A stretch of 64,000 nucleotides of DNA from Haloactinopolyspora alba (GTDB taxonomy: Bacteria; Actinomycetota; Actinomycetes; Jiangellales; Jiangellaceae): assembly GCF_003014555.1 (NCBI RefSeq), contig NZ_PYGE01000009.1, positions 1 through 64,000 on the forward strand, in the 5' to 3' direction. Of this stretch, positions 1 to 64,000 are shown piece by piece. Made by a program: the position numbers and the translations under genes. A model generated the notes under the pieces. That model was not told the DNA's origin, searched no databases, and saw nothing but the letters and a program-made list of their open reading frames with translations. How positions within the stretch are numbered: the stretch's first letter is position 1; each line of letters begins with the position of its first letter.

Positions 1-84
1 GACCCGGAAGGCACCGGCATCGTCATGACCGGGATGCGACAGAAACTGGCCGAGTTCTACGAGAAACTCCCCGGCCGCGGATGA
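1..84 (+). CDS. C-terminal fragment of an unidentified protein
   Basis: Frame 1 is open from the window edge and ends at a TGA at 82-84, giving 27 residues that end in a mixed-charge helix (residues RQKLAEFYEKL). The start lies outside the window, so family and function cannot be assigned. It reads the same way as the downstream dehydrogenase but is separated from it by about 130 nt, so co-transcription is uncertain. Confidence 0.4.
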   Translation, partial: DPEGTGIVMTGMRQKLAEFYEKLPGRG

Positions 85-214
85 ACGAGCATCAGCGCGG
101 GCGCGTCGGTCGGCACCACGGAGGCCGCCGCCCGCACCGAATCCACCGTCACATCCGAAACTGCCGTCATCTCGCTCCTTCGCTCGTGTCGGGGCGTACG
201 GGAGGCCACCAGTC

Positions 215-3200
215 ATGACCAGCACTCTTGGCGCCGACGCCACACCCCCACCGGCCAATCTCGACATCGCCGAACTCGAGCGGGAGCTGACGCGGCGAGT
301 TGACGGCGAAGTTCGGTTCGACGTGGGAAGTCGTGGGGCGTACGCGACCGACGCGTCGAACTACCGGCAGGTGCCGCTCGGGGTCGTGCTGCCTGGAACG
401 GTCGAGGCCGGGGTCGAGGCGGTGGCGGTGTGCCGTGAGCACTCGGCGCCGGTGCTGTCCCGTGGCGGCGGGACCAGCCTGGGAGGCCAGGCCACCAACG
501 TCGCGGTGATCATCGACTGGACCAAATACTGCGACCGGCTGTTGTCGGTCGACCCGGACAGCTGGACCTGTGTCGTCGAGCCGGGGATCGTGCTCGACGA
601 GCTCAACGACCAGCTGTCCGGTCACGGGCTGGAATTCGGCCCTCGCCCATCCACACACAGCCACTGCGCCATCGGCGGCATGATCGGCAACAACTCGTGC
701 GGGGCGTCGGCACAGCGCACAGGCAAGATGGTCGACAACGTCGTCGCTCTGGAGATACTCACCTACGACGGAGTCCGCAGCTGGGTCGGCCGGACCAGCG
801 ACGGCGAGTACGAGCAGGTGCTCGCCGAAGGCGGCCGCAAGGCCGAGATCTTCCGTGGGTTGCGCGAGATCGTGGACGAGTACGGCGACCTGGTCCGGCG
901 GCGGTTCCCGGACATACCCCGCCGGGTGTCGGGTTACAACCTCGACTCACTGTTGCCCGAGAAGGGTTTCGACGTGGCCCGGCTGCTGGTCGGCAGCGAG
1001 GGCACGCTGGCCACGGTATTGCGGGCGGAGCTGCGCCTGGTTCCGGTGCTGGCGCAGCGGACGCTGCTCGTGCTCGGCTACGACGACATCGCCGCGGCGG
1101 CGGACGCGGTGCCGGACATCCTGTCGAACAGCGACCCGGTGGTGCTCGAGGGGATGGACGACCGACTGGTGTACTTCGAACACCAGGAGCATCTGAACGA
1201 GGAGTCGCTGCAGATGCTCCCGGAAGGGGCCGGCTGGCTGCTGGTGCAGTTCGGCGCCGACACGAAGGAGGACGCCGACGCCCAGGCAGACGCGCTGCTC
1301 GAGGCGCTCGGAAAAGCCCGGGGTGACCCTCGGGTGAGCTTCTCCGACGACTTGGCCAAGGAGAAGGAGATCTGGCAGGCCCGCGAAGCCGGCCTCGGCG
1401 CCACCGCAAGGCCCCCGGACATGTCCGACACCTGGCCCGGCTGGGAGGACTCCGCCGTCCCGCCGGAGCGGCTCGGCGACTACCTGCGCGACCTGTCGGC
1501 GCTGATCGAGGAGTTCGATCTGGGGGACCCGTCGTTCTACGGTCATTTCGGCCAGGGATGTGTCCATGTGCGCATCCCGTTCGACCTGGTCACCGCGGAC
1601 GGGGTCGCCTCGTTCGCCCGGTTCACCGAACGGGCGGCCGATCTGGTCGCTTCCTACGGTGGTTCGCTGTCCGGTGAGCACGGCGACGGCCAGGCCCGTG
1701 GGCCGTTGCTGGAGCGGATGTTCGGCTCTGACGTCGTCACGGCGTTCGAACGGACCAAGGCGCTGTTCGACCCCGACACCATGATGAACCCGGGCAAGGT
1801 GGTCACCGCGCGCCGCGTCGACGAGAACTTGCGTCTCGGCGCCGACTGGGAGCCGCAGCCACACAGCACGTGGTTCGCCTACCCCGACGACGACGGCAGC
1901 TTCACCCGCGCGACCATGCGCTGCGTGGGTGTCGGCAACTGCCGTCAGGAGCAAGGCGGAGTGATGTGCCCGTCGTACATGGTGACGCGCGAGGAGGAGC
2001 ACTCCACTCGCGGCCGGGCGCGGCTGCTGTTCGAGATGCTCCAGCCGCACGAGGACTCCCCGATCACCGACGGGTGGCGCTCCACCCGCGTACGCGACGC
2101 ACTCGACCTCTGCCTGGCCTGTAAGGGCTGCAAGTCCGACTGCCCCGTCAACGTGGACATGGCCACCTACAAGGCCGAGTTCCTCGCGCACCACTACGCG
2201 GGCCGCCTCCGCCCGGCGGCGCACTACACGCTGGGGTGGCTGCCGCTGTGGGCACGGGTCGCGTCGCACGCTCCACGGCTGGTCAACGCCGCGCTGTACG
2301 CGCCCGGGCTGGGCCGTCTCGGCAAGCAGCTCGCCGGAGTCGCGGTCGAGCGAGACGCGCCGCCGTTCGCCGGCGAGACGTTCCAGCAGTGGTGGCGCCG
2401 CCACCAGGGCGACGCGCCCGAGCCCGACCCCCGCGCGGATCGGACCGTGCTCATCTGGCCGGACAGCTTCACCAATCACTACCACCCGAACGTCGGGCGT
2501 GCGGCCGTGCACGTACTGGAAGCGGCCGGGTTCGACGTCGTCGTCCCCGACGACGCGGTGTGCTGCGGCCTGACCTGGATATCCACCGGGCAACTCGACG
2601 TCGCCCAGCGCGTCTTCCGCCGTACGCTGCGGACGCTGCGGCCGTGGCTGGCCGCCGACACCCCGATCATCGGGCTCGAACCCTCGTGCACCGCGGTGTT
2701 CCGCAACGACATGCCGGACATGCTGCCCGACGACGCCGACGTCCGCCGCCTGGCCCGCCAGACCCACACCTTGGCCGAGTTCCTGCTCCGGCACGCGCCG
2801 GACGGGTGGCAGCCACCGCAGCTGGACCGGCAGGCGCTCGTCCAGACCCACTGTCACCAGCACGCCGTCATCGGCTTCGACGCCGACACCGAGCTGATGT
2901 GCCGCGCCGGCATCGACGCGACCGTGCCCGACTCCGGATGCTGCGGCCTGGCCGGCAACTTCGGCTTCGAGGACGGCCACTACGACGTGTCGATGGCCTG
3001 TGCCGAACGCGTGCTGCTGCCCGCGGTCCGCGACGCCTCTCCGGAGACGCTGGTGATCGCCGACGGGTTCAGCTGCCGGACCCAGATCGAGCAGGGCGAC
3101 AGCGGACGCACCGCCCTTCACCTGGCCGAAGCGCTGGACCTGGGGTTGCAGGGCGATCGAGGGGAGCCGTACCCGGAACGGACGGTGGGCCGGCCGGCGG

Positions 3201-3304
3201 TCGACCGGCGTGCCTCCCGCGGCGTCACCGCGACCGGTGTGGCCGCGGCGGCGAGCGCTGTCGCGGCCGTGGTGCTGGGCCTGCGTCGTCGATGGAAGAG
3301 GTGA
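215..3304 (+). CDS. FAD-binding and Fe-S-binding oxidoreductase (D-lactate/glycolate dehydrogenase type)
   Basis: A 1029-residue protein joining a FAD-linked oxidase to a GlpC-like Fe-S module. The N-terminal half has the PCMH FAD-binding fold (RGGGTSLGGQ near residue 85; IGGMIGNNSCG near 155) and a FAD-oxidase C domain with GEHGDGQARGP near 490. A ferredoxin-type cluster follows (CLACKGCKSDCP near 635), then two cysteine-rich CCG domains (CCGLTW and CCGLAGNFG). Such proteins oxidise D-2-hydroxy acids such as D-lactate or glycolate and pass electrons to the quinone pool. The last ~25 residues form a hydrophobic helix followed by RRRWKR, a likely membrane anchor. ATG is preceded by GGAGG at 201. 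The exact substrate cannot be read from sequence. Confidence 0.88.
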   Translation: MTSTLGADATPPPANLDIAELERELTRRVDGEVRFDVGSRGAYATDASNYRQVPLGVVLPGTVEAGVEAVAVCREHSAPVLSRGGGTSLGGQATNVAVIIDWTKYCDRLLSVDPDSWTCVVEPGIVLDELNDQLSGHGLEFGPRPSTHSHCAIGGMIGNNSCGASAQRTGKMVDNVVALEILTYDGVRSWVGRTSDGEYEQVLAEGGRKAEIFRGLREIVDEYGDLVRRRFPDIPRRVSGYNLDSLLPEKGFDVARLLVGSEGTLATVLRAELRLVPVLAQRTLLVLGYDDIAAAADAVPDILSNSDPVVLEGMDDRLVYFEHQEHLNEESLQMLPEGAGWLLVQFGADTKEDADAQADALLEALGKARGDPRVSFSDDLAKEKEIWQAREAGLGATARPPDMSDTWPGWEDSAVPPERLGDYLRDLSALIEEFDLGDPSFYGHFGQGCVHVRIPFDLVTADGVASFARFTERAADLVASYGGSLSGEHGDGQARGPLLERMFGSDVVTAFERTKALFDPDTMMNPGKVVTARRVDENLRLGADWEPQPHSTWFAYPDDDGSFTRATMRCVGVGNCRQEQGGVMCPSYMVTREEEHSTRGRARLLFEMLQPHEDSPITDGWRSTRVRDALDLCLACKGCKSDCPVNVDMATYKAEFLAHHYAGRLRPAAHYTLGWLPLWARVASHAPRLVNAALYAPGLGRLGKQLAGVAVERDAPPFAGETFQQWWRRHQGDAPEPDPRADRTVLIWPDSFTNHYHPNVGRAAVHVLEAAGFDVVVPDDAVCCGLTWISTGQLDVAQRVFRRTLRTLRPWLAADTPIIGLEPSCTAVFRNDMPDMLPDDADVRRLARQTHTLAEFLLRHAPDGWQPPQLDRQALVQTHCHQHAVIGFDADTELMCRAGIDATVPDSGCCGLAGNFGFEDGHYDVSMACAERVLLPAVRDASPETLVIADGFSCRTQIEQGDSGRTALHLAEALDLGLQGDRGEPYPERTVGRPAVDRRASRGVTATGVAAAASAVAAVVLGLRRRWKR

Positions 3305-3332
3305 ACATCGAGGCCGAGTCGAGGGGTCCGCG

Positions 3333-4448
3333 TCATCGCGCTGGGTGCCACCGCGGTCGAGAGGACCGTCGCCCGCCGAGTCGAGCGGGCGCGTAACGTC
3401 GAACGACGTCCGGCGCAGCAGCCCGCAGCCGGTCGGCGGCGGCCGAGCGGCGCCGACACCGTGCCACTCCCCAGACGGAGGCCAGCGCGCCGGTTGCGGC
3501 GCCCGTGGCCGCGCCGAGCAGGTACCGATGTCGCGAGGCCCACATCTGGTAGCTGCGCGTGATCGACTTGCCATCGAACTCGCCGTGCGCGCCGTAGTCT
3601 TCGACGTCGTCGACCGGTTCCCACAGGTTGGCCGGGGCGTCGGGGTCCAGCGGCTGATCGGTCTGCTGGGACGCGAACGCGGTACGAGCCAGGTACCGGT
3701 CGAGCAGCCCGCCGGCGAACTTGTTCGCGACGATGGTGCCGACCGTGCTGCGGCCGACCCAGTACTCCCGCCGCCCCGGATGGGCGGCCGCGTGCAGCAC
3801 GGCCCGCGCGCCCACCTCGGGCTGGTAGATCGGAGGCACCGGCTGGGCGTGGTGCGGTAGCCGGGTGAGGGCCCAGTCGAACTGCGGCGTGTTCATCGCT
3901 GGCAGATGCACCATCGTGAGGTTCACGTGTGAGCCTTCGTGCAGCAGCTCGCAGCGCAGCGACTCGTGGAAGCCGCGGAGGGCGTGCTTGGCTCCGCAGT
4001 AGGCGCTCTGCAACGGGATGCCCCGATAGGCCAGCGCGGACCCGACCTGCACGATCGTGCCGCGGTCGCGGGGGAGCATCCGGTCCAGGGCCACCTTGGT
4101 GCCGTAGACGTAGCCGAGATACGTCACATCGGTGACCCGTTCGAACTCCTCCGGTTCGATCTTGGTGAACGGTGCGAGCACGGACGTCATCGCCACGTTC
4201 ACCCAGGTATCAATGGGACCCAGTTCGATCTCCACCTGGCCGGCGGCCTGGGCGAGCGCGCCGGCGTCGGCGACGTCCACAGGTAGCGCCAGGGTGCGAC
4301 CGCCCGCGGCGCGCACGTCGTCAGCCGCGGCCTCCAGGCCCGCCTGCCCTCGCGCGAGCAGCGCCACCGCTGCACCCTTCTCCCCGAACCGTCGGGCGAT
4401 CGCACGGCCGGTGCCTCCGCTGGCACCAGTGACGACAACGACGTCCAT
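3333..4448 (-). CDS. SDR family oxidoreductase
   Basis: A 371-residue short-chain dehydrogenase. It begins with the Rossmann strand and nucleotide motif TGASGGTGRA and has the catalytic YxxxK as YCGAKHA, preceded by the VQVGSALAYRG serine region. The C-terminal ~120 residues go beyond the classical 250-residue SDR core and include a small-residue hydrophobic stretch (YLLGAATGAATGALASVWG) that could associate with membrane. The start is placed at the ATG coding MDVVVVTG because GAGGAG lies just upstream on the minus strand; a longer reading frame to 4502 lacks this. It converges with the upstream dehydrogenase across 28 nt. Substrate unknown. Confidence 0.82.
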   Translation of the reverse strand: MDVVVVTGASGGTGRAIARRFGEKGAAVALLARGQAGLEAAADDVRAAGGRTLALPVDVADAGALAQAAGQVEIELGPIDTWVNVAMTSVLAPFTKIEPEEFERVTDVTYLGYVYGTKVALDRMLPRDRGTIVQVGSALAYRGIPLQSAYCGAKHALRGFHESLRCELLHEGSHVNLTMVHLPAMNTPQFDWALTRLPHHAQPVPPIYQPEVGARAVLHAAAHPGRREYWVGRSTVGTIVANKFAGGLLDRYLARTAFASQQTDQPLDPDAPANLWEPVDDVEDYGAHGEFDGKSITRSYQMWASRHRYLLGAATGAATGALASVWGVARCRRRSAAADRLRAAAPDVVRRYAPARLGGRRSSRPRWHPAR

Positions 4449-4589
4449 GTCCCCGGATCTCCTCTCGCTGCGGGCGCGCCGCCGACACGGCGCGTACGTC
4501 ATCGCTTACCCCGCACGCTGTCGATCACGCGGGCAGTGGGCCGGAGGATCGGCGCTCGGCTTCATGGCATCGGGCCACGAAGCAGTTGA

Positions 4590-4904
4590 TCATGGAATGG
4601 TCGGCGCCCAGATCTCGCGGAGCCGGTCGATCTGTTCCTGCGCCCCGGTGGACACCATGTCGCCGGCTTCGCCGTCCGTTTCGCTGCGAATGAGGGCGGT
4701 GTGCAGGTGCACCAGTTCCCGCTCGAGCGGCGCTGGGAGTGCGCCGAGCGTGGGGCGCTCGCGGGTGGCCCGGGCAATCTCGGCCCGGTCCGCGCCCGCG
4801 CCCCGCCCCGTGAGTACCTGCGTACGCGCGCGCGTCACGGCCTGCTGCGGGTCGTCGGCGGGGCGGGCGCGCGCACCGCTGCCTGGCTGGTTGTCGGCCG
4901 TCAT
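4590..4904 (-). CDS. small hypothetical protein
   Basis: A 104-residue soluble, hydrophilic protein with no recognised domain. The N-terminal third is rich in Ala/Arg/Gly/Pro and looks disordered; the rest (from about residue 40) is predicted helical, with the pattern APLERELVHLHTALIRSE. It lies 140 nt upstream of the SDR gene on the same strand and diverges from the cytochrome b/Mo-cofactor gene, so the 96 nt between 4905 and 5000 probably hold both promoters. The ribosome-binding site is weak. Function unknown. Confidence 0.5.
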   Translation of the reverse strand: MTADNQPGSGARARPADDPQQAVTRARTQVLTGRGAGADRAEIARATRERPTLGALPAPLERELVHLHTALIRSETDGEAGDMVSTGAQEQIDRLREIWAPTIP

Positions 4905-5000
4905 ACCCCCATGTAATCACCACGGCTCCCGGATGTGTGTGGATCACGCCTGCGGGTAATGCATCCACCGACCCCGGGCGTCCACAGGTGAGGAGAGTCC

Positions 5001-6497
5001 GTGCCCGATCCAGCGATCTTTCCGTGGTTCGTGGTGATCACACACGCGTTGACGGTGTTCTTCATGCTGATGCTCGCCCGGTCCGGCATCGAGGTTCTGG
5101 CGTCGTTCCCCAAGATGTACTGGAACGACGGATGCCCGCCCGGTCGGGAATGGGCGCGGTTCTCCACCAAGATGTACGGTGCCGACTCGCGCCGTCCGTG
5201 GGTCAGCCTGGACGAGGAAGAGGCGTGGAATCCGGTGATCGCGATGCCCGGGCGGAAGAACCTGGGGCTTGGGCGGCACTGGCACTTCATGACCGTGCAC
5301 TTCTGGATCGCCACCGGGATCGTCTACATTGCGATGGTCTTCACGTCCGGGCGCTGGCACTTCCTGATTCCGACCGAGTGGTCGGTCGTTCCGGACGCGA
5401 TCGAAGCCGTCGGAACGTACCTGCAGTTCGAGCTGCCGGCGAAACTGCCAGGTGAGCCCTACAACGCTGTGCAGAAGCTCACCTACTTCGCCGTGGTGTT
5501 CTTGCTCGCGCCGCTGCAGATCATCACCGGTGCGGCGATGTCACCGTCGGTACTGGCGCGTTTCCCGTGGTATGGCAAGCTGTTCGGTGGCAAGCAGGGT
5601 GCGCGAAGCATCCACTTCATCGGGTTGTGCGCGTTCGCCGGATTCGTCGTGATCCACACCGCGATGGTGATCATCCACGGACTGCCGCTCGGATTCGCGA
5701 AGATCGTCCTGGGCCATGAGACGGCGGACCGGTCGCTCGCGGTGGCGATCGGGACGATCGCACTCGCCGCGATCGTGCTCATCCATGTGCTGTTGACGGT
5801 GTTCGCCCGGCTGCGCCCGCGGACGGCCCAGCATCTTCTCGGCGTCGTGGTGGCGCCGTTCGAGGGAGTGCTGTCTCGGCTGTTCACGTCGCGGCAGCGT
5901 TACACCCGCGCCGACATCTCGGAATATCACCGGGTCAACGGTTATCCGCCGGTCGATCCGGAGTACGAGCGGATGGCTGCCGACGACTTCGCCGACTATC
6001 GGCTGCCCGTGGGCGGACGTGTCGCCAACCCGGTGTCGCTGTCGCTGGCCGAGCTGCGTGAACTCGGATGGGCGACGCAGATCTGCAATCACAACTGCAT
6101 CCAGGGATGGAACTCGATCGCCGAGTGGGGCGGTGTGCCGCTCGAGCGCCTGGTCGACCTCGTGTCGCCCGATCCGGACGTGACACACGTTGTGTTCTAC
6201 GCGATGGATGACAAGGGACTCACCGAGGGCGAAGGTCGTTACGGCTACTTCTACGAGGCGGTGCCGATCTTCCTGGCCCGTCACACCCAGTCGCTGCTCG
6301 CCCTGGAGATGAACGGGGCGCCGCTCCCGATCGAGCACGGCGCGCCGGTGCGGGTGCGCTTCGAGACCCAGCTCGGCTACAAGATGGTCAAGTGGATCAA
6401 GGCCGTGGAGTTCGTCGACGACGTCTCCACCATCGGGTTGGGACAGGGCGGATACCGCGAAGACCAGCTCTACTACGCCAACGCGGCAGGGATCTGA
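5001..6497 (+). CDS. fused cytochrome b and molybdopterin-cofactor oxidoreductase
   Basis: A 498-residue fusion. Residues 1-265 hold five membrane segments with paired histidines (HWHFMTVHFW; IHFIGLCAF...VVIHTAMVIIHG), typical of di-haem b561/YedZ-type cytochromes. Residues ~320-490 are a sulfite-oxidase-fold Mo-cofactor domain with the ligand cysteine in HNCIQGWNSIAEWGGV. There is no Tat signal. Charges on the loops place the Mo domain on the cytoplasmic side after the fifth helix, unlike periplasmic YedY. GTG start, with AGGAGAG ten nt upstream. The GH15 gene begins 2 nt after its stop, so the two are co-translated. The physiological electron acceptor or donor is unknown. Confidence 0.8.
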   Translation: MPDPAIFPWFVVITHALTVFFMLMLARSGIEVLASFPKMYWNDGCPPGREWARFSTKMYGADSRRPWVSLDEEEAWNPVIAMPGRKNLGLGRHWHFMTVHFWIATGIVYIAMVFTSGRWHFLIPTEWSVVPDAIEAVGTYLQFELPAKLPGEPYNAVQKLTYFAVVFLLAPLQIITGAAMSPSVLARFPWYGKLFGGKQGARSIHFIGLCAFAGFVVIHTAMVIIHGLPLGFAKIVLGHETADRSLAVAIGTIALAAIVLIHVLLTVFARLRPRTAQHLLGVVVAPFEGVLSRLFTSRQRYTRADISEYHRVNGYPPVDPEYERMAADDFADYRLPVGGRVANPVSLSLAELRELGWATQICNHNCIQGWNSIAEWGGVPLERLVDLVSPDPDVTHVVFYAMDDKGLTEGEGRYGYFYEAVPIFLARHTQSLLALEMNGAPLPIEHGAPVRVRFETQLGYKMVKWIKAVEFVDDVSTIGLGQGGYREDQLYYANAAGI

Positions 6498-6499
6498 CC

Positions 6500-8260
6500 A
6501 TGGCCGTTCCACCGGACATTCGGCCGGAGGTGCTGCGCGAGTACGCCCTGCTGGCCGACGGCGAACGGGGCGCGCTGATCGGCCCTCGTGGTGACATCGT
6601 GTGGATGTGTGCTCCCGGATGGGACTCCGACGCGGTGTTCTCCGCCCTGATCGGTGGCGCCGGGACGTATGCCGTCAGCCCTCGCGACCGCTGGTACGTC
6701 TGGGGCGGTTACTACGAGGTGGGGTCGCTGATCTGGCACTCGCGCTGGATGACCTCCAGTGGCGCGATCGAGTGCCGGGAGGCGCTGGCGTTCCCCGGCG
6801 ACCCGCACACCGCGGTCATGCTCCGTCGCGTACACGCCAACGACGACGAGGCCGCCGAGGTGGACGTGGTGCTCGACCCGCGCGCCGGCTTCGGGCGACA
6901 CGCCATGCGTCAGCTCCATCGCAACGATGACACGTGGACCGCGCGTGTCGGCCCGCTCCATCTGCGGTGGTCCGGTGCTGCTGCGGCTCGCGAGCGTGAC
7001 GGCGCTCTGGCCTGCACGCTGGTGGTGCCCGCCGGACAAACCCACGACCTGATCCTCGAACTGTCCGACCAACCGCTGGCCGACCAGCCGGTCGACGCCT
7101 CCGCGTCGTGGGAGGCCACGGAGCATCGGTGGAAGGGGACGATGCCCGACCTGAGCACCGTGATCGCCCGCCGAGATGCCCGCCACGCCGTGGCGGTGCT
7201 GCGTGGCATGACGAGCAGGCACGGTGGCATGGCCGCGGCCGCCACCACGTCGCTGCCGGAACGCTCCGAGGCGGGACGCAACTACGACTACCGATACTCG
7301 TGGATCCGCGACCAGTGCTACGCCGGTCAGGCCGCGGCCGTCGCGGGTGTGTCCGACCTGCTGGACAACGCCGTGGAATTCATCGCCCAGCGGATCCTCG
7401 ACGACGGGCCGTCGCTGCGGCCCGCGTACACCGTCGACGGGGGACCGGTGCCCGACGAACACACCCTTCGCCGCGTGATCGGTTATCCGGGTGGGGGCAA
7501 CCGGGCCGGCAATCGAGTCGGCCACCAGTTCCAGCTCGATGCGTTCGGTGAGGCGCTCCTGCTGTTCGCGGCCGCCGCGCGGGACGACCGCCTCGGTACC
7601 GAGCATTGGCGAGCCGTCGAGGCTGCGGTCGCCGCCATCGAGGAGCGCATGAACGACGAGGGCGCCGGGGTGTGGGAACTGCACGACGACCGGTGGACCC
7701 ACTCCCGGTTGATCTGCGCCACAGGACTGCGCGCCGCCGCAGCGGCGGGCGCCGCTCGCTCGCAAGCTGCCGCTTGGACGTCGCTGGCCGACACCATCGT
7801 CGCCGATACCGCCAAGGACAGCCTGCACCCCACAGGACGGTGGCAGCGCACCCCGACCGACCCTGGGGTGGACGTTGCGCTGTTGTTGCCGGTGATCCGA
7901 GAGGGTCTGGACCCGGGCGATACGCGAAGCATCGCCACCCTCGACGCCGTACGCACAGAACTGACACAGGACGGGTACGTCTACCGTTTCCGGCACGACC
8001 AGCGTCCGTTGTACGAGGCGGAGGGCGCGTTCCTGCTCTGCGGGTTCGTGACCGCGATGGCCGATCACCAACAAGGCCGCGAAGTGCAGGCCCGAGCGTG
8101 GTTCGAGCGGAACCGGGCGGCCTGCGGTCCTGCCGGGCTCTACTCCGAGGAGTACGACGTCAACCAGCGCCAACTGCGCGGCAACCTGCCACAAGCATTC
8201 GTGCACGCCATGTTGCTCGAAGCGGCCTGCCGCCTTGCACAGCCATCGACCGCACCGTGA
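6500..8260 (+). CDS. glycoside hydrolase family 15 protein (glucoamylase/trehalase-like)
   Basis: A 586-residue protein with the standard bacterial GH15 layout: an N-terminal beta-sandwich (about 1-220) and a C-terminal (alpha/alpha)6 barrel. The barrel begins with the hallmark substrate-site motif GRNYDYRYSWIRD near residue 260. GVWELHDDRWTHS carries the expected catalytic-acid glutamate, and the late YSEEYDVNQRQLRGN segment precedes the final barrel helix. No signal peptide, so cytoplasmic. Family members release glucose from maltooligosaccharides or hydrolyse trehalose; which one cannot be decided here. It starts 2 nt after the Mo-oxidoreductase stop, an odd pairing for a sugar hydrolase. 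An upstream in-frame extension overlaps that gene and was not used. Confidence 0.85.
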   Translation: MAVPPDIRPEVLREYALLADGERGALIGPRGDIVWMCAPGWDSDAVFSALIGGAGTYAVSPRDRWYVWGGYYEVGSLIWHSRWMTSSGAIECREALAFPGDPHTAVMLRRVHANDDEAAEVDVVLDPRAGFGRHAMRQLHRNDDTWTARVGPLHLRWSGAAAARERDGALACTLVVPAGQTHDLILELSDQPLADQPVDASASWEATEHRWKGTMPDLSTVIARRDARHAVAVLRGMTSRHGGMAAAATTSLPERSEAGRNYDYRYSWIRDQCYAGQAAAVAGVSDLLDNAVEFIAQRILDDGPSLRPAYTVDGGPVPDEHTLRRVIGYPGGGNRAGNRVGHQFQLDAFGEALLLFAAAARDDRLGTEHWRAVEAAVAAIEERMNDEGAGVWELHDDRWTHSRLICATGLRAAAAAGAARSQAAAWTSLADTIVADTAKDSLHPTGRWQRTPTDPGVDVALLLPVIREGLDPGDTRSIATLDAVRTELTQDGYVYRFRHDQRPLYEAEGAFLLCGFVTAMADHQQGREVQARAWFERNRAACGPAGLYSEEYDVNQRQLRGNLPQAFVHAMLLEAACRLAQPSTAP

Positions 8261-8354
8261 ACCGTAGCGGCTCATCGGCGATGGGTTTGATGCGTGATGC
8301 ACGGGCGGGTGTGACGCGTCGGAATCCGGGGAGCTCTCGGCCCCACGAGCGTTG

Positions 8355-8370
8355 TGTGTCCTGCGTCACA
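8355..8370. promoter_or_regulatory. candidate CRP/GlxR-type operator
   Basis: TGTGTCCTGCGTCACA matches the CRP-family pattern TGTGA-N6-TCACA at nine of ten arm positions. It lies 76 nt upstream of the membrane-protein gene, whose 3' end overlaps the region preceding a Crp/Fnr-family gene. Autoregulation by that regulator is an inference. Confidence 0.4.
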
Positions 8371-8446
8371 GAACTCGCCTCCGCATGGTTTCTAGCGTCG
8401 GTTCGTCTCTTCGGGATCGATCACATCGTGGGATGGAGGTCCGATC

Positions 8447-8899
8447 ATGGCGGATGCGCAGGCGGTGGATCGTGGTGTGGCTTTGCCGGTGCGGGTCGGT
8501 GCCGGGATTGTCGGCGGCCTGGTCGGTGGTGTCGGGTTCGGTGTGTTGATGCAGGCCATGGGGATGATGCCGATGGTGGCCGACCTCATCGGCAGCAGCT
8601 CCGAGGGCGTGGGTTGGCTGGTGCATCTGTTCAACTCTGCGCTGTTCGGTGCGGTGTTCGTGGTGCTGTTCTCGCGGGTGCTGCAGGACCTGGGGGTGAC
8701 GGCCCTGCTGGGGCTGGTCTACGGCGCGGCCTGGTGGGTGCTCGGCGCGCTGTGGATCATGCCGGCGTGGCTCGGGATGAGCGAGATGGTCTTCGAGGTC
8801 GGTGACGCGCAGTGGCAGAGTCTGGTCGGGCATCTGTTCTACGGCCTGCTGCTGGCCGTGACGTATCTGGTGCTGACGGCACGGATGGCGCGTCGGTGA
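8447..8899 (+). CDS. four-helix membrane protein of unknown function
   Basis: A 150-residue protein with four hydrophobic helices (about residues 18-40, 57-75, 82-103 and 126-145) and glycine-rich helix faces, resembling small conserved actinobacterial membrane proteins with no assigned role. TGGAGG precedes the ATG at good spacing. It is followed at 156 nt by a Crp/Fnr regulator read in the same direction, and a CRP-like palindrome lies upstream, so the two probably share a transcript. A stress or redox role would be a guess. Confidence 0.72.
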   Translation: MADAQAVDRGVALPVRVGAGIVGGLVGGVGFGVLMQAMGMMPMVADLIGSSSEGVGWLVHLFNSALFGAVFVVLFSRVLQDLGVTALLGLVYGAAWWVLGALWIMPAWLGMSEMVFEVGDAQWQSLVGHLFYGLLLAVTYLVLTARMARR

Positions 8900-9054
8900 C
8901 CAGGGACACGTCGCGGGGGGCGTCCTCACCGGGAGATGATGCGGAGCAGAAGTTGACGTACTGTCTGGTCGAGGGCGTCGATGCCTTGGACCGGCAGCCT
9001 TGGGACAGCGATTCGCCTCCGTGGGCGCCGGGCCGGCGCGAGGAGGCGACGCTG

Positions 9055-9762
9055 ATGGAGCAGGCGGGCGCGCAGCCGGACAAGACGTGGTGCCTGGCCG
9101 AGGTGGACATCTTCTGTGACCTGTCGGACCAGGAGATGCGGGTCATCGCGGACAACGCGCCGATGCGGACCTATGCGGCCGGCGAGTTGCTGTTCTCGCC
9201 GCACAACCCGGTCGAGACGTTGTTCATCCTGAAGCGCGGCCGGGTGCGGGTGTTCCGGGTGTCCGAGGACGGGCGTGCGCTGACGACGGCGATCATCACG
9301 CCGGGGACGATCTTCGGCGAGATGGTGTTGCTGGGGCAGTCGATGTACGACAACTTCGCCGAGGCGCTCGACGAGGCCGTGGTGTGTGTCATGAGCAGGG
9401 CGGACGTGCGCAGGTTCCTGCTCGCCGACCGGCGCATCGCCGGTCGGATCGCCGAGACGCTGGGTCATCGGCTGGCCGAGATGGAGCAGCGGCTCACCGA
9501 CAGCGTCTTCAAGAGCGTTTCGCAGCGGATCGCGTCGACGTTGTGCACGTTGACACCGGACGCGCCTCGAGGTGGGGTGCTGAGCCGCGGGCAGCAGATC
9601 ACGCTGACGCACGAGCAGCTCGCGGCGTTGGTGGGGACGTCCCGCGAGACGGCGACGAAGGTGCTGGGGGAGTTCGCCGACCGCGGCCTGCTCCGTCTGG
9701 GACGCGGCCGCATCGTCGTCCTGGACGCGGCGGCGATGGAGGCCGAAGCCCACGAGGGGTGA
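9055..9762 (+). CDS. Crp/Fnr family transcriptional regulator
   Basis: A 235-residue regulator with an N-terminal cyclic-nucleotide-binding beta-roll (YAAGELLFSPHNPVETLFILKRGRVRVF ... GTIFGEMVLLGQ) and a C-terminal winged helix (LTHEQLAALVGTSRETATKVLGEFADRGLL). The GEM segment fits the CRP phosphate-binding cassette, but the usual R-x-A-S that follows is absent, so cAMP may not be the ligand. No Fnr-type cysteine cluster. The ATG at 9055 is chosen because AGGAGG lies 8 nt upstream; longer in-frame starts would overlap the membrane-protein gene. It may act on the CRP-like site at 8355. Confidence 0.82.
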   Translation: MEQAGAQPDKTWCLAEVDIFCDLSDQEMRVIADNAPMRTYAAGELLFSPHNPVETLFILKRGRVRVFRVSEDGRALTTAIITPGTIFGEMVLLGQSMYDNFAEALDEAVVCVMSRADVRRFLLADRRIAGRIAETLGHRLAEMEQRLTDSVFKSVSQRIASTLCTLTPDAPRGGVLSRGQQITLTHEQLAALVGTSRETATKVLGEFADRGLLRLGRGRIVVLDAAAMEAEAHEG

Positions 9763-9863
9763 CCATCCGGGACATCTGTCCTGGTCGATCGCGGACAGCT
9801 CGATCTGCCGTGGTGGCGGCCGGGCGCTCCAGCGTCGCGAACATGGAACCGCAGGAGTATGCG

Positions 9864-9906
9864 TTGACCTCCCAGGTTTCGGCTGTTAATTTACTTCTAA
9901 ATTTAC
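9864..9906 (+). promoter_or_regulatory. promoter overlapped by an inverted-repeat operator of the ROK gene
   Basis: TTGACC (9864-9869) and TAATTT (9887-9892), 17 nt apart, form a plausible promoter. The -10 is embedded in an inverted repeat at 9885-9906, GTTAATTTA-CTTC-TAAATTTAC, with 8 of 9 arm positions pairing. AT-rich palindromes of this type are typical of ROK-family repressors, so autorepression of the regulator and its sugar operon is likely. The site is conspicuously AT-rich in a GC-rich region. Confidence 0.6.
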
Positions 9907-9924
9907 GTCCGAATCGAGGTCAGG

Positions 9925-11154
9925 TTGGCGCACGCCCCAGCACCGAACGGCTCCTCCGCGCGAGGCGATCTCGTGCCGTCGGCCATCCTCGGCCTGCTCG
10001 GCACTCGCGGCTCGGCGTCGCGGGCAGAGATCGCACGAGTGCTGGAGATCAGCCCGGCGACGGTTACCCAGGTCACCAAAAACCTGCTGGTCCATGGCTT
10101 GATCACCGAACTCGAGCAGGTTCCGTCGGACGGCGGGCGGCCGGCGCGCCTGCTCGGTCTCGTGCATTCCGCGGGCGGGGCGATCGGTGCCAAGGTCACC
10201 GCCGACCACGTCGCCGTGGTGGACGTGGGTCTGGACGGCGCGGTCCGGCACTCGACGTCGTACCCGTTCGATCCGGAATCTCCGACCGCGCTCGACCGGC
10301 TGGTCGACATCCTCGGCGCCGCCATGGACGACCGTGGCGACCGCCACCTGCTGGGGATCGGTGTCGGAGTCCCCGGGGCTGTCGACGACCAAGCGACGGG
10401 CATCGTGTCGGCGCCCACTCTGGGATGGAACGACGCACAGGTCGGGCCGATCCTCCGATCCGGACTGGGCGTGCCGGTGCTGGTGGAGAACGACGTCAAC
10501 ACCCTGGCGGTGGCGGAGCGGCTCTACGGTATCGGGCAGTCGCACTCGTCGTACCTGGTCGTCACCATCGGCCGGGGAATCGGCTGTGGCATCGTCGTCG
10601 ACCGGGCGATCTACCGCGGGTCGCGCGGCGGCGCAGGCGAGATCGGGCACACCCCGATCACGGTCGACGGTCCGTTGTGCGGGTGCGGTTCCGAAGGTTG
10701 CCTGGAAGCACACGTCGGCGAGGCCGCCCTCGTGGCCACCGCGCGGGAACGCGGCGTCGTCGGCCCGCGCGGCACCGTGCGAGGTCTACACGCGGCGGCG
10801 GACGACGGCGACCCGGACGCGCGGGAGATCTACCGCCACGCGGGAGAGCTGCTCGGGCGGGCGCTGGCTGGCATCGTGCACACGCTCGACCCGGAGATCG
10901 TCATGATCCTCGGCGAGGGTATCGACGCGTGGAGCCACTGGGAGCCGGGCTTCGAGGCGGCCTTCCGGCGTCACCTGATCGCCTCGCGCCGGGGCCTCAC
11001 CTACGTCGTGGAGCCGTGGGCGGAGGACAAGTGGGCGCTCGGCGCGGCAGCGCTCGTGTTCGCGTCGCCGTTCGACGTCGCGGGCGCCAGCGGCGACCAG
11101 GGCCGTCTGGTCCGGGAGCGGCTGCACGCCGGCCAGACCGAGTCGCGGGCATGA
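9925..11154 (+). CDS. ROK family transcriptional regulator
   Basis: A 409-residue ROK repressor. Residues ~15-80 form a winged helix ([30 protein letters not shown]); the rest is the sugar-kinase-like fold with [11 protein letters not shown], a [13 protein letters not shown] loop and the zinc site GEIGH...[10 protein letters not shown]. It begins at a TTG with GAGGT upstream; the GTG coding V17 is an alternative. Its stop overlaps the permease start (ATGA), making it the first gene of a six-gene operon to 17783. By analogy with similar clusters it should sense an alpha-gluco-oligosaccharide or glucose. A palindromic operator lies 19 nt upstream. Confidence 0.87.
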
Positions 11155-12116
11155 ACGCGACGCAGCCGACCCTGACCCGGGGGTCCGTCGACGATCGGGA
11201 CGGGGCCCGTCCGGTCGCTCCCGGCGCGAGTCGGCGCCGACGCTCGCCGCGGCTGCGAACCCTCGGTTGGGCGCTGTTCTTCCTCCTGCCCAGCGGTGTT
11301 CCGCTGTTGCTGTTCACGTTCGTCCCGATGGTGTCGTCGGCGTGGGTGAGCCTGCACGAGTGGAACCTGATCTCGTCTATGACGTGGGTGGGGTTGGACA
11401 ACTATGCGCACCTGCTCACCGACCCCAACACCCGCGAGGTGTTCGGGCACACGCTGCTGTACATCCTCGGCTACTTCCCGCTCGTCTACGCGGGAGGCCT
11501 GGGCTTGGCGGTGGTGCTCAACCGGCGCCTCGCCGCCCGGGGGTTCTTCCGCGCCGCGTACTTCCTGCCCGTGGTCACCAGCTGGGTGGTCGTCGCACTG
11601 GTGTGGCAGTGGCTGCTCAACCCGTCCAACGGGCTCGTCAACCAGATCCTCGGCTTCCTGAACCTGCCGGAGCCCGGCTGGTGGACCGACCCCTCCTGGG
11701 CGATGCCGTCGGTGATCCTCGCCTCTGCCTGGAAAGACCTCGGCTTCGTCATGGTCATCCTCCTGGCGGGCCTGCAGACGATCCCGCAGGAGCTGTACGA
11801 GGCGTCCCGGATCGACGGGGCGTCGGCCTGGAAGCAGTTCCGGCACGTGACACTGCCGCTGCTGTCCCCGTCCACGTTCTTCGTCGTGGTGATATCGCTG
11901 ATCAACGGGTTCCAGGTGTTCGACCAGGTCTATGTGATGACCGGCGGCGGGCCGAGCGGCGCGAGCCAGGTGGTGGTGGGCCAGATCTACGAGTTGACGT
12001 TCCGTTACGGGCGAGCCGGCGAGGCGTCGGCGCTGTCGTGGCTGCTGTTCCTGGTCATCCTCGCGGTCACGGCCGTCCAGATTCGCGGGCAACGCCGGTG
12101 GGTGCACTATGCCTGA
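11151..12116 (+). CDS. sugar ABC transporter permease (MalF/LacF type)
   Basis: A 321-residue inner-membrane subunit of a CUT1-type importer with six predicted membrane helices and the cytoplasmic EAA loop [22 protein letters not shown] that docks the ATPase. The N-terminal ~35 residues are basic and cytoplasmic. The ATG overlaps the ROK stop codon and the 3' end overlaps the next permease by 8 nt, giving tight translational coupling. No ATPase gene is present in the operon; actinobacterial CUT1 importers often share a general MsiK-type ATPase encoded elsewhere. Confidence 0.88.
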
Positions 12117-12981
12117 TGCCACCGTGACCGCTGTGCGCCCGGAGGCCGAGCCGAGAACCGGTCCGCGCCGTCGTGGGTTCGGTCGAGCCGCGCTCTACGC
12201 CGGAGTGATCGCCGGCGCGTTCGTCATGCTGTTCCCGTTCCTGTGGACGCTCGTCACCTCCATCACGGCCGACGGCAACCTCTCGGGCGGCCCGACGCTC
12301 TTGGTGGAGAACCCGACCCTGGAGGCGTACCGGACGCTGTTCGACACGCTGCCGATGTGGCGGATCGTGGCGAACTCGTTCGGCGTCGCCGTCGTGTCGA
12401 CCGTGGCGCAACTCGTCACCGGCTCGATGGCCGCGTACGGCTTCGCGCGTCTGCGGTTCCCGGGCAGGAACGTCATTTTCACGCTCTACCTGGCCACCCT
12501 GATGGTGCCGCTGCAGGTGCTGGTGGTGCCGCTGTTCATTCAGATGAGCCGCTTCGATCTGAACGACACGTACTTCGCACTGCTCGCACCTTCCGTCGCG
12601 TCCGCGTTCGGCATCTTCCTGCTCAAACAGGCGATGGAGAGCGTGCCGCGAGAGCTCGACGAGGCCGCGACCATCGACGGTGCCAGCCACCTGCGGATCT
12701 ACGCGACCATCGTGCTCCCGCTGGTCCGTCCGGCACTGGCCGCGCTGACCGTGTTCGCCTTCATGAGCAGCTGGAACAACTTCCTCTGGCCCCTGATCGT
12801 CATCCGCTCGCCGGAGCTGATGACGCTGCCGCTGGGCCTGTCCACCCTGCACGGCCAGTTCACCACCGAATGGAACGTGGTCATGGCCGGCTCGGTGGTG
12901 TCGATCCTGCCCATCGCCGTCGTCTACCTCTTCGCGCAACGGCACATCATCGCGGGCATGGCGCACACCGGCTTGAAATGA
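12109..12981 (+). CDS. carbohydrate ABC transporter permease (MalG/LacG type)
   Basis: A 290-residue partner permease with six membrane helices and the EAA motif ELDEAATIDGASHLRIYATIVLPL. The pair of permeases plus the adjacent binding protein forms a standard CUT1 oligosaccharide importer. It starts 8 nt inside the preceding gene, and the binding-protein gene begins 23 nt after its stop. Substrate is inferred from the neighbouring GH15/GH31 enzymes to be an alpha-glucan oligosaccharide, possibly a cyclic one. Confidence 0.88.
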   Translation: MPDATVTAVRPEAEPRTGPRRRGFGRAALYAGVIAGAFVMLFPFLWTLVTSITADGNLSGGPTLLVENPTLEAYRTLFDTLPMWRIVANSFGVAVVSTVAQLVTGSMAAYGFARLRFPGRNVIFTLYLATLMVPLQVLVVPLFIQMSRFDLNDTYFALLAPSVASAFGIFLLKQAMESVPRELDEAATIDGASHLRIYATIVLPLVRPALAALTVFAFMSSWNNFLWPLIVIRSPELMTLPLGLSTLHGQFTTEWNVVMAGSVVSILPIAVVYLFAQRHIIAGMAHTGLK

Positions 12982-13004
12982 CTCTTCAGACGAAAGGACC
13001 AACC

Positions 13005-14273
13005 ATGGTGCAACGCAGCTCCACCCGACGCGCGGCCGTCGCCGCGGGCATCGGTGCCCTCGCGCTCGCGCTCTCGGCCTGCTCCCAGGGTTCGGCCACC
13101 GACTCGTCCGACTCGAACAGCGCGGACGGCACCACCACCGTCAGATACATGAACTTCTCCGCCAACGACGGCCACGAGGCCGACCTCGACCGGATCGTCG
13201 AAGCGTTCGAGGCCGCAAACGAGGACGTCCAGGTCGAGGTGGAGACCGTGCCGTTCGCTGACTACTTCACTTCCCTGCAGACCGCGGTGGCCGGCGGCAC
13301 CGTCGCCGACACGTTCGAGTTGAACTACGAGAACTTCGTGACCTACGCGGAGAACGGGTCGCTGGCGCCGCTGGACGAGATCGACACCGGTGCCTACCGT
13401 GAGTCGCTGCTCGAGGCTTTCAACCGGGACGGGACGCAGTACGGCGTCCCGACGTCGTTCTCCAACGTCGTCCTCTTCTACAACAAGACCCTGTTCGAGC
13501 AGGCCGGCGTGGAACCGCCCACGAACGACTGGACCTGGGCCGACGAGCAGGCCGCGGCGAAGGCCCTGACCGACAAGGACGCCGGGGTCTGGGGCGACTA
13601 CCAGCCGATCAGTTTCAACGAGTTCTACAAGGCACTGGCCCAGGCCGGTGGCGAGTTCATGAACGACGACGCTTCGCGGGCCACCTTCAACTCCCCGGAG
13701 GGCGTCGAGGCGGCCAACTGGCTGGTGCAGAAGTCCGGAACGACCATGCCGACGAAGGCCGACGGCGCCGGCACGCCGGACTTCGACTCGAACCTGTTCG
13801 CCGAAGGCAACCTCGCCATGTGGCACACCGGTATCTGGATGTTCGGCGCCATGGCCGACGTGCCGTTCGAATGGGACATCGTCGTCGAACCCGGCCGAGC
13901 GACCGACGCGTCGGCGATGTTCGCCAACGGCGCCGTCGTCTCCGCGAGCAGCGAACACCCGGACGCCGCTCAGCGCTGGGTCGACTTCCTCGCCGCATCG
14001 GACACGACGACGGACATCCGGCTGGAGACGTCCTGGGAACTGCCGCCGGTGGCCGACGAGTCCAAGCTGGCCGAGTACACCGAGGCCACACCGCCGGCCA
14101 ACCGGCAAGCCGTTCTGGACTCGCTCGACGCCGTCGCGCTGCCCCCGGTGATCGAACGCCAGCAGGAGATGCAGGACGTCGTCACCGAGGAACTCGGCAA
14201 CGCCGCGGCCGGACGCAAATCCGTCGAGGACGCACTCGCCGACGCCGAGCAAGCTGTCAACGAGCTGCTCTGA
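13005..14273 (+). CDS. sugar ABC transporter substrate-binding lipoprotein
   Basis: A 422-residue family-1 solute-binding protein. Its type II signal peptide has basic residues RSSTRR, a small hydrophobic core and lipobox LSAC at about residues 21-24. A low-complexity Ser/Asp tether follows (DSSDSNSADGTTT). The mature part has the usual MalE-like two-lobe pattern, including YGVPTSFSNVVLFYNKTLFEQAGV. The ATG at 13005 is preceded by GAAAGGA; another in-frame ATG at 12978 would lengthen the signal region and has no better site. It should capture the oligosaccharide that the downstream GH31 and GH15 enzymes split inside the cell. Confidence 0.88.
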   Translation: MVQRSSTRRAAVAAGIGALALALSACSQGSATDSSDSNSADGTTTVRYMNFSANDGHEADLDRIVEAFEAANEDVQVEVETVPFADYFTSLQTAVAGGTVADTFELNYENFVTYAENGSLAPLDEIDTGAYRESLLEAFNRDGTQYGVPTSFSNVVLFYNKTLFEQAGVEPPTNDWTWADEQAAAKALTDKDAGVWGDYQPISFNEFYKALAQAGGEFMNDDASRATFNSPEGVEAANWLVQKSGTTMPTKADGAGTPDFDSNLFAEGNLAMWHTGIWMFGAMADVPFEWDIVVEPGRATDASAMFANGAVVSASSEHPDAAQRWVDFLAASDTTTDIRLETSWELPPVADESKLAEYTEATPPANRQAVLDSLDAVALPPVIERQQEMQDVVTEELGNAAAGRKSVEDALADAEQAVNELL

Positions 14274-14310
14274 TCCCGCCCGTTTCTCGATCTTTAGGAC
14301 ACTGACGCCC

Positions 14311-15459
14311 ATGACCACGACGCCACCTCCGTCGTCGTCCACTCTCGCCGGCCTCGCGCACCGCAGCCATCAGGTGATCACCGAGCACCAGCATCGCTCC
14401 GGTGCCTACCCGGCGTCGCCGACGTTCTCGGCCTACCGGGGATTCGCGTGGTTCCGAGACGGCTCGTTCACCGCCGAGGGGATCTCGCGGTACGGCGACG
14501 TCACGTCGGCGAATCGGTTCCACGACTGGGCGGCCGGTGTCCTCACCGATCGCCGCGGGCACATCGAGAGCCTGGTCGGCGCCGCGGACAGCGGCCGGCA
14601 GGTGCCGGTGGAGTCGATGCTGCCGACCCGGTTCACCCTCGAAGGCGGCGACGGCGCCGTGCAGTGGTGGAACTTCCAGACCGACGGATACGGGACGTGG
14701 CTGTGGGCGGTCACCGAGCACGCCCGCAGGCACGACCTGGACGTCGGGCGGTGGCGTCCGGCCATCCAACTCTGCGTGGATTACGTCGCGGCGTTCTGGG
14801 ACCGCAACTGTTACGACTGGTGGGAAGAACATCTCGACCAGCGGCACGTGTCCACTCTGGGAGCGCTGTACGGGGGCCTCGTCGCCGCGGTCGGCTCCGG
14901 CGTGGTGGATGCCGCACGAGCGGCGCGTGCCGGGCAGGTCGCCGAGGAGATCCGCAAGCTGGTCCTCGACGAAGGTGTGCGTGACGGGCACCTGATCAAG
15001 TGGCTCGGCAGCGAGGTCGTGGACGGGTCGCTGCCGGCGTGCGTCGTGCCGTTCGGTCTGGTGGAGCTGGACGATCCGGTCGCCGCGGCGACGCTCGACG
15101 CGGTGACGCGCGAGCTGGACACCGACGGCGGGGTGCACAGGTACGCGGCCGACGTCTTCTACGGCGGCGGGCAGTGGCTGCTGCTGTCGGCCCTGCTCGG
15201 CTGGAACCGGGCCGCGGCGGGCGACACGGCGGCCGCGTGGAGCTACCTGCACTGGATAGCCGCTCAAGCGACGAACGACGATGAACTGCCCGAGCAGGTG
15301 CCGCACCATCTGCTGGCACCCGAACATCGGGCGGAGTGGGTCGAGCGGTGGGGCACCGTCGCGACGCCGCTGCTGTGGTCGCACGGAATGTACCTCGTCC
15401 TGGCCGACGAACTCGGCCTGCTGACCGGAGAGCCGCGACAGTGGCAGGAGCGGCGATGA
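14311..15459 (+). CDS. GH15 glucohydrolase, likely isomaltose-specific
   Basis: A 382-residue stand-alone (alpha/alpha)6-barrel GH15 protein lacking the N-terminal beta-sandwich domain of the 586-residue paralogue at 6500. The likely general acid lies in DWWEEH (E172/E173), and the likely base is E328 in LPEQV. No signal peptide. Kribbella flavida has an intracellular isomaltose glucohydrolase of GH15 next to a GH31 enzyme and a sugar importer, used to break down cyclobis-(1->6)-alpha-nigerosyl; size and context match. The specific activity is therefore an inference from synteny and family. Its stop overlaps the GH31 start (ATGA). Confidence 0.78.
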   Translation: MTTTPPPSSSTLAGLAHRSHQVITEHQHRSGAYPASPTFSAYRGFAWFRDGSFTAEGISRYGDVTSANRFHDWAAGVLTDRRGHIESLVGAADSGRQVPVESMLPTRFTLEGGDGAVQWWNFQTDGYGTWLWAVTEHARRHDLDVGRWRPAIQLCVDYVAAFWDRNCYDWWEEHLDQRHVSTLGALYGGLVAAVGSGVVDAARAARAGQVAEEIRKLVLDEGVRDGHLIKWLGSEVVDGSLPACVVPFGLVELDDPVAAATLDAVTRELDTDGGVHRYAADVFYGGGQWLLLSALLGWNRAAAGDTAAAWSYLHWIAAQATNDDELPEQVPHHLLAPEHRAEWVERWGTVATPLLWSHGMYLVLADELGLLTGEPRQWQERR

Positions 15460-17783
15460 CGGCGGTGGACGGCGAGCAGACCGTGATGAGGCACCGTCCG
15501 CACGGTGTCGGGCACCCGTACGCCGTCTCGCCGGACCAGCGCGTTCCGGTGCTTCCGGAGGCCGGGCAGCGCGTGCGTCTCGGCGTGGCGGCCGCGACCG
15601 AGGTGACGTCGGTGACGTGCGAGTGGGTGACCGTGACCAGCGGCGACGCGGCCGATGGCGGTACCGCGGGCGGCGAAGCCCGCACGCTCACGATGCGGCC
15701 CGCCCGGCCGGACGCGGGAGACGCTGCTGCGTTGGCCGGGGGAGAGGGTCATCTCGCGCAGGCGCAGGCCGCCGCGACGGCGTCGGACGGCGGATGGGAG
15801 GTGACGACCGAGCCGGTGCGTGACGGTGCGCGCTACCGGTACCGCTTTCACGCCACCCTCGGAGGCGGGACCGGCGAGGACGTGGGCACGGAGTGGTTCG
15901 AGTTCAGCACCGCCCGCTGGGTGCCTGACGCGGGTACGTTGAGCATCGCCTCTGACCGGCTCGTGGACGGCAGTCTCGAGTGGCTCGTCGTCGCCGGCCG
16001 CGCGCATCGTGCCCGGTTCGCGCTGCGGCTCGAGCCGGACGAGCACGTCGTCGGTTTCGGTGAGCGTTTCGACGCGGTGGACCAGCGCGGTCGGCGGCTG
16101 GACGCTGTCGTCTTCGAGCAGTACAAGTCGCAGGGCCGGCACGCACGGACCTACCTGCCCATGCCGTTCGCGCACGTGGTGTCCGAGTCCGGGCCGAGTT
16201 GGGGCTTTCACGTCCGGACGTCGCGTCGTACCTGGTACGACGTGGGTGCGTCCACGCCGGACCGCCTGGTCGTCGAGGTCGCCCTGGGTGGAACGGACGA
16301 CGAGACGGTCGACGTCGCCATCTACGACGGAACGCCCGGTGACGTGCTCGCCGCGTTCACCGCGCAGGTCGGTCGGGCCGAGGAGCTGCCGACGTGGGTG
16401 TTCCGACTGTGGGCGTCCGGCAACGAGTGGAACACGCAGCGGATCGTGATGGACCGGATGCGGCGGCATCGCGAACTCGACATCCCGGTGGGTGCCGTTG
16501 TCATCGAGGCATGGAGCGACGAGCAGACCTTCGCAACGTTCCGGGACGCACGTTACGAGGTGCACCGCGACGGAGCGCCACACGCCGCGGAGGACTTCGA
16601 CTACCCCGCGGACGGCGCCTGGCCGGACCCGAAGGGAATGATCGACGAACTGCACGACCGGGGGATCAAGGTGATCCTGTGGCAGATCCCGCTGCTGAAG
16701 ACCCGGTACGAGCTGGGCGCCGACGTCAGCGACGACGCGCAGGTCATCCGGGACGGCGCCGAACTGGTGCGCGACGGCCACGCCGTGCGTGAGGCGGACG
16801 GCGGCGCCTACCACAACCGGGGCTGGTGGTTCCCGCAGTCGCTGATGCCGGACCTGTCCGTGCAACGCACCCGCGACCAGTGGACGCAGAAGCGCCGGTA
16901 CCTGGTCCGTGACCTCGACGTCGACGGGTTCAAGACCGACGGTGGCGAGCACGCGTGGGGCCACGACCTGCGTTACGGCGACGGGCGCCGCGGCGACGAA
17001 GGCAACAACCTGTACCCGGTGCACTACGCGCGCGCCTACGGTGACCTGCTGCGTTCCGAGGGCAAGGCGCCGGTGACGTTCTCGCGCGCCGGCTTCACCG
17101 GGTCGCAGGCGCACGGTGCGATCTGGGCCGGTGACGAGGACTCCACCTGGGAGGGGTTCCGCTCGTCGATCATCGCCGGGATCACCGCGTCGGCGTGCGG
17201 CATCGTCTACTGGGGCTGGGACCTCGCCGGGTTCTCCGGCGACGTGCCGGACCCGGAACTGTACCTGCGCGCGGCGGCTGCGTCGTGCTTCATGCCGATC
17301 ATGCAGTACCACTCCGAGTTCCACCATCACGAGCCGCCGCTGCGGGACCGGACGCCGTGGAACGTCGCCGAGCGCACCGGCGACCAGCGTGTGGTTCCGG
17401 TCTTCCGGCGATTCGCGCACTTGCGCGAGCGGCTCGTGGACTACCTGGCCGAGCAGGCGAGGGTGTCCGTGCGGGAGTCGCGTCCGCTGATGCGTGGGCT
17501 GTTCTTCGACCACCCCGGCGACCCGTCGGTATGGCGGTACCCGCTGCAGTTCAAGCTCGGCGACGCGCTGCTGGTGGCGCCGGTCGCCGAACCGGGTGTC
17601 GACGACGCGGTCGTGTATCTGCCCGAGGGCCGGTGGGTCGACGTGTGGACCGGGACACACCACGCCGGGCCGGGCGAGGTGACATTGCCGGCGCCGCTCG
17701 ACCAGCCACCGGTCGTGTGTCGCGCCGACCGATGGCCGCAGTTGCGCGCGGCGTTCGCAGATCAACGGGGGACGTCCGAGTGA
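15456..17783 (+). CDS. GH31 alpha-glycosidase (isomaltose-releasing type proposed)
   Basis: A 775-residue GH31 protein. The catalytic nucleophile is D495 in DGFKTDGGEHAWG, and the acid/base is D560 in WAGDEDSTW. The N-terminal galactose-mutarotase-like sandwich and C-terminal sheet domains are present. There is no signal peptide, so it acts on imported sugar. In the characterised K. flavida cluster the GH31 partner linearises the cyclic tetrasaccharide and releases isomaltose for the GH15 enzyme; the same division of labour is proposed here. The ATG overlaps the GH15 stop, and it is the last gene of the operon. A broad alpha-glucosidase or alpha-xylosidase remains possible. Confidence 0.82.
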   Translation: MTAVDGEQTVMRHRPHGVGHPYAVSPDQRVPVLPEAGQRVRLGVAAATEVTSVTCEWVTVTSGDAADGGTAGGEARTLTMRPARPDAGDAAALAGGEGHLAQAQAAATASDGGWEVTTEPVRDGARYRYRFHATLGGGTGEDVGTEWFEFSTARWVPDAGTLSIASDRLVDGSLEWLVVAGRAHRARFALRLEPDEHVVGFGERFDAVDQRGRRLDAVVFEQYKSQGRHARTYLPMPFAHVVSESGPSWGFHVRTSRRTWYDVGASTPDRLVVEVALGGTDDETVDVAIYDGTPGDVLAAFTAQVGRAEELPTWVFRLWASGNEWNTQRIVMDRMRRHRELDIPVGAVVIEAWSDEQTFATFRDARYEVHRDGAPHAAEDFDYPADGAWPDPKGMIDELHDRGIKVILWQIPLLKTRYELGADVSDDAQVIRDGAELVRDGHAVREADGGAYHNRGWWFPQSLMPDLSVQRTRDQWTQKRRYLVRDLDVDGFKTDGGEHAWGHDLRYGDGRRGDEGNNLYPVHYARAYGDLLRSEGKAPVTFSRAGFTGSQAHGAIWAGDEDSTWEGFRSSIIAGITASACGIVYWGWDLAGFSGDVPDPELYLRAAAASCFMPIMQYHSEFHHHEPPLRDRTPWNVAERTGDQRVVPVFRRFAHLRERLVDYLAEQARVSVRESRPLMRGLFFDHPGDPSVWRYPLQFKLGDALLVAPVAEPGVDDAVVYLPEGRWVDVWTGTHHAGPGEVTLPAPLDQPPVVCRADRWPQLRAAFADQRGTSE

Positions 17784-17925
17784 ACGACACCGAAGGGTCC
17801 GCCATGCATCGAGGAAGATCACGCACGCCGTTCAAGGAGGGCGTCGAGAAGATCAGCGAAGCTGACCTCGATTTGCAGATGGCGAAGGTCGCCGAGGGGT
17901 GGCGGCATGGTGCGGTTCAGTGCGG

Positions 17926-19791
17926 TCAGGTGTGCACGGCGAGCAGTTGGTCGCGAAACACTTCCGGCAGCGTGTCCTGCGAAAGTGCTCGCACGATGTG
18001 TGCTGCGCCTTCGGCTGCTGATCCCGCTGCCTCCGTCAACTCGTGGCCGGCCGCGGTGAGCCGCTGCTCGAGCAAGTGCCGCAACGGCCCGTCCTGACCT
18101 GCGATCCCGCCCACCGCCGCGAGTCGCCGGGTAAGGCCATCGGCAGCGTGCAGCAGCGTGGCCGCGAGCTCGTCGGCGGCTTGGGCGAGTAACTCGGCCG
18201 CAGCGTCGTCCTCTCGCGCCGCCGCCACGACGTCGGGCACGAACGACGCCATCGTCGCGGAGGGATCGGGGCTGCGGTGCAGGTCGTTGACGAGCGTCGC
18301 TACGCTGCCGAAGCGACTCTCGGCTGCTGTGCGCAGGGCCGCGGACGTCGTGGGTCGGCCCGTTGCATGTCGAACCGCGACCTCCAGCGCCCGACGACCG
18401 ATCCACGCCCCGCTGCCGATGTCGCCGAGCAGGTGACCGAGGCCGTCGGTGCGCCTCCACGTGGTCGTCGCATCGGTGGCGATCACGACCGAACCTGTTC
18501 CGGCCGCGAGCACCGCCCCGGCCTCGAACCCCAGCGCTCCCACGTAGGACGACACGCCGTCTGCGAACACCGCCATCATGTCGGCGTGCACGATGTTCAG
18601 GATCGGCAGCAGCGCCTCCGTGACGTTCGGAAACGCCCGACCACCGGCGACTCCCAACCCCAGGGTGGCGACATCCAGGCCGTGCCGTCGCGTCGAGACC
18701 GTCACTTCACGGGCCACGGCGTCGCTGACCGCCCGCAGGTCCGGACCTGTTGCGGACACGGACGGCCGTACGTGACCTTGCACCATGTCGACGAGCTCGC
18801 CGCCGCGCACGATCGCGACGCGATAGCCACTGGCGCCGATGTCGACGCCCACGTGGCAGTCCTGGGCGGTGCGTCGACGGTTCGACCTGGTCGTGTGCTG
18901 TACCGCCTCTCGCAGGCTGCGATGCTTCTCGTCCAGGGCACGCGCTCGTGCAGGATCGACGTCCAACAGCAGGACGAGCAGAGCCGTGCGAACCTCTCCA
19001 CCGCAGGTGTCGAGGGCGCGGGCGGCTTCCGGGGCTGATGCGCCGGAGGCGACTTGCAGCAGGGTGAGTACGCGGGCGCGCAGCTTGTCGTTGACCGGGA
19101 CGAGATCGATCATCAGATTCGAGTAGGTGTGGCCCAAGCGGATCATCAGCGCGGTGGAGAAGCTGCTCAAGATCAGCTTCTGGGCCGTTCCCGCCTTCAT
19201 CCGGGTCGATCCGGTGATCACCTCGGGGCCGGTCGCGGCACAGAGGTGATGATCGGCCCCATCGGCCAGGGGTGCACTGGGATCAGAGGTGATGGCGACG
19301 GTGCGGGCGCCGAGTTCCCGTGCGCGACGAAGGGCGCCGGCGACGTACGGCGTCCTGCCGCTGGCGGCCAGGCCGATGGCGATGTCATCGGCCCGGAGGG
19401 CCTGCTCGGCGTCCGCGGCGCCGGACTCGGGGTCATCCTCGGCGTCCTCGACGGCGCTGATCATCGCTGCCGTGCCACCCGCGAGATGAGCGGTGAACGT
19501 GTCGGAGGACACCCCATAGGTCGCCGGCACCTCGGCGGCGTCCAGCACCCCGAATCTGCCCGAGGTGCCGGCGCCGAAGTAGTGGACGCGACCGCCTCGT
19601 CGTACCGCCGCGACTGCATGATCCACGACCGCCGCCAGTTGCGGCAGTGTTGCCGCGACAGCCCCGGGAACATTGCTGTCCTCCGTGTTGATGCAGGTCA
19701 GGATCTCCTGCGTGCTCATCAGGTCGATGTCGTACGACTCCGACAGGCGTCGTTCCGTGGGCTTGTCCGTGCCGGTCGCGCGAGTTGTCAC
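17926..19791 (-). CDS. fused N-acetylmuramic acid 6-phosphate etherase and BadF-type amino-sugar kinase
   Basis: A 621-residue two-enzyme protein. Residues 10-300 are MurQ: the SIS-domain motif HYFGAGTSGRFGVLDAAEVPATYG includes catalytic-type E87, and TGSTRMKAGTAQK near 193-205 is also typical. Residues 312-615 are a BadF/BcrA-type ATPase/sugar kinase: GVDIGASGYR (315-323), AAGTGSV (429-435) and GDIGSGAWIG (456-465). MurQ cleaves the D-lactyl ether of MurNAc-6-phosphate to GlcNAc-6-phosphate; BadF-type kinases such as MurK phosphorylate MurNAc and GlcNAc. The fusion could thus do both successive steps. GTG start overlaps the heparinase stop (GTGA). No EIIC-type MurP nearby. Confidence 0.85.
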   Translation of the reverse strand: MTTRATGTDKPTERRLSESYDIDLMSTQEILTCINTEDSNVPGAVAATLPQLAAVVDHAVAAVRRGGRVHYFGAGTSGRFGVLDAAEVPATYGVSSDTFTAHLAGGTAAMISAVEDAEDDPESGAADAEQALRADDIAIGLAASGRTPYVAGALRRARELGARTVAITSDPSAPLADGADHHLCAATGPEVITGSTRMKAGTAQKLILSSFSTALMIRLGHTYSNLMIDLVPVNDKLRARVLTLLQVASGASAPEAARALDTCGGEVRTALLVLLLDVDPARARALDEKHRSLREAVQHTTRSNRRRTAQDCHVGVDIGASGYRVAIVRGGELVDMVQGHVRPSVSATGPDLRAVSDAVAREVTVSTRRHGLDVATLGLGVAGGRAFPNVTEALLPILNIVHADMMAVFADGVSSYVGALGFEAGAVLAAGTGSVVIATDATTTWRRTDGLGHLLGDIGSGAWIGRRALEVAVRHATGRPTTSAALRTAAESRFGSVATLVNDLHRSPDPSATMASFVPDVVAAAREDDAAAELLAQAADELAATLLHAADGLTRRLAAVGGIAGQDGPLRHLLEQRLTAAGHELTEAAGSAAEGAAHIVRALSQDTLPEVFRDQLLAVHT

Positions 19792-22700
19792 TCGGCCAGC
19801 TTCCACGGTCCGTGCGGTTCGCCGGGGACGTCGTTCCTCGTCCGCCTCGTCGTGACGTAGCGGTTCTCGCGGTACTCCACCTCGTCCTTCTCCGTGAAGA
19901 TCCTCGACGGCCGCCACAACGCCGTGCCGTCCTCCGCCACCGCGATTTCCTGCCACGGACCGCGGGCAGCACCGGGTTCCTGGTTCGGCGCCCGCCACGA
20001 GGCAAGCCAGACGGAGCCTTCATGGGTGACGGAGTCACCTTCCGAGTACGTGGTCGCGGGGTCCCAGGCCCGTGGCGCGGGCTCGACGTCGGAGTCGTCG
20101 GTGTCGCAGGATCGGGAAACTGTGAGGTCCTCGAACGTGCTCTCCTTCGTCGCGTAGAGCCCGACACCGCCGCTACGCACGACGGTGTCGCGAGCATCGA
20201 GGATCTCTTCGCCGTTCAACGTCACCGTGATGCGGTCACCGTGGATCGTTGCGCCCAGCTCGACCGGACCGTCCAGAGGGTCGCTGAGGGATGTTCCCGC
20301 TACCTTGACCGGCCCCGACCTGTGAGCCTCGCGGATGATGCTCGCGTACTGCGTCCCGCGGCTGGTCTTGCCGACATGGATCCGGTACCCGTAGGAGTCG
20401 GTGGAATCTCGCAACGAGACGCCTGCTGCACCGCGGCCGGGCAAGGTGACGGTGGTGTCGACCTCGTAGTTGCACGTCTCGGAGAAGCGTGCGGGCAGGG
20501 CCGAGTCGACCAAGACGTGTGCCCTGCCACCGTTGGCAGCGAGCCGCAGTTGACCCGAGTCGACGGACGCCTCGCCGCGGATCCCCCGCCAGTGGTCCTG
20601 GTCCAGCACTTCGGCAATCGTGACGTTGTCGAAGGTCGCGGCCCGTCGATGCGTATAAGCCGCGACGCCTCCGGTAGGCAGGCGTGTGTCATTGGCGGAG
20701 ATCGACGTGTCGCCGACAGTGGCGGTCAGATGTCGCCCGACGGCGGATACGGTCATGGTGTGTGCGGCATCGGCGTCGAGTCGCAGATCAGTCTCGGCGA
20801 GGACGGTGAGCTGGCCGTAGAAGACCTTGATGATCTGAAGCTTCACACCCTCCGACGTGTTGAGAACGTTGGCCCGGTAGTAGTTGCGGGAGTCGCGGTA
20901 GCGGAACGCGAGACCGGTCCGGGTGGTCGTCTGGTGGCGCGTCCCGGGCACGACCTCCGCTGTCATGACCATGTCGGTCGGCACGTCTTGCTGCACCGCG
21001 AACGACAGCCTGTCGGCGGTCGACGTCTGCGCCAGCTGCGTGCCTTCCTGGCCTCCCAGCGCCCAGTCACCGTGCGCCGGCCTCCAGCCCTCGAGAGACC
21101 CGTCATCGAAGCCGTAGACGGTGCTGTCCAGACTCGCCTCCGCGAAGTCCTCCTCGAGTACCGGGGTGAGATCGACGGCTGCCTCGACGGAGAGGGAGAC
21201 GACGTCACCGTTGCGGGTGAACGCCGCCGGCTCACCGTTCACCAGCACCACGTCCGCGTCCGGAGCGTTGATCGACAGCGACCCCGTGAACGGATCCCCG
21301 AGCGAGATTCGCGCGGTGTCGCCGGCCAGCTCCACACTGATGTCGGACACGACGTCGGATGCGTCGACGAGGCTCGCGTCGTCCCTGACCAGCGACGAGC
21401 CCGACGTCAGCGAGTACCGCGTGAGGCCGCCGTCCTCGTCACGCTCGATGTAGGCGGTCTCGCCGTCGGTCGCGGCAGTCCCGAACTCCCTCGACGCGGG
21501 ATCGTCCTCACGTGAGAGGTAGAACGTGCCGGTTCCCTCGGGGAGGTCGATCTCCAGAGCGGTCGCCACGGAGTGATCGACTCCGGGCAGCTCGATGCGT
21601 TCCGCTGTCACCGACGGCGCCGGACCGGCCTTGCCTGGAACCACCACGGTGTCCAGTCCGGTGGCGCCGGTGGTGGACCAGTCGTACGACAGATAGTCGA
21701 CGTCGGTGCGTACGTCCTGACCGACCCGGACGGCGCCGTCGTCGTGGACGGTCGGGGTGACGTCGGAGCCAGCGGTGCCGACGGGTACGAGCTGCACGCC
21801 GGAGACCGGCTCGTCGCCCGGCACGGTGTCGAACCCGACCGTGGCGACGCCCGTGCTGTCGTCGACGGAGACCGGGTCGCCCGGGAAGTGCCAGAGCTGC
21901 CGGTAGTCGTGCGCGTCGGCATCGCCCGTCAGCGAGTCGGAGACGATCCAGAAGCCGGGCTTGACGAAGTAGACGACCCGGTCGTGGGTGATCGGCCGGT
22001 ACCCCTGAGCCTCGCCACGGTAGACATCGAGGCCCGCGTTCGAGCGCCACAGCCATGTGGCGCGGGTGACTCCGGCTTCCTGCGGGCGTCCATCGACCTC
22101 GACGGTGTTGTGCGCCTCGGTCGTCCGACGCATCCAGTTGTTCGTCTCGGTTGAGCTGTAGTCTTTTCCGACCCCTGGATCGACGATCAACGGGCGGCCG
22201 TAGGCAGCCATCACGAGGCTGAGGTCGTCCGGATGCCGGTGGGATCTCGTGTAGCCGGTGTTCTGGTTGTTGATCAGCATGTACCGGGCATCGCTGTCCC
22301 AGCCGGAGCGCTGGACCGCGTAGCTGATGGGGTAGACCGTGGACCCGAGCGTCGGAACCGTCCCCTCGGTCCGACCGGAGCCGACCCAGGAGAAGTCGGT
22401 CCACGAGTTTCGCGCTCCGCTCGTCCGAATGGCGTCCGTACCCGCCCTGCCCTTCGCGGTGTCACCGATCAGAGCAGATTCGAGATTCGGCATGCGAGTC
22501 GCGAACAGAGCGTCTGCCAGCCGGTCCGCCGAACTGGCGATCGAGTCGGGGAGGCTCCGCCCGTTGGTGTCAGCGAACTCGATGATGGTGTTCAGCAGAT
22601 TCGCAACGTAGGCGTGGTAGTTGAAGGTCGGCTCGCGGTACACGCTGTCGCTCTTGAGGTGTCTCCCGACGAACCATTCGACCGAACGCACGACGTACGG

Positions 22701-23540
22701 CTCCCACCTCGGCGATGCCGAGAACTCGGGAAAGTACACCGCCGAGACATAGATCGCGCGTGCGATCGAAAGGTACCAGTTGTTCCCTACGTAGTTCTGC
22801 AGCACGTCAGACAGGTGATCCGTCGTCGCGTGGACACCGGACAGGTACGCCACGAGGTCGGACGGGTCGATGGTCGGCTCGGTGCGGAACACGGAGAACG
22901 AGTCGACGAGCTGCGCGAGCCGCTTGGCCGCCGAGAGATTCCTGTTCGACGGCCAGCTCTGCATGTCGTTGAAGAAGTCGAGGGAGATGTCCATCCACGC
23001 GGCCGCGTACGTTGCGCGTTTCTGCGGGTCGCTCTCGTTGAGGTACGCGTCCGTCAGAACGGGCATGAACGAGAAGTCGGTCATCAGAACCCGCGCATGG
23101 CCCGGGTTCTCCTCGGTGCCGCCCCAGGTGTCGTGCCAGTCGACGTCGATCCGCTGCTCGGCATCGTCGTAGAAGTCGCGGGTCTCGGTGCCGAACCGGA
23201 AGATCCCGCTCGCGAGTTCGTCGGCGGTCGCGTCACGAATGCCGCCCCCTCCGGGCGACGGAACTTCGATACCGGTGCGGCCGGAATAGAACTCCGTGAG
23301 TTCCTCCGCGGCGCCTTCCTCGTCACCGGCGTCGAGCCTGTCCGCGACGTCGGCGAGCTCTGGACGTGACAGGTCGAGCAATTCGCCGAGCTCTGACATG
23401 TCGCCCGCCGTAGTGGCGGCCGTCGCCGTGGGCAGGCCCGTCGTTGACAGGCCTGTCGTCACGAGGGCCAGCACAAACATTGCGGCAGCCATAGCGCGAG
23501 CACGACCGTGAGTGGCTCGCCGGGGAACGTTCCGCTGCAT
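19788..23540 (-). CDS. secreted heparinase II/III-like polysaccharide lyase with two CBM5/12-type modules
   Basis: A 1250-residue secreted protein. After a signal peptide (~1-42) comes an alpha-toroid with NYHAYVANLLNTI near 360. A heparinase II/III beta-sandwich follows, with SHRHPDDLSLVMAAYGRPLIVDPG near 430. The ~800-1150 region holds two LamG/DUF1080-like beta-sandwich repeats, each with YRIHVG or YRANVL-type strands. The C terminus has two Trp-rich modules (AWDPATTYSEGDSV and ALWRPSRIFTEKDEV, 1155-1250) of the CBM5/12 chitin-binding type. Start: ATG with AAGGAGG upstream. The substrate should be a polysaccharide containing uronic acid or amino sugar; chitin-like binding and the coupled MurQ-kinase gene point to amino-sugar polymers. 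Confidence 0.82.
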   Translation of the reverse strand: MQRNVPRRATHGRARAMAAAMFVLALVTTGLSTTGLPTATAATTAGDMSELGELLDLSRPELADVADRLDAGDEEGAAEELTEFYSGRTGIEVPSPGGGGIRDATADELASGIFRFGTETRDFYDDAEQRIDVDWHDTWGGTEENPGHARVLMTDFSFMPVLTDAYLNESDPQKRATYAAAWMDISLDFFNDMQSWPSNRNLSAAKRLAQLVDSFSVFRTEPTIDPSDLVAYLSGVHATTDHLSDVLQNYVGNNWYLSIARAIYVSAVYFPEFSASPRWEPYVVRSVEWFVGRHLKSDSVYREPTFNYHAYVANLLNTIIEFADTNGRSLPDSIASSADRLADALFATRMPNLESALIGDTAKGRAGTDAIRTSGARNSWTDFSWVGSGRTEGTVPTLGSTVYPISYAVQRSGWDSDARYMLINNQNTGYTRSHRHPDDLSLVMAAYGRPLIVDPGVGKDYSSTETNNWMRRTTEAHNTVEVDGRPQEAGVTRATWLWRSNAGLDVYRGEAQGYRPITHDRVVYFVKPGFWIVSDSLTGDADAHDYRQLWHFPGDPVSVDDSTGVATVGFDTVPGDEPVSGVQLVPVGTAGSDVTPTVHDDGAVRVGQDVRTDVDYLSYDWSTTGATGLDTVVVPGKAGPAPSVTAERIELPGVDHSVATALEIDLPEGTGTFYLSREDDPASREFGTAATDGETAYIERDEDGGLTRYSLTSGSSLVRDDASLVDASDVVSDISVELAGDTARISLGDPFTGSLSINAPDADVVLVNGEPAAFTRNGDVVSLSVEAAVDLTPVLEEDFAEASLDSTVYGFDDGSLEGWRPAHGDWALGGQEGTQLAQTSTADRLSFAVQQDVPTDMVMTAEVVPGTRHQTTTRTGLAFRYRDSRNYYRANVLNTSEGVKLQIIKVFYGQLTVLAETDLRLDADAAHTMTVSAVGRHLTATVGDTSISANDTRLPTGGVAAYTHRRAATFDNVTIAEVLDQDHWRGIRGEASVDSGQLRLAANGGRAHVLVDSALPARFSETCNYEVDTTVTLPGRGAAGVSLRDSTDSYGYRIHVGKTSRGTQYASIIREAHRSGPVKVAGTSLSDPLDGPVELGATIHGDRITVTLNGEEILDARDTVVRSGGVGLYATKESTFEDLTVSRSCDTDDSDVEPAPRAWDPATTYSEGDSVTHEGSVWLASWRAPNQEPGAARGPWQEIAVAEDGTALWRPSRIFTEKDEVEYRENRYVTTRRTRNDVPGEPHGPWKLAE

Positions 23541-23752
23541 GCCAGGGCCTCCTTGCATCTCGGTGTCCGTGACGGCGTCAGCCGTTGAGTTCGTCCCCCG
23601 TGTGTTCGTGCTCGGCTTCGTACTCGGCCAGGTCCGAGCCTGTGATGTCGTCCCGTGAAGACTGGAGAAGCACGGATCGGTGGCCCGTGCCACGAGCGGT
23701 TGAGGGCAACGGTGGTCCTTCCGGTCTGCGGCGGGGATCGCCGTGCCTGGCC

Positions 23753-23801
23753 CTTGACGTGTCGTTGCGTCACCGTAGGCGTACGCCACTCTGAGCGTCA
23801 A
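23753..23801 (-). promoter_or_regulatory. promoter and LacI-type operator of the heparinase operon
   Basis: On the minus strand TTGACG (23801-23796) and TACGGT (23777-23772), 18 nt apart, form the promoter. Immediately downstream lies the 20-mer TGACGCAACGACACGTCAAG (complement of 23753-23772), identical to the copy at 24984-25003. The half-site TGACGCAACG also occurs in a near-perfect palindrome at 24931. The arrangement predicts repression by steric block and leaves a ~210-nt untranslated leader before the heparinase ATG. The rest of 23541-23881 shows no gene. Confidence 0.78.
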
Positions 23802-23881
23802 TAGCGCGTCGTCCGCAATTCTCGAGCGTTCATGACCGCCAGGGGAGCTGATCGCTGTAGCGCGTCTGAGGGGCGGCTACG

Positions 23882-24922
23882 ATGACACCGATGGCGACCC
23901 AGAAAGAAATCGCACGTCGTGCCGGCGTCTCGGTGTCGGTCGTCTCTGCCGTGCTCAACGGCACTACACACACTCGGATGAGTGACGAGACGCGGGCGCG
24001 CATCGAGGCGGCCATCGCCGAGGTCGGGTATGTGCCCAACGATGCTGCACGTGCATTGCGGCGCCAGCAGGCGGGCACGATCGCGGTGGTCGTCGAGAAG
24101 CTGGAGAATCCCGCCTACAAGGAGCTGTTCCACGGCATCTACGAGGCGGCCGAGGCGCGGGGTTGGGCGGTGGTGCTGGGCGACACCGTCTGGATGCGTT
24201 CCGGCAGCCACTTTCTCGCGCGGCTGCTTGGTCGAGGGTCGATAGATGCGATCCTGCTGCGGCACGACGGCCTGATCGACGAGGAGGCGCTCGCTCACCT
24301 GCGCGCAAGACCCACCCCCGTCGTGCTGCTGGAGCGCCAATCCGACCCGCAAGATCCGTGGGTGGCGGTAGACGACTCCGCCGCTGCACGGTTGGCCACC
24401 GAGCACCTCATCGAGTTCGGACACACCGATATCGCCTTCGTGGGCGGTACCGCCGGCCAGCCCTCGACGGCCCGTTACGAGGGATACGTGGCCGCCATGA
24501 ACGACGCGCGGCTGTCACCTCGGGAGCACTTGTTCACGGGCTTCGGCGCCGAGTCCGGTGTTCGGGGACTGACTGAGCTCCGATCAGGCGATGTGTTGCC
24601 CACCGCGGTCGTGGTCGCGAACGTGATGTCGGCGGTCGGCTTGCTCGCAGCGGCTGCCGATGCGGGGATCGACGTTCCGCGCCGGCTCTCGGTGGTCGGG
24701 ATCCACGACGTCGAGATCGCCGATGTCGTCAGGCCGTCGTTGACGACCGTCCGGTTGCCGATGCGGGCGCTGGGCGTTCGGGCGGTCGAGGAGCTGTCGG
24801 CGCTGCTCTCGGGTGCTCCCATGGAGCCGGGCGTGATCGCGGACCCGCCGCCGCAAGTCATCGCCCGTAGTAGTACCGCGCCGGCTCCTGCTGAGCTGAC
24901 GTCTCGGAGTGACGAGTTGTGA
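23882..24922 (+). CDS. LacI family transcriptional regulator of the heparinase/MurQ/importer regulon
   Basis: A 346-residue LacI repressor. The N-terminal helix-turn-helix (ATQKEIARRAGVSVSVVSAVLNG) and hinge (AARALRRQQAGTIAVVV) are intact, followed by a periplasmic-binding-fold effector domain. GAGGGG precedes the ATG at 23882 by 8 nt; a second ATG three codons later is possible. The gene lies between two operons that each carry the same 20-bp operator, and no copy sits at its own start, so it likely controls both neighbours but not itself. The effector should be a breakdown product of the polymer cut by the lyase. Confidence 0.88.
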   Translation: MTPMATQKEIARRAGVSVSVVSAVLNGTTHTRMSDETRARIEAAIAEVGYVPNDAARALRRQQAGTIAVVVEKLENPAYKELFHGIYEAAEARGWAVVLGDTVWMRSGSHFLARLLGRGSIDAILLRHDGLIDEEALAHLRARPTPVVLLERQSDPQDPWVAVDDSAAARLATEHLIEFGHTDIAFVGGTAGQPSTARYEGYVAAMNDARLSPREHLFTGFGAESGVRGLTELRSGDVLPTAVVVANVMSAVGLLAAAADAGIDVPRRLSVVGIHDVEIADVVRPSLTTVRLPMRALGVRAVEELSALLSGAPMEPGVIADPPPQVIARSSTAPAPAELTSRSDEL

Positions 24923-24930
24923 CCGCCTTC

Positions 24931-24948
24931 TGACGCAACGTTGCATCG
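24931..24948 (+). promoter_or_regulatory. upstream palindromic LacI-type operator
   Basis: TGACGCAACGTTGCATCG contains the perfect palindrome GCAACGTTGC with the central CG typical of LacI-family sites, and its left half equals the half-site of the two 20-bp operators. It lies directly upstream of the -35 of the importer operon. Two sites flanking one promoter suggest tight or cooperative repression. Confidence 0.65.
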
Positions 24949-24955
24949 GATCCTA

Positions 24956-25003
24956 TTGACGCTCGGAACGCGGTCATCTACGTTGACGCAACGACACGTC
25001 AAG
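24956..25003 (+). promoter_or_regulatory. promoter and operator of the importer operon
   Basis: TTGACG (24956-24961) and TACGTT (24979-24984) are 17 nt apart. The operator TGACGCAACGACACGTCAAG (24984-25003) begins at the last base of the -10 and runs to the AGAGGAG ribosome-binding site, so it covers the transcription start. Promoter and operator are near-copies of those of the heparinase operon. Confidence 0.78.
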
Positions 25004-25015
25004 AGGAGCCATGTC

Positions 25016-26971
25016 ATGACCGATCACCGCCCGCTCTTCCTACCGAACCGGCGGACGTTCCTCGCCGGTGTCGGCGCCGCCGGCCTCGCCGCAGTCGTGG
25101 GCTGCAGCGCCGACGGCGACAGCCCCAGCCGGAGCGACAAAGGCCCCGAAGCACCTGGCCTGGCAGACCTCGTCGACTCGGGCGAACTGCCCCCGGTCGA
25201 GGATCGACTTCCGGCCAAACCGCTGGTGGTCGAGCCTGTCGAGCGCGTCGGCGTCTACGGCGGTCGCCTGAACACCGTCGTGCTCGGTCAGCAAGACCTC
25301 TCCTACACGAAGATGACGATCGGCTACGAGGGTCTGATGCGCTGGACGCCGGACTGGTCGGACACGATCCCGAACGTCGCCGAGTCCGTCGACGTGTCCG
25401 ACGATGCCTCGACGTACACGTTCCACCTGCGCGAGGGCATGCGATGGTCGGACGGCAAACCGTTCACGGCCGCCGACATCGTGTTCGCCGCGAACGACGT
25501 CGCGTTCAACGAGGAGTTCGCGGGCGCGGTGGAGTCGGCCCACCTGTCCAACCCCGATGGCGACGCGACGGCCGAGGCGCTCGACGAGTACACCGTCCGG
25601 ATCACGTTCCCGTCACCGAACGCGGGCTTCCTCGACGAGCTCTCCACGTTCAACAGCGCGGGGGTCCTCGTCGGGCACCCCAAGCACTACATGTCGCAGT
25701 TCCACCCCGCCCACAACGACAAGGCGCAGGCGAACGCGTCGGCGGCCGGCTTCGAGCACTGGGTCGACTACTACGTCGACCGCGCCGACTGGCGCATCAA
25801 CACCGAACTGCCGACCGTGAACGGGTGGGTCGTGACCCGCACCCTCGAGGAAGGCAGCGAGATCCTCGCCGAGCGCAACCCGTACTACTGGAAGGTCGAC
25901 CCCGACGGCAGCCAACTGCCGTACCTCGACGAGATCCGCCACGAGCTGGTCAGCGACGAGGAGGTCGTGCTGCTCAAGGCGACCCAGGGCGAGCTCGACA
26001 TCGTGACCCGCCACATCAACAGTCTCGAGAACAAGCCGGTGCTCGCCGACGCTCGCGAGGACGGCGACTACCATTTCATCGACCTGCAGACGAGTTTCAT
26101 GAACGAGATGGTCATCTCGCTCAACCTCAACCACCAGAACCAGGTGAAGCGGGAGATCTTCCAGAACAAGGACTTCCGCATCGCGCTCTCACACGCGATC
26201 AACCGCGACGAGATGAACAACGCGGTATTCCAGGCGCAGGGCGAGGCGTGGCAGGCCGCGCCCAACCCCGACTCGATCTACTACGACGAGGAGATGGCGC
26301 AGCAGTACACCGAGTACGACGAGGATCTTGCCAACCAGATGCTCGACGAGGCCGGGTACGCCGAGCGTGACTCCGACGGCTACCGTGTCGGCCCCGACGG
26401 CGAGCGCATCCGTATCACCGTCGAGATCGCCTCTCCCGCGCCGACGCCGTACATGGTCGACGCCATGGAGCTCGTCTCCGGGTACTGGGACGCGGTGGGC
26501 ATCGACACACGGCCGGAACCGATCGACCGCTCGCTGTACCAGGAGCGCACCGCGGCGAACGAGCACGACGCCGGTGTATGGAACGGTACCGGCGGGTTCC
26601 GCGACGAGGTGCTCGCGCCGCTGTACTACCTGCCTTCGCGCACGGCGTTGGTCGCGTGGGCCGTCGAGTGGGCGGAGTACTTCATCAGTCGTGGCGCGGA
26701 AGGCGAGACTCCGCCCCAGGCGCCGCTGCGCCAGATGGAGCTGTTCTGGCAGATGGAGTCGGAGCCCGACCAGGCGCGGCGCGAGGAGCTCTTCCGCGAG
26801 ATCCTGCAGATCGCCAAGGACGAGTTCTACACGATCGGCACGTTACGGATCCCGCTCAGCTACGGCACCGTCGCCAACAGCCTCAAGAACGTGCCGGAGG
26901 CCTTCCCGACCGCGTTCCGGTTCGCCGATCCCGCACCGACCAACCTGTCGCAGTACTTCTTCGAGGACTGA
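25016..26971 (+). CDS. ABC transporter substrate-binding protein, family 5 (dipeptide/oligosaccharide type)
   Basis: A 651-residue lipoprotein. The N terminus has both a twin-arginine motif (NRRTFLAG) and a lipobox (VVGC), implying Tat export and lipid anchoring. The mature part has the SBP_bac_5 pattern, including LREGMRWSDGKPFTAADIVFA and a C-terminal mixed lobe. Family members bind dipeptides, oligopeptides, muropeptides or, in several bacteria, oligosaccharides. Operator and promoter are shared with the heparinase/MurQ operon, so the ligand is probably a product of that lyase. A competing ATG five nt upstream opens only a two-codon frame and was not used. Confidence 0.87.
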   Translation: MTDHRPLFLPNRRTFLAGVGAAGLAAVVGCSADGDSPSRSDKGPEAPGLADLVDSGELPPVEDRLPAKPLVVEPVERVGVYGGRLNTVVLGQQDLSYTKMTIGYEGLMRWTPDWSDTIPNVAESVDVSDDASTYTFHLREGMRWSDGKPFTAADIVFAANDVAFNEEFAGAVESAHLSNPDGDATAEALDEYTVRITFPSPNAGFLDELSTFNSAGVLVGHPKHYMSQFHPAHNDKAQANASAAGFEHWVDYYVDRADWRINTELPTVNGWVVTRTLEEGSEILAERNPYYWKVDPDGSQLPYLDEIRHELVSDEEVVLLKATQGELDIVTRHINSLENKPVLADAREDGDYHFIDLQTSFMNEMVISLNLNHQNQVKREIFQNKDFRIALSHAINRDEMNNAVFQAQGEAWQAAPNPDSIYYDEEMAQQYTEYDEDLANQMLDEAGYAERDSDGYRVGPDGERIRITVEIASPAPTPYMVDAMELVSGYWDAVGIDTRPEPIDRSLYQERTAANEHDAGVWNGTGGFRDEVLAPLYYLPSRTALVAWAVEWAEYFISRGAEGETPPQAPLRQMELFWQMESEPDQARREELFREILQIAKDEFYTIGTLRIPLSYGTVANSLKNVPEAFPTAFRFADPAPTNLSQYFFED

Positions 26972-26986
26972 TCCGCGAGTCGCGGT

Positions 26987-27021
26987 CACGGGCGGTGCCG
27001 ACGCGATCGGCGCCGCCCGTG
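26987..27021 (+). other. intercistronic stem-loop
   Basis: Two 15-nt arms (26987-27001 and 27007-27021) pair with a single G-U, closing a CGCGA loop. It lies between binding-protein and permease genes and has no T run. Such hairpins commonly stabilise the upstream message or lower expression of membrane subunits relative to the binding protein; that role is inferred. Confidence 0.6.
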
Positions 27022-27056
27022 CGACGGCCGAACGTAGAGATGGGTGAGAGAACCCG

Positions 27057-27989
27057 ATGGTGCAGTTCCTGATCCGGCGCATCCTGTACATGATCCCGAC
27101 GCTGTTCCTGATCTCGATGCTGGTGTTCGTGATCATCCAGCTCCCGCCCGGTGACTACCTGACCACGGTGATCGTGGAGATGGAGGAGAGCGGCGAGGGC
27201 GTCGATCAGGCGCAGATCGAGTACCTGCGTGGGCGGTACGGACTGGATCAGCCGATCTGGGTGCAGTACTGGCAGTGGATCTCGGGCATCATCTTCGAGC
27301 TGGACTTCGGCCATTCGTTCGAGTGGGGCCGCGAGGTGTCGTCGCTGGTCGCCGACCGGCTGCCGCTGACGATCGCGATCTCGCTCATCACCGTCGTGTT
27401 CACGTGGGCGATGGCGTTGCCGATCGGCATCTACTCGGCCGTGAAACAGTACTCGGTCGGCGACTACTTCTTCACCACCATCGGGTTCCTCGGCGTCGCG
27501 ACGCCGAACTTCCTGCTCGCGCTGTTGTTGATGTGGGCCGCCGCCAGCATGGGGATGAGCGTGGGCGGCATGTCGCCCGCGATGTTCGTGGTCGCCGTCG
27601 TCGTGCTCGGCACGGCCGGCACTGCGGGCCTCATCCGCGTCATGCGCGCGAACCTTCTCGACGAGCTGAAGAAGCCGTACGTGGTCGCGGCCAGGGCGCG
27701 CGGCATCCCGCAGCGCAAACGCCTCATCAAATACCCCGTACGTGTGGCCATGAATCCGTTCGTCTCGTCCATCGGGTGGCTGCTTCCCGGGTTGATCTCC
27801 GGTGAGGTCATCGTCTCCAGCGTGATGAACCTCCACACCACCGGCCCGCTGCTGCTGGAGGCGCTACGCGGTCAGGACATGTACCTGGCGGGATCGATCA
27901 TCCTGATCGCCGCCGTGCTCACCGTTGTCGGAACGCTGCTGTCGGACCTTGCGCTGGCGTGGCTCGATCCGCGGATCCGGATCAACTGA
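27057..27989 (+). CDS. ABC transporter permease (DppB/OppB type)
   Basis: A 310-residue permease with the DppB signature start (FLIRRILYMIPTLFLISMLVFVI), a periplasmic loop carrying the YLRGRYGLDQPIWVQYWQWI segment, and five further helices. The cytoplasmic coupling loop contains VVAARARGIPQRKRLIKYPVRVAMNP. It is separated from the binding-protein gene by a strong stem-loop and is followed 13 nt later by the second permease. Together with the next two genes it forms a complete peptide/oligosaccharide importer. Confidence 0.87.
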   Translation: MVQFLIRRILYMIPTLFLISMLVFVIIQLPPGDYLTTVIVEMEESGEGVDQAQIEYLRGRYGLDQPIWVQYWQWISGIIFELDFGHSFEWGREVSSLVADRLPLTIAISLITVVFTWAMALPIGIYSAVKQYSVGDYFFTTIGFLGVATPNFLLALLLMWAAASMGMSVGGMSPAMFVVAVVVLGTAGTAGLIRVMRANLLDELKKPYVVAARARGIPQRKRLIKYPVRVAMNPFVSSIGWLLPGLISGEVIVSSVMNLHTTGPLLLEALRGQDMYLAGSIILIAAVLTVVGTLLSDLALAWLDPRIRIN

Positions 27990-28002
27990 GGGAGCGAGAC
28001 AG

Positions 28003-29154
28003 ATGTTCCGAAACAACGCCTCGACCATCGGGCCCGACAGTGAGCCGGACGACCAGGCCGCGGAGAAGTACGCCGTCGCCTCGCGCTGGCGCCTGGTGTG
28101 GCGGCGCTTCCGCAACCACAAGCTCGCCATGGCGGGCCTGATCGTCACGATCCTGGTGTACGTCGTGGCGGTGTTCGGGGAGTTCCTCGCCCCGTACAGC
28201 ACCAGCCACCTCAACGACGAGTACACGTATGCACCGCCGCAGCGGCTGCAGATCGTGGACACGTCCGGGGACGACTGGGACTGGGGCCTGCACGTCAACG
28301 GCTACACGATGGAGCGCGACCCCGAGACGCTCGCACAGGAGTTCACGACGGACCCGGACAACAAGGTGCCGGTGGGGTTCTTCGTGAAAGGAGAAGAGTA
28401 CGAACTGTTCGGCCTGATTCCGTGGGACCGTCATTTGATCGGCCCGGTCGACAGCGACACCCCGATGTACCTGCTCGGAGCGGACCAGATGGGGCGCGAT
28501 CAGTTCTCGCGCATCATCCACGGCACGCGGATATCGATGTCGGTCGGCCTCGTCGGTGTCGCGATGGGATTCGTTCTCGGCATCCTGCTCGGAGGCATCT
28601 CGGGGTACTTCGGCGGCAGGACCGACACGATCGTCCAGCGTGCCGTCGAGCTGTTCATGTCGCTGCCCACACTGCCCCTGTGGCTGGGGCTGGCGGCGGC
28701 GATCCCCCGAGATTGGGGTAGCGTCGAGAGATACTTCGCGATCACCGTCGTGCTGTCGCTGGTGGCGTGGACGGGCCTGGCGAGAGACGTACGCGGCCGG
28801 TTCATGTCGCTGCGCGAGGAGGACTTCGTGACGTCCGCCCGCCTCGACGGCACGGGCGAGCCCCGAATCATCTTCGGCCACGTCCTGCCGTCGTTCACCA
28901 GCCACCTGATCGCGACGCTGACCCTGTCGATCCCGACGATGATCCTCGCCGAGACGGCGCTGTCGTTCCTCGGTCTCGGGCTGCAGCCACCGACCGTGTC
29001 GTGGGGTGTGCTGTTGCAGGAGGCCCAGAACATCCGCGTCATCTCGACGGCGCCGTGGCTGCTGCTGCCGGGGGTCGCCGTCGTGGTCGCGATCCTCGCG
29101 CTGAACTTCCTCGGCGACGGTCTGCGCGATGCGGCCGACCCGTACAAGCACTGA
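28003..29154 (+). CDS. ABC transporter permease (DppC/OppC type)
   Basis: A 383-residue permease, longer than the usual ~300. A basic cytoplasmic N terminus precedes the first helix (AMAGLIVTILVYVVAVFGEFLAP). A ~110-residue acidic extracytoplasmic insertion follows (residues ~65-165), before the conserved LLGADQMGRDQFSRIIHGTRIS segment. Five more helices and the coupling sequence TSARLDGTGEPRIIFGHVLPS complete it. Long loops at this position are known in some OppC-type subunits of oligosaccharide importers. ATG with GGGAG upstream. Confidence 0.86.
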   Translation: MFRNNASTIGPDSEPDDQAAEKYAVASRWRLVWRRFRNHKLAMAGLIVTILVYVVAVFGEFLAPYSTSHLNDEYTYAPPQRLQIVDTSGDDWDWGLHVNGYTMERDPETLAQEFTTDPDNKVPVGFFVKGEEYELFGLIPWDRHLIGPVDSDTPMYLLGADQMGRDQFSRIIHGTRISMSVGLVGVAMGFVLGILLGGISGYFGGRTDTIVQRAVELFMSLPTLPLWLGLAAAIPRDWGSVERYFAITVVLSLVAWTGLARDVRGRFMSLREEDFVTSARLDGTGEPRIIFGHVLPSFTSHLIATLTLSIPTMILAETALSFLGLGLQPPTVSWGVLLQEAQNIRVISTAPWLLLPGVAVVVAILALNFLGDGLRDAADPYKH

Positions 29155-29170
29155 CAAGGGAGCACCCGCA

Positions 29171-31414
29171 ATGACCGCCATGACCCGAGCGGAGGAGGCC
29201 TCCGTCTCCCAGAACAGTGGTGCTGCGCGTGCGCCGGGCGACAGTGGCGAGGCCGTGCTGACCATCGACGGACTCAAGACGCACTACAAGACGGACGAGG
29301 GCGTCGTGAGAGCCGTCGACGGCGTCGATCTCACCGCCTACCGTGGCCAGACCACGTGCGTGGTCGGTGAGTCGGGCTGCGGCAAGTCGGTGACGGCGCG
29401 ATCGATCCTGCAGCTGATCGACCTGCCGGGGAAGATCGCCGACGGGCGCATCATGTGGCAGCCGGACCCGGCCGTCGAGGCCGTCGACCTGACGACGCTG
29501 GACGAGGACGGTGAGCAGCTGCGCCGCGTGCGCGGCGGCGAGATCGGCATGGTCTTCCAGGAGCCGATGGCGTCGCTGTCGCCGATGTACACGGTCGGAT
29601 CGCACCTGGTGGAGACGATCCTCCTGCACACGGATCTCAACGAGGCCGATGCGAAGGACCGGGCCATCCATGAGCTCAAGCGGGTGGGCATACCGCAACC
29701 GGAGCGGCGCTTCGACGCGTATCCGTTCCAGTTGTCGGGCGGCATGTGCCAGCGCGTGATGATCGCACTGGCGCTGTCCTGTGAACCCGCGCTGCTGATC
29801 GCCGACGAGCCGACCACTGCGCTCGACGTCACCACCCAGGCACGCATCCTCGACCTCCTCCTCGGGCTGCAGGAGGAGACCGGGATGTCGATGCTGTTCA
29901 TCACGCACGACCTCGGGGTGGTGGCGGAGATCGCGGCCGACGTGTCGGTGATGTACCTCGGCAAGGTCGTCGAGAAAGCCGGGGTGGACGAGCTGTTCGA
30001 GAACCCGCAGCACCCCTACACGCAGGCCCTGCTGGAGTCGATTCCGAGCCTGGACCATGACGGCCAGAAGCCGGGCCGTCTGCGCGCGATCAGCGGGACG
30101 GTGCCGCACCCCGCCGACCGTCCGGCCGGGTGCTCGTTCCACCCGCGCTGTCCGCACGCGATGGCGGGGACCTGCGATGCCGAAGAGCCCCCGGTGATCG
30201 ATCTCGGCGACGGCCGGATCGCACCCTGCCACCTGCACGACCCGGAGAGCTCGGGGCCCGGCCGGCCGTTGCCGTTGCTGCCCGTCCCGCCCGTCCAGGA
30301 GGCCCGGGCCACCGGCGCGGACGATGCGGTCGACGTCGCCGCCGTGCCCGCGCCCGACCTGGCTGGCAAGCAGCCGATGCTGCGCGTGCGGGACCTGTCG
30401 GTCGAGTTCCCGATCCGGAAGGGCTTCTGGAACCGCACCGTCGGGCACGTAGGCGCCGTCAGCAGCGTCGATCTCGACATCTACCCCGGTGAGACGCTCG
30501 GGCTCGTCGGCGAGTCCGGCTGCGGCAAGACCACGCTCGGTCGCAGCATCGTCCGCGCGCTGGAGCCCACACGGGGATCGATCACCTACCGCCCGCCCGG
30601 CTCGGACGGCGAGGTCGATCTTGCGGCACTTGGCGGCCGCGCGTTGCGGCCGTACCGCAGCGACGTGCGAATGATCTTCCAGGACCCCTTCACCTCGCTG
30701 AACCCGCGCAAGACTCTGCTGCAGCTGATCGGCGAGCCGCTCCGGCGGGCCGGCGCGCGCAACGGACCGGTCGCCGGCACGAAGGTGAACGACAGCACCA
30801 CCCAGGACCAGGTCGCCGAGATGCTCGCGAGGGTCGGCCTGCGGCCGGAGTACATGTGGCGATACCCGCACGCGTTCTCGGGCGGGCAGCGTCAGCGCGT
30901 CAACATCGCGCGGGCGCTCATCACCCGCCCCAGCGTGGTCGTCGCCGACGAGGCGGTGTCCGCCCTCGACGTGTCCGTGCGTGCGCAGATCCTGAACCTG
31001 CTGAAGGACCTGCAGGAGGAGTTCCGGCTCACCTACCTGTTCATCTCGCACGACCTGTCCGTGGTCGAGCACGTGTGCGATCGCGTCGCCGTGATGTACC
31101 TGGGGCGGGTGGTCGAGCGGGCCGACACGGACTCGTTGTTCGAACAGCCGCGGCACCCGTACTCGGAGGCGCTGCTGTCGGCGGTGCCGCAGCCCGATCC
31201 GCGCCAACGCGGCACAGGTAAGCGCATCCGCCTGCCAGACGACCTGCCGGATCCGACCGACCCGCCGCCTGGGTGCCGCTTCCACACCCGCTGCCGGTTC
31301 GCAGTCGAAGGACTGTGCGACCGGGCCGGAGCATCGCCGGTGCTCCGGGATGAGGCGAGTCACTCGGTCGCGTGTCTGCGCGCCGAGGAGATCCAGTTGC
31401 AGGGCCGCCAATGA
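29171..31414 (+). CDS. double ABC transporter ATPase (DppD-DppF fusion)
   Basis: A 747-residue protein with two complete nucleotide-binding domains. The first has Walker A GESGCGKS (~70), signature LSGGMCQR and Walker B LLIADEP; the second has GESGCGKT (~450), signature FSGGQRQR and VVVADEA. Each ends in the oligopeptide-transporter C-terminal extension with [10 protein letters not shown] and [10 protein letters not shown], typical of DppD/DppF. One gene thus supplies both ATPase subunits of the importer. It starts 16 nt after the permease, and the pyruvyl-transferase gene begins 28 nt after it. Confidence 0.88.
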
Positions 31415-31442
31415 TGCACCAACCCGAGAGGACGAAACTGAC

Positions 31443-32708
31443 ATGACGATCCAGGACCCGAGTCCAGGCCGTACCGTGCTTCTCCGCACGGCGTGGCAGG
31501 TGGACAACCTGGGCGATGTCGCTCATGTGCCGGGAGCGATCCGGGCACTCCAGAAGCACGGCGGGGCCGAGGTGATCCTGTGGCCGCTGGATCTCGGCAC
31601 ACGGGAGCGGCAGCTGATCGCCGAGATCCACCCCGACGTGGAGATCGTCGACGGGGAGGTCTCCGACAGCGGCCTGCCCACCGACTCTGACGTCCTCGCC
31701 GCGTGGGAGCGCGCGGACGTGTTCGTGCACGGCCCTGGCGCGTCGCCGATGCTGGGGAAGGAGATCGACGGCTGGCGCGCGCACACCGGCAAGCCGTACG
31801 GCTACTTCGGCGTCACGGCCGATCCGGTCTGCCCGCCCACGTTGGCGACGCTCGCCGAGATCGACAAGATGATCGACCTGCTGCTCGAGGACTACATGGA
31901 CGACGAGCTGCGCGAACGCCTCGAGGGTGCGGAGTTCTTCTACGCTCGCGACTCGCTGAGCCTGAAGTACCTGCGCGGCCAGAAGCTGCAGGGCGTGCGG
32001 CTGGAGTTCGGCCCGGATGCGACCTTCGAGTTCACGCACCGCGACGACGACGCGGCCGAGGCGTTCCTGCAGCGGTTCGGGCTCACCGAACGGCAGTTCG
32101 GCTGCTTCGTCCCGCGCGTGCGGTACGCGCCGTATCCGCAGATGAAGCGCCGGCACCCCACGCGCGAGCAGCAGCGCCGTGCGGCCCTGAACCAGGTGAC
32201 GTGTAGCGAGGACCTGGACGCGTTCGCGGGCATCGTGACCGACTGGGTGCGAACCACCGGCACACCCGCGGCGGTCGTGCCGGAGATGAGTTACGTGCAC
32301 GAGCTCGCGCTGGGGCATCTACCCGAGCGCCTCCCGGAGGACGTCCGTGATCGCGTGCACGTCCTGGACCGCTACTGGCCGCTCGAGGAGATGTCCGGCG
32401 TCTACGCGCGCGCTGCGGTCGTGGTGAGCATGGACTGTCATTCCCCGATCATCGCTGCCGCGCAGGGGACCCCGACGTTCTACGTGCGCCTGCCCACCGA
32501 GACGACGAAGGGCAGGATGTACGCGGATCTCGGCGACCCGGACATGGTGGTCGAGATCGAGGACGCGCCGCGTGCGGGGCAGCTCGCGATCGCCGCCTAT
32601 CGAGACTGGGACGCGGCGTCCCGTCGTGCGGTCGCGCTGGCCGAGAACGCGGATGCCCTGCTGCGGGAGGTGGCGGTCGCCGTGAGCCGTGCGCCGGCGC
32701 TCACCTGA
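31443..32708 (+). CDS. polysaccharide pyruvyl transferase-like protein
   Basis: A 421-residue cytoplasmic protein of the polysaccharide pyruvyl transferase (CsaB/WcaK-like, GT-B fold) family. NLGDVAHVPGAIRAL near residue 20 matches the family N-terminal motif. The C-terminal region MDCHSPIIAAAQGTPTFYVRL...TKGRMYADLG matches the donor-side R/C-H...A...G-P...K motif. Known members transfer pyruvate ketals from PEP to sugars of cell-wall or exopolysaccharides. Here it is the last gene of an import operon under a catabolic LacI operator, which is unexpected for a biosynthetic enzyme. A role in modifying or removing decorations on imported sugars is possible but unproven. Confidence 0.72.
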   Translation: MTIQDPSPGRTVLLRTAWQVDNLGDVAHVPGAIRALQKHGGAEVILWPLDLGTRERQLIAEIHPDVEIVDGEVSDSGLPTDSDVLAAWERADVFVHGPGASPMLGKEIDGWRAHTGKPYGYFGVTADPVCPPTLATLAEIDKMIDLLLEDYMDDELRERLEGAEFFYARDSLSLKYLRGQKLQGVRLEFGPDATFEFTHRDDDAAEAFLQRFGLTERQFGCFVPRVRYAPYPQMKRRHPTREQQRRAALNQVTCSEDLDAFAGIVTDWVRTTGTPAAVVPEMSYVHELALGHLPERLPEDVRDRVHVLDRYWPLEEMSGVYARAAVVVSMDCHSPIIAAAQGTPTFYVRLPTETTKGRMYADLGDPDMVVEIEDAPRAGQLAIAAYRDWDAASRRAVALAENADALLREVAVAVSRAPALT

Positions 32709-32801
32709 GTACACGGGCGGGGCGAGAGTCCGCACCCAGGTGATCGGGCTGCCGGCGAAGTTCGAGCATCAGCCGCGCCGTCGCGTGGGGCCGGACGCGG
32801 T

Positions 32802-32842
32802 GGATCGGACACCGACGACGCAGCGCCGCCGGTGTCCGATCC
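32802..32842. terminator. hairpin downstream of the importer operon
   Basis: Perfect 13-bp inverted repeat (GGATCGGACACCG and its complement, 15-nt loop) 94 nt after the pyruvyl-transferase stop. There is no U tract, common for actinobacterial terminators, so termination is inferred from position and stem strength. Confidence 0.4.
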
Positions 32843-33170
32843 GTTGCTGGGTGGGCGGCGCTGCGGCACAGCGTTTGGAAGGCGTAGCGACCGGGGACGA
32901 CAGGCTTGAGGTCCCCGTCGGCGGCGATCACCTCAAGGGCCATGAACGGCTGGCTGGTCCGCGTCCCCCGGCGGCCAGCGTCAGGACCGCGCCCCGGTCG
33001 CGGGCAAGTGCCCCGAGGTCCAGCAACATCGTCCGGGTCGTGTGCTGCTCGGCCGCCGAGAGCTCACGCCACCCTGCAAGCTCTCGGCGCAACTCCTCGA
33101 CGTTGCCTCGCTACCGCGCTCCGCTGCGTGCCACAGGATGAACCGTGCCGCCGTCCGTGCCACGTGTCAT
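32843..33170 (-). pseudogene. frameshifted gene remnant
   Basis: On the minus strand three partial frames succeed each other in gene-like order. The first carries RTAARFILWHAAERGSEA, the next ELRRELAGWRELSAAEQHTTRTMLLDLGALARDRGAVLTLAAGG (given in parts 33110-32960), and the last MALEVIAADGDLKPVVPGRY. No single frame spans them, but joining them with two frameshifts gives one plausible ~100-residue protein. Family not recognised. It lies beside a tRNA gene, a frequent site of integration and decay. A chance reading of GC-rich DNA is not excluded. The wider gap 32709-33213 holds no other gene. Confidence 0.3.
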
Positions 33171-33213
33171 GCCACGGGCGGAGGATCCGGTCTTCCGGAA
33201 TGACTGTCCTTGC

Positions 33214-33290
33214 TGGTGGGGCGGGCGGGACTCGAACCCGCGACCCAAGGATTATGAGTCCTCTGCTCTAACCGGCTGAGCTACCGCCCC
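33214..33290 (-). tRNA. tRNA with CAU anticodon (Ile2 or elongator Met)
   Basis: A 77-nt cloverleaf including encoded CCA. The acceptor stem GGGGCGG/CCGCCCC is perfect, the D arm is GCTC...GAGC, the anticodon loop is CTCATAA and the T arm is GCGGG-TTCGAGT-CCCGC. The CAU anticodon is not the initiator (paired 5' end, no GGG/CCC-only anticodon stem). The arm sequences resemble bacterial tRNA-Ile2 more than elongator tRNA-Met, but this needs tilS identity analysis. Confidence 0.93.
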
Positions 33291-33573
33291 GATCGTTGTC
33301 GCGTATCGGGTTCCGGCCGAACCTCGTCCGGCCACCGGGGTACCTTACCCGGTTCCGGGCTCGTGTCCGTCTCCGGGCGGCCGCTCCGAGCGCGGGCCGG
33401 CAAACCGTACCAGCTGGTGCCGATGAGCCGTTCGTCGTCGTCGAGTTCCGGGCCGATGCGTGAGATGTCGTCGGTGAAGTTGGTGGCGGCGAACCCCTGG
33501 ACACGCTCGCCAGGGGCGTAGCGTGATGGCGGGCGCAATGGGCGCCCGCCTGCTCCCGCGGCTGGAGGCGAGC

Positions 33574-34116
33574 GTGACGAAACGACGGGTTTGGGTCGCG
33601 TGCGCGGCCGGTCTCTTCCTTGCCGCCTGCACGGGAACGTCGGACGAGGACGACGGGGCCGCGCCGAGCCCGCCGGCACCGTCGAGCACGCCCGATTCCA
33701 CCCGTACGTCGCCGCAGCCGGGCAGCCCGTCGGTGCCGCCGGATCGGACGCCGCAGCCGCCACCGAGCGGGACGCCGGCGCCGGACCGGACGCTGGAGGT
33801 GGTGGCGCCGGACGACGGTTCGACGGTGTCGTCCCCGGTGGTCGTCGAGGTCGAGGTGTCGGGATTCTCGCTGGTGGATCTGGGCGGGGACACGCGCGAG
33901 GACGAGGGTCATCTGCACGCTTTCGTGGACGAGGTCCCTCCCGACGATCAGGTGTGGCTGCGGGAGTCCCCGTCGATCGTGACCTCGGCGGATGCGACGA
34001 TCGAGCTCGGTGAGCTGGCGGCAGGGGAGCACACCGTCACCGTCGTCGCCACGTACTCGTATCCGGTGCCGTTCGAACCGCGGGTTGAGGACGGCGTCAC
34101 CTTCGTCGTGCAGTGA
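33574..34116 (+). CDS. proline-rich lipoprotein of unknown function
   Basis: A 180-residue secreted lipoprotein. It has a short basic start (TKRR), a hydrophobic core and lipobox LAAC at about residues 16-19. A ~60-residue Pro/Ser/Thr/acidic tether follows, then a ~100-residue beta-rich domain (LEVVAPDDGSTVSSPVVVEVEVSGFSL ... TVVATYSYPVPF) resembling an Ig-like cell-surface domain with GHLHAFVDE, as in DUF4399-type proteins. GTG at 33574 is chosen because it places the signal peptide correctly and has GGAGG upstream; an earlier ATG in frame would add 17 residues. The gap 33291-33573 shows no convincing gene. Confidence 0.65.
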   Translation: MTKRRVWVACAAGLFLAACTGTSDEDDGAAPSPPAPSSTPDSTRTSPQPGSPSVPPDRTPQPPPSGTPAPDRTLEVVAPDDGSTVSSPVVVEVEVSGFSLVDLGGDTREDEGHLHAFVDEVPPDDQVWLRESPSIVTSADATIELGELAAGEHTVTVVATYSYPVPFEPRVEDGVTFVVQ

Positions 34117-34140
34117 GCCTGGTGCGGACTTCCGCCGTAT

Positions 34141-34160
34141 GTTCTAATGTTCGTTAGAAC
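34141..34160. promoter_or_regulatory. palindromic operator, probably ArsR-type
   Basis: GTTCTAATGTTCGTTAGAAC has perfect 7-bp arms around a 6-nt spacer, 26 nt upstream of the MBL-fold gene. The operon's second gene encodes an ArsR-type repressor, whose family binds such AT-containing palindromes, so this is its likely autoregulatory site. Confidence 0.65.
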
Positions 34161-34186
34161 AATAGGAGCTGAAGTGAGGGGCGGTC

Positions 34187-35059
34187 ATGAACGCTGACCA
34201 CGACGCCACGTCGACCGGCGACCCGGTGTGGATCTGCGTCACCTGCGGCGGTCACGTACCCGCCGCCCCGCAGCCACCGGACGTCTGCCTGATCTGCGCC
34301 GACGAGCGGCAGTGGATTCCGCCGGCGGGCCAGCGCTGGACGACGCCGGAGAAGGCCGCCGCCGACGGGTTCCACACCGAGATCCGCGAGATCGAGCCCG
34401 GGCTCACCGGCATCGGGCTCGAGCCGCCGATCGGAGTCGGCCAGCGCGGCGTGCTGGTGTCCACGGCAGCCGGGAACGTCCTGTGGGACCCGCCGCCGGT
34501 GCTGGACCGCAACGCGATCGACGCCGTGCGTGCCGCCGGCGGGCTGGGTGCCGTCACGTCGAGCCATCCGCACATGTACGGCGCGATCGTCGACTGGAGC
34601 GCCGAGTTCGACGCGGAGATCGCGCTGCCCGAGGCGGACCTCGCGTGGCTGTTCCGCCGGGAACGCCCGGTGCGGACGTGGTCCGGCTCGCTCGAGGTCG
34701 TCCCCGGCGTCACGCTCATCCAGTGCGGCGGGCACTTCCCGGGCAGCGCGGCGCTGCACTGGACCGACGGGGCTGACGGCCGCGGGGTGCTGCTGACCGG
34801 CGACACGATCTACGTGACGCCGGGCGCTGACCGGGTGTCGTTCCTGTGGAGCGCGCCGAACCATCTGCCGCTGCCCGAACGCGCCGTGCGCGGCATCGCG
34901 GCGGCGGTGCGGCCGTACCGGTTCGACCGGATCTACGGTGGGTGGTGGCATTCGGTCGTGAGCAGCGGCGGCGACGCGACCGTTCAACACTGCGCCGAGC
35001 GCTACATCAGCTTCCTGCGGGACGAGGCGGTCCTGGACCCGCAGCCGGGGCAGGGCTGA
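34187..35059 (+). CDS. MBL-fold metallo-hydrolase-like protein with N-terminal zinc ribbon
   Basis: A 290-residue protein. The first ~40 residues carry two CxxC knuckles (CVTCGG and CLIC) like a rubredoxin/zinc ribbon. The remainder follows the metallo-beta-lactamase strand order, with TSSHPHMYGAIVDW, CGGHFPGSAALHW and LLTGDTIYV. The canonical HxHxDH is replaced by SHPHMYG, so metal binding or hydrolysis is uncertain. It is followed 20 nt later by an ArsR-rhodanese gene and preceded by a palindromic operator, suggesting a sulfur- or metal-responsive pair. ATG with GAGGGG upstream. Confidence 0.78.
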   Translation: MNADHDATSTGDPVWICVTCGGHVPAAPQPPDVCLICADERQWIPPAGQRWTTPEKAAADGFHTEIREIEPGLTGIGLEPPIGVGQRGVLVSTAAGNVLWDPPPVLDRNAIDAVRAAGGLGAVTSSHPHMYGAIVDWSAEFDAEIALPEADLAWLFRRERPVRTWSGSLEVVPGVTLIQCGGHFPGSAALHWTDGADGRGVLLTGDTIYVTPGADRVSFLWSAPNHLPLPERAVRGIAAAVRPYRFDRIYGGWWHSVVSSGGDATVQHCAERYISFLRDEAVLDPQPGQG

Positions 35060-35079
35060 CGACGAGGATCGAGGAGCCG

Positions 35080-35739
35080 ATGGGCGAGTTCGTCGAAGAA
35101 CCGATCTATGCGCAGCTGGCACGTGTCGGCAAGGCATTGGCCAACCCGGCGCGGCTGCGCCTGCTCGACCTGCTGGACCAGCGGGAGCGCACCGTCGAGG
35201 AGCTGTCGAACGAGGCGGGGATCGCGCTGAAGAACACGTCGGCGCAACTGCAGCAGCTGCGCGCGGCCAACATGGTGACCAGTCGCAAGGACGGCACGCG
35301 TGTGCTGTACCGGCTGGCGGCGCCGGAGGTGTCGGCGTTCCTCGGCCGGTTCCAGAGCTTCGCCGCCGAGCGGCTGTCGGATCTGCGTGACGCGGTCGCC
35401 GACCACCTCGGTGATCCCGCCGTTCTGGAGCCGGTGTCCGCCGACGAGCTGGACCGGCGCCTGAACGGTTCCGATGTGGTGGTGCTCGACGTCCGGTCGG
35501 CGGGGGAGTACGCCGCAGGACATCTGCCCGGCGCGGTGTCGGTGCCGATGGACGAGCTGCGCGACCGTCTGGACGAGCTGCCGCGCGGAGCCGAGATCGT
35601 CGCCTACTGCGACGGCCCCTACTGCGTGGTGTCGCCGGACGCGGTCCGCCTGCTCAAGGCGCACGGCCTCGCCGCGCACACCCTCGACGGCGGGCTCACC
35701 GCGTGGGCGCGTTCCGGTCGCGAGCTCGTCGCGGGCTGA
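35080..35739 (+). CDS. ArsR-type repressor fused to a rhodanese domain
   Basis: A 219-residue fusion: a winged-helix ArsR domain (LARVGKALANPARLRLLDLLDQRERTVEELSNEAG, residues ~10-95) and a C-terminal rhodanese domain. The latter has LDVRSAGEYAAGHLPGAVSVP and active-site cysteine in VAYCDGPYCVVS. Such fusions sense reactive sulfur species or use the persulfide cysteine as sensor. The ATG has GAGG upstream and sits 20 nt after the MBL gene. Its last 44 nt overlap the convergent alkyltransferase-like gene. It likely binds the palindrome at 34141. Confidence 0.85.
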   Translation: MGEFVEEPIYAQLARVGKALANPARLRLLDLLDQRERTVEELSNEAGIALKNTSAQLQQLRAANMVTSRKDGTRVLYRLAAPEVSAFLGRFQSFAAERLSDLRDAVADHLGDPAVLEPVSADELDRRLNGSDVVVLDVRSAGEYAAGHLPGAVSVPMDELRDRLDELPRGAEIVAYCDGPYCVVSPDAVRLLKAHGLAAHTLDGGLTAWARSGRELVAG

Positions 35740-36058
35740 CTTCGTCCGGGTGCCAAGCCGCGCGGCGCATGTCGACGCGGGCGCCGTCGGCCGTCATCGG
35801 CGTCACCTCGGCGGCCAGCTCGCGCTGTGCGCGCACCTCGTTTCCCGGTGGCAGCCGCCCGTTCGACGTCACCACCCGCCACCACGGAACCGCTGCGCCC
35901 ACGGCCGACATCACCGCGCCGACCTGGCGCGGCCCACCACGGTCGAGCTCTTCGCCGACCACGTCGGCGATGGCGCCGTACGACATCGCCCGGCCGGACG
36001 GGATCCGCTCGACCAGGCTGAGCACCGCCTCCACGTACTCCTCGTCGACCACGCGCAC
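35696..36058 (-). CDS. alkyltransferase-like protein (MGMT homologue without catalytic cysteine)
   Basis: A 120-residue protein with the DNA-binding half of O6-alkylguanine methyltransferases (VLSLVERIPSGRAMSYGAIADVVGE...RQVGAVMSAVG). The catalytic PCHRV is replaced by PWWRVV, so it cannot accept an alkyl group. Alkyltransferase-like (ATL) proteins with Trp at this site bind O6-alkylguanine and flag it for nucleotide excision repair. The C-terminal ~20 residues are antisense to the end of the ArsR-rhodanese gene. ATG start with a weak GGTGAGA site. Confidence 0.82.
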   Translation of the reverse strand: MRVVDEEYVEAVLSLVERIPSGRAMSYGAIADVVGEELDRGGPRQVGAVMSAVGAAVPWWRVVTSNGRLPPGNEVRAQRELAAEVTPMTADGARVDMRRAAWHPDEVSPRRARDRNAPTR

Positions 36059-36119
36059 ATGTTCTCACCCGCGTCCACCTGTTCCATGATCATCATGGGA
36101 AGCGGCCCGTAGGTGGGTT

Positions 36120-36215
36120 CGTGGCCCTCAGTGACGTCGTGGCCTCATGTCACACTTTCCAGCCACACACGGGCGTTCAGCGTGACACGAGACCACGACG
36201 TCACATCAGGCCACG
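36120..36215. repeat. long imperfect inverted repeat, copy A
   Basis: Outer arms CGTGGCC/GGCCACG (36120-36126 and 36209-36215) enclose 26-nt inner arms (36131-36156 and 36179-36204) that pair at all but about three positions. A related element lies at 46347-46444, sharing GTCGTGGTC/CATGTCAC blocks and a central ACGGG motif. It lies in the 212-nt gap between two leftward genes. Confidence 0.7.
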
Positions 36216-36270
36216 AAGCGAGCACCCAACCGCGTGGTGTCGGGGTCAGTGACCGATCGGTGGTCCGGCC

Positions 36271-38538
36271 CTAGTCGGTGAAGGTGTACGTCCGGACCGG
36301 CGTCGAGTTCCACGCGTCGTCGATCGCGCGGTACTCGAGCGTCTGGCCCTGGCGCAGCACGACCGGGCGGTCGTACTCCGACCACTCACCGCCGTCCACG
36401 CGGACGTGGATCGTCGGCTCACCGTCGGCCGCGTCGTCGGCGCTCAGTTTCACGACGGCGGCGCGTGCCCCCGAGTCGCCAGCACGGACGTCGGCCGAGA
36501 CCTCCGGCGCGGTGGTGTCGTCCGGCAGGTCGTAGCGCATCAGCCGGGTGGCGGCGCCGACGAAGTACAGGTCGCCGTTGCGGTCGCGCGCCAGCTCGTG
36601 AACGCGGTCGGCCGGTTGTTCGACGTCGCCGCCGTGCAGCGTCGTCACCTCGCCGGTGACCTGGTCGAGCACGAACAGCCGGTTGGCCGTGGACCCGAAC
36701 AACCGCCCGTTGTCGAACAGCAGGCGATGGTCGTCGCCGTAACGGTCGGCCCCCGCATCGGCGTCGATCTCGATGGTGCGGATGGTCTCGCGCGTCTCGA
36801 GATCGAACTCGAACACGGTGGAGCTGCCGGCGATGCCCCACAGGTCGCCGTCGCCGTCCAGGGCCAGGCCGGACACCGTCGGCTCACCCGGTACGGGGGC
36901 GAGCTCCCAGAGCGTCTCGCCGGTGGTCGGGTCCCAGCCGAAGAGGCGGCCGTTCTCGGTGACCGGGTCGATGCCGTACCCGCCCTCGATCGAGGTGCCG
37001 CCGTAGAGGATGCCGTCCTTCTGCACGAGCGAGACCGGCGTCTGGTTCTCGACGACGTGCCGGAACACCTCGAGCGTGCCCTCGTCGGGCTGCCAGAGGG
37101 TGATGGCGCCCCCGTGCCGACCACCGTCCGGAACCGAGGCGACCGCGACGGTGCCGGGAACGGTGTCGCTGATGTCGACGAACGCCTGCGGCCTGCTCTG
37201 CTCGTCGCCGATCGGCAGCCGCGCCTCCGGGTTCGTGCCCTTGTCCCAGGGCTGCGACGGGTCGTAGTGGTACAGGGCGCCCTGTGGGTATCGCCCGAAG
37301 ACGAGCTCGTCGCCGAAGGTGCCGTACCCTTCGACCTGGCTGGTGCCCCTGAGCAGCTCGAAGCCGTCCTTGTCCGGGTTGTAGCGGCCCATGCCCGGCG
37401 GGCTGAGGTAGGCGCCGGTGTAGATGTTGCCCTGCGGGCCGGTGCCGAGGCTGATGATCGGAGCTCCGGCCCCGAGCAGGTCGGGCACCTGGTAGGTGCC
37501 TTCCCCGGTGGCGAAGTTCTTGGTGTACGTGCGGCCCTGGCGCCAGTAGGTCAGCGCCAGCCACGGACCGGTGCCGTCCCGGTCGATCCATCCCCAGGAC
37601 TCCGCTGTCGCGTTCGGCGCCCAGCCGGTGCCGGTCTTCTCACCCGTGCTCAGGTCGTACCGGGTGACCTCACCGGCGACGCGCAGGTAGACGGCGTCGG
37701 GGTCGTTCGGGGCGATCGGGGACACGCGGGAACCGCCGCGGGGCATGCTGTCGACCCATTCGCCGGTCTGGACGTCGCGCACGTACGTCTCGTCGGTGCC
37801 GACGAAGAGCAGGTTCTTCCGCAGGTTCAGGGCGTTGATGTTGCTCGCCGAGTGCCCCTCCGGCATCGTGATCTCGGTGAACTGGCCGCCGCTGCGGTCG
37901 TACTCCAGGAGCTTGGCGTTCGCCTGGGTGCCGACGTAGACGGTGTCGCCGGCCGGCTCGATCGACTTGATGTACTGCTCGCCCTCGGCCGCCTGGCCGT
38001 GATCGGTCATCTCGCCGGTGTCCGGGTCGAGCGAGTACAGCCGCCCGCCCGGGTACGTGCCGAACCAGACCGTGCCGTCGTGCCCGACATCCATCGACCA
38101 GACCCGCTGACCCTCCGGGCCGGGGCCGATGTAGTTCACGTCGGTGTCGCCGGGCGTGTAGCTGTACAGGTGCGGTTCGTCGGACGTGGCGAAGTAGATG
38201 GTGCCGTCGACGGGGGACTTGCCCATGGTGCGCTGGCTGCTGTGCCCGTGCGGGACGCGGGTCTGCAGCACGAGTTCTTCGGTGCGGAGGTTCATCACGG
38301 TGAACTCCGCGTTCGTCGTCGGGTTGCCGGAGACGACGTAGTAGCCGAGCGGTACACCGTCTGGGCTCTCGCCGGTCGCGGAACTCAGCACCTGGGTCTT
38401 TTGCACCGGTTCACCGAGATCGGTGACCGGGCCGTCGGTACTGGACTGTGCGGTGACCGGTGGTGCGGCTCCCATGGTCGCTACGGCCAACGCGGCCGCA
38501 GCGGTGAGGGAGAACAGGCCATGCGCCGGTTTCGCCAT
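36271..38538 (-). CDS. secreted beta-propeller repeat protein
   Basis: A 755-residue exported protein. A signal peptide (~1-30, ending VTAQS) is followed by repeated four-strand blades with WD/PQQ/YVTN-like motifs. Examples are DGTIYFATSDEPHLYSYTPG, DGTVWFGTYPGGRLYSLDPDTGE, NIYTGAYLSPPGMGRYNPDKD and GRLFGWDPTTGETLWEL. About 12 blades are visible, enough for two propellers. The last ~90 residues form an Ig/OmpL47-like domain (VRVDGGEWSEYDRPVVLRQG). No catalytic motif recognised; roles in polysaccharide binding or lyase activity are possible. AAGGGA precedes the ATG. No operon partner: the next upstream leftward gene is 130 nt away and unrelated. Confidence 0.75.
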   Translation of the reverse strand: MAKPAHGLFSLTAAAALAVATMGAAPPVTAQSSTDGPVTDLGEPVQKTQVLSSATGESPDGVPLGYYVVSGNPTTNAEFTVMNLRTEELVLQTRVPHGHSSQRTMGKSPVDGTIYFATSDEPHLYSYTPGDTDVNYIGPGPEGQRVWSMDVGHDGTVWFGTYPGGRLYSLDPDTGEMTDHGQAAEGEQYIKSIEPAGDTVYVGTQANAKLLEYDRSGGQFTEITMPEGHSASNINALNLRKNLLFVGTDETYVRDVQTGEWVDSMPRGGSRVSPIAPNDPDAVYLRVAGEVTRYDLSTGEKTGTGWAPNATAESWGWIDRDGTGPWLALTYWRQGRTYTKNFATGEGTYQVPDLLGAGAPIISLGTGPQGNIYTGAYLSPPGMGRYNPDKDGFELLRGTSQVEGYGTFGDELVFGRYPQGALYHYDPSQPWDKGTNPEARLPIGDEQSRPQAFVDISDTVPGTVAVASVPDGGRHGGAITLWQPDEGTLEVFRHVVENQTPVSLVQKDGILYGGTSIEGGYGIDPVTENGRLFGWDPTTGETLWELAPVPGEPTVSGLALDGDGDLWGIAGSSTVFEFDLETRETIRTIEIDADAGADRYGDDHRLLFDNGRLFGSTANRLFVLDQVTGEVTTLHGGDVEQPADRVHELARDRNGDLYFVGAATRLMRYDLPDDTTAPEVSADVRAGDSGARAAVVKLSADDAADGEPTIHVRVDGGEWSEYDRPVVLRQGQTLEYRAIDDAWNSTPVRTYTFTD

Positions 38539-38670
38539 GCCAGATCCCTTTCTGCTCGGTTATTTAGGTCCGGGCCGAAATGAAGTACTGAGTGTTCTAT
38601 CTTGATGTAGTTCACGTCAAGAGTCCGTGATGGCGTCATTCGGCCGGGGCCGCAAGTGCCGCAGTGACCG

Positions 38671-39549
38671 TCAGTCGAGGACGCCGAGGTCAGCGCGGCG
38701 AAGCCGGTCCGGGTCGGCGACCACGTCGATCTCGACGATCCTGTCGTCGGCGAGCACGAACCGGAGCACGATGCCGAGCCGTCCCCGCGGCGCCATCACC
38801 AGGCCCACAGCGCCGTCCACCAGGGCCGTCCGAGTGAACTCGGCCCGTCCCGCGGACGCGAGCGCGCCCTTGGCCACCGTGTGCGCTCCGCGGATTACTG
38901 TCGCCTTGCCGCTCGGGACGGCGTGCGCGTCGGCCCGCAGCACCACGTCGGCGTCCAGCAGCTCGACGAGCGCCGCCAAGTCTCCGCTGCGGACGGCGGC
39001 CAGGTAGGCGTCGACGACGCGGCGCTGCCGGGTCAGGTCCGTGTCGGGGACGGGCGCCCCCCTGACCTTGCGACGCGCACGGCTGGCGAGCTGCCGTGCC
39101 GCTGCCGGTGACCGTTCGACCATCGGGCCGACCTCGTCGAACGGCATCGCGAACATGTCGTGCAACACGAACGCCAGTCGCTCGTCCGGAGTCAGCCTGT
39201 CGAGCACCACCAGCAGGGCGAGTCCCACCGAGTCGGCCAGCAGCGCCTCCTGCTCGGGCTGGCCGCCGTCCCCGTCACCGACGTCCAGGTCGGCAGCCGG
39301 CGGGTCGAGCGGCTGCTCACGCCGTGCCGCCCGCGTGCGCAGCATGTTCAGGCTCACCCGCGACACCACCGTGGTCAACCACCCCTTGAGGTTCTCCACG
39401 GTGTCGGTGTCCGCACGGGCGACCCGCAACCAGGCGTCCTGAACGGCGTCGTCGGCCTCGCTGAGCGAGCCGAGCATGCGATAGGCCACCGAACGCAGAT
39501 GGGGCCGATGCTCTTCGAACCGCTGCGCGAGCCGCGTGCTCTCGTCCAC
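38671..39549 (-). CDS. ECF sigma factor with C-terminal SnoaL-like domain (ECF41/SigJ type)
   Basis: A 292-residue sigma factor. Region 2 (FEEHRPHLRSVAYRMLGSLSEADDAVQDAWLRV) and region 4 (LDRLTPDERLAFVLHDMFAMPFDEVGPMVERSPAAARQLASRARRK) are intact. The C-terminal ~100 residues form the NTF2/SnoaL-like regulatory domain (VVDAYLAAVRSGDLAALVELLDADVVLRADA) that modulates activity in ECF41 proteins. These usually regulate a neighbouring oxidoreductase or carboxymuconolactone decarboxylase; none is adjacent here. No anti-sigma gene is visible. Confidence 0.88.
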   Translation of the reverse strand: MDESTRLAQRFEEHRPHLRSVAYRMLGSLSEADDAVQDAWLRVARADTDTVENLKGWLTTVVSRVSLNMLRTRAARREQPLDPPAADLDVGDGDGGQPEQEALLADSVGLALLVVLDRLTPDERLAFVLHDMFAMPFDEVGPMVERSPAAARQLASRARRKVRGAPVPDTDLTRQRRVVDAYLAAVRSGDLAALVELLDADVVLRADAHAVPSGKATVIRGAHTVAKGALASAGRAEFTRTALVDGAVGLVMAPRGRLGIVLRFVLADDRIVEIDVVADPDRLRRADLGVLD

Positions 39550-39722
39550 CCCGCGCCCCCTCGACGATGTACCGCTTTGGCCACGGCCACGTCATGTTGA
39601 CATCCCCGGTCACCGCCTGGGTAGGTCCCGTCGGACGGTTCCGGCCTTCGGGCGGGCGTCAATTCCGTTGCGCGACCGTACGGCGTCCCGAGACAGTGAC
39701 GACATCGATCTAGGAGAGGCAG

Positions 39723-40073
39723 ATGCGCGCGCTCGAGAACAACTGGGGCTGGTGGCTGTTCATGGTGGGCCTGGTCGCCACCGGCGCGTACCTGGGCCTC
39801 GAATCGCGATCCGGCGACGACGAGGCATCAGCCGCCGCTGAGGCCGTGGCCGGTGCTGCGGGGAGTCTGGGTCTTCTCACCACCATCGTCGGCGTTGCCG
39901 ACGCCTTCTCCAACCGCCATGCGGCTAGCGGGGCGTCATCGCCGGAAGAGCCGGTCGGCACGTGGTACCCGGATCCGTACGGCTGGGCGGAGCTTCGGTA
40001 TCACGACGGCACTCGATGGACCGCATGGACCTGGAGCGCGGCGCACACGACTACCTGGCCTGAACTCAGGTGA
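39723..40073 (+). CDS. small membrane protein with C-terminal DUF2510 domain
   Basis: A 116-residue protein with an N-terminal membrane helix (WWLFMVGLVATGAYLGLE), a second small-residue hydrophobic stretch (~40-60) and a C-terminal DUF2510 motif (GTWYPDPYGWAELRYHDGTRWTAWTW), a Trp-rich actinobacterial membrane-associated module of unknown function. AGGAG is 7 nt upstream of the ATG. A bidirectional hairpin terminator follows at 40108. Confidence 0.75.
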   Translation: MRALENNWGWWLFMVGLVATGAYLGLESRSGDDEASAAAEAVAGAAGSLGLLTTIVGVADAFSNRHAASGASSPEEPVGTWYPDPYGWAELRYHDGTRWTAWTWSAAHTTTWPELR

Positions 40074-40107
40074 CTAACGATCCCATGGACTACGGGAGCG
40101 GCACGAC

Positions 40108-40138
40108 CAAGGGGCAACCGACGATTGGTTGCCCCTTG
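40108..40138. terminator. bidirectional hairpin terminator
   Basis: A perfect 12-bp stem CAAGGGGCAACC/GGTTGCCCCTTG with a 7-nt loop. It sits between the rightward DUF2510 gene and the leftward tRNA-Asn gene, 20 nt from the tRNA 3' end, and can serve both. Confidence 0.7.
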
Positions 40139-40158
40139 TGTCTGTGCTGGTGAGACGG

Positions 40159-40234
40159 TGGCTCCCGCAACTGGACTCGAACCAGTAACCCTCTGATTAA
40201 CAGTCAGATGCTCTGCCGATTGAGCTATGCGGGA
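40159..40234 (-). tRNA. tRNA-Asn (GUU)
   Basis: A 76-nt cloverleaf including CCA: acceptor stem TCCCGCA/TGCGGGA, D arm GCTC...GAGC, anticodon loop CTGTTAA giving GUU, T arm ACTGG-TTCGAGT-CCAGT and discriminator G73. Confidence 0.95.
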
Positions 40235-40397
40235 TCGGCGACGGCCCGTCGTCTGAACGACCAACCGCCGCTGTAGCTTACCAGCCCGAGGCACCGTCGG
40301 CCCAATCGGTTCGGCGGACGCGAGGCCGCGAAAAGCCTGCGGCGCCGGCCTTCCCGCCGTGCCAAACTGACCTCAGATACGGCGAGGAGGCGGGCTG

Positions 40398-41102
40398 ATG
40401 CTGGACATCGAGGACCGGCGGTCGGAGTCGCCGTACATCGCCCGGGTGTGGCGCAGCCACAGCTCCGGTGTCGAACGCATGACCTCGGTGGCGACCACGA
40501 ACTGGGAGTTCGTCGTGTGGACGCACCGTGGCCTGGTGCACGCCGGCGTCCGTGGTCCCGAGACGGCGGCGAGCGTGGCCGAGGTGCCCGACGATTCGGA
40601 GTCGTTCGGGATCAGCTTCGCCCACGGCACATCGATGCCGCACCTGCCGGTGTCGCGCCTCGTCGACACGCAGGTCGACTCTCCGCACGCGACCGCGAGC
40701 GGTTTCGTGCTCCGCGGCGAGGAGTGGCCCATGCCGAGCTTCGAGAACGCCGAGCAGTTCGTCGCGCGGCTCGCCCGCGAAGGGGTGCTCGTGCGCGATC
40801 CGCTGGTGGCCGGAGCCGTCGAGGGCGAGATCCCGCGGGTCGGTGCGCGCTCGGTGCAGCGGCGGGTCGCCGCGGCGACGGGCCTGACCCAGGGCGCGAT
40901 CCGGCAGATCGAGCGTGCCCGGCAGGCCGCGATCCTGCTCGGCGAGGGCGTCACCCCACTGGACGTCGTGCACCGGCTCGGCTATTACGACCAGCCGCAC
41001 CTGGCCAGGTCGCTGGCGCGCTTCGTCGGCCGCACGGCGACGCAGCTGCGGCGGGCCGACGGTGCCGAGCCGCTGTCGCTTCTGTACAAGACCGACACCT
41101 GA
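40398..41102 (+). CDS. AraC-like helix-turn-helix transcriptional regulator
   Basis: A 234-residue protein. The N-terminal ~150 residues are a cupin-like/unknown sensor domain (YIARVWRSHSSGVERMTSVATTNWEFVVW). The C terminus is an AraC-type pair of helix-turn-helices, with VQRRVAAATGLTQGAIRQIERARQAAILLGEG and VVHRLGYYDQPHLARSLARFVGRTATQLRR. It lies 81 nt upstream of a RibD-like reductase gene read the same way and probably controls it. GAGGAGG-type sequence precedes the ATG. Confidence 0.82.
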   Translation: MLDIEDRRSESPYIARVWRSHSSGVERMTSVATTNWEFVVWTHRGLVHAGVRGPETAASVAEVPDDSESFGISFAHGTSMPHLPVSRLVDTQVDSPHATASGFVLRGEEWPMPSFENAEQFVARLAREGVLVRDPLVAGAVEGEIPRVGARSVQRRVAAATGLTQGAIRQIERARQAAILLGEGVTPLDVVHRLGYYDQPHLARSLARFVGRTATQLRRADGAEPLSLLYKTDT

Positions 41103-41183
41103 CCCCGTCCGTAACCTGACGGTAGACGTGACGCGGCGCGTCGCGACGATCCGCAGGGACAGCACACAGGAGGACAGACGATC

Positions 41184-41720
41184 GTGGGAAAGATCATTTC
41201 GAACTTCTTCATCTCGCTCGACGGTGTCGTCGAGTCGCCGGACCAGTGGCACTTCCCGTACTTCAACGACGAGATGGGGGAGGTGGTCACCGCCGGCATC
41301 GACACCAGCAAGGCGCTGCTGATGGGGCGCACGCTCTACGACGAATGGGCCGCGTACTGGCCGGAAAGCACCGACGAGCCGATCGCGACCCATTTCAACA
41401 CCATGCCGAAGTACGTGATCTCCGGCTCGCTGACGGATCCGACGTGGAACAACACGACGGTGCTGCCCGGCGACGTCGACGCGCTCCGCAGGTTCAAGGA
41501 AGGCGTCGACGGCGACATCACCATGTCCGGCAGCGCCACCACGGTGCGGTGGTTGCTGGACAACGGCCTGCTTGACGAGCTACGCCTGCTGGTGCATCCG
41601 ATCGTCGTGGGTGGCGGGCAGCGCCTGTTCGAGGACACGTCCACGCACAAGCTCGCCCTGACCGGCAGCAGCACTCTCTCGACCGGGGTGCTCAACCTGA
41701 CCTACGTCCCGGCCTCGTGA
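41184..41720 (+). CDS. dihydrofolate reductase/RibD C-terminal family protein
   Basis: A 178-residue protein of the RibD C-terminal/DHFR-like fold: IISNFFISLDGVVESPDQW at the start, LLMGRTLYDEWAAYW (NADPH-site region), ITMSGSATTVRWLLDNGLLDELRLLVHPIVVGGGQRLF near the C terminus. Stand-alone family members in actinobacteria are predicted NADPH-dependent reductases of unknown substrate; it lacks the deaminase domain needed for riboflavin synthesis. GTG start with AGGAGG upstream. Confidence 0.84.
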   Translation: MGKIISNFFISLDGVVESPDQWHFPYFNDEMGEVVTAGIDTSKALLMGRTLYDEWAAYWPESTDEPIATHFNTMPKYVISGSLTDPTWNNTTVLPGDVDALRRFKEGVDGDITMSGSATTVRWLLDNGLLDELRLLVHPIVVGGGQRLFEDTSTHKLALTGSSTLSTGVLNLTYVPAS

Positions 41721-41775
41721 CGCGCCATCAACGACGCCGACGCCCGCGATGCGTGCTGTCGCATTACCGAAGCGG

Positions 41776-41860
41776 TGTGGGGTTACTGCGGTAGCACTGT
41801 GGGTTTGCTGGGGCTGGCGCGCCGGTGAATCCACATCGCTTGTGCAGTAACTCCACAGTG
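41776..41860. repeat. nested inverted repeats in a gene-free gap
   Basis: Arms TGTGGGGTTACTGC (41776-41789) and GCAGTAACTCCACA (41844-41857) pair at 13 of 14 positions. A second pair, CACTGTGG (41795-41802) and CCACAGTG (41853-41860), is perfect and shares the right arm, so two alternative folds compete. The gap 41721-42041 contains no gene; it separates convergent units and may act as a terminator. Confidence 0.45.
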
Positions 41861-42041
41861 CTCGGGCGCGGCCTCTTCGACGGGGTGGTAGGGACGAGAT
41901 GCGTGCCGGAATGTCGCGAATGGCGGTCGATGGCCGCGCAGCCGATCGCACAGCCGGCGCGCTGGGGTACACCATCAGGCGTACTGCCGCGTCACCATGC
42001 CTGCAGGGGTCGTACAGCAGGGAATTCCACGGTCGACGTGA

Positions 42042-42872
42042 TCATTTTCGAGGCTCGAGGACGTGGTCGGTGTAGCGTTTGCGCATCAGGGCGAGAACCT
42101 CGTCCGGGTCGGTGTTCCAGAGCTCGGCGTTGAAGATCTCGACCTCGATGTCGCCGTCGTAGCCGGCCGCCTCGACCCGCCGGCGCAGGTGCCGGAAGTC
42201 GATGTGCCCGTCGCCCATCATGCCGCGCGACAGCAGCGCGTCACTCGGGAACGGGGTGATCCAGTCGCAGACCTGGAAGCTCGCGATCCGCCCGGCCGAC
42301 CGGGCGATGGCGTCGTCGACCCGTGGATCCCACCAGACGTGGAAGGTGTCGACGACGACGCCGACCGTCTCGGGCGCGAACGGCGCGGCCATCTCCAGCG
42401 CCTGGTCGAGCGTGGACAGCACGCCGCGGTCGGCGCAGAACAGCGGGTGCATCGGCTCGAGGGCCAGGCGGACCCCGCGCGAGGCCGCGTACGGCACGAG
42501 CTCGGCGATGCCGTCGGCCACCCGCTGCCGCGCACCGGCGAGGTCGCGTGAGCCGTCGGGAAGACCGCCGACGACCATGACGAGGCAGCCCGCGGAAAGC
42601 TCGGCCGCCTCGTCGATCGCCCGGCGGTTGTCGTCGACGGCCGCGTCGCGCTCGGGACCGGGCAGCGCAGTCAGGAATCCGCCCCGGCACAGCGACGACA
42701 CCCGTAACCCGGCGTCGGCGACGCGCCGTGCCGTCGCCGCCACACCCGCCTCGTGCACCGGTTCACGCCACAGCCCGATCGACTCGATCCCGGCGCGGGC
42801 GCAACCGTCGACGGCCTGGGCGGCCGGCCAGCTGTTGGTGGTCTTCTGGTTCAGCGACAGACGGTGCGGCAC
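42042..42872 (-). CDS. sugar phosphate isomerase/epimerase-like TIM-barrel protein
   Basis: A 276-residue AP-endonuclease-2-fold protein. Metal and substrate positions typical of the family are visible: LALEPMHP (Glu), GVVVDTFHVWWD (Asp/His), FQVCDWITP and GDIEVEIFN (Glu). Members include inosose isomerases/dehydratases and keto-sugar epimerases. It starts at a GTG 3 nt after the DUF993 stop and is the last gene of a three-gene leftward operon. It could be the missing IolE/IolI of the inositol operon 5 kb away, but context ties it to the DUF993 pathway. Confidence 0.82.
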   Translation of the reverse strand: MPHRLSLNQKTTNSWPAAQAVDGCARAGIESIGLWREPVHEAGVAATARRVADAGLRVSSLCRGGFLTALPGPERDAAVDDNRRAIDEAAELSAGCLVMVVGGLPDGSRDLAGARQRVADGIAELVPYAASRGVRLALEPMHPLFCADRGVLSTLDQALEMAAPFAPETVGVVVDTFHVWWDPRVDDAIARSAGRIASFQVCDWITPFPSDALLSRGMMGDGHIDFRHLRRRVEAAGYDGDIEVEIFNAELWNTDPDEVLALMRKRYTDHVLEPRK

Positions 42873-42875
42873 GGC

Positions 42876-44039
42876 TCACTCGATCCCGTAGGTCCGGAGC
42901 AGTACGGTCATCCGCTGCGCCGCCAGCTCCGGGTCGGGCAACAGCCCGGCGTCGTCGGCCAGCTCGAACGCGCGGACCAGGTGCGGCAGGCTGCGGGCGC
43001 TGTGCATGCCGCCGACCAGGACGAAGCCGGGCTGCAGTCCGGAGAGCCAGGCGAGGAAGGCGATGCCGGCCTTGTAGTGGAACGTCGGCGCCTCGAAGAC
43101 GTGCCGGGCGAGCGGCACGGTCGGCGCGAACGCCCGGTCGAACGCGTCCGTGTCGTCGCGGTCCAGGGCCTGCAGCGCGGCCGACGCCGCCGGGGCGATG
43201 GCCGCGAAGACGCCCAGCAGCGCATCGCTGGCGTGTTCGCCGTCGCCACGGATCAGCTCGGGATAGTTGAAGTCGTCGCCGGTGTACAGCCGGACCCCGT
43301 CCGGCAGCCGCGAACGCACGTCCCGTTCGAGCTCCGCGTCCAGCATGGACACCTTGATGCCGTCGACACGGGACGCGTGGTCGTGCAGCAGCGCGAGCAC
43401 GTGGTCGGCGGCGCGGCCGGGGTCGTCGGACCCCCAGTAGCCGCCCAGCGCCGGGTCGAACATCGGTCCCAGCCAGTGCAGGATGACGGGGGCGTCGGCC
43501 TGGGGGAGGACGCGGTCGTAGACCTTCCGGAAGTCCTCGGGTCCCTGGGCGAGGGCCGCCAGCCGACGACTGGCCATCATGATCATCCGAGCGCCGGCGT
43601 CCTGGACGACGCTCATCTGCTCCTCGTAGCCGGCGGCGACGTCGTCGAGCGTGCTGGCCCGTTCGTCGAGGTGGTCGGTGCCGGCGCCGGCCGCGACGAG
43701 ACCGCCGACCGCTCGGGCCTCCGCGCCGCTGCGGCGGATGAGCTCCTGGGTGGCGGTCCAGTCGAGACCCATGCCGCGTTGCGCGGTGTCCATGGCCTCG
43801 GCCACGCCGAGTCCGTACGACCACAGGTGCCGCCGGAACGCGAGCGTGTGTTCCCAGTCCACGACGGCCGGCGCGCCCGGGACGTTGTCGCCCAGCGGGT
43901 CCGCGGCCACGTGCGCGGCGGCGTAGGCGACCCGGGAACGGATCGGCGACGCCGGGCGCGGCCACGCTGGCGGTGCGGACAGCTCGCGCTCGTGCAGCGT
44001 GCCGTCGGCGGCGGGGAGTCGTACGGTCGTGATGCTCAT
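42876..44039 (-). CDS. DUF993 family protein (dihydrodipicolinate-synthase-like)
   Basis: A 387-residue protein of the DUF993 family, a predicted TIM-barrel aldolase related to DapA. Recognisable segments are VDWEHTLAFRRHLWSYGLGVAEAMDTAQRGMGLDW, ILHWLGPMFDPALGGYWG, GIKVSMLDAELE (the DapA Schiff-base lysine position) and GDDFNYPELIRGD. The ATG overlaps the stop of the upstream Gfo/Idh gene (ATGA). With a dehydrogenase before it and an isomerase after it, it probably cleaves an oxidised sugar acid; the substrate is unknown. Confidence 0.84.
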   Translation of the reverse strand: MSITTVRLPAADGTLHERELSAPPAWPRPASPIRSRVAYAAAHVAADPLGDNVPGAPAVVDWEHTLAFRRHLWSYGLGVAEAMDTAQRGMGLDWTATQELIRRSGAEARAVGGLVAAGAGTDHLDERASTLDDVAAGYEEQMSVVQDAGARMIMMASRRLAALAQGPEDFRKVYDRVLPQADAPVILHWLGPMFDPALGGYWGSDDPGRAADHVLALLHDHASRVDGIKVSMLDAELERDVRSRLPDGVRLYTGDDFNYPELIRGDGEHASDALLGVFAAIAPAASAALQALDRDDTDAFDRAFAPTVPLARHVFEAPTFHYKAGIAFLAWLSGLQPGFVLVGGMHSARSLPHLVRAFELADDAGLLPDPELAAQRMTVLLRTYGIE

Positions 44040-45187
44040 AGTGTCAGCTCCGGGAGCTCGATCCTCCTGGCCTCGGCCGATGACTGCAGCCCTGCCTGGG
44101 CCAGCCGCACGCCGCGTGCGCCGGCCAGGAAGTCGTAGGGATGCGGTTCGTCGTCCACGACGTGCCGGACGAACTGTTCCCACTGCGCCTTGAACCCGTT
44201 CTCCGCGCCCACGTTGTCGGGGACGTCCTGCCACTGCTGCCGGTACGGGGTCGTGTCCGGCAGATCCGGGTTCCAGGTGGGGCGCGGCGTCGCGGCGCGC
44301 GGCTGGACGACGCACCGGTGCAGGCCGGCGACGGCGCTGCCGAGCGTGCCGTCGACCTGCAGCTCGAGCAGCTCGTCCCGGTGGACGCGGACCGTCCATG
44401 AGGAGTTGAACTGTGCGACGACGTCACCGTCGAGCTCGAAGATGGCGTAGGCGGCGTCGTCGGCGGTGGCTTCGTAGAGTTCGCCGTTCTCGTCCCACCG
44501 GTGCGGTAGGTGGGTCACGGCCCGCGACGTCACCGCGCCGACGCGGCCGAACAGGTTGTGCAGGACGTAGTCCCAGTGGCAGAACATGTCGACGACGATG
44601 CCGCCGCCGTCCTCGGCCCGGTAGTTCCAGCTGGGCCGCTGCGCGCTCTGCCAGTCGCCCTCGAACACCCAGTAGCCGAACTCGCCGCGGACCGAGAGGA
44701 TGCGGCCGAAGAACCCGCTGTCGATCAGCCTGCGCAGCTTCACGAGGCCGGGCAGGAACAGCTTGTCGTGCACGACCCCGTTCTTCACGCCCGCGTCCCT
44801 GGCCCGCCGCGCCAGGTCGAGCGCGCCGTCGAGGGTCTCGGAGACCGGCTTCTCGGTGTAGACGTGCAGGCCGGCGTCGATCGCCTTGACGATCGACTTC
44901 TCGCGGACGGAGGTGAGCTGGGCGTCGAAATAGACCTGCTGGCCCGAGTCGCCGAGCGCGGTGTCGAGGTCGGTGGTCCACCGTTCGATGTCGTGCTGGG
45001 CCGCGATGTCGCGCAGCTTCTCCTCGTTCCGTCCCACCAGCAGTGGCGTGAGGTGGACTCGCGTGCCGTCGCGGAGCTCGACCCCACCCTGCTCGCGGAT
45101 CGCGAGGATCGACCGGACGAGATGCTGACGGTATCCCATCCGGCCGGTCACACCGTTCAACACGACGCCGAGCGACTTGGTTGCCAT
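44036..45187 (-). CDS. Gfo/Idh/MocA family oxidoreductase
   Basis: A 383-residue NAD(P)-dependent sugar dehydrogenase. It has a Rossmann start (VVLNGVTGRMGYRQHLVRSI), the catalytic lysine in TEKPVSE and the substrate-side VDMFCHWDYVL with conserved Asp/His. First gene of the leftward operon; the ATG at 45187 has GGAGGG upstream. A LacI-type operator lies 22 nt above the start. The set Gfo/Idh + DUF993 + isomerase is a recurring actinobacterial arrangement without a known substrate. Confidence 0.86.
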   Translation of the reverse strand: MATKSLGVVLNGVTGRMGYRQHLVRSILAIREQGGVELRDGTRVHLTPLLVGRNEEKLRDIAAQHDIERWTTDLDTALGDSGQQVYFDAQLTSVREKSIVKAIDAGLHVYTEKPVSETLDGALDLARRARDAGVKNGVVHDKLFLPGLVKLRRLIDSGFFGRILSVRGEFGYWVFEGDWQSAQRPSWNYRAEDGGGIVVDMFCHWDYVLHNLFGRVGAVTSRAVTHLPHRWDENGELYEATADDAAYAIFELDGDVVAQFNSSWTVRVHRDELLELQVDGTLGSAVAGLHRCVVQPRAATPRPTWNPDLPDTTPYRQQWQDVPDNVGAENGFKAQWEQFVRHVVDDEPHPYDFLAGARGVRLAQAGLQSSAEARRIELPELTL

Positions 45188-45208
45188 GGACCCTCCGTTG
45201 CCACGAGC

Positions 45209-45226
45209 TTGGAAAGCGCTTGCCAA
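45209..45226. promoter_or_regulatory. LacI-type operator upstream of the Gfo/Idh operon
   Basis: TTGGAAAGCGCTTGCCAA is an 18-bp palindrome with one mismatched pair and a central CG. It resembles TGGAATGCGTGTTCCA at 47570-47585 above the LacI gene, which suggests that LacI (46502-47542) controls this operon and itself. Confidence 0.65.
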
Positions 45227-45331
45227 CACCGTAGAGGTAGCCGCCGCGCGCATGCAAGCCAACGCACTGTGGCGCCAAGGCAGCTCGTTGTCCACAGATC
45301 GCGCTGACGGCCTCTCGGTCCGGAGTCAGCC

Positions 45332-46357
45332 GTGGACGATGATCGGATGCGCTTCGAAGATCCGCCGCTGCCGGCAGATGTGGCCGACTTGCTCCGCCGA
45401 GGGCACGGGGTGCTCGGAACGGCCGAGGCCGAGCGGCTCGGTGTCACGCGTAGTCGGATGTCGCGTCTGGCCGGCAGCGGACGGCTCGTCCGGCTGGCCC
45501 GTGGAGTGTACGCCGACGCCGCCGCCTACGCGGCCGCTGACGAGTGGCGGGCGTTCGAGTTGCGCTCGCGAGCATTTGTCCTGGCGTGTGGGCCACGTGC
45601 CGTCGTGGGTGGATGGTCGGCGGCGGCCGTGTGGCGGCTGCCGGTCATCGGCGGGCCGCCCGAGTTGCCGTCGGTGTTCGTGCCGGAAGGCTCGGGAGCA
45701 GCTGTCAACAGCCGCTACGGCATGGTCCGCGCGGCCGCGTTGCCGCGGCGGCACGAGGCCATCGTCCGTGGTTGTCCGACGACCGTCCTTCCGCGCACGG
45801 TCGTCGACGTGGCCCGGAAGGCGCCGCGTGCCGACGCGCTGGTCATGGCCGATGCCGCGTTGACCACGCGGATGACGAAGAAGGCGTTGAGCGCCGTCCT
45901 CGACATGGAGGCCGGCTGGCCCGGCAGGGCCGCCGCGGCATGGGTGAGCGAACACGCCGACCCTTATGCCGAAAGTCCACTCGAGACCCTGGGCCGGCTG
46001 ACGTTCATCGAGCGCGGCCTTCCGGTGCCGTTGTCGAACGTGTGGGTCGACGTCGGTGGAGCGCGGTATCGCGTCGACCACCTGCTGCCGGACCGGTGGC
46101 TGGTCGTCGAAGGCGACGGCGCGCTGAAGTACGACAATCGGCCGGACGCCGGACGTGTCGTGGCGGATCAGCGCGAGCGCGAATGGCGGCTACGAGAGGC
46201 GGGGCTCGACGTCGTCCGGTACGACTGGCGGCTTGCGCAGCATCAGCGCGGGCAGCTGGCGGACCGGTTCGCCCATGCCGTGGCCGCGAATCCCGTGCGC
46301 GCGGAGCCGTTCCCGTGGTGGCGAGATCCGCAACCACGGGAACGGCTCCTGGTCTGA
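45332..46357 (+). CDS. AbiEi-like antitoxin-type DNA-binding protein with DUF559 nuclease-like domain
   Basis: A 341-residue protein. The N terminus is an AbiEi-type winged helix (GVLGTAEAERLGVTRSRMSRLAGSGRLVRLARGVYA). The C terminus (from ~210) has PD-(D/E)XK-type spacing: ESPLETLGRL, ARYRVDHLLPDRWLVVEGDGALKY, QREREWRLREAGLDVVRYDW, as in DUF559/Vsr-like nucleases. There is no adjacent AbiEii toxin gene. Proteins of this layout are abundant and scattered in actinobacterial genomes with no defined role. The start ATG has no strong ribosome-binding site; an ATG five codons later (MRFEDPPL) is possible. Confidence 0.75.
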   Translation: MDDDRMRFEDPPLPADVADLLRRGHGVLGTAEAERLGVTRSRMSRLAGSGRLVRLARGVYADAAAYAAADEWRAFELRSRAFVLACGPRAVVGGWSAAAVWRLPVIGGPPELPSVFVPEGSGAAVNSRYGMVRAAALPRRHEAIVRGCPTTVLPRTVVDVARKAPRADALVMADAALTTRMTKKALSAVLDMEAGWPGRAAAAWVSEHADPYAESPLETLGRLTFIERGLPVPLSNVWVDVGGARYRVDHLLPDRWLVVEGDGALKYDNRPDAGRVVADQREREWRLREAGLDVVRYDWRLAQHQRGQLADRFAHAVAANPVRAEPFPWWRDPQPRERLLV

Positions 46358-46444
46358 CGTCACGTCGTGGTCCCATGTCACGCTTTCGGGCCGTTTACGG
46401 GCTCTCGGCGTGACTGGAGACCAGGACGTTACTGGGGACCAGGA
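46347..46444. repeat. long imperfect inverted repeat, copy B
   Basis: Outer arms TCCTGGTC/GACCAGGA (46347-46354 and 46437-46444) are perfect; inner arms around 46361-46383 and 46408-46432 pair imperfectly. The layout and core match copy A at 36120-36215. It begins inside the last codons of the DUF559 gene and ends 58 nt from the end of the leftward LacI gene, so it could terminate both. Confidence 0.65.
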
Positions 46445-46501
46445 AGCCCGGGGGAAGCGCCGGCCCGTCGACGACGGGAGTGCGGGTGACGGCGTAACTG
46501 C

Positions 46502-47542
46502 TCAGGGGTTCAGTGTGCGGGTGCTCTGCCGCAGCACGACCTCGCCCTTGATCCGGCGGGTGCGGATGCGTTCGCGCGAGTCGGAGGTGAGGACGAGGTC
46601 GAAGGCGGTGGCGCCGACGGTCTCGAGGGGCAGTCGCACCGTGGTCAGCGCGGGATTGACGTCGCGCAGCGTGCTGATGTCGTCGAAGCCGGCCAGGCCG
46701 AGGTCGTCGGGCACCCGGACGCCGTGCTCGCGGCATGCCGCCATGGCGCCGACGGCCATGACGTCGTTCACGGCAAACACGCAGTCGAGCTCGTCGGCGC
46801 GAGACAGCAGGCCGCGCATCGCCTCGTAGCCGCCGTCCCGGGTGAACGGGCCGTACACCACGTCGTCGCTGCCGAGCTCGACGCCGTGGCTGCGCAGTCC
46901 CTCGCGGAAGCCGTGCATCCGGTCGCGGGCGGTCAGCAGCGCGTCAGAGGCCGCCAGGACGGCGAAACGCCGGTAGCCGAGCTCGACCAGCGCGCCGGCG
47001 AGGTCGCGGGCGCCGGCGCGGTTCTCGATGACGACGGTGTCGACCGGCAGTTGCTTCTGGGTGATGGCCACGACGGTGCCGCCGGAGTCCTCGAAGTTCT
47101 CGACCTCACGGCGCAGCGCCTCGGCCGCGTCGTCGTCGTCGATCCGGCTGCCGGCGAGGATCACCGCGCGGCTGCGCTGGCCGCGCAGCGCCACGACGTA
47201 GTCGATCTCGCGTTCCGGCCGCCGGAGCGTGCTGGCGAGCGTGACCAGCACCTCGTGGCCCTCGGCCGCCTCCATGACGCCGGCGGCGATGGAGGAGAAG
47301 TACGGGTCGGCGATGTCGTGGACGACCAGGCCGACCACGTTCGTCTTGCCGCGGGCCATCGCCTGCGCCTGGGCGTTCGGTGCGTAGTTCAGGCTGGTCG
47401 CGGCGTCGAGAACGCGCTGGCGCAACGCATCGCCCACGCGGCGGTTGCTGCCGTTCAGTGCGCGTGAGGCGGTGGCGAGCGAGACGCCGGCACGGGCCGC
47501 GACGTCCATGAGCGTGACCGACCCACGGTGTTGGTCCGTCAT
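46502..47542 (-). CDS. LacI family transcriptional regulator
   Basis: A 346-residue LacI repressor with helix-turn-helix VTLMDVAARAGVSLATASRALNGSNRRVG, hinge AQAQAMARGKTNVVGLVV and a complete effector domain (FAVNDVMAVGAMAACREHGVRVPDDLGLAGFDD). ATG chosen at 47542 because AGGAGG lies just upstream. It diverges from the inositol operon across 139 nt. Matching palindromes above its own gene and above the Gfo/Idh-DUF993 operon indicate that this operon, rather than the inositol genes, is its main target; joint control of both is not excluded. Confidence 0.87.
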   Translation of the reverse strand: MTDQHRGSVTLMDVAARAGVSLATASRALNGSNRRVGDALRQRVLDAATSLNYAPNAQAQAMARGKTNVVGLVVHDIADPYFSSIAAGVMEAAEGHEVLVTLASTLRRPEREIDYVVALRGQRSRAVILAGSRIDDDDAAEALRREVENFEDSGGTVVAITQKQLPVDTVVIENRAGARDLAGALVELGYRRFAVLAASDALLTARDRMHGFREGLRSHGVELGSDDVVYGPFTRDGGYEAMRGLLSRADELDCVFAVNDVMAVGAMAACREHGVRVPDDLGLAGFDDISTLRDVNPALTTVRLPLETVGATAFDLVLTSDSRERIRTRRIKGEVVLRQSTRTLNP

Positions 47543-47569
47543 GGGCCTCCTGTCGCCGCATCGGCACGC

Positions 47570-47585
47570 TGGAATGCGTGTTCCA
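47570..47585. promoter_or_regulatory. candidate autoregulatory LacI operator
   Basis: TGGAATGCGTGTTCCA has 5-bp perfect arms and a central CG, 28 nt upstream of the LacI ATG. It matches the outer arms of the site at 45209-45226. Confidence 0.5.
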
Positions 47586-47629
47586 CGATAACTCTTCACA
47601 GCGTCTCTGGACTGATCCTGTCGACAAGA

Positions 47630-47656
47630 CGTTAGTATGTCAGGACAAAACTAACG
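47630..47656. promoter_or_regulatory. operator of the inositol operon (IolR-like core)
   Basis: Outer arms CGTTAGT/ACTAACG enclose TGTCAGGACA (47638-47647). The complement TGTCCTGACA fits the KGWCHTRACA motif recalled for the GntR-type inositol repressor IolR of Corynebacterium. It lies 25 nt upstream of iolG. No GntR gene is in the window, so the cognate repressor would be encoded elsewhere. Confidence 0.5.
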
Positions 47657-47681
47657 AGCGTCGGCACCAGGAGGATTCGAG

Positions 47682-48683
47682 ATGCGGGTGGGTTTCGTCG
47701 GCGTGGGCCGGATCGGTGCGGCGCACGCCCAGGTGGTGCGCGACCATCCGGCGGTCTCGGAGGTGCGCATCGCCGACGCGGACCCGGCGCGGGCGCGCGT
47801 GGTGGCCGACGACCTCGGGGTGACCGCACTGGACCGTACGGCCGACGCCTTCAGCGGCGTCGACGCCGTGGTCGTGGCGGCGGCGACGTCGGCGCACGCC
47901 GAGTTGCTCACGGCGGCCGCGCGGGCCGGACTGCCGGTGTTCTGCGAGAAGCCGGTCGCTCCGGACATCGCGGGGACACTCGACGTCCTGGACGAGGTTA
48001 CCAAGGCGGACATCCCGCACCAGATCGGCTTTCAGCGACGCTTCGATGCCGGCTACACCGCCGCGCGCCAGGCGCTGGCCGCCGGCGCCCTCGGCGAGTT
48101 GCGGCGCGCTCACGTCATCACCGCCGACGCCGAGCCACCGCCCCCGTCGTACGTGCCGACGTCCGGCGGGATCTTCCGCGACTGTCACGTGCACGACTTC
48201 GACGTGCTGCGCTGGGTCACCGGCCGCGAGGTCGTCGACGTCTACGCCACCGGCGCCAACCGCGGCGCGGCCGTGTTCGGCGACAACGGCGACGTCGACG
48301 AGTCCGCCGCGGTGCTGACCCTCGACGACGGCACGCTCGCGACCGTGCAGGGGTCGCGGTACAACGGCGGCGGCTACGACGTCCGCATGGAGCTGGCCGG
48401 TACCGCCGGCACCCACGTCGTCGGCCTGGACGAGCATGCGGCCCTGATCTCCGCCGAACCGGACGTGGCGTTCCCGTCCGGGAATCCGTTCCGCGAGTTC
48501 TGGAGCAGGTTCCGGCCCGCTTACCAGGCCGAGATCAACGCGTTCGTCGAGCTGGCGCGCGGCGAGCGCGAGAGCGCGTGCACCGTCGCCGACGCACTCG
48601 AGACCAGCTACGTCGCCGAGGCCGCCACGTTGTCGCGCGCCCAGCACCGCCCCGTGAGAATCGACGAGGTCCGCCACAGATGA
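47682..48683 (+). CDS. iolG: inositol 2-dehydrogenase (Gfo/Idh family)
   Basis: A 333-residue NAD-dependent dehydrogenase with GVGRIGAAHA at the N terminus, the catalytic lysine in CEKPVA and the Asp/His active-site segment IFRDCHVHDFDVLRWVTG. It oxidises myo-inositol to scyllo-inosose, the first step of inositol catabolism. It heads the operon iolG-iolC-aldolase-iolB-iolD-iolA-importer; family assignment as inositol dehydrogenase rests largely on this context. CAGGAGGA precedes the ATG. An IolR-like palindrome lies just upstream. Confidence 0.85.
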   Translation: MRVGFVGVGRIGAAHAQVVRDHPAVSEVRIADADPARARVVADDLGVTALDRTADAFSGVDAVVVAAATSAHAELLTAAARAGLPVFCEKPVAPDIAGTLDVLDEVTKADIPHQIGFQRRFDAGYTAARQALAAGALGELRRAHVITADAEPPPPSYVPTSGGIFRDCHVHDFDVLRWVTGREVVDVYATGANRGAAVFGDNGDVDESAAVLTLDDGTLATVQGSRYNGGGYDVRMELAGTAGTHVVGLDEHAALISAEPDVAFPSGNPFREFWSRFRPAYQAEINAFVELARGERESACTVADALETSYVAEAATLSRAQHRPVRIDEVRHR

Positions 48684-48740
48684 ACGGGCATGAAAGCACC
48701 GGCCGGGCGACCGCAGCCCTGACGCCGAACCGAGCAGGCG

Positions 48741-48833
48741 AGGTGTGGTGTCCGTTGTCGGCGGCCAGGGTTCGGTCGGGCATCGGCGAGGTACGAGCCG
48801 CGGGCGGGGACGCCGGCAACGGACACCACACCT
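48741..48833. repeat. palindromic element, core family (23-bp arms), copy 1
   Basis: Arms 48741-48763 and 48811-48833 pair along 23 positions with one G-U and close a 47-nt core. The core shares CGGTCGGGCATCGGCGAG and GCCGCGGGCG with the complement of the element at 61068-61162, while the arm sequences are unrelated. It lies between iolG and iolC and stops 12 nt before the iolC ribosome-binding region. Confidence 0.75.
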
Positions 48834-48852
48834 ACAAGAGGAGAGTGACAGC

Positions 48853-49800
48853 GTGGACGTGTTGACGATCGGCCGGGTCGGCGTCGACATATACCCGAAC
48901 CAGATCGGTGTCGGGCTCGAGGACGTCACCAGCTTCACCAAGTACCTCGGCGGCTCGGCGACCAACGTGGCCGTGGCGGCGGCGAGGCACGGACGCGAGG
49001 CGGCCGTCGTCACCCGGACCGGGGAGGACCCGCTCGGCCGGTTCGTGCACCGCGCGCTGCGGGGCTACGGTGTCGACGACCGGTACGTGACGGCGGTGCC
49101 GTCGTTGGCCACGCCGGTGACGCTGTGCGAGATCTTCCCGCCGGACGACTTCCCGATCTACTTCTACGGACGCATCCCCACTGCGCCGGACCTGCAGATC
49201 AGCACGGACGAGCTGGATCTCGACGCGGTGCGGGAGGCGGACATCTTCTGGGCCACCGGCACCGGCCTGTGTCAGGACCCGAGCCGCTCGGCCACGCTGG
49301 CGGCGCTCGAGGCGCGCGGGCGCACCGGCCACACCGTGCTCGATCTGGACTACCGGCCGATGTTCTGGGAGTCGCGCGAGCACGCCCGCACCCACATGCA
49401 GGAGGCGTTGCGGCACGTGACCGTGGCCGTCGGCAATCTCGACGAGTGTGAGACCGCCGTGGGCACTCGCGATCCGGAGGAGGCGGCCGCCGCGCTGCGC
49501 GAGCTCGGCGTCACCACCGCCGTGGTCAAGCGTGGGCCGAAGGGCGTGCTGGCCGTCGACGACACCGGCAGCTACGACGTCCCGCCGATCCTCGTCGACG
49601 TGGTGAACGGGCTGGGTGCCGGCGACGCGTTCGGTGGCGCGCTGTGCCACACGATGCTGGCCGGCATGCCGCTGGACGAGTGCGTGCGCTTCGCGAACGC
49701 CGCGGGCGCCATCGTCACCACCGAGCTGGCGTGTTCGGACGCGATGCCGACGACCGAGGCCGTGACGGCCTTCCTGGAGGAGGACGCGCGTGTCCGCTGA
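48853..49800 (+). CDS. iolC: 5-dehydro-2-deoxygluconokinase (PfkB family)
   Basis: A 315-residue PfkB-family sugar kinase: N-terminal DVLTIGRVGVDIYPNQIGVGLEDVTSFTKYLGGSATNVAVAAARHG and C-terminal NGLGAGDAFGGAL with the catalytic aspartate. IolC phosphorylates 5-dehydro-2-deoxygluconate in inositol catabolism. GTG start with AGAGGAGAG upstream; a long palindromic element precedes it. Its end overlaps the aldolase gene by 11 nt. Operon position supports the name. Confidence 0.88.
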   Translation: MDVLTIGRVGVDIYPNQIGVGLEDVTSFTKYLGGSATNVAVAAARHGREAAVVTRTGEDPLGRFVHRALRGYGVDDRYVTAVPSLATPVTLCEIFPPDDFPIYFYGRIPTAPDLQISTDELDLDAVREADIFWATGTGLCQDPSRSATLAALEARGRTGHTVLDLDYRPMFWESREHARTHMQEALRHVTVAVGNLDECETAVGTRDPEEAAAALRELGVTTAVVKRGPKGVLAVDDTGSYDVPPILVDVVNGLGAGDAFGGALCHTMLAGMPLDECVRFANAAGAIVTTELACSDAMPTTEAVTAFLEEDARVR

Positions 49801-50677
49801 ACGTGTGCGCTCGATCGCCGAGACCCGGGCGACGCGACCGGAAGCCGTGACCGAGGCGGCTGCCCGCCGGCAGCGGCCGGACAGCCTCGTGGGCCCGTCC
49901 GGCAAGCTGATGGTGATCGCCGCCGACCATCCGGCGCGCGGTGCTCTCGGCGCCGGCCGGGACCCGCAGGCGATGGGCGACCGTGCCGAGCTGCTGGACC
50001 GGCTGATCGTGGCGCTGAACCGGCCGGGGGTGAACGGCGTCCTCGGCACAGCGGACCTGCTCGAGGACCTGCTGCTGCTCGGCGCGCTGGACGACAAGGT
50101 CGTGGTCGGGTCGATGAACCGGGGCGGCCTGGCGGGGGCGGTTTTCGAGATCGACGACCGCTTCACCGGCTACGACGCGGCCGGCATCGACCGCATGGGC
50201 TTCGAGATGGGCAAGATGCTGCTGCGTATCGACCCGGCCGACCCGGCGAGCGCACCCACGATGCAGTCCTGCGCACAGGCGGTCGACGAGCTGGCGGAGC
50301 GCCGCCGCATCGCGCTGGTCGAGCCGTTCATGTCACACCGGGTCGACGGGCGGCTGCGCAACGACCTGTCGACCGAGGCCGTGGTCCGGTCGGTGACCGT
50401 CGCGGCCGGCCTGGGCGGCACGTCGGCCTACACCTGGCTCAAGCTCCCGGTCGTCGACGACGACCCGTACGGCATGGAACGGGTGCTGTCGGCGTCGACG
50501 CTGCCCGCCGTGCTGCTGGGTGGTGAGGTGCCCGACGACCCGGACGCCGCGTTCCGGAGGTGGGAGAAGGTGCTGCGGTTGCCGACGGCACGTGGTCTGG
50601 TTGTCGGGCGGACGCTGCTGTACCCGCCGGACGGCGACGTCGCGGCTGCCGTCGACACGGCAGTGAGCCTGCTGTGA
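49790..50677 (+). CDS. aldolase-like (beta/alpha)8-barrel protein of the inositol pathway (Cgl0158 type)
   Basis: A 295-residue DeoC/LacD-like barrel of the Cgl0158 family found in actinobacterial inositol clusters. Segments include LMVIAADHPARGALGAG, FMSHRVDGRLRNDLS, AYTWLKLPVV (a lysine at the Schiff-base position) and LPAVLLGGEVP. It probably performs the IolJ step, cleaving 2-deoxy-5-keto-gluconate 6-phosphate to malonate semialdehyde and DHAP. GTG start lies inside the end of iolC. Confidence 0.8.
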   Translation: MSAERVRSIAETRATRPEAVTEAAARRQRPDSLVGPSGKLMVIAADHPARGALGAGRDPQAMGDRAELLDRLIVALNRPGVNGVLGTADLLEDLLLLGALDDKVVVGSMNRGGLAGAVFEIDDRFTGYDAAGIDRMGFEMGKMLLRIDPADPASAPTMQSCAQAVDELAERRRIALVEPFMSHRVDGRLRNDLSTEAVVRSVTVAAGLGGTSAYTWLKLPVVDDDPYGMERVLSASTLPAVLLGGEVPDDPDAAFRRWEKVLRLPTARGLVVGRTLLYPPDGDVAAAVDTAVSLL

Positions 50678-50694
50678 ACGTCAGAGGAGGGCGT

Positions 50695-51627
50695 ATGGAC
50701 GACCGGACCCACTACCGGCCCGCGGGGAGCGCGGCACGCGGGCCGTACGCGATCGAGGTCGCGCCGGACGACGAGACCTGGAGGTGGACCTCGCTGCGCG
50801 TCCTGGAGCTGGGCGCGGAGGAGAGCCAGGGCTTCGCTACCGGGGACGAGGAGATGTTCGTCCTGCCGCTGGCCGGGTCGTGCACGGTGGTCTGCGACGG
50901 GGAGGAGTTCACGCTGCGCGGGCGGCGGGACGTGTTCAGCGCCGTCACCGATTCCGTGTACGTCCCGCGCGACGCCGAGGTCGTGGTGACGGCGCACGAC
51001 GGCGGACGGTTCGCACTGCCGGCGGCGCGGTGCACCCGGCAGTTGCCCGCGCGGTACCGCCCGGCCGAGGACGTACCGGTCGAGGTGCGCGGCGCGGGCA
51101 ACTCGACCCGGCAGGTGAACAACTTCGGTTCCGCCGACACGTTCGAGGCCGACCGGCTGATCGCCGTCGAGGTGATCACCCCGGCGGGCAACTGGTCGTC
51201 GTACCCGCCGCACAAGCACGACGAGGACCTTCCCGGGCAGGAGGCCGCGCTCGAGGAGATCTACTACTTCGAGGTCAGCGAAGGCACGGACGCGGCCGCC
51301 GGGTCGACGGGCCGCCCCGGCGCCGGGTTCGGATTCCACCGGGTGTACGGGACGCCGGAGCGGCCCATCGACGTGCTGGAAGAGGTGCGCACCGGCGACG
51401 TCGTGCTGATCCCGCACGGCTGGCACGGTCCGTCGGTCGCCGCTCCGGGCTACCACCTGTACTACCTGAACGTCATGGCCGGTCCCGGTTCCACCCGCGA
51501 GTGGCTGATCCGGGACGACCCCGACCACGCGTGGGTGCGCCGCGAGTGGGAGCAGCAGCAGCCGGACTCCCGGCTTCCGCTGACGTCCGCCGACTCCGGT
51601 GATCATCAACGATCCGCCAGGTCATAG
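50695..51627 (+). CDS. iolB: 5-deoxy-glucuronate isomerase
   Basis: A 310-residue bicupin of the KduI/IolB family. Metal ligands appear in SSYPPHKHDEDLPGQEAALEEIYYFEV, with the later IPHGWHGPSVAAPGYHLYYLNVMAG. It isomerises 5-deoxy-D-glucuronate to 2-deoxy-5-keto-D-gluconate. AGAGGAGG precedes the ATG. The last ten codons (SGDHQRSARS and stop) lie within a 59-nt palindromic element, so the C terminus appears to be extended by inserted repeat sequence beyond the family end. Confidence 0.9.
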   Translation: MDDRTHYRPAGSAARGPYAIEVAPDDETWRWTSLRVLELGAEESQGFATGDEEMFVLPLAGSCTVVCDGEEFTLRGRRDVFSAVTDSVYVPRDAEVVVTAHDGGRFALPAARCTRQLPARYRPAEDVPVEVRGAGNSTRQVNNFGSADTFEADRLIAVEVITPAGNWSSYPPHKHDEDLPGQEAALEEIYYFEVSEGTDAAAGSTGRPGAGFGFHRVYGTPERPIDVLEEVRTGDVVLIPHGWHGPSVAAPGYHLYYLNVMAGPGSTREWLIRDDPDHAWVRREWEQQQPDSRLPLTSADSGDHQRSARS

Positions 51628-51653
51628 TGGGCAGATCGTTGATGATCATCGGA
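51595..51653. repeat. 59-nt palindromic element, copy 1
   Basis: Two 20-nt arms (51595-51614 and 51634-51653; one mismatch) enclose a 19-nt loop with central CATA. It spans the iolB stop codon and ends 7 nt before the iolD ribosome-binding site. The element at 58029-58087 has the same arm length, loop length and central CATA. Confidence 0.8.
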
Positions 51654-51673
51654 GCGAAGGAAGGAGGAGAGCC

Positions 51674-53571
<1,898 letters not shown>

Positions 53572-53575
<4 letters not shown>

Positions 53576-55068
53576 GGACCATCGAACACTGGATCGGCGG
53601 CACGGCCGCGACGGCCGGCGCCACCAGCACCGCGCCGGTGTGGAACCCGGCGACCGGTGAGCACCAGGCGGACGTGCTGCTGGCCGACCCGGCCGGGGTG
53701 GACGCCGCCGTCGCCGCGGCGCGTGACGCGTTCCCCGCCTGGTCGCAGGCGTCGCTGAGCGCCCGGACGAAGGTGCTGTTCGCCTTCCGCGACCTGGTGC
53801 ACCGGCACGCCCGCGAGCTGGCGGAGCTCATCGCCGACGAGCACGGCAAGGTCGTGTCGGACGCGCTGGGCGAGGTGCAGCGCGGGCTCGAGGTCGTGGA
53901 GTTCGCCTGCGGCATCCCGCAGCTGCTCAAGGGCGAGTACTCCGACCAGGTGTCCACCGGCGTGGACGTGTACAGCTTCCGCGAGCCGCTCGGGGTCGTC
54001 GCCGGCATCACACCGTTCAACTTCCCGGTCATGGTGCCGATGTGGATGCACCCGGTCGCCATCGCCTGCGGCAACACGTTCGTGCTGAAGCCCAGCGAGC
54101 GCGACCCGTCGGCGTCGATGCTCGTCGCGCGGCTGTGGTCGGAGGCCGGGCTGCCCGACGGCGTCTTCAACGTCGTGCACGGCGACAAGACCGCTGTCGA
54201 CGCGATCCTGGACCACGACGACGTCGCCGCCGTCTCGTTCGTCGGCTCGACGCCCATCGCGCGGTACATCCACGAGCGCGCCACCGCGACCGGCAAGCGG
54301 GTGCAGGCGCTCGGCGGCGCGAAGAACCACGCGATCGTGCTGCCGGACGCCGACGTCGACTACGCGTCGGACCACCTGGTGGCCGCCGCCATGGGGTCGG
54401 CCGGCGAGCGGTGCATGGCCGTCTCGGCCGCGGTGACGGTCGGCGACGCCGGCGACGCGGTGGTCGAGGCGGTAGCGGACAAGGCGGCGAAGGTTCGCGT
54501 CGGGCCGGGCCGGGACGAGTCCAGCGAGATGGGCCCGGTCATCACGGCGGCGGCGCGCGACCGCATCAGCGGCCTGATCGGCACCGGAGAGGAGCAGGGC
54601 GCGCGGCTGGCCGTCGACGGGCGCGGACTGACCGTGCCCGGGCACGACGACGGCTTCTGGGTCGGGCCCACGGTGTTCGACCAGGTCACGACCGACATGG
54701 ACGTGTACACCGAAGAGATCTTCGGCCCGGTGCTCACGGTGCTGCGCGCCGACACCGTCGACGCGGCCATCGACCTGATCAACGCGAACCCGTACGGCAA
54801 CGGCACGGCGATCTTCACGTCCAGCGGCTCGGCCGCACGACGGTTCCAGCGCGGCGTCCAGGTGGGCATGATCGGCATCAACGTGCCCATCCCGGTACCG
54901 ATGGCGTACTACTCCTTCGGCGGATGGAAGGATTCCCTGTTCGGGCAGTCGCACATCCACGGGCCGGAAGGCGTCGCCTTCTACACCCGGGCGAAGGTCG
55001 TCACGTCCCGCTGGCCGTCCGTCGAACACCCGGCGGACGCCAGCTACCACTTCCCGACGACGTCTTGA
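53572..55068 (+). CDS. iolA: methylmalonate-semialdehyde/malonate-semialdehyde dehydrogenase (CoA-acylating)
   Basis: A 498-residue aldehyde dehydrogenase of the MmsA/IolA group: ITPFNFPVMVPMWMHPVAIACGNTFVLKPSERDP, FVGSTPIARYIHERA, and the nucleophile in GSAGERCMAVSAAV. It converts malonate semialdehyde from the preceding aldolase to acetyl-CoA, ending the pathway. GTG start overlaps the iolD stop (GTGA). The binding-protein gene follows after 89 nt. Confidence 0.9.
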
Positions 55069-55157
55069 TCGAGGAGAGTGTGCTCCGTCCCCGGGGCGGA
55101 TCGGCCATCTGACGCACGGCGCGGGCCCGGGACCGGCCGTGGAGTGAGGAGATCGCA

Positions 55158-56165
55158 ATGGCGCGAGAACGACTCCGACAGCGACGGGCCCTCGCCGGCG
55201 CGATGAGCCTGCTGGTGGTCCTGGCCGCCTGCAGCAGCTCCGGCGGGCGTGAAGCCGAAGAGGAGAACCAGCAGCAGGGCGGCGGTGGCGGCGGCTCCGG
55301 CCCCACCGAACACACGATCGCCTTCGTCACGCACGAGGCGCCCGGCGACACCTTCTGGACCATCGTGCGCAACGGTGCCGAGGAGGCCGCCAAACGACAC
55401 AACGTCGAACTCGTCTACTCCAACAGTCCCGAAGCGGCCGAGCAGGCCAACCTCGTCCAGAACGCCATCGACTCCGAGGTCGACGGCATCGCGGTGACGA
55501 TGTCCAAGCCGGACGCCATGGGACCGGCCGTCCAGCGGGCCGTGGACGCCGGCATCCCGGTGGTCGCGCTGAACGCCGGACAGGACGCCTGGCAGCAGGC
55601 CGGAGCGAGCATGTTCTTCGGCCAGGACGAGACCGTCGCCGGCGAGGCGGCCGGTCAGCGGCTGAGCGAGGCCGGCGTCAGCAAGGTTCTGTGTGTCATT
55701 CACGAGCAGGGCAGCGTGTCCCTCGAGGCTCGTTGCAACGGTGCCGCCGCCACCTTTTCCGGCACGATGGAGAAGCTGTACGTCGACGGCACCGACATGC
55801 CGTCGGTCCGCTCGACCATCCAGGCCAAGCTGGCCGAGGACCCGAACATCGAGCGGGTCCTGACGCTCGGCGCGCCGTTCGCGATGACCGCCGTGCAGTC
55901 GGTCGCCGACGCCGGCGCGGACGCGCAGGTCGTCACGTTCGACACCAACGCGGAACTCGTCGACGCGATCAAGAGCGGCGACGTCCTCTGGGCCGTGGAC
56001 CAGCAGCCGTACCTGCAGGGCTATCTCGCCGTCAGCGGGTTGTGGCTGAACGTCACCAACGGCAACGAGATCGGCGGTGGCCGCGCGGTGCTGACCGGGC
56101 CGTCGTTCGTCACCCAGGAGAACATCGACGAGATCGCCCAGTACGCCGAGCGCGGGACGCGGTGA
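55158..56165 (+). CDS. sugar/inositol ABC transporter substrate-binding lipoprotein
   Basis: A 335-residue type-4 periplasmic-binding protein (RbsB-like). It has a signal peptide with lipobox LAAC (~22-25) and a Gln/Gly tether, then the fold beginning TIAFVTHEAPGDTFWTIVRNGAEEAAKRHNVELVY. Context directly after iolA makes myo-inositol the likely ligand. GAGGAG precedes the ATG. The permease gene follows after 7 nt. Confidence 0.87.
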   Translation: MARERLRQRRALAGAMSLLVVLAACSSSGGREAEEENQQQGGGGGGSGPTEHTIAFVTHEAPGDTFWTIVRNGAEEAAKRHNVELVYSNSPEAAEQANLVQNAIDSEVDGIAVTMSKPDAMGPAVQRAVDAGIPVVALNAGQDAWQQAGASMFFGQDETVAGEAAGQRLSEAGVSKVLCVIHEQGSVSLEARCNGAAATFSGTMEKLYVDGTDMPSVRSTIQAKLAEDPNIERVLTLGAPFAMTAVQSVADAGADAQVVTFDTNAELVDAIKSGDVLWAVDQQPYLQGYLAVSGLWLNVTNGNEIGGGRAVLTGPSFVTQENIDEIAQYAERGTR

Positions 56166-56172
56166 CGCGTCG

Positions 56173-57222
56173 ATGAGCACGACCGTGAAAGCGGAGCCGG
56201 CCCAGCCAGGCCAGGACGATCAGCCGCGTCGTCCGGTCTGGCGCCGGCTGTTCATCCGGCCGGAAGCCGGTTCGCTGGTCGGCGCCGTGGCGATCTTCGT
56301 GTTCTTCTTCGCCACGGCGGCGCCGTTCCGGCAGCTCGACTCGTTCGCCACGGTGCTGTACACGGCGGCCGTGCTCGGCATCATGGCGGTCGCCGTGGGG
56401 CTGCTGATGATCGGCGGCGAGTTCGACCTGTCGGCCGGCGTCGCGGTGACGACGTCGGCGATCGCGGCGGCCACGATCACCTACCAGTTCACGCTGAACG
56501 TGTGGGTGGGCGTGTTCGCCGCCCTCGGGGTGTCGCTGGCCATCGGTTTCTTCAACGGGTACGTGGTGATCAAGACCGGGATACCGAGCTTCCTGGTGAC
56601 GCTGGGCATGCTGCTCATGCTGCAGGGCGCGAACCTCGCCGTGACCAGGCTGGTCACCGGCACGGTCTCCACCCAGCGGATCTCGGACATGGACGGCTAC
56701 GCCGCGCTGGAGGCGATCTTCGCCTCGGAGTGGACCATCGGCGGGGTGCGGATCCGGGTGCTGGTGCTGTGGTGGCTGCTGTTCGTCGCCATCGCGACCT
56801 GGGTGCTGCTGCGCACGCGTATCGGGAACTGGATCTTCGCGGTCGGCGGCAACAAGGACAGCGCCCGCGCCGTGGGCGTGCCCGTGGCGCGGGTGAAGAT
56901 CGGGCTGTACATGACCGTCGGTTTCGCGGCCTGGTTCGTCGGCATGCACCTGCTGTTCTCGCTGCACACCATCCAGGCCGGCGAAGGCGTCGGCAAGGAG
57001 TTCGAGTACATCATCGCCGCGGTGATCGGCGGCTGCCTGCTCACCGGCGGTTACGGCTCGGCCGTGGGCGCGGCCATGGGCGCGTTCATCTTCGGCATGA
57101 CCAACCAGGGCATCGTCTACGCCGGCTGGAACCCGGACTGGTACTACACCTTCCTCGGGGCCATGCTGCTGCTGGCGACGTTGCTGAACATGTACGTCCG
57201 ACGATCGGCGGCGAAGAGGTGA
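56173..57222 (+). CDS. sugar/inositol ABC transporter permease (RbsC type)
   Basis: A 349-residue permease with about ten hydrophobic segments and the family signatures [23 protein letters not shown] and [30 protein letters not shown]. It is the membrane subunit of the importer that ends the inositol operon. It is preceded by the binding-protein gene and followed 5 nt later by a single-domain ATPase gene. Confidence 0.88.
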
Positions 57223-57227
57223 CGGCG

Positions 57228-58022
57228 ATGACGGCCGACGACACGAGTGCGCCCACCGCGCTGGTCGAGGTGCAGGACATCGGCAAACACTACGGCGCGA
57301 TCCGCGCGCTCGAGGGGGTGTCGCTGCGGGTCAACGCCGGCGAGATCACCTGCGTGCTGGGCGACAACGGTGCCGGCAAGTCCACCCTGATCAAGATCAT
57401 GTCCGGGTTGCACCAGCACTCCGAGGGAGTGCTGCGCGTCGACGGCGAGGAGACGACGTTCTCGTCGCCGCGGGAGGCACTGGACCGGGGGATCGCGACC
57501 GTCTACCAGGACCTCGCCGTGGTGCCGCTGATGGAGGTGTGGCGCAACTTCTTCCTCGGCTCGGAGATCCGCAAGGGCTTCGGCCCGGTCAAGATGCTGG
57601 ACTCCGACCGCATGCGCCGCACGGCGCGCGAGGAGCTGGCCAAGATGGGCATCGAGCTGGCCGACATCGACCAGCCCGTGGGCCAGTTGTCCGGCGGACA
57701 GCGGCAGTGCGTCGCGATCGCGCGGGCGGTGTACTTCGGGGCCCGCGTGCTGATCCTGGACGAGCCGACGGCGGCGCTGGGCGTCAAACAGTCCGGTGTG
57801 GTGCTCAAGTACACCGCGATGGCCCGTGACGCCGGGCTCGGCGTCGTGTTCATCACGCACAACCCGCACCACGCCCACCTCATCGGCGACCACTTCGTCG
57901 TGCTGAAGCTCGGGCGGACGAACCTGGACGCCGGCCGCGCGGACGTCACGCTGGACCAGCTGACCCAGGAGATGGCCGGAGGTGACGAACTGGGCACGTT
58001 GGAGCACGAACTCCGGCGATGA
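57228..58022 (+). CDS. sugar/inositol ABC transporter ATPase, single domain
   Basis: A 264-residue ATPase with Walker [11 protein letters not shown]-loop [19 protein letters not shown], signature LSGGQRQC, Walker [13 protein letters not shown] and H-loop ITHN. RbsA-type ATPases usually have two fused domains (~500 residues); this one has one, as in FrcA-like importers, and would act as a homodimer. The ATG at 57228 has GAAGAGG upstream; a GTG three codons earlier is an alternative. Last gene of the operon; a perfect hairpin starts 7 nt after its stop. Confidence 0.87.
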
Positions 58023-58028
58023 GCGACC

Positions 58029-58087
58029 CCCCATGATCATCGGCACTTTTCCGCTCATACGGCGGACAAGTGCCGATGATCATGGGG
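58029..58087. repeat. 59-nt palindromic element, copy 2 (likely terminator)
   Basis: Perfect 20-bp arms (58029-58048 and 58068-58087) with a 19-nt loop carrying central CATA. Placed 7 nt after the inositol operon, it probably ends that transcript. Arm and loop lengths equal those of the element at 51595-51653; both arms share TGATCATC. Confidence 0.82.
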
Positions 58088-58171
58088 AGGAGGGGAGCGG
58101 TGAAATTCTGGCGATGATGTCGGCCGGGACCGCTATGCTGTGCCGCGCCCTAATCGAGGAGGAGGCGACGG

Positions 58172-59341
58172 ATGCGGTGGTTCCGGACGGCAGCAGTGGC
58201 AGCGGCGGCGGTGACGCTGGCGGCATGTACGTCGGCGGACGAGACCAGCGCCGGACCGGAGGGTGAGCTCGTCGGCAGTGGCACCGGCGACGAATGCACC
58301 ATCGACTCGCCGGTTCCGGTCGGCGCGGTGCTCAGCCTGACCGGTGCGGCGGCCAGCTACGGCGAGACGCAGCGCAACGGCCTGGAGCTGGCCGTCGACC
58401 AGCTCAACGAAGCCGGCGGGGTCACCTACGAGCTGACCGTCGAGGACGACCAGACCGACCCCAAACAGGGCATCACCGTCTTCGAGCAGTTCACCGGCTC
58501 CGACCCACAGAGCGTCATCATCGGCCCGACGCTGTCCAACACGGCCAAACAGACCGACCCGATCGCGCACGAGGCCGGCACGCCGGTGCTGGGCATCTCC
58601 AACACCGCCGAGGGCATCACCGAGATCGGCAACTACGTCTTCCGCGACTCGCTGACCGAGTCCGCGGTCATCCCCGAGACCGTCGCCGCCGCCACCGAGG
58701 CCTACGGGCTGCAGGACGTCGTCGTCATGTACAGCAACGACGACGCGTTCACCGAGTCCGGCTACGAGGCGTTCGCCGCGGCACTGGACGAGGTCGGCGT
58801 CGAGGTCAGCGAGACCATCACCTTCTCCAAGTCCGACACCGAGTTCCGTGCGCTGCTCGAGCAGGCGGCGTCGTCCGACCCGGACGCGCTGGTCGTGTCG
58901 GCGCTGATCGAGGCGGCGGTACCGCTCGTCACGCAGGCCCGCGAGGCCGGCATGCAGATGCCGATCATCGGCGGCAACGGTTTCAACAGCCCGCAGCTGA
59001 TGGCCGACGCGGGTGACGCGGCCGAAGGGGTCGTCGTCGGTGCCGCCTGGAACTCCACCGCGGACGACCCGCTCACCACGGAGTTCATCCAGTCGTACGA
59101 GGACGAGTACGGCGCCCAGCCGGACCAGTTCGCCGCCCAGGCCTACGCCGGGATGACCCTCGTGGACAGCGCGGTGCGTGCCGGGTGCTCGGGGGAGCGG
59201 GAAGCGATCCGCGAGAATCTGGCCGGGCTCAGCGACGTGCCGACCGTGCTGGGTGAGTTCTCGTTCACCGACGGGCGCGACGCCGAGCACCCGGCGGTCG
59301 TCCAGGTCGTCGAGGACGGCTCGTTCGCGGTCCTCGAGTAG
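58172..59341 (+). CDS. branched-chain amino acid-type ABC transporter substrate-binding lipoprotein
   Basis: A 389-residue LivJ/LivK-like binding protein with lipobox LAAC (~16-19) and the type-1 fold start VPVGAVLSLTGAAASYGETQRNGLELAVDQLNEAGGV. First gene of the liv-type operon to 62741. GAGGAGGAGG precedes the ATG. Homologues bind branched-chain amino acids but also amides, urea or aromatic acids, so the ligand is open. Confidence 0.87.
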   Translation: MRWFRTAAVAAAAVTLAACTSADETSAGPEGELVGSGTGDECTIDSPVPVGAVLSLTGAAASYGETQRNGLELAVDQLNEAGGVTYELTVEDDQTDPKQGITVFEQFTGSDPQSVIIGPTLSNTAKQTDPIAHEAGTPVLGISNTAEGITEIGNYVFRDSLTESAVIPETVAAATEAYGLQDVVVMYSNDDAFTESGYEAFAAALDEVGVEVSETITFSKSDTEFRALLEQAASSDPDALVVSALIEAAVPLVTQAREAGMQMPIIGGNGFNSPQLMADAGDAAEGVVVGAAWNSTADDPLTTEFIQSYEDEYGAQPDQFAAQAYAGMTLVDSAVRAGCSGEREAIRENLAGLSDVPTVLGEFSFTDGRDAEHPAVVQVVEDGSFAVLE

Positions 59342-59350
59342 GTCGCGCGC

Positions 59351-60226
59351 ATGCAGCAGATCGTCAACGGCGTCTTCACCGGTTCGATCTACGCCCTGTT
59401 CGCCATCGGGTTCACCCTGGTGTTCGGCATCCTGCACCGGCTGAACCTGGCCCACTCGGCCGTGTTCGCCGCGGGCGCGTTCATCGGCATCGAACTGGCC
59501 GAGAACGCCGGCATGCCGATCTGGCTGGCGATCCCGTCGGTCCTGGTCGCCGGGGGCGTGCTCGGCCTGGTGATCGAGCGGCTGGCGTTCCGGCCGCTCG
59601 GCGGACGGCACGACGCGCACTTCGCCGGCCTGATCTCCTCGATCGCTGTCGGCGCGATGTTCCTGGCGTTGCTGCAGGCGCGGTACGGCCCGGACACCCG
59701 GCGTTTCGCACCGGACACGTTCCCCCAGCATCGTTACGACGTGCTCGGGGTCAGTGTGTCCTTGCTGCAGCTGACCGTCGTGGCCGTGTCGCTGGTGCTC
59801 ATGGTGGGGCTGTCGGTGCTGGTGGCGCGGTCGCGGCTGGGCCGCGCGATGCGGGCGGTGGCCGAGAACCCGCACGCGGCGCGGGTGCTGGGCATCAACG
59901 TCGACCGGGTCACCGCGGCGACGTTCGCGCTGTCGTCCGCGCTCGGTGCGGTGGCGGGTGTGCTGTTCGCGTTGAGTGTGAACAGCGCCCAGCTCAGCAT
60001 GGGTTTCAACATCGAGCTCAAGGGCCTGGCGGTCATCATCGTCGGCGGCATGGGGTCGTTGAAGGGCGCGATGGTGGGCGGGCTGGCTCTGGGGCTGATC
60101 GAGGTGTTCGCGGTCACCCAGATCGGCTCGTCGTGGCGGGACGTCATCGCGTTCGGGTTGCTCATCGCGATCCTGCTGGTGCGCCCGCAAGGGCTGTTCG
60201 GCAGCCGCAAGGTCCGTGAGGTCTGA
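59351..60226 (+). CDS. livH: branched-chain amino acid-type ABC transporter permease
   Basis: A 291-residue LivH permease with about eight helices and the family motifs NGVFTGSIYALFAIGFTLVFGILHRLNLAHS, RAMRAVAENPHAARVLGINVDR and KGLAVIIVGGMGSLKGAMVGG. It starts 9 nt after the binding-protein stop and its TGA overlaps the next ATG (TGATG). Confidence 0.9.
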   Translation: MQQIVNGVFTGSIYALFAIGFTLVFGILHRLNLAHSAVFAAGAFIGIELAENAGMPIWLAIPSVLVAGGVLGLVIERLAFRPLGGRHDAHFAGLISSIAVGAMFLALLQARYGPDTRRFAPDTFPQHRYDVLGVSVSLLQLTVVAVSLVLMVGLSVLVARSRLGRAMRAVAENPHAARVLGINVDRVTAATFALSSALGAVAGVLFALSVNSAQLSMGFNIELKGLAVIIVGGMGSLKGAMVGGLALGLIEVFAVTQIGSSWRDVIAFGLLIAILLVRPQGLFGSRKVREV

Positions 60227-62022
60227 TGTTCGCCGACTCGTCGACGACGTTCACGCTGATCGCGCTGACGGGCGTGTTCGCGTACTCGTTCTACGCGGTG
60301 CTGGTCGCCGGACAACTCAGTCTCGGCCAGGCCGGGTTCGCGTCGCTGGCCGCGTTCGCGTCCACCCAGGCCGTGCCGGACGAGCCGATGTTCGGGGTCG
60401 TCCCGCCGCTCGCGGTCGGCATCGTCGTCGGCATGGTCACCGGTGCCTTCGCGGCGTTCGTGCTCGGCCTGCCGGTCACCCGGCTGCGTGGTGTGTTCCT
60501 CGCGATCGCCACCCTCGGGTTCGCCGAGATGATCCGCATCGTGCTGATCAACCAGAGCTGGACCGGTGGTGCCCAGGGGCTGAGCGTTCCCAAGCTGGTC
60601 GGCCCGCCGGAGGCGTGGATCGCCGTCGGCGTGATCGGGTTCTGGTTCCTCCGCCAGGGTGGTTCCAAGCTGGGCCGGGCGCTGGCAGCCATCAGGGAGG
60701 ACGAGCTGGCGGCGAAGGCCATGGGCATCGACGTCACCCGGTATCGGCTGGCCGCCTTCGTCACGGCGGGCGCGGTGGCCGGCCTGTTCGGTGTGCTGTG
60801 GGTGCACTTCTCCCGGTTCGCCGACCCGAACGAGTTCAGCTTCGCGTTCGCGGTGGACGGGCTGGTCACCACCGTCGTTGGCGGCTCGACGTTCTTCCTC
60901 GGGCCGTTGCTGGGCAGCGGGTTCTTCACCGCCGTCCCCGAGTTGCAACGTGCGGTGGGCATAGAGGCTGGCTGGCTGCGGCCGTTCATCGCCGGGGTGT
61001 TGCTACTGGTGGTGGTCCTGTTCCTGCCGGACGGATTCGGCGGGCTGGTGTCGAAGTTGGGCCGCCTCCGGCGGTGGGGAGGTCCCGTCCTCGCCCGCGG
61101 CTCGCTCGTCCCTCGCTCGCCGATGCCCGACCGCACCATGGACGGGACCTCCCCACCGCCGGCACTGCCCGCGCCGAAACTCCCACCGCCGGGCGACGAG
61201 GTCGTGCGGATGTCCGGGGTCAGCAAGGACTACGGCGGGGTGCATGCCGTCCGCGACGTCGACCTCGAGATCCGTGGCGGCGAGATCCTCGGGCTGATCG
61301 GCCCGAACGGCGCCGGTAAGACGACGCTGGTGAACATCCTCACCGGGATGACCGAGCCGAGTGCCGGCGAGGTCAGGGTGCTCGGTGTCCGTCTCGGCGG
61401 TTCGGTTCCCGCGCATCGGGTCGCGCTGGCGGGGGTGAGCCGTACGTTCCAGCACTCCAAGCTGTTCGAGCGGCTCTCCGTGCTCGACAACGTGCTGGTC
61501 GGCACGCACCGGGTGGCGCCGTCGACGTTGCTGCGGCGGATGCTCTTCCTGCCGTCCGCCCGGCGCACCGAACGACAGGTGCTCGCGTCGGCACTGGCTC
61601 GGCTGGAGCGTGTCGGACTGGCGGAGCGCGCCACGACGCCGGCCGGCGACCTCGCCTACGGTGACCAGCGACGGCTCGAGATCGCCCGGGCGCTGGCAGC
61701 GCAGCCTTCGCTGCTGGTGCTGGACGAGCCCGCCGCCGGGATGAACCACGTCGAGGCGGCCGAGCTGTCGGAGCTGATCCGCACGCTGGCCGACGACGGC
61801 ATCACCGTACTGTTGATCGAACACAACGTGCGGATGGTGCTCGACACCTGCACCAGAGTCGTCGTCCTCGACTTCGGCGAGGTCATCGCATCGGGGGAGC
61901 CGGACGTGGTCGCGCGTGACCCGCATGTCGTCGAGGCGTACCTCGGTACCGCCGCCGAGGGTGAGGCCGAGCTGGCCGTCGAGACGAGCGCGCACGAAGC
62001 CGACGGTTCGGGGGAGCAGTGA
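60226..62022 (+). CDS. fused LivM permease and LivG ATPase
   Basis: A 598-residue fusion. Residues 1-275 are LivM (VAGQLSLGQAGFASLAAFAS; RLRGVFLAIATLGFAEMIRIV; VGGSTFFLGPLLGSGFF). Residues ~325-580 are LivG, with Walker A GPNGAGKTT near 360, DLAYGDQRRLEIARAL as signature region and LVLDEPAAGMNH. The linker (281-312, LARGSLVPRSPMPDRT) is encoded by a palindromic repeat element that elsewhere lies between genes. The fusion may thus have arisen, or been spaced, by that insertion. The stop overlaps the livF GTG. Confidence 0.87.
   Translation: MFADSSTTFTLIALTGVFAYSFYAVLVAGQLSLGQAGFASLAAFASTQAVPDEPMFGVVPPLAVGIVVGMVTGAFAAFVLGLPVTRLRGVFLAIATLGFAEMIRIVLINQSWTGGAQGLSVPKLVGPPEAWIAVGVIGFWFLRQGGSKLGRALAAIREDELAAKAMGIDVTRYRLAAFVTAGAVAGLFGVLWVHFSRFADPNEFSFAFAVDGLVTTVVGGSTFFLGPLLGSGFFTAVPELQRAVGIEAGWLRPFIAGVLLLVVVLFLPDGFGGLVSKLGRLRRWGGPVLARGSLVPRSPMPDRTMDGTSPPPALPAPKLPPPGDEVVRMSGVSKDYGGVHAVRDVDLEIRGGEILGLIGPNGAGKTTLVNILTGMTEPSAGEVRVLGVRLGGSVPAHRVALAGVSRTFQHSKLFERLSVLDNVLVGTHRVAPSTLLRRMLFLPSARRTERQVLASALARLERVGLAERATTPAGDLAYGDQRRLEIARALAAQPSLLVLDEPAAGMNHVEAAELSELIRTLADDGITVLLIEHNVRMVLDTCTRVVVLDFGEVIASGEPDVVARDPHVVEAYLGTAAEGEAELAVETSAHEADGSGEQ
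61068..61162. repeat. palindromic element, core family (23-bp arms), copy 2, inside a gene
   Basis: Perfect 23-bp arms (61068-61090 and 61140-61162) enclose a 49-nt core (61091-61139). The core is the complement of the copy at 48741-48833 in inverted orientation, sharing GCCGATGCCCGACC and CGCCCGCGGCTCG. It is read in frame as the linker of the LivM-LivG fusion. Confidence 0.8.
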
Positions 62023-62741
62023 CGACCGACGCCTCTCCGGCCCTGCAGGTCGACGATCTCGTGGTCGCGTACGGCCGGGTGCAGGCCGTGCGCGGGGTGT
62101 CGTTCACGGTGCCGTCGGGCGGGCTCGTCGCGCTCGTCGGGGCGAACGGCGCCGGCAAGTCGTCGATCCTGAACGCGCTGGCGGGACTGGTCCGGCCGCG
62201 ATCCGGGTCGGTGCGTTTCGGCGGTCGTGACGTCACGCGGCGGCCCGCTCACGAGTTGGTGGCTGCCGGGCTCGTCCAGGTGCCCGAGGGGCGTGAGGTA
62301 CTCGCCACCATGACCGTGGACGAGAACCTGCGGCTGGGCGCGTGGCACCGGCGTAGCGACGCCGACGAGCGCATCGACGAGATGTACGGGCGGTTCCCGG
62401 TGCTGGCCGAGCGGCGCGCCCTGCAGGCCGGAGCGTTGTCCGGCGGTGAGCAGCAGATGCTTGCCATCGCCCGGGCGCTGGTCGCCGGGCCTAGCGTGCT
62501 GCTGATGGACGAACCGTCGATGGGCCTCGCGCCGAAGATCGTCGACGAGGTGTTCGCCGTGATCGCGGAGATCCAGGCGGCCGGGACGACAGTGGTGCTG
62601 GTGGAGCAGAACGCGCGCCGGGCACTGCGGGCCGCCACCTACGGATACGTGCTCGAGAGCGGCACCGTCGCGCACGAAGGCCCTGCCGACGACCTGCTCG
62701 CCGACCGCCGTGTGATCCAGGCCTACCTCGGCATCGAGTAG
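62019..62741 (+). CDS. livF: branched-chain amino acid-type ABC transporter ATPase
   Basis: A 240-residue LivF ATPase: Walker A GANGAGKSS, QVPEGREVLATMTVDENLRLGAW, signature LSGGEQQ, Walker B VLLMDEPSMGLAP and VLVEQNARRAL. GTG start overlaps the stop of the LivM-LivG gene (GTGA). Last gene of the importer operon; a repeat-rich convergent gap follows. Confidence 0.9.
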   Translation: MTTDASPALQVDDLVVAYGRVQAVRGVSFTVPSGGLVALVGANGAGKSSILNALAGLVRPRSGSVRFGGRDVTRRPAHELVAAGLVQVPEGREVLATMTVDENLRLGAWHRRSDADERIDEMYGRFPVLAERRALQAGALSGGEQQMLAIARALVAGPSVLLMDEPSMGLAPKIVDEVFAVIAEIQAAGTTVVLVEQNARRALRAATYGYVLESGTVAHEGPADDLLADRRVIQAYLGIE

Positions 62742-62757
62742 CTCACCGCGAGCGGTC

Positions 62758-63007
62758 GGAGATCGACGTGGGGTAGTGCCAGGTCCCCGTCCTCGCCTGC
62801 GGGTCGCTCGTGCCTTGCTTGACGCCCTCGATGATCAGGTGACAGCAGGGCCGGTTCTGCCGCCGAGACGTCACCTGATCGTCCAGTGTCCGGATGCTGG
62901 AGTCGATCAGGTGGACGCGGAAAGCGAAATGCCGCGCGCACTTATACCTGTGGTCACCTGATCGCCGCGTCACTGACGATCAGGTGACGAATTGGCGATC
63001 AGGTGAC
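62758..63007. repeat. repeat-rich convergent intergenic region
   Basis: 62785-62827 resembles the core family (CGTCCTCGCCTGCGGGTCGC) but lacks a matching right arm, so it is a degenerate copy. The 11-mer GATCAGGTGAC or its complement then occurs at 62833, 62870, 62953, 62978 and 62997, plus a one-base-longer variant at 62905. Alternating orientations allow several hairpins. The region separates livF from the convergent sigma gene and probably terminates both. No gene is seen. Confidence 0.65.
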
Positions 63008-63025
63008 GGCAGGAGGCGCCGACGT

Positions 63026-64000
63026 TCAGCTGGCCCAGGCCATGAGCGACTCGTTGCGGCGCGGGTCCCGCAGCAGCATCAGCGCGTGCTTCTCGAGCTG
63101 GCGCACCCGTTCGCGGGACACGCCGACCTCGTCGGCGACGTCCTGCAGCGTGTGCTCGTGGCCGTCCTCGAGCCCGTAGCGCATGCCGATGATCTTCGCC
63201 TCGCGTGTGGGCAGCGAGTTCAGCACCGTGCGCAGCTGGTCGGTCAGCGCCTGCCGCTCGACCAGCTCGCTGGCCTGGATGACGTCGTCGTCCTCGATCA
63301 GTTCACCGATGTTGGACTCGCCGTCGTCGCCGATGGGTGTGTCCAGGCTGAGCGGGTCGCGCGAGACCCGGCGCAGCTCGCTGACCTTCTCGACCGGAAG
63401 GCCGGCCTCTTCGGCGACCTCCTCGACCGTCGGGTCGCGGCCCAGCAGGCGCTGCAGGTCGCGGTCGATGCGGTGCAGCTTGGCGACGGTCTCGGACACG
63501 TGTACCGGGAGCCGGACGGTCCGGGTCTGCTCGGCCAGGCCGCGCTGGATGGCCTGCCGGATCCACCACGTCGCGTAGGTGGAGAACTTGAAGCCCTTCG
63601 CGTAGTCGAACTTCTCGACCGCGCGGATCAGGCCGAGGTTGCCCTCCTGGATGACGTCGAGGAACGGCAGCCCGCGGCCGGAAAGCTTGCGCGCGACCGA
63701 GACGACCAGGCGTAGGTTGGCACGGATCATGTGATCGCGCGCGGAGTGACCGTCGCGGACGATGGCCTCGAGCTCACGGCGGTCGTTGTCGGACAGCTGG
63801 TTCCGGCGCTCACCCGCATCGGAGTTACCGGCGAGTAGCTGCTCCGCAAACACGCCGGCTTCGATACGCTTGGCGAGCTCGACCTCTTCCGCGGCCGTGA
63901 GCAGCTGCGTCGAACCGAGCTGTGCGAGATACCGACCGACCAGGTCGGGCTCGCCCTCGGAACGCGCGCTGTCACTGCGCCGCGGCTTGTCAGTGCCGCC
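63026..64000 (-). CDS. RNA polymerase sigma-70 factor, group 1/2 (RpoD/SigB/Hrd type), 5' end outside window
   Basis: 325 codons are visible; the frame is open to the window edge, so the start lies beyond 64000. Region 1.2 (DLVGRYLAQLGSTQLLTAAEEVELAKRIEAG), region 2 (DVIQEGNLGLIRAVEKFDYAKGFKFSTYATWWIRQAI), region 3 and region 4 (HTLQDVADEVGVSRERVRQLEKHALMLLR) are complete. Length and short region 1 fit a SigB/HrdB-like principal or alternative primary sigma. A GTG at 63853 could be mistaken for a start, but region 1.2 continues upstream of it. Confidence 0.9.
   Translation of the reverse strand, partial: GGTDKPRRSDSARSEGEPDLVGRYLAQLGSTQLLTAAEEVELAKRIEAGVFAEQLLAGNSDAGERRNQLSDNDRRELEAIVRDGHSARDHMIRANLRLVVSVARKLSGRGLPFLDVIQEGNLGLIRAVEKFDYAKGFKFSTYATWWIRQAIQRGLAEQTRTVRLPVHVSETVAKLHRIDRDLQRLLGRDPTVEEVAEEAGLPVEKVSELRRVSRDPLSLDTPIGDDGESNIGELIEDDDVIQASELVERQALTDQLRTVLNSLPTREAKIIGMRYGLEDGHEHTLQDVADEVGVSRERVRQLEKHALMLLRDPRRNESLMAWAS

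Follow-up and report, generated by a model that had tools for sequence, protein, structure and literature searches.

The kinase of C. acetobutylicum has dual activity on GlcNAc and MurNAc. In the Bacteroidota, a murT-murK-murQ operon has been characterised in which the kinase is specific for MurNAc (PMC5790795), and T94 and S133-P134-L135 of T. forsythia MurK make space for the lactyl group (PMC10465942). MurK of the T. forsythia murTKQ operon is a BadF/NagK-type ASKHA enzyme with a catalytic Asp, and it acts in series with MurQ (PMC5790795, PMC10465942). Also related to MurQ is NagS, an SIS enzyme that dehydrates GlcNAc-6P by elimination at C3. The NagS clade is reported to lie apart from MurQ and to be confined to Streptomycetaceae, and the protein is described as one SIS domain over its whole length (PMC12680351).

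Here we describe a gene in the window, a stretch of 64,000 nucleotides of the Haloactinopolyspora alba genome, that encodes a MurQ and a BadF-type kinase. The kinase part shares with T. forsythia MurK its type, its catalytic Asp and its place in series with MurQ. However, the T. forsythia MurK and MurQ are separate proteins, whereas the two form a single chain here. The fusion and NagS are both MurQ-related SIS proteins, but NagS, as described, has no kinase domain and forms a clade apart from MurQ. The chemistry is already known, and the single-chain form appears to be confined to this genome. A MurQ-kinase fusion was not found in the open-access literature, a scope outside which most subscription papers lie. 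If both halves work, the protein is a natural one-chain MurNAc kinase and MurNAc-6P etherase; if not, known steps have been rearranged in a rare way.

The fused gene and its MurQ half

The gene is read as 621 uninterrupted codons on the minus strand, from a GTG at 19791 to a stop at 17928-17926, while the plus strand of 17926-19791 is interrupted by stops. The original prediction of a MurQ fused to a BadF-type kinase is borne out, as both domains score over their family thresholds in this one frame and the coordinates are exact. The motifs that it named were also located (GVDIGASG at 315-322, AGTGS at 430, GDIGSG at 456, and E87); the strand and the local context were absent from it. The features of the gene are as follows.

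17926..19791, minus strand: gene for the fusion of MurQ with a BadF kinase (621 aa), starting at a GTG
18892..19764, minus strand: MurQ domain, aa 10-300, with catalytic E87 and E118 and the motifs GTSGR, SGRTP and GSTRMKAGT
18853..18891, minus strand: linker, aa 301-313, about 13 residues between the MurQ and kinase domains
17929..18852, minus strand: BadF/NagK/MurK-type kinase domain, with phosphate loops at 315-322 and 429-435, the catalytic Asp D411, and a sugar-site segment at 448-461
18850..18863, minus strand: codon 314, a GTG with AGGA 7 nt ahead of it, as a possible internal start proposed from sequence only

The MurQ half scores 352 bits against NF003915 (cut-off 168) and 319 bits against NF009222 (cut-off 255). 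At 293.7 bits, it misses the TIGR00274 equivalog cut-off of 302 by 8 bits. E87 and E118 align with E83 and E114 of E. coli MurQ (the gene used in the alignment, L111, is annotated murQ and lies beside murR and murP), the catalytic positions reported for that enzyme (Hadi et al. 2008). Matches to the MurQ structures 4s12 and 4lzj were obtained at 1e-64 or better using phmmer. In the AlphaFold2 model, the MurQ domain has pLDDT values mostly of 80-94, and the MurQ half is the only confident part of the full model. Comparison of this half with 4s12 using Foldseek gives a TM-score of 0.83 by target (E 3.7e-20), which identifies the MurQ fold. The SIS fold, both Glu residues and the signature motifs are shared with the known MurQ proteins of E. 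coli, H. influenzae (4lzj) and Yersinia (4s12), and identity to MurQs is 40-60%. The fusion differs from these proteins in its added C-terminal kinase and in the missed TIGR00274 cut-off.

In a phylogenetic tree, the MurQ half falls within a clade (support 100/99) of actinomycete MurQs that are mostly encoded beside MurR (RpiR) regulators. It shares 53-60% identity with the MurR-linked actinomycete MurQs. Within the clade, the fused half is unplaced and its branch is long.

The kinase half

The PF01869 (BcrAD_BadFG) profile covers aa 314-597 with 55.9 bits (cut-off 31.5), and phmmer matches the kinase half to NagK, hexokinase and MurK-type kinases at about 1e-7 to 1e-10. The cut-off of NagK_SO3507, the GlcNAc kinase equivalog, is not reached (55 vs. 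370 bits). Similarity to the solved MurNAc kinases is very low, except for 8zo3 (E 0.0015). GVDIGASG, AAGTGSV and GDIGSG are kept, and D411 aligns with D95 of T. forsythia MurK.

The residues aligned to T94 and S133-P134-L135 of MurK are A410 and D449-G450-L451, an assignment made by alignment only and at a position that is not diagnostic. The fusion has small residues at the T94 and P134 positions (A410 and G450), and L135 is matched by a Leu (L451). These residues would allow MurNAc in the pocket without proving MurNAc use. A structural model of the kinase half (pLDDT 52.6) is too poor for pocket inspection.

The kinase half branches outside the NagK-type clade, which includes the NagK of the H. 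alba genome itself, and its branch is long. Near to it are the BadF kinases of complete MurNAc clusters (L114, L127) and those of operons with the order GH89-murQ-badF (L068-L073, L126). Since both halves have long branches (0.98 and 1.38) and the score falls 8 bits short of the TIGR00274 cut-off, specificity may have drifted.

Related gene clusters

Complete GH3-NamZ-Bla-MurR-MurQ-SBP-permeases-BadF clusters, in which Bla denotes a beta-lactamase fold, are present in genomes G312 and G048 (the L114 and L127 clusters). The BadF kinases encoded there belong to the closest group of homologues of the fused kinase, with 38% identity across 311 aa in one case and 47% across 144 aa in another, and we regard these clusters as the best evidence that such kinases may serve MurNAc catabolism. 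Both halves have homologues there (55-58% identity for MurQ and 38-47% for the kinase). The clusters encode the enzymes in two separate genes, whereas the two are fused here and lie inside a lyase locus.

Conserved GH89 (NAGLU)-MurQ-BadF operons with a ROK regulator and an ABC transporter were observed in L068-L073 and L126. In L068-L073, which come from the same taxonomic order, the genes are arranged as at the fusion locus, with an enzyme gene followed by murQ and then badF, and with short overlaps. These operons differ from the fusion in that the genes are separate, the MurQ is divergent and GH89 stands in place of the lyase. The GH89-linked MurQs form a separate branch that lacks the SGRTP arginine but keeps both catalytic Glu residues; in the fusion, this motif is canonical. 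Loss of this arginine suggests that the GH89-linked enzymes act on a different amino-sugar substrate.

Proposed function

Direct observations are the fused frame, the domains with the residues that they conserve, and the relationships of each half. Judged by homology, the likeliest function is a two-step MurNAc kinase and etherase activity, which we propose with moderate confidence. The protein would act in the cytoplasm as a bifunctional enzyme for amino-sugar salvage. We infer that its C-terminal kinase uses ATP to phosphorylate imported MurNAc at O6, and possibly GlcNAc as well, with D411 as the base. The N-terminal MurQ domain, which probably dimerises with itself and has E87 and E118 in its active site, would eliminate D-lactate from C3, and subsequent rehydration would yield GlcNAc-6-phosphate, which could then be taken on by NagA. 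Fusing the two enzymes would fix their stoichiometry at 1:1 and possibly permit local passing of the intermediate.

That one chain could carry out two successive steps had been put forward in the original prediction. The idea gains from the architecture, the active-site residues and the kinship of the kinase to NamZ-NagZ-MurR-MurQ-ABC clusters, and loses from the lack of a MurNAc-release gene alongside.

The lyase locus

The start of the fusion overlaps the preceding gene, which encodes a lyase, by 4 nt. The features of this side of the locus are as follows.

19788..23480, minus strand: heparinase II/III-like lyase, secreted-looking, with a C-terminal CBM5/12; start codon uncertain
23891..24922, plus strand: LacI-family regulator whose orthologue is the regulator in the lyase loci of relatives
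25016..31414, plus strand: SBP_5 / Dpp-Opp-type ABC transporter, with a binding protein, two permeases and fused ATPases
31476..32708, plus strand: polysaccharide pyruvyl transferase-like protein, conserved in the relatives' lyase loci

Genes for NamZ, NagZ, an amidase and MurR were not found beside the fusion, where the neighbours are the lyase, the LacI regulator and the Dpp-type ABC transporter. In an alignment to heparinase III structures, the lyase keeps the N, Y and H positions, which we take to be catalytic. Lyases 70-71% identical to it occur in five relatives, whose loci also contain orthologues of the LacI and pyruvyltransferase-like genes, together with genes for an SBP_1-type ABC transporter and for a second heparinase-like protein. 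Neither murQ nor badF was found near the lyase in these five relatives. In the window, the fusion and the Dpp-type transporter occupy the place of the SBP_1 transporter and the second lyase, and a search of the whole genome, run without a positive control, did not find a second heparinase-like lyase. The CBM5/12 tail is present only in the window lyase; its 70-71% identical orthologues lack it. Either the fusion was recruited for lyase products, or accidental recombination placed a CBM-murQ-badF piece here.

Given the overlap with the lyase gene and the lack of an adjoining MurNAc-release gene, the physiological substrate could be an amino sugar from outside peptidoglycan. The fusion might then serve the lyase locus: a uronate/amino-sugar polymer would be cleaved outside the cell by the lyase, and the products imported, phosphorylated at position 6 and subjected to C3 elimination (of a lactyl ether or another group), peptidoglycan MurNAc playing no part. 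This role is unlikely, although it accords with the 4-nt overlap, the replacement of the relatives' second lyase and SBP_1 transporter, the CBM5/12 tail found on the window lyase alone in a genome with no second lyase detected, and the occurrence in relatives of MurQ-BadF pairs behind a GH89 alpha-N-acetylglucosaminidase. The fused MurQ has canonical motifs, unlike the GH89-linked MurQs without the SGRTP arginine. Moreover, the link to a lyase was seen once, the relatives have the lyase without a nearby murQ or badF, and the co-location may be an accident of recombination. We consider it distinctly unlikely that a kinase-etherase recruited to a secreted-lyase locus strips a C3 substituent from a 6-phosphorylated non-peptidoglycan amino sugar. 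To our knowledge, MurQ chemistry has no such use on a sugar of a non-peptidoglycan polysaccharide.

The pyruvyl transferase-like gene (31476-32708) is 51-52% conserved in the catabolic lyase loci of the five relatives. In one relative, the lyase adjoins a heparinase II/III-like protein that carries a Nudix domain at its C terminus (L140:12365-14695). Also present in the window, at 9973-17783, is a ROK-ABC-GH15 (isomaltose glucohydrolase-like)-GH31 cluster that is very close to solved structures of a Kribbella-type alpha-glucan pathway. This GH15/GH31 cluster was considered and rejected, as it is for alpha-glucan use and unrelated to the fusion.

The rest of the genome

A further MurQ, which is GntR-linked, is encoded on contig C10 and a NagK-type kinase on contig C11. 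Because these are present, the fusion is an accessory extra copy and not the sole route. It is probably expressed together with the upstream secreted lyase. An extracellular GH3-NamZ-beta-lactamase-fold trio was identified on contig C22 and a further NamZ on C1 (NamZ occurs in 19 of the 22 genomes of the order). NagA is present over its cut-off and a NagB-like sequence below its cut-off. The trio and NagA would supply and consume the pathway intermediates. MurP was not found in the genome, the only PTS EIIC resembling the glucose/GlcNAc type and scoring below the equivalog cut-offs. The suggestion that the fusion allows recovery of MurNAc without a PTS stands in part: the absence of a detected MurP and the presence of the trio and NagA agree with it, and given the other MurQ and the NagK, the fusion may not be needed.

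This redundancy in the genome, along with the long branches of both halves, raises the question of whether one half only works, in which case either MurQ has decayed and a GlcNAc/MurNAc kinase is left, or the kinase has decayed and an etherase is left. We find this very unlikely, as all checked catalytic residues are intact in both halves, and the frame is open, with even GC3 and coding signal throughout.

The junction and the distribution of the fusion

The sequence at the fusion junction is ...HRSLREAVQHTTRSNRRRTAQDCHVGVDIGASG. Across it, the coding signal holds frame 0, and GC3 is 0.81 in the MurQ half and in the kinase half. The last MurQ helix is modelled, with low confidence (AlphaFold2), as far as approximately aa 309. 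Both alternative frames are stop-free near the junction and the next stops lie about 65 codons further. Thus, a single indel restores no normal MurQ end, and a frameshift artefact was rejected. A normal MurQ end could return by substitution at one of five codons between 296 and 319 that are one substitution away from a stop. In addition, GTG-314, with its plausible Shine-Dalgarno sequence, might also yield free kinase. That the fusion is mainly formal, with such a restart giving free kinase too or with a stop removed by a substitution error in the assembly, is the least probable of the readings: AGGA 7 nt before GTG-314 and the five near-stop codons fit it, but without a stop MurQ translation must enter the kinase, and a substitution error is unlikely in this 49-contig draft.

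A check of how widespread the fusion is, as the original prediction had advised, found no second case in the order, class, phylum, plasmid or species-scan samples. These comprise the order, with 22 genomes in which every candidate or almost every one was scored, 393 genomes of the class (top three candidates scored and long frames followed up), 396 genomes of the phylum (searched at E 1e-88, in a sample that overlaps the class sample), 72,556 plasmids (tblastn) and 84,980 species genomes (six peptide patterns, with limited sensitivity). The fusion looks rare and is unique in the sample, from which diverged fusions, above all those of other phyla, could be missed.

Several candidates were rejected. 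The only plasmid record with >80% query coverage has two adjacent genes and no fusion, and long MurQ frames in relatives from the class are due to high GC, which lets the open frame extend past an ordinary murQ. In two Bacteroidota loci (L082, L083) and on an Arthrobacter plasmid (L090), the kinase gene and murQ are adjacent and unfused.

In the related actinomycetes that were inspected, murQ and badF are separate, with the kinase start and the murQ stop overlapping or nearly so. The fusion may have originated when a murQ-murK pair like those of related actinomycetes lost the stop codon of murQ. Another murQ (L078 in genome G006) has as neighbours, with names assigned by eye, genes for a Dpp-type transporter, serine beta-lactamase-like proteins, an RpiR-like regulator and a dipeptidase-like protein. 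This gene group is likely a cluster for muropeptide use.

Follow-up and report, generated by a model that had tools for sequence, protein, structure and literature searches.

A PF04230-fold protein from a putative lyase, importer and sulfatase regulon belongs to a clade distinct from the canonical pyruvyltransferases compared and may act in uronide degradation

The window analysed here is a 64,000-nucleotide stretch of Haloactinopolyspora alba DNA (contig NZ_PYGE01000009.1, positions 1 to 64,000), and the gene under study lies in an importer operon with the following features around it.

17926..19998, minus strand: fusion of a SIS (MurQ-like) protein and a BadF-type kinase, directly after the lyase gene on the same strand
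19788..23801, minus strand: lyase of the heparinase II/III type that has a CBM5/12 match and an N-terminus resembling a signal (coordinates of the listed ORF; Pfam)
23755..23772, minus strand: 18-mer identical to the putative operator, inverted, on the lyase side, some 215 nt ahead of the probable start of the lyase gene
23882..24922, plus strand: LacI-family regulator, upstream of the importer operon (Pfam)
24931..24948, plus strand: second, degenerate palindromic operator-like site (sequence comparison)
24984..25001, plus strand: putative operator TGACGCAACGACACGTCA, ahead of the importer operon (exact copy in locus L031)
25016..26971, plus strand: family-5 solute-binding protein (Pfam)
27057..27989, plus strand: DppB/OppB-type permease (Pfam)
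28003..29154, plus strand: DppC/OppC-type permease (Pfam; ATG start from sequence reading)
29171..31414, plus strand: double ATPase of a Dpp/Opp-type importer (Pfam ABC_tran twice, oligo_HPY twice)
31443..32708, plus strand: PF04230-fold protein, the clade member studied here (ORF, Pfam, alignment, model and tree)

The last of these genes opens with an ATG at 31443, its stop codon ends at 32708, and its product has 421 amino acids; 28 nt separate it from the ATPase stop (31414). The protein matched Pfam PF04230 (PS_pyruv_trans) with an E value of 4e-11 and 43.8 bits (cut-off 25.3), and this was its only Pfam match up to E 0.01, PF07470 (GH88/GH105) not being among them. The reading frame, start, length, intergenic gap and PF04230-type identity given in the initial annotation were thus all confirmed. 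A search of 31300-33000 for a sigma-70-like promoter or a terminator, which is a weak test, found neither and so gave no sign of the independent transcription that had been named as counting against the proposed function. The true start of the lyase ORF is likely 23540, as judged from the sequence, where GGAGG stands immediately ahead, and the solute-binding protein scored 16.8 bits against the TAT signal model TIGR01409 (cut-off 16.7). The SIS and BadF-type kinase fusion suggests an amino-sugar component. In Ruania rhizosphaerae (L031), the gene order is as in the window and the clade protein is 79% identical; a chance operon was rejected, as Ruania keeps both the order and the operator-like sites. 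Farther along the window, 36271-38538 on the minus strand encodes a PQQ/propeller-type protein with a signal-like start, and similar proteins adjoin a heparinase in another locus (L207).

The 18-mer TGACGCAACGACACGTCA flanks the LacI gene on both sides not only in the window but also, letter for letter, in Ruania. Three exact copies occur in the 5.5-Mb genome, ahead of the lyase, the importer and a sulfatase; the third (G000:C2:203707-203724, or L170:7708-7725) lies 138 nt ahead of the ATG that opens a sulfatase gene whose product has no obvious signal peptide, with a second sulfatase gene adjacent on the other strand. When up to two mismatches to TGACGCAACGNNNCGTCA were allowed, the whole genome contained 28 matches, compared with 9 for the reversed pattern. 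The Ruania genome holds two exact copies, in the equivalent places, and a further site elsewhere that differs at two positions; similar sites were read by eye ahead of the clade gene in Jiangella, Pseudactinotalea and Nonomuraea loci. Because looser matches within the window showed no excess (nine with up to three mismatches, a number reached in 11 of 100 shuffles), we placed the weight of the operator case on the exact, conserved copies. These copies support the placement of the clade gene, the heparinase-type lyase and the sulfatase under one putative LacI operator. The earlier proposal of a single LacI operator over the gene therefore stands as a putative 18-bp site ahead of the importer operon and draws nothing from the loose-match count; the catabolic-looking setting also held, the gene lying in a putative lyase, importer and sulfatase regulon rather than among genes for wall-polymer synthesis.

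Relatives were sought in genome contigs of 84,980 species with two sequence patterns, one of which contained [ED]CHSP; 121 were confirmed, and the best 80 of the 121, which were kept, come from Actinobacteria, Verrucomicrobia, Planctomycetes, Bacteroidetes, Acidobacteria and others. The gene is patchily distributed, with matches in 7 of 22 genomes of the family and 8 of 393 of the class. When 81 clade rows were put into one tree with 18 canonical PF04230 proteins (WcaK of Escherichia coli colanic acid synthesis and 17 actinobacterial proteins), all 18 fell outside the clade with a split support of 100/99; the tree program flagged long branches among the canonical rows. This result supports a clade distinct from the canonical pyruvyltransferases compared, as the sequences place it, and runs against the alternative that phylogeny would set the gene among biosynthetic proteins. 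Homology to WcaK is nevertheless detectable (hhalign probability 99.2%). The window protein scored 22.5 bits against the CsaB equivalog TIGR03609, far below the curated cut-off of 213.1. The second PF04230 gene of the genome (G000:C5:211077-211865) has the canonical R.H motif and lies outside the clade. No published description of the clade or its activity was recognised among the open-licence papers searched.

The predicted structure of the window protein is a GT-B fold (pLDDT 94.3), and the solved structures that match it best are GT-B enzymes, with Z up to 23.3; in this model, the segments 280-284 and 330-333, both in the C-terminal half, are each preceded by a strand. The Pvg1p structure 5AX7 and CsaB were absent among the 50 structure matches listed, and a PDB sequence search with the single window protein found no convincing relative. 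WD40-repeat matches from an alignment-based PDB search were set aside as artefacts.

In published work on CsaB of P. alvei, PEP was docked to R148, H308, K328 and R306, the first three of these were also probed by mutation, and the loop residue R207 was found to be essential (PMC10435577); in Pvg1p of S. pombe, R217 and R337 make contact with modelled PEP (PMC4872226). We compared the donor site by using WcaK and actinobacterial PF04230 proteins as stand-ins for CsaB and Pvg1p. The key residues of the window protein are R169, R227, E281, D331, H333 and K356, and the columns invariant in 81 of 81 clade rows (best 80 of 121 relatives) include R169, D192, R227, Y231, E281, W312, H333 and K356. 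R169 and H333 are the equivalents of CsaB R148 and H308, being aligned with the Arg and His of WcaK, with the CsaB-WcaK numbering linked by motif. K356 and R227 were placed by hhalign one to two residues off the canonical Lys and Arg (K356 two off the Lys of WcaK); K356 probably matches CsaB K328, and R227, likewise invariant, lies close to where R207 would fall. The equivalent of CsaB R306 and Pvg1p R337, by contrast, is an acid and not Arg in all 81 rows: position 331 is Glu in 68 and Asp in 13 (again among the best 80 of 121 relatives), whereas its canonical equivalent is Arg in 16 of 18 and Ser in 2 of 18, as counted by eye alongside a profile alignment. The [ED]CHSP search pattern covers this position; 12 of the 81 aligned rows misfit it (seven fit the other pattern only and five neither), and all 12 have Glu or Asp. 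Together with E281, the clade thus has two fixed acids. The donor-site check put forward with the initial annotation, made through WcaK, came out divided, with the R148 and H308 equivalents kept and the R306 equivalent replaced. In sum, the clade is like CsaB and Pvg1p in Pfam family and GT-B fold and differs from them, besides the acid at position 331, in its invariant E281, its catabolic-looking loci and its many apparently exported members.

We then compared 39 actinobacterial clade loci with 20 canonical PF04230 loci, likewise actinobacterial, by using identical tblastn queries. A LacI homologue was found in 37 of the 39 clade loci and 0 of the 20 canonical loci, and at least one ABC permease query matched in 37 of 39 and 1 of 20, respectively. 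A heparinase-type gene was present in 20 clade loci, one of the heparinase, PL5 or PL8 types in 23, and any lyase type including family c8 in 31 (8 of them through c8 alone), compared with 0/20 canonical loci in each case; the lyase queries were drawn from the clade's own loci, which biases these counts towards the clade, at least two canonical loci (L146 and L153) have a PF07940 protein of another type approximately 11 kb away, just beyond the fetched stretch, and two canonical loci fall short of 20 kb owing to contig ends (12.5 and 13.5 kb). No lyase was found with these queries in the remaining 8 of 39, and 12 of 14 genus-level groups had at least one lyase-bearing actinobacterial locus. 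The gene caller missed the clade gene at 10 of 81 loci (L031, L046, L047, L050, L054, L061, L067, L069, L075 and L078). Family c8 (L049:3556-5619, with homologues in L046, L047, L051, L053, L054, L055 and L057, eight clade loci in all) has a TAT-like N-terminus and no Pfam match at E 1e-5; its five-model structure is of low confidence (pLDDT 62), the best solved matches being mostly lyases of PL33, PL17, PL12 and PL8, and it is possibly a new lyase family. Family c18 scored 28.5 against PF14099 (PL20-like), under the Pfam cut-off of 29.9, and the counts were unchanged without it. Actinobacterial neighbours by Pfam also include a PL5-type alginate lyase, GH88 and enolase-superfamily proteins.

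Outside the Actinobacteria, 23 of 41 loci were covered by one or more Pfam scans, either of neighbouring genes or of the clade ORF, and the neighbours found include PL8, PL11, PL14, heparinase, GH2, GH3, GH10, GH92, GH97 and SusD. Lyases were found by query or Pfam in 6 of the 41 loci (L067, L072, L093, L099, L100 and L104), and the rest have mostly glycosidases, uptake or regulator genes. The clade copy on a Spirosoma plasmid lies among SusC/SusD, Gfo/Idh/MocA and SDR genes. Five planctomycete loci (L081, L083, L092, L097 and L098) share a different gene context (with an SDR in L083) that does not obviously resemble a glycan-uptake locus, and a sugar-transferase-type neighbour occurs at 3 of 4 Dyadobacter loci (two scanned, one by cluster).

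A natural fusion of 814 amino acids in Geminisphaera colitermitum (L099:55-2499) joins an alginate-lyase domain (residues 71-350, 263.5 bits), preceded by a Sec-like N-terminus as read by eye, to a clade domain (416-738). Export was called with a signal rule of our own, in a strict and a looser form. Under the strict rule, 35 of the 41 members from outside the Actinobacteria had a signal (TAT-like in 32, Sec-like in 3), compared with 0 of 40 actinobacterial members. With the looser rule, signals were called in 33 of 43 clade genes and 46 of 339 other genes (13.6%) at non-actinobacterial loci, in 0 of 33 clade genes and 53 of 467 other genes at actinobacterial loci, and in 0 of 18 canonical PF04230 proteins, the counts for other genes being blurred by genes missed or set on the wrong strand in gene calling. 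TIGR01409 listed 2 of 10 proteins, both below its cut-off. Six of the 41 lacked a signal (L099, L084, L096, L104, L108 and L109): in L099, the clade domain is unsignalled and the signal precedes the lyase domain; a LacI gene neighbours the clade gene in both L096 and L108, joined in L108 by an MFS sugar transporter, and L104 has a solute-binding protein. Many non-actinobacterial members thus seem to be exported. PEP is not expected in the periplasm, and exported members are therefore unlikely to catalyse a reaction that depends on it.

The sole PF07470 match in the genome is a GH76-type protein, and therefore no GH88/GH105 was found in this genome. We also assessed related importers: related solute-binding proteins were found at 50 places outside the window, of which 41 were used and nine, of 33-36% identity, left out. 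GH88 lay beside the binding protein in 3 of these 41 loci (L222, L268 and L269) and the clade gene in none; the window locus has the clade gene and no GH88, and 38 of the 41 have neither. This alternation of GH88 and clade gene in related importer operons, seen at three loci and the window, is no more than suggestive. The GH88 genes of L222 and L269 are backed by Pfam and that of L268 by the PF07470 survey, the gene caller having chosen wrong strands in L268 and L269; in L222 and L269, SDR and RraA-like genes stand ahead of GH88, and L222 has a heparinase-type gene. Seven further GH88 profile matches, scoring approximately 30-34 bits, hit the ORF of the solute-binding protein and were discounted as the product of a contaminated profile. 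Strict replacement of GH88 fails, because two Microbacterium loci contain both it and the clade gene, with a weaker GH88 match in a further clade locus (L090). Near actinobacterial heparinases, GH88 was found in 1 of 40 loci, too rarely for mutual exclusion to be judged. Sulfatase matches above 300 bits occurred at 5 of the 41 related importer loci. Two related importers of one genome (L255 and L260, G007) lie among several sulfatase-like genes, L260 also having an alginate-lyase-type gene.

For the clade, we consider a degradative role without dependence on PEP probable, at a confidence lowered slightly because support from TIGR01409 was weak. A removal role, one of the two first suggested, or a degradation role is favoured, without pyruvylated fragments as a necessary substrate: the several lyase types, the alginate-lyase fusion and GH88 in related operons favour unsaturated uronates, and no evidence for remodelling of the cell's own wall polymer, the other suggestion, was seen in the loci. 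A delta-4,5-unsaturated uronate end is a 2-alkoxyacrylate, the enol-ether analogue of PEP, and GH88 works by hydration of the unsaturated uronate. As a leading but tentative reading, we propose that the clade protein is a PEP-independent degradative enzyme acting on the delta-4,5-unsaturated uronate ends of lyase products. Outside the cell, the lyase would cleave a polymer that contains uronate and is probably sulfated; the importer would take up the fragments, sulfatases would desulfate them, and the clade protein would act in the cytosol on the unsaturated end left by the lyases. Retention of the Arg, the His and probably the Lys of the PEP pocket would follow from the resemblance of this end to PEP, and the Glu/Asp at the former PEP-contacting Arg could perhaps serve as a general acid. 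The clade protein would then be a GH88/GH105-like unsaturated-uronyl hydrolase on another fold, sharing a proposed reaction type with families to which it is unrelated by Pfam; in Verrucomicrobia, Planctomycetes and Bacteroidetes, the equivalent step would occur mostly after export. Fragment uptake would resemble the ABC importer for lyase-made glycosaminoglycan disaccharides, a likeness drawn from the available part of that report (PMC5430744), in which no PF04230 protein is mentioned. A fuller version, which we hold more loosely still, is that of a GT-B family removing such ends that evolved from PEP-dependent ketal-pyruvyltransferases, kept the enol-ether carboxylate pocket and exchanged one PEP-binding Arg for an acid, being exported in many Gram-negatives and cytosolic in actinobacteria, and replacing GH88/GH105 in genomes like the one studied here.

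The main rival, somewhat unlikely in our judgement, is a depyruvylase, close to the removal role first suggested, that would cleave pyruvate ketals by hydrolysis from oligosaccharides in the periplasm or after import, with the carboxylate in the place of PEP and Glu/Asp as the acid. A PEP pocket mostly kept with one acid swapped in, degradative-looking loci and often apparently exported members would all suit such an enzyme, as might the PL8 lyase, assigned at family level, directly ahead of three tandem clade genes in L072. Among the PL8 enzymes are xanthan lyases, which release pyruvylated mannose. However, we know of no pyruvylated substrate common to the heparinase-type and alginate-lyase-type partners and the alginate-lyase fusion. 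Another activity on uronate oligosaccharides, for example isomerisation or the attack of a GT-B glycosidase or phosphorylase on saturated ends, is unlikely. GT-B folds include phosphorylases, E281 and E/D331 are fixed throughout the clade, and the partners extend beyond lyases to GH2, GH3, GH92, GH97, GH10 and SusD; yet the apparent export of most Gram-negative members makes a phosphorylase unlikely, and among the enzyme partners found in actinobacteria, lyases occur most often. A conventional PEP-dependent pyruvyltransferase, working in the cytosol to decorate imported sugars or to trap them there, would explain the retained Arg148, His308 and probable Lys328 equivalents and the biosynthetic-looking neighbour at three Dyadobacter loci, but it is improbable given the invariable acid in place of Arg306, the apparent export under our own rule of most non-actinobacterial members, the low CsaB equivalog score and the separate clade.

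If the proposed reading is true, an entire branch is misnamed, a further enzyme family degrades lyase products in several phyla, and a PEP-dependent transferase has made an unusual shift to a degradative enzyme with an Arg-to-acid replacement in its donor site. The clade may also supply the uronide-processing step that is missing where a genome encodes lyases and sulfatases yet no GH88/GH105. Clade genes may be labelled polysaccharide pyruvyl transferase, an annotation met at one of them, and so point readers to biosynthesis. Tandem clade genes occur in three Opitutaceae/Verrucomicrobia metagenome-assembled genomes (L072, L077 and L080), with three, two and two copies, respectively.
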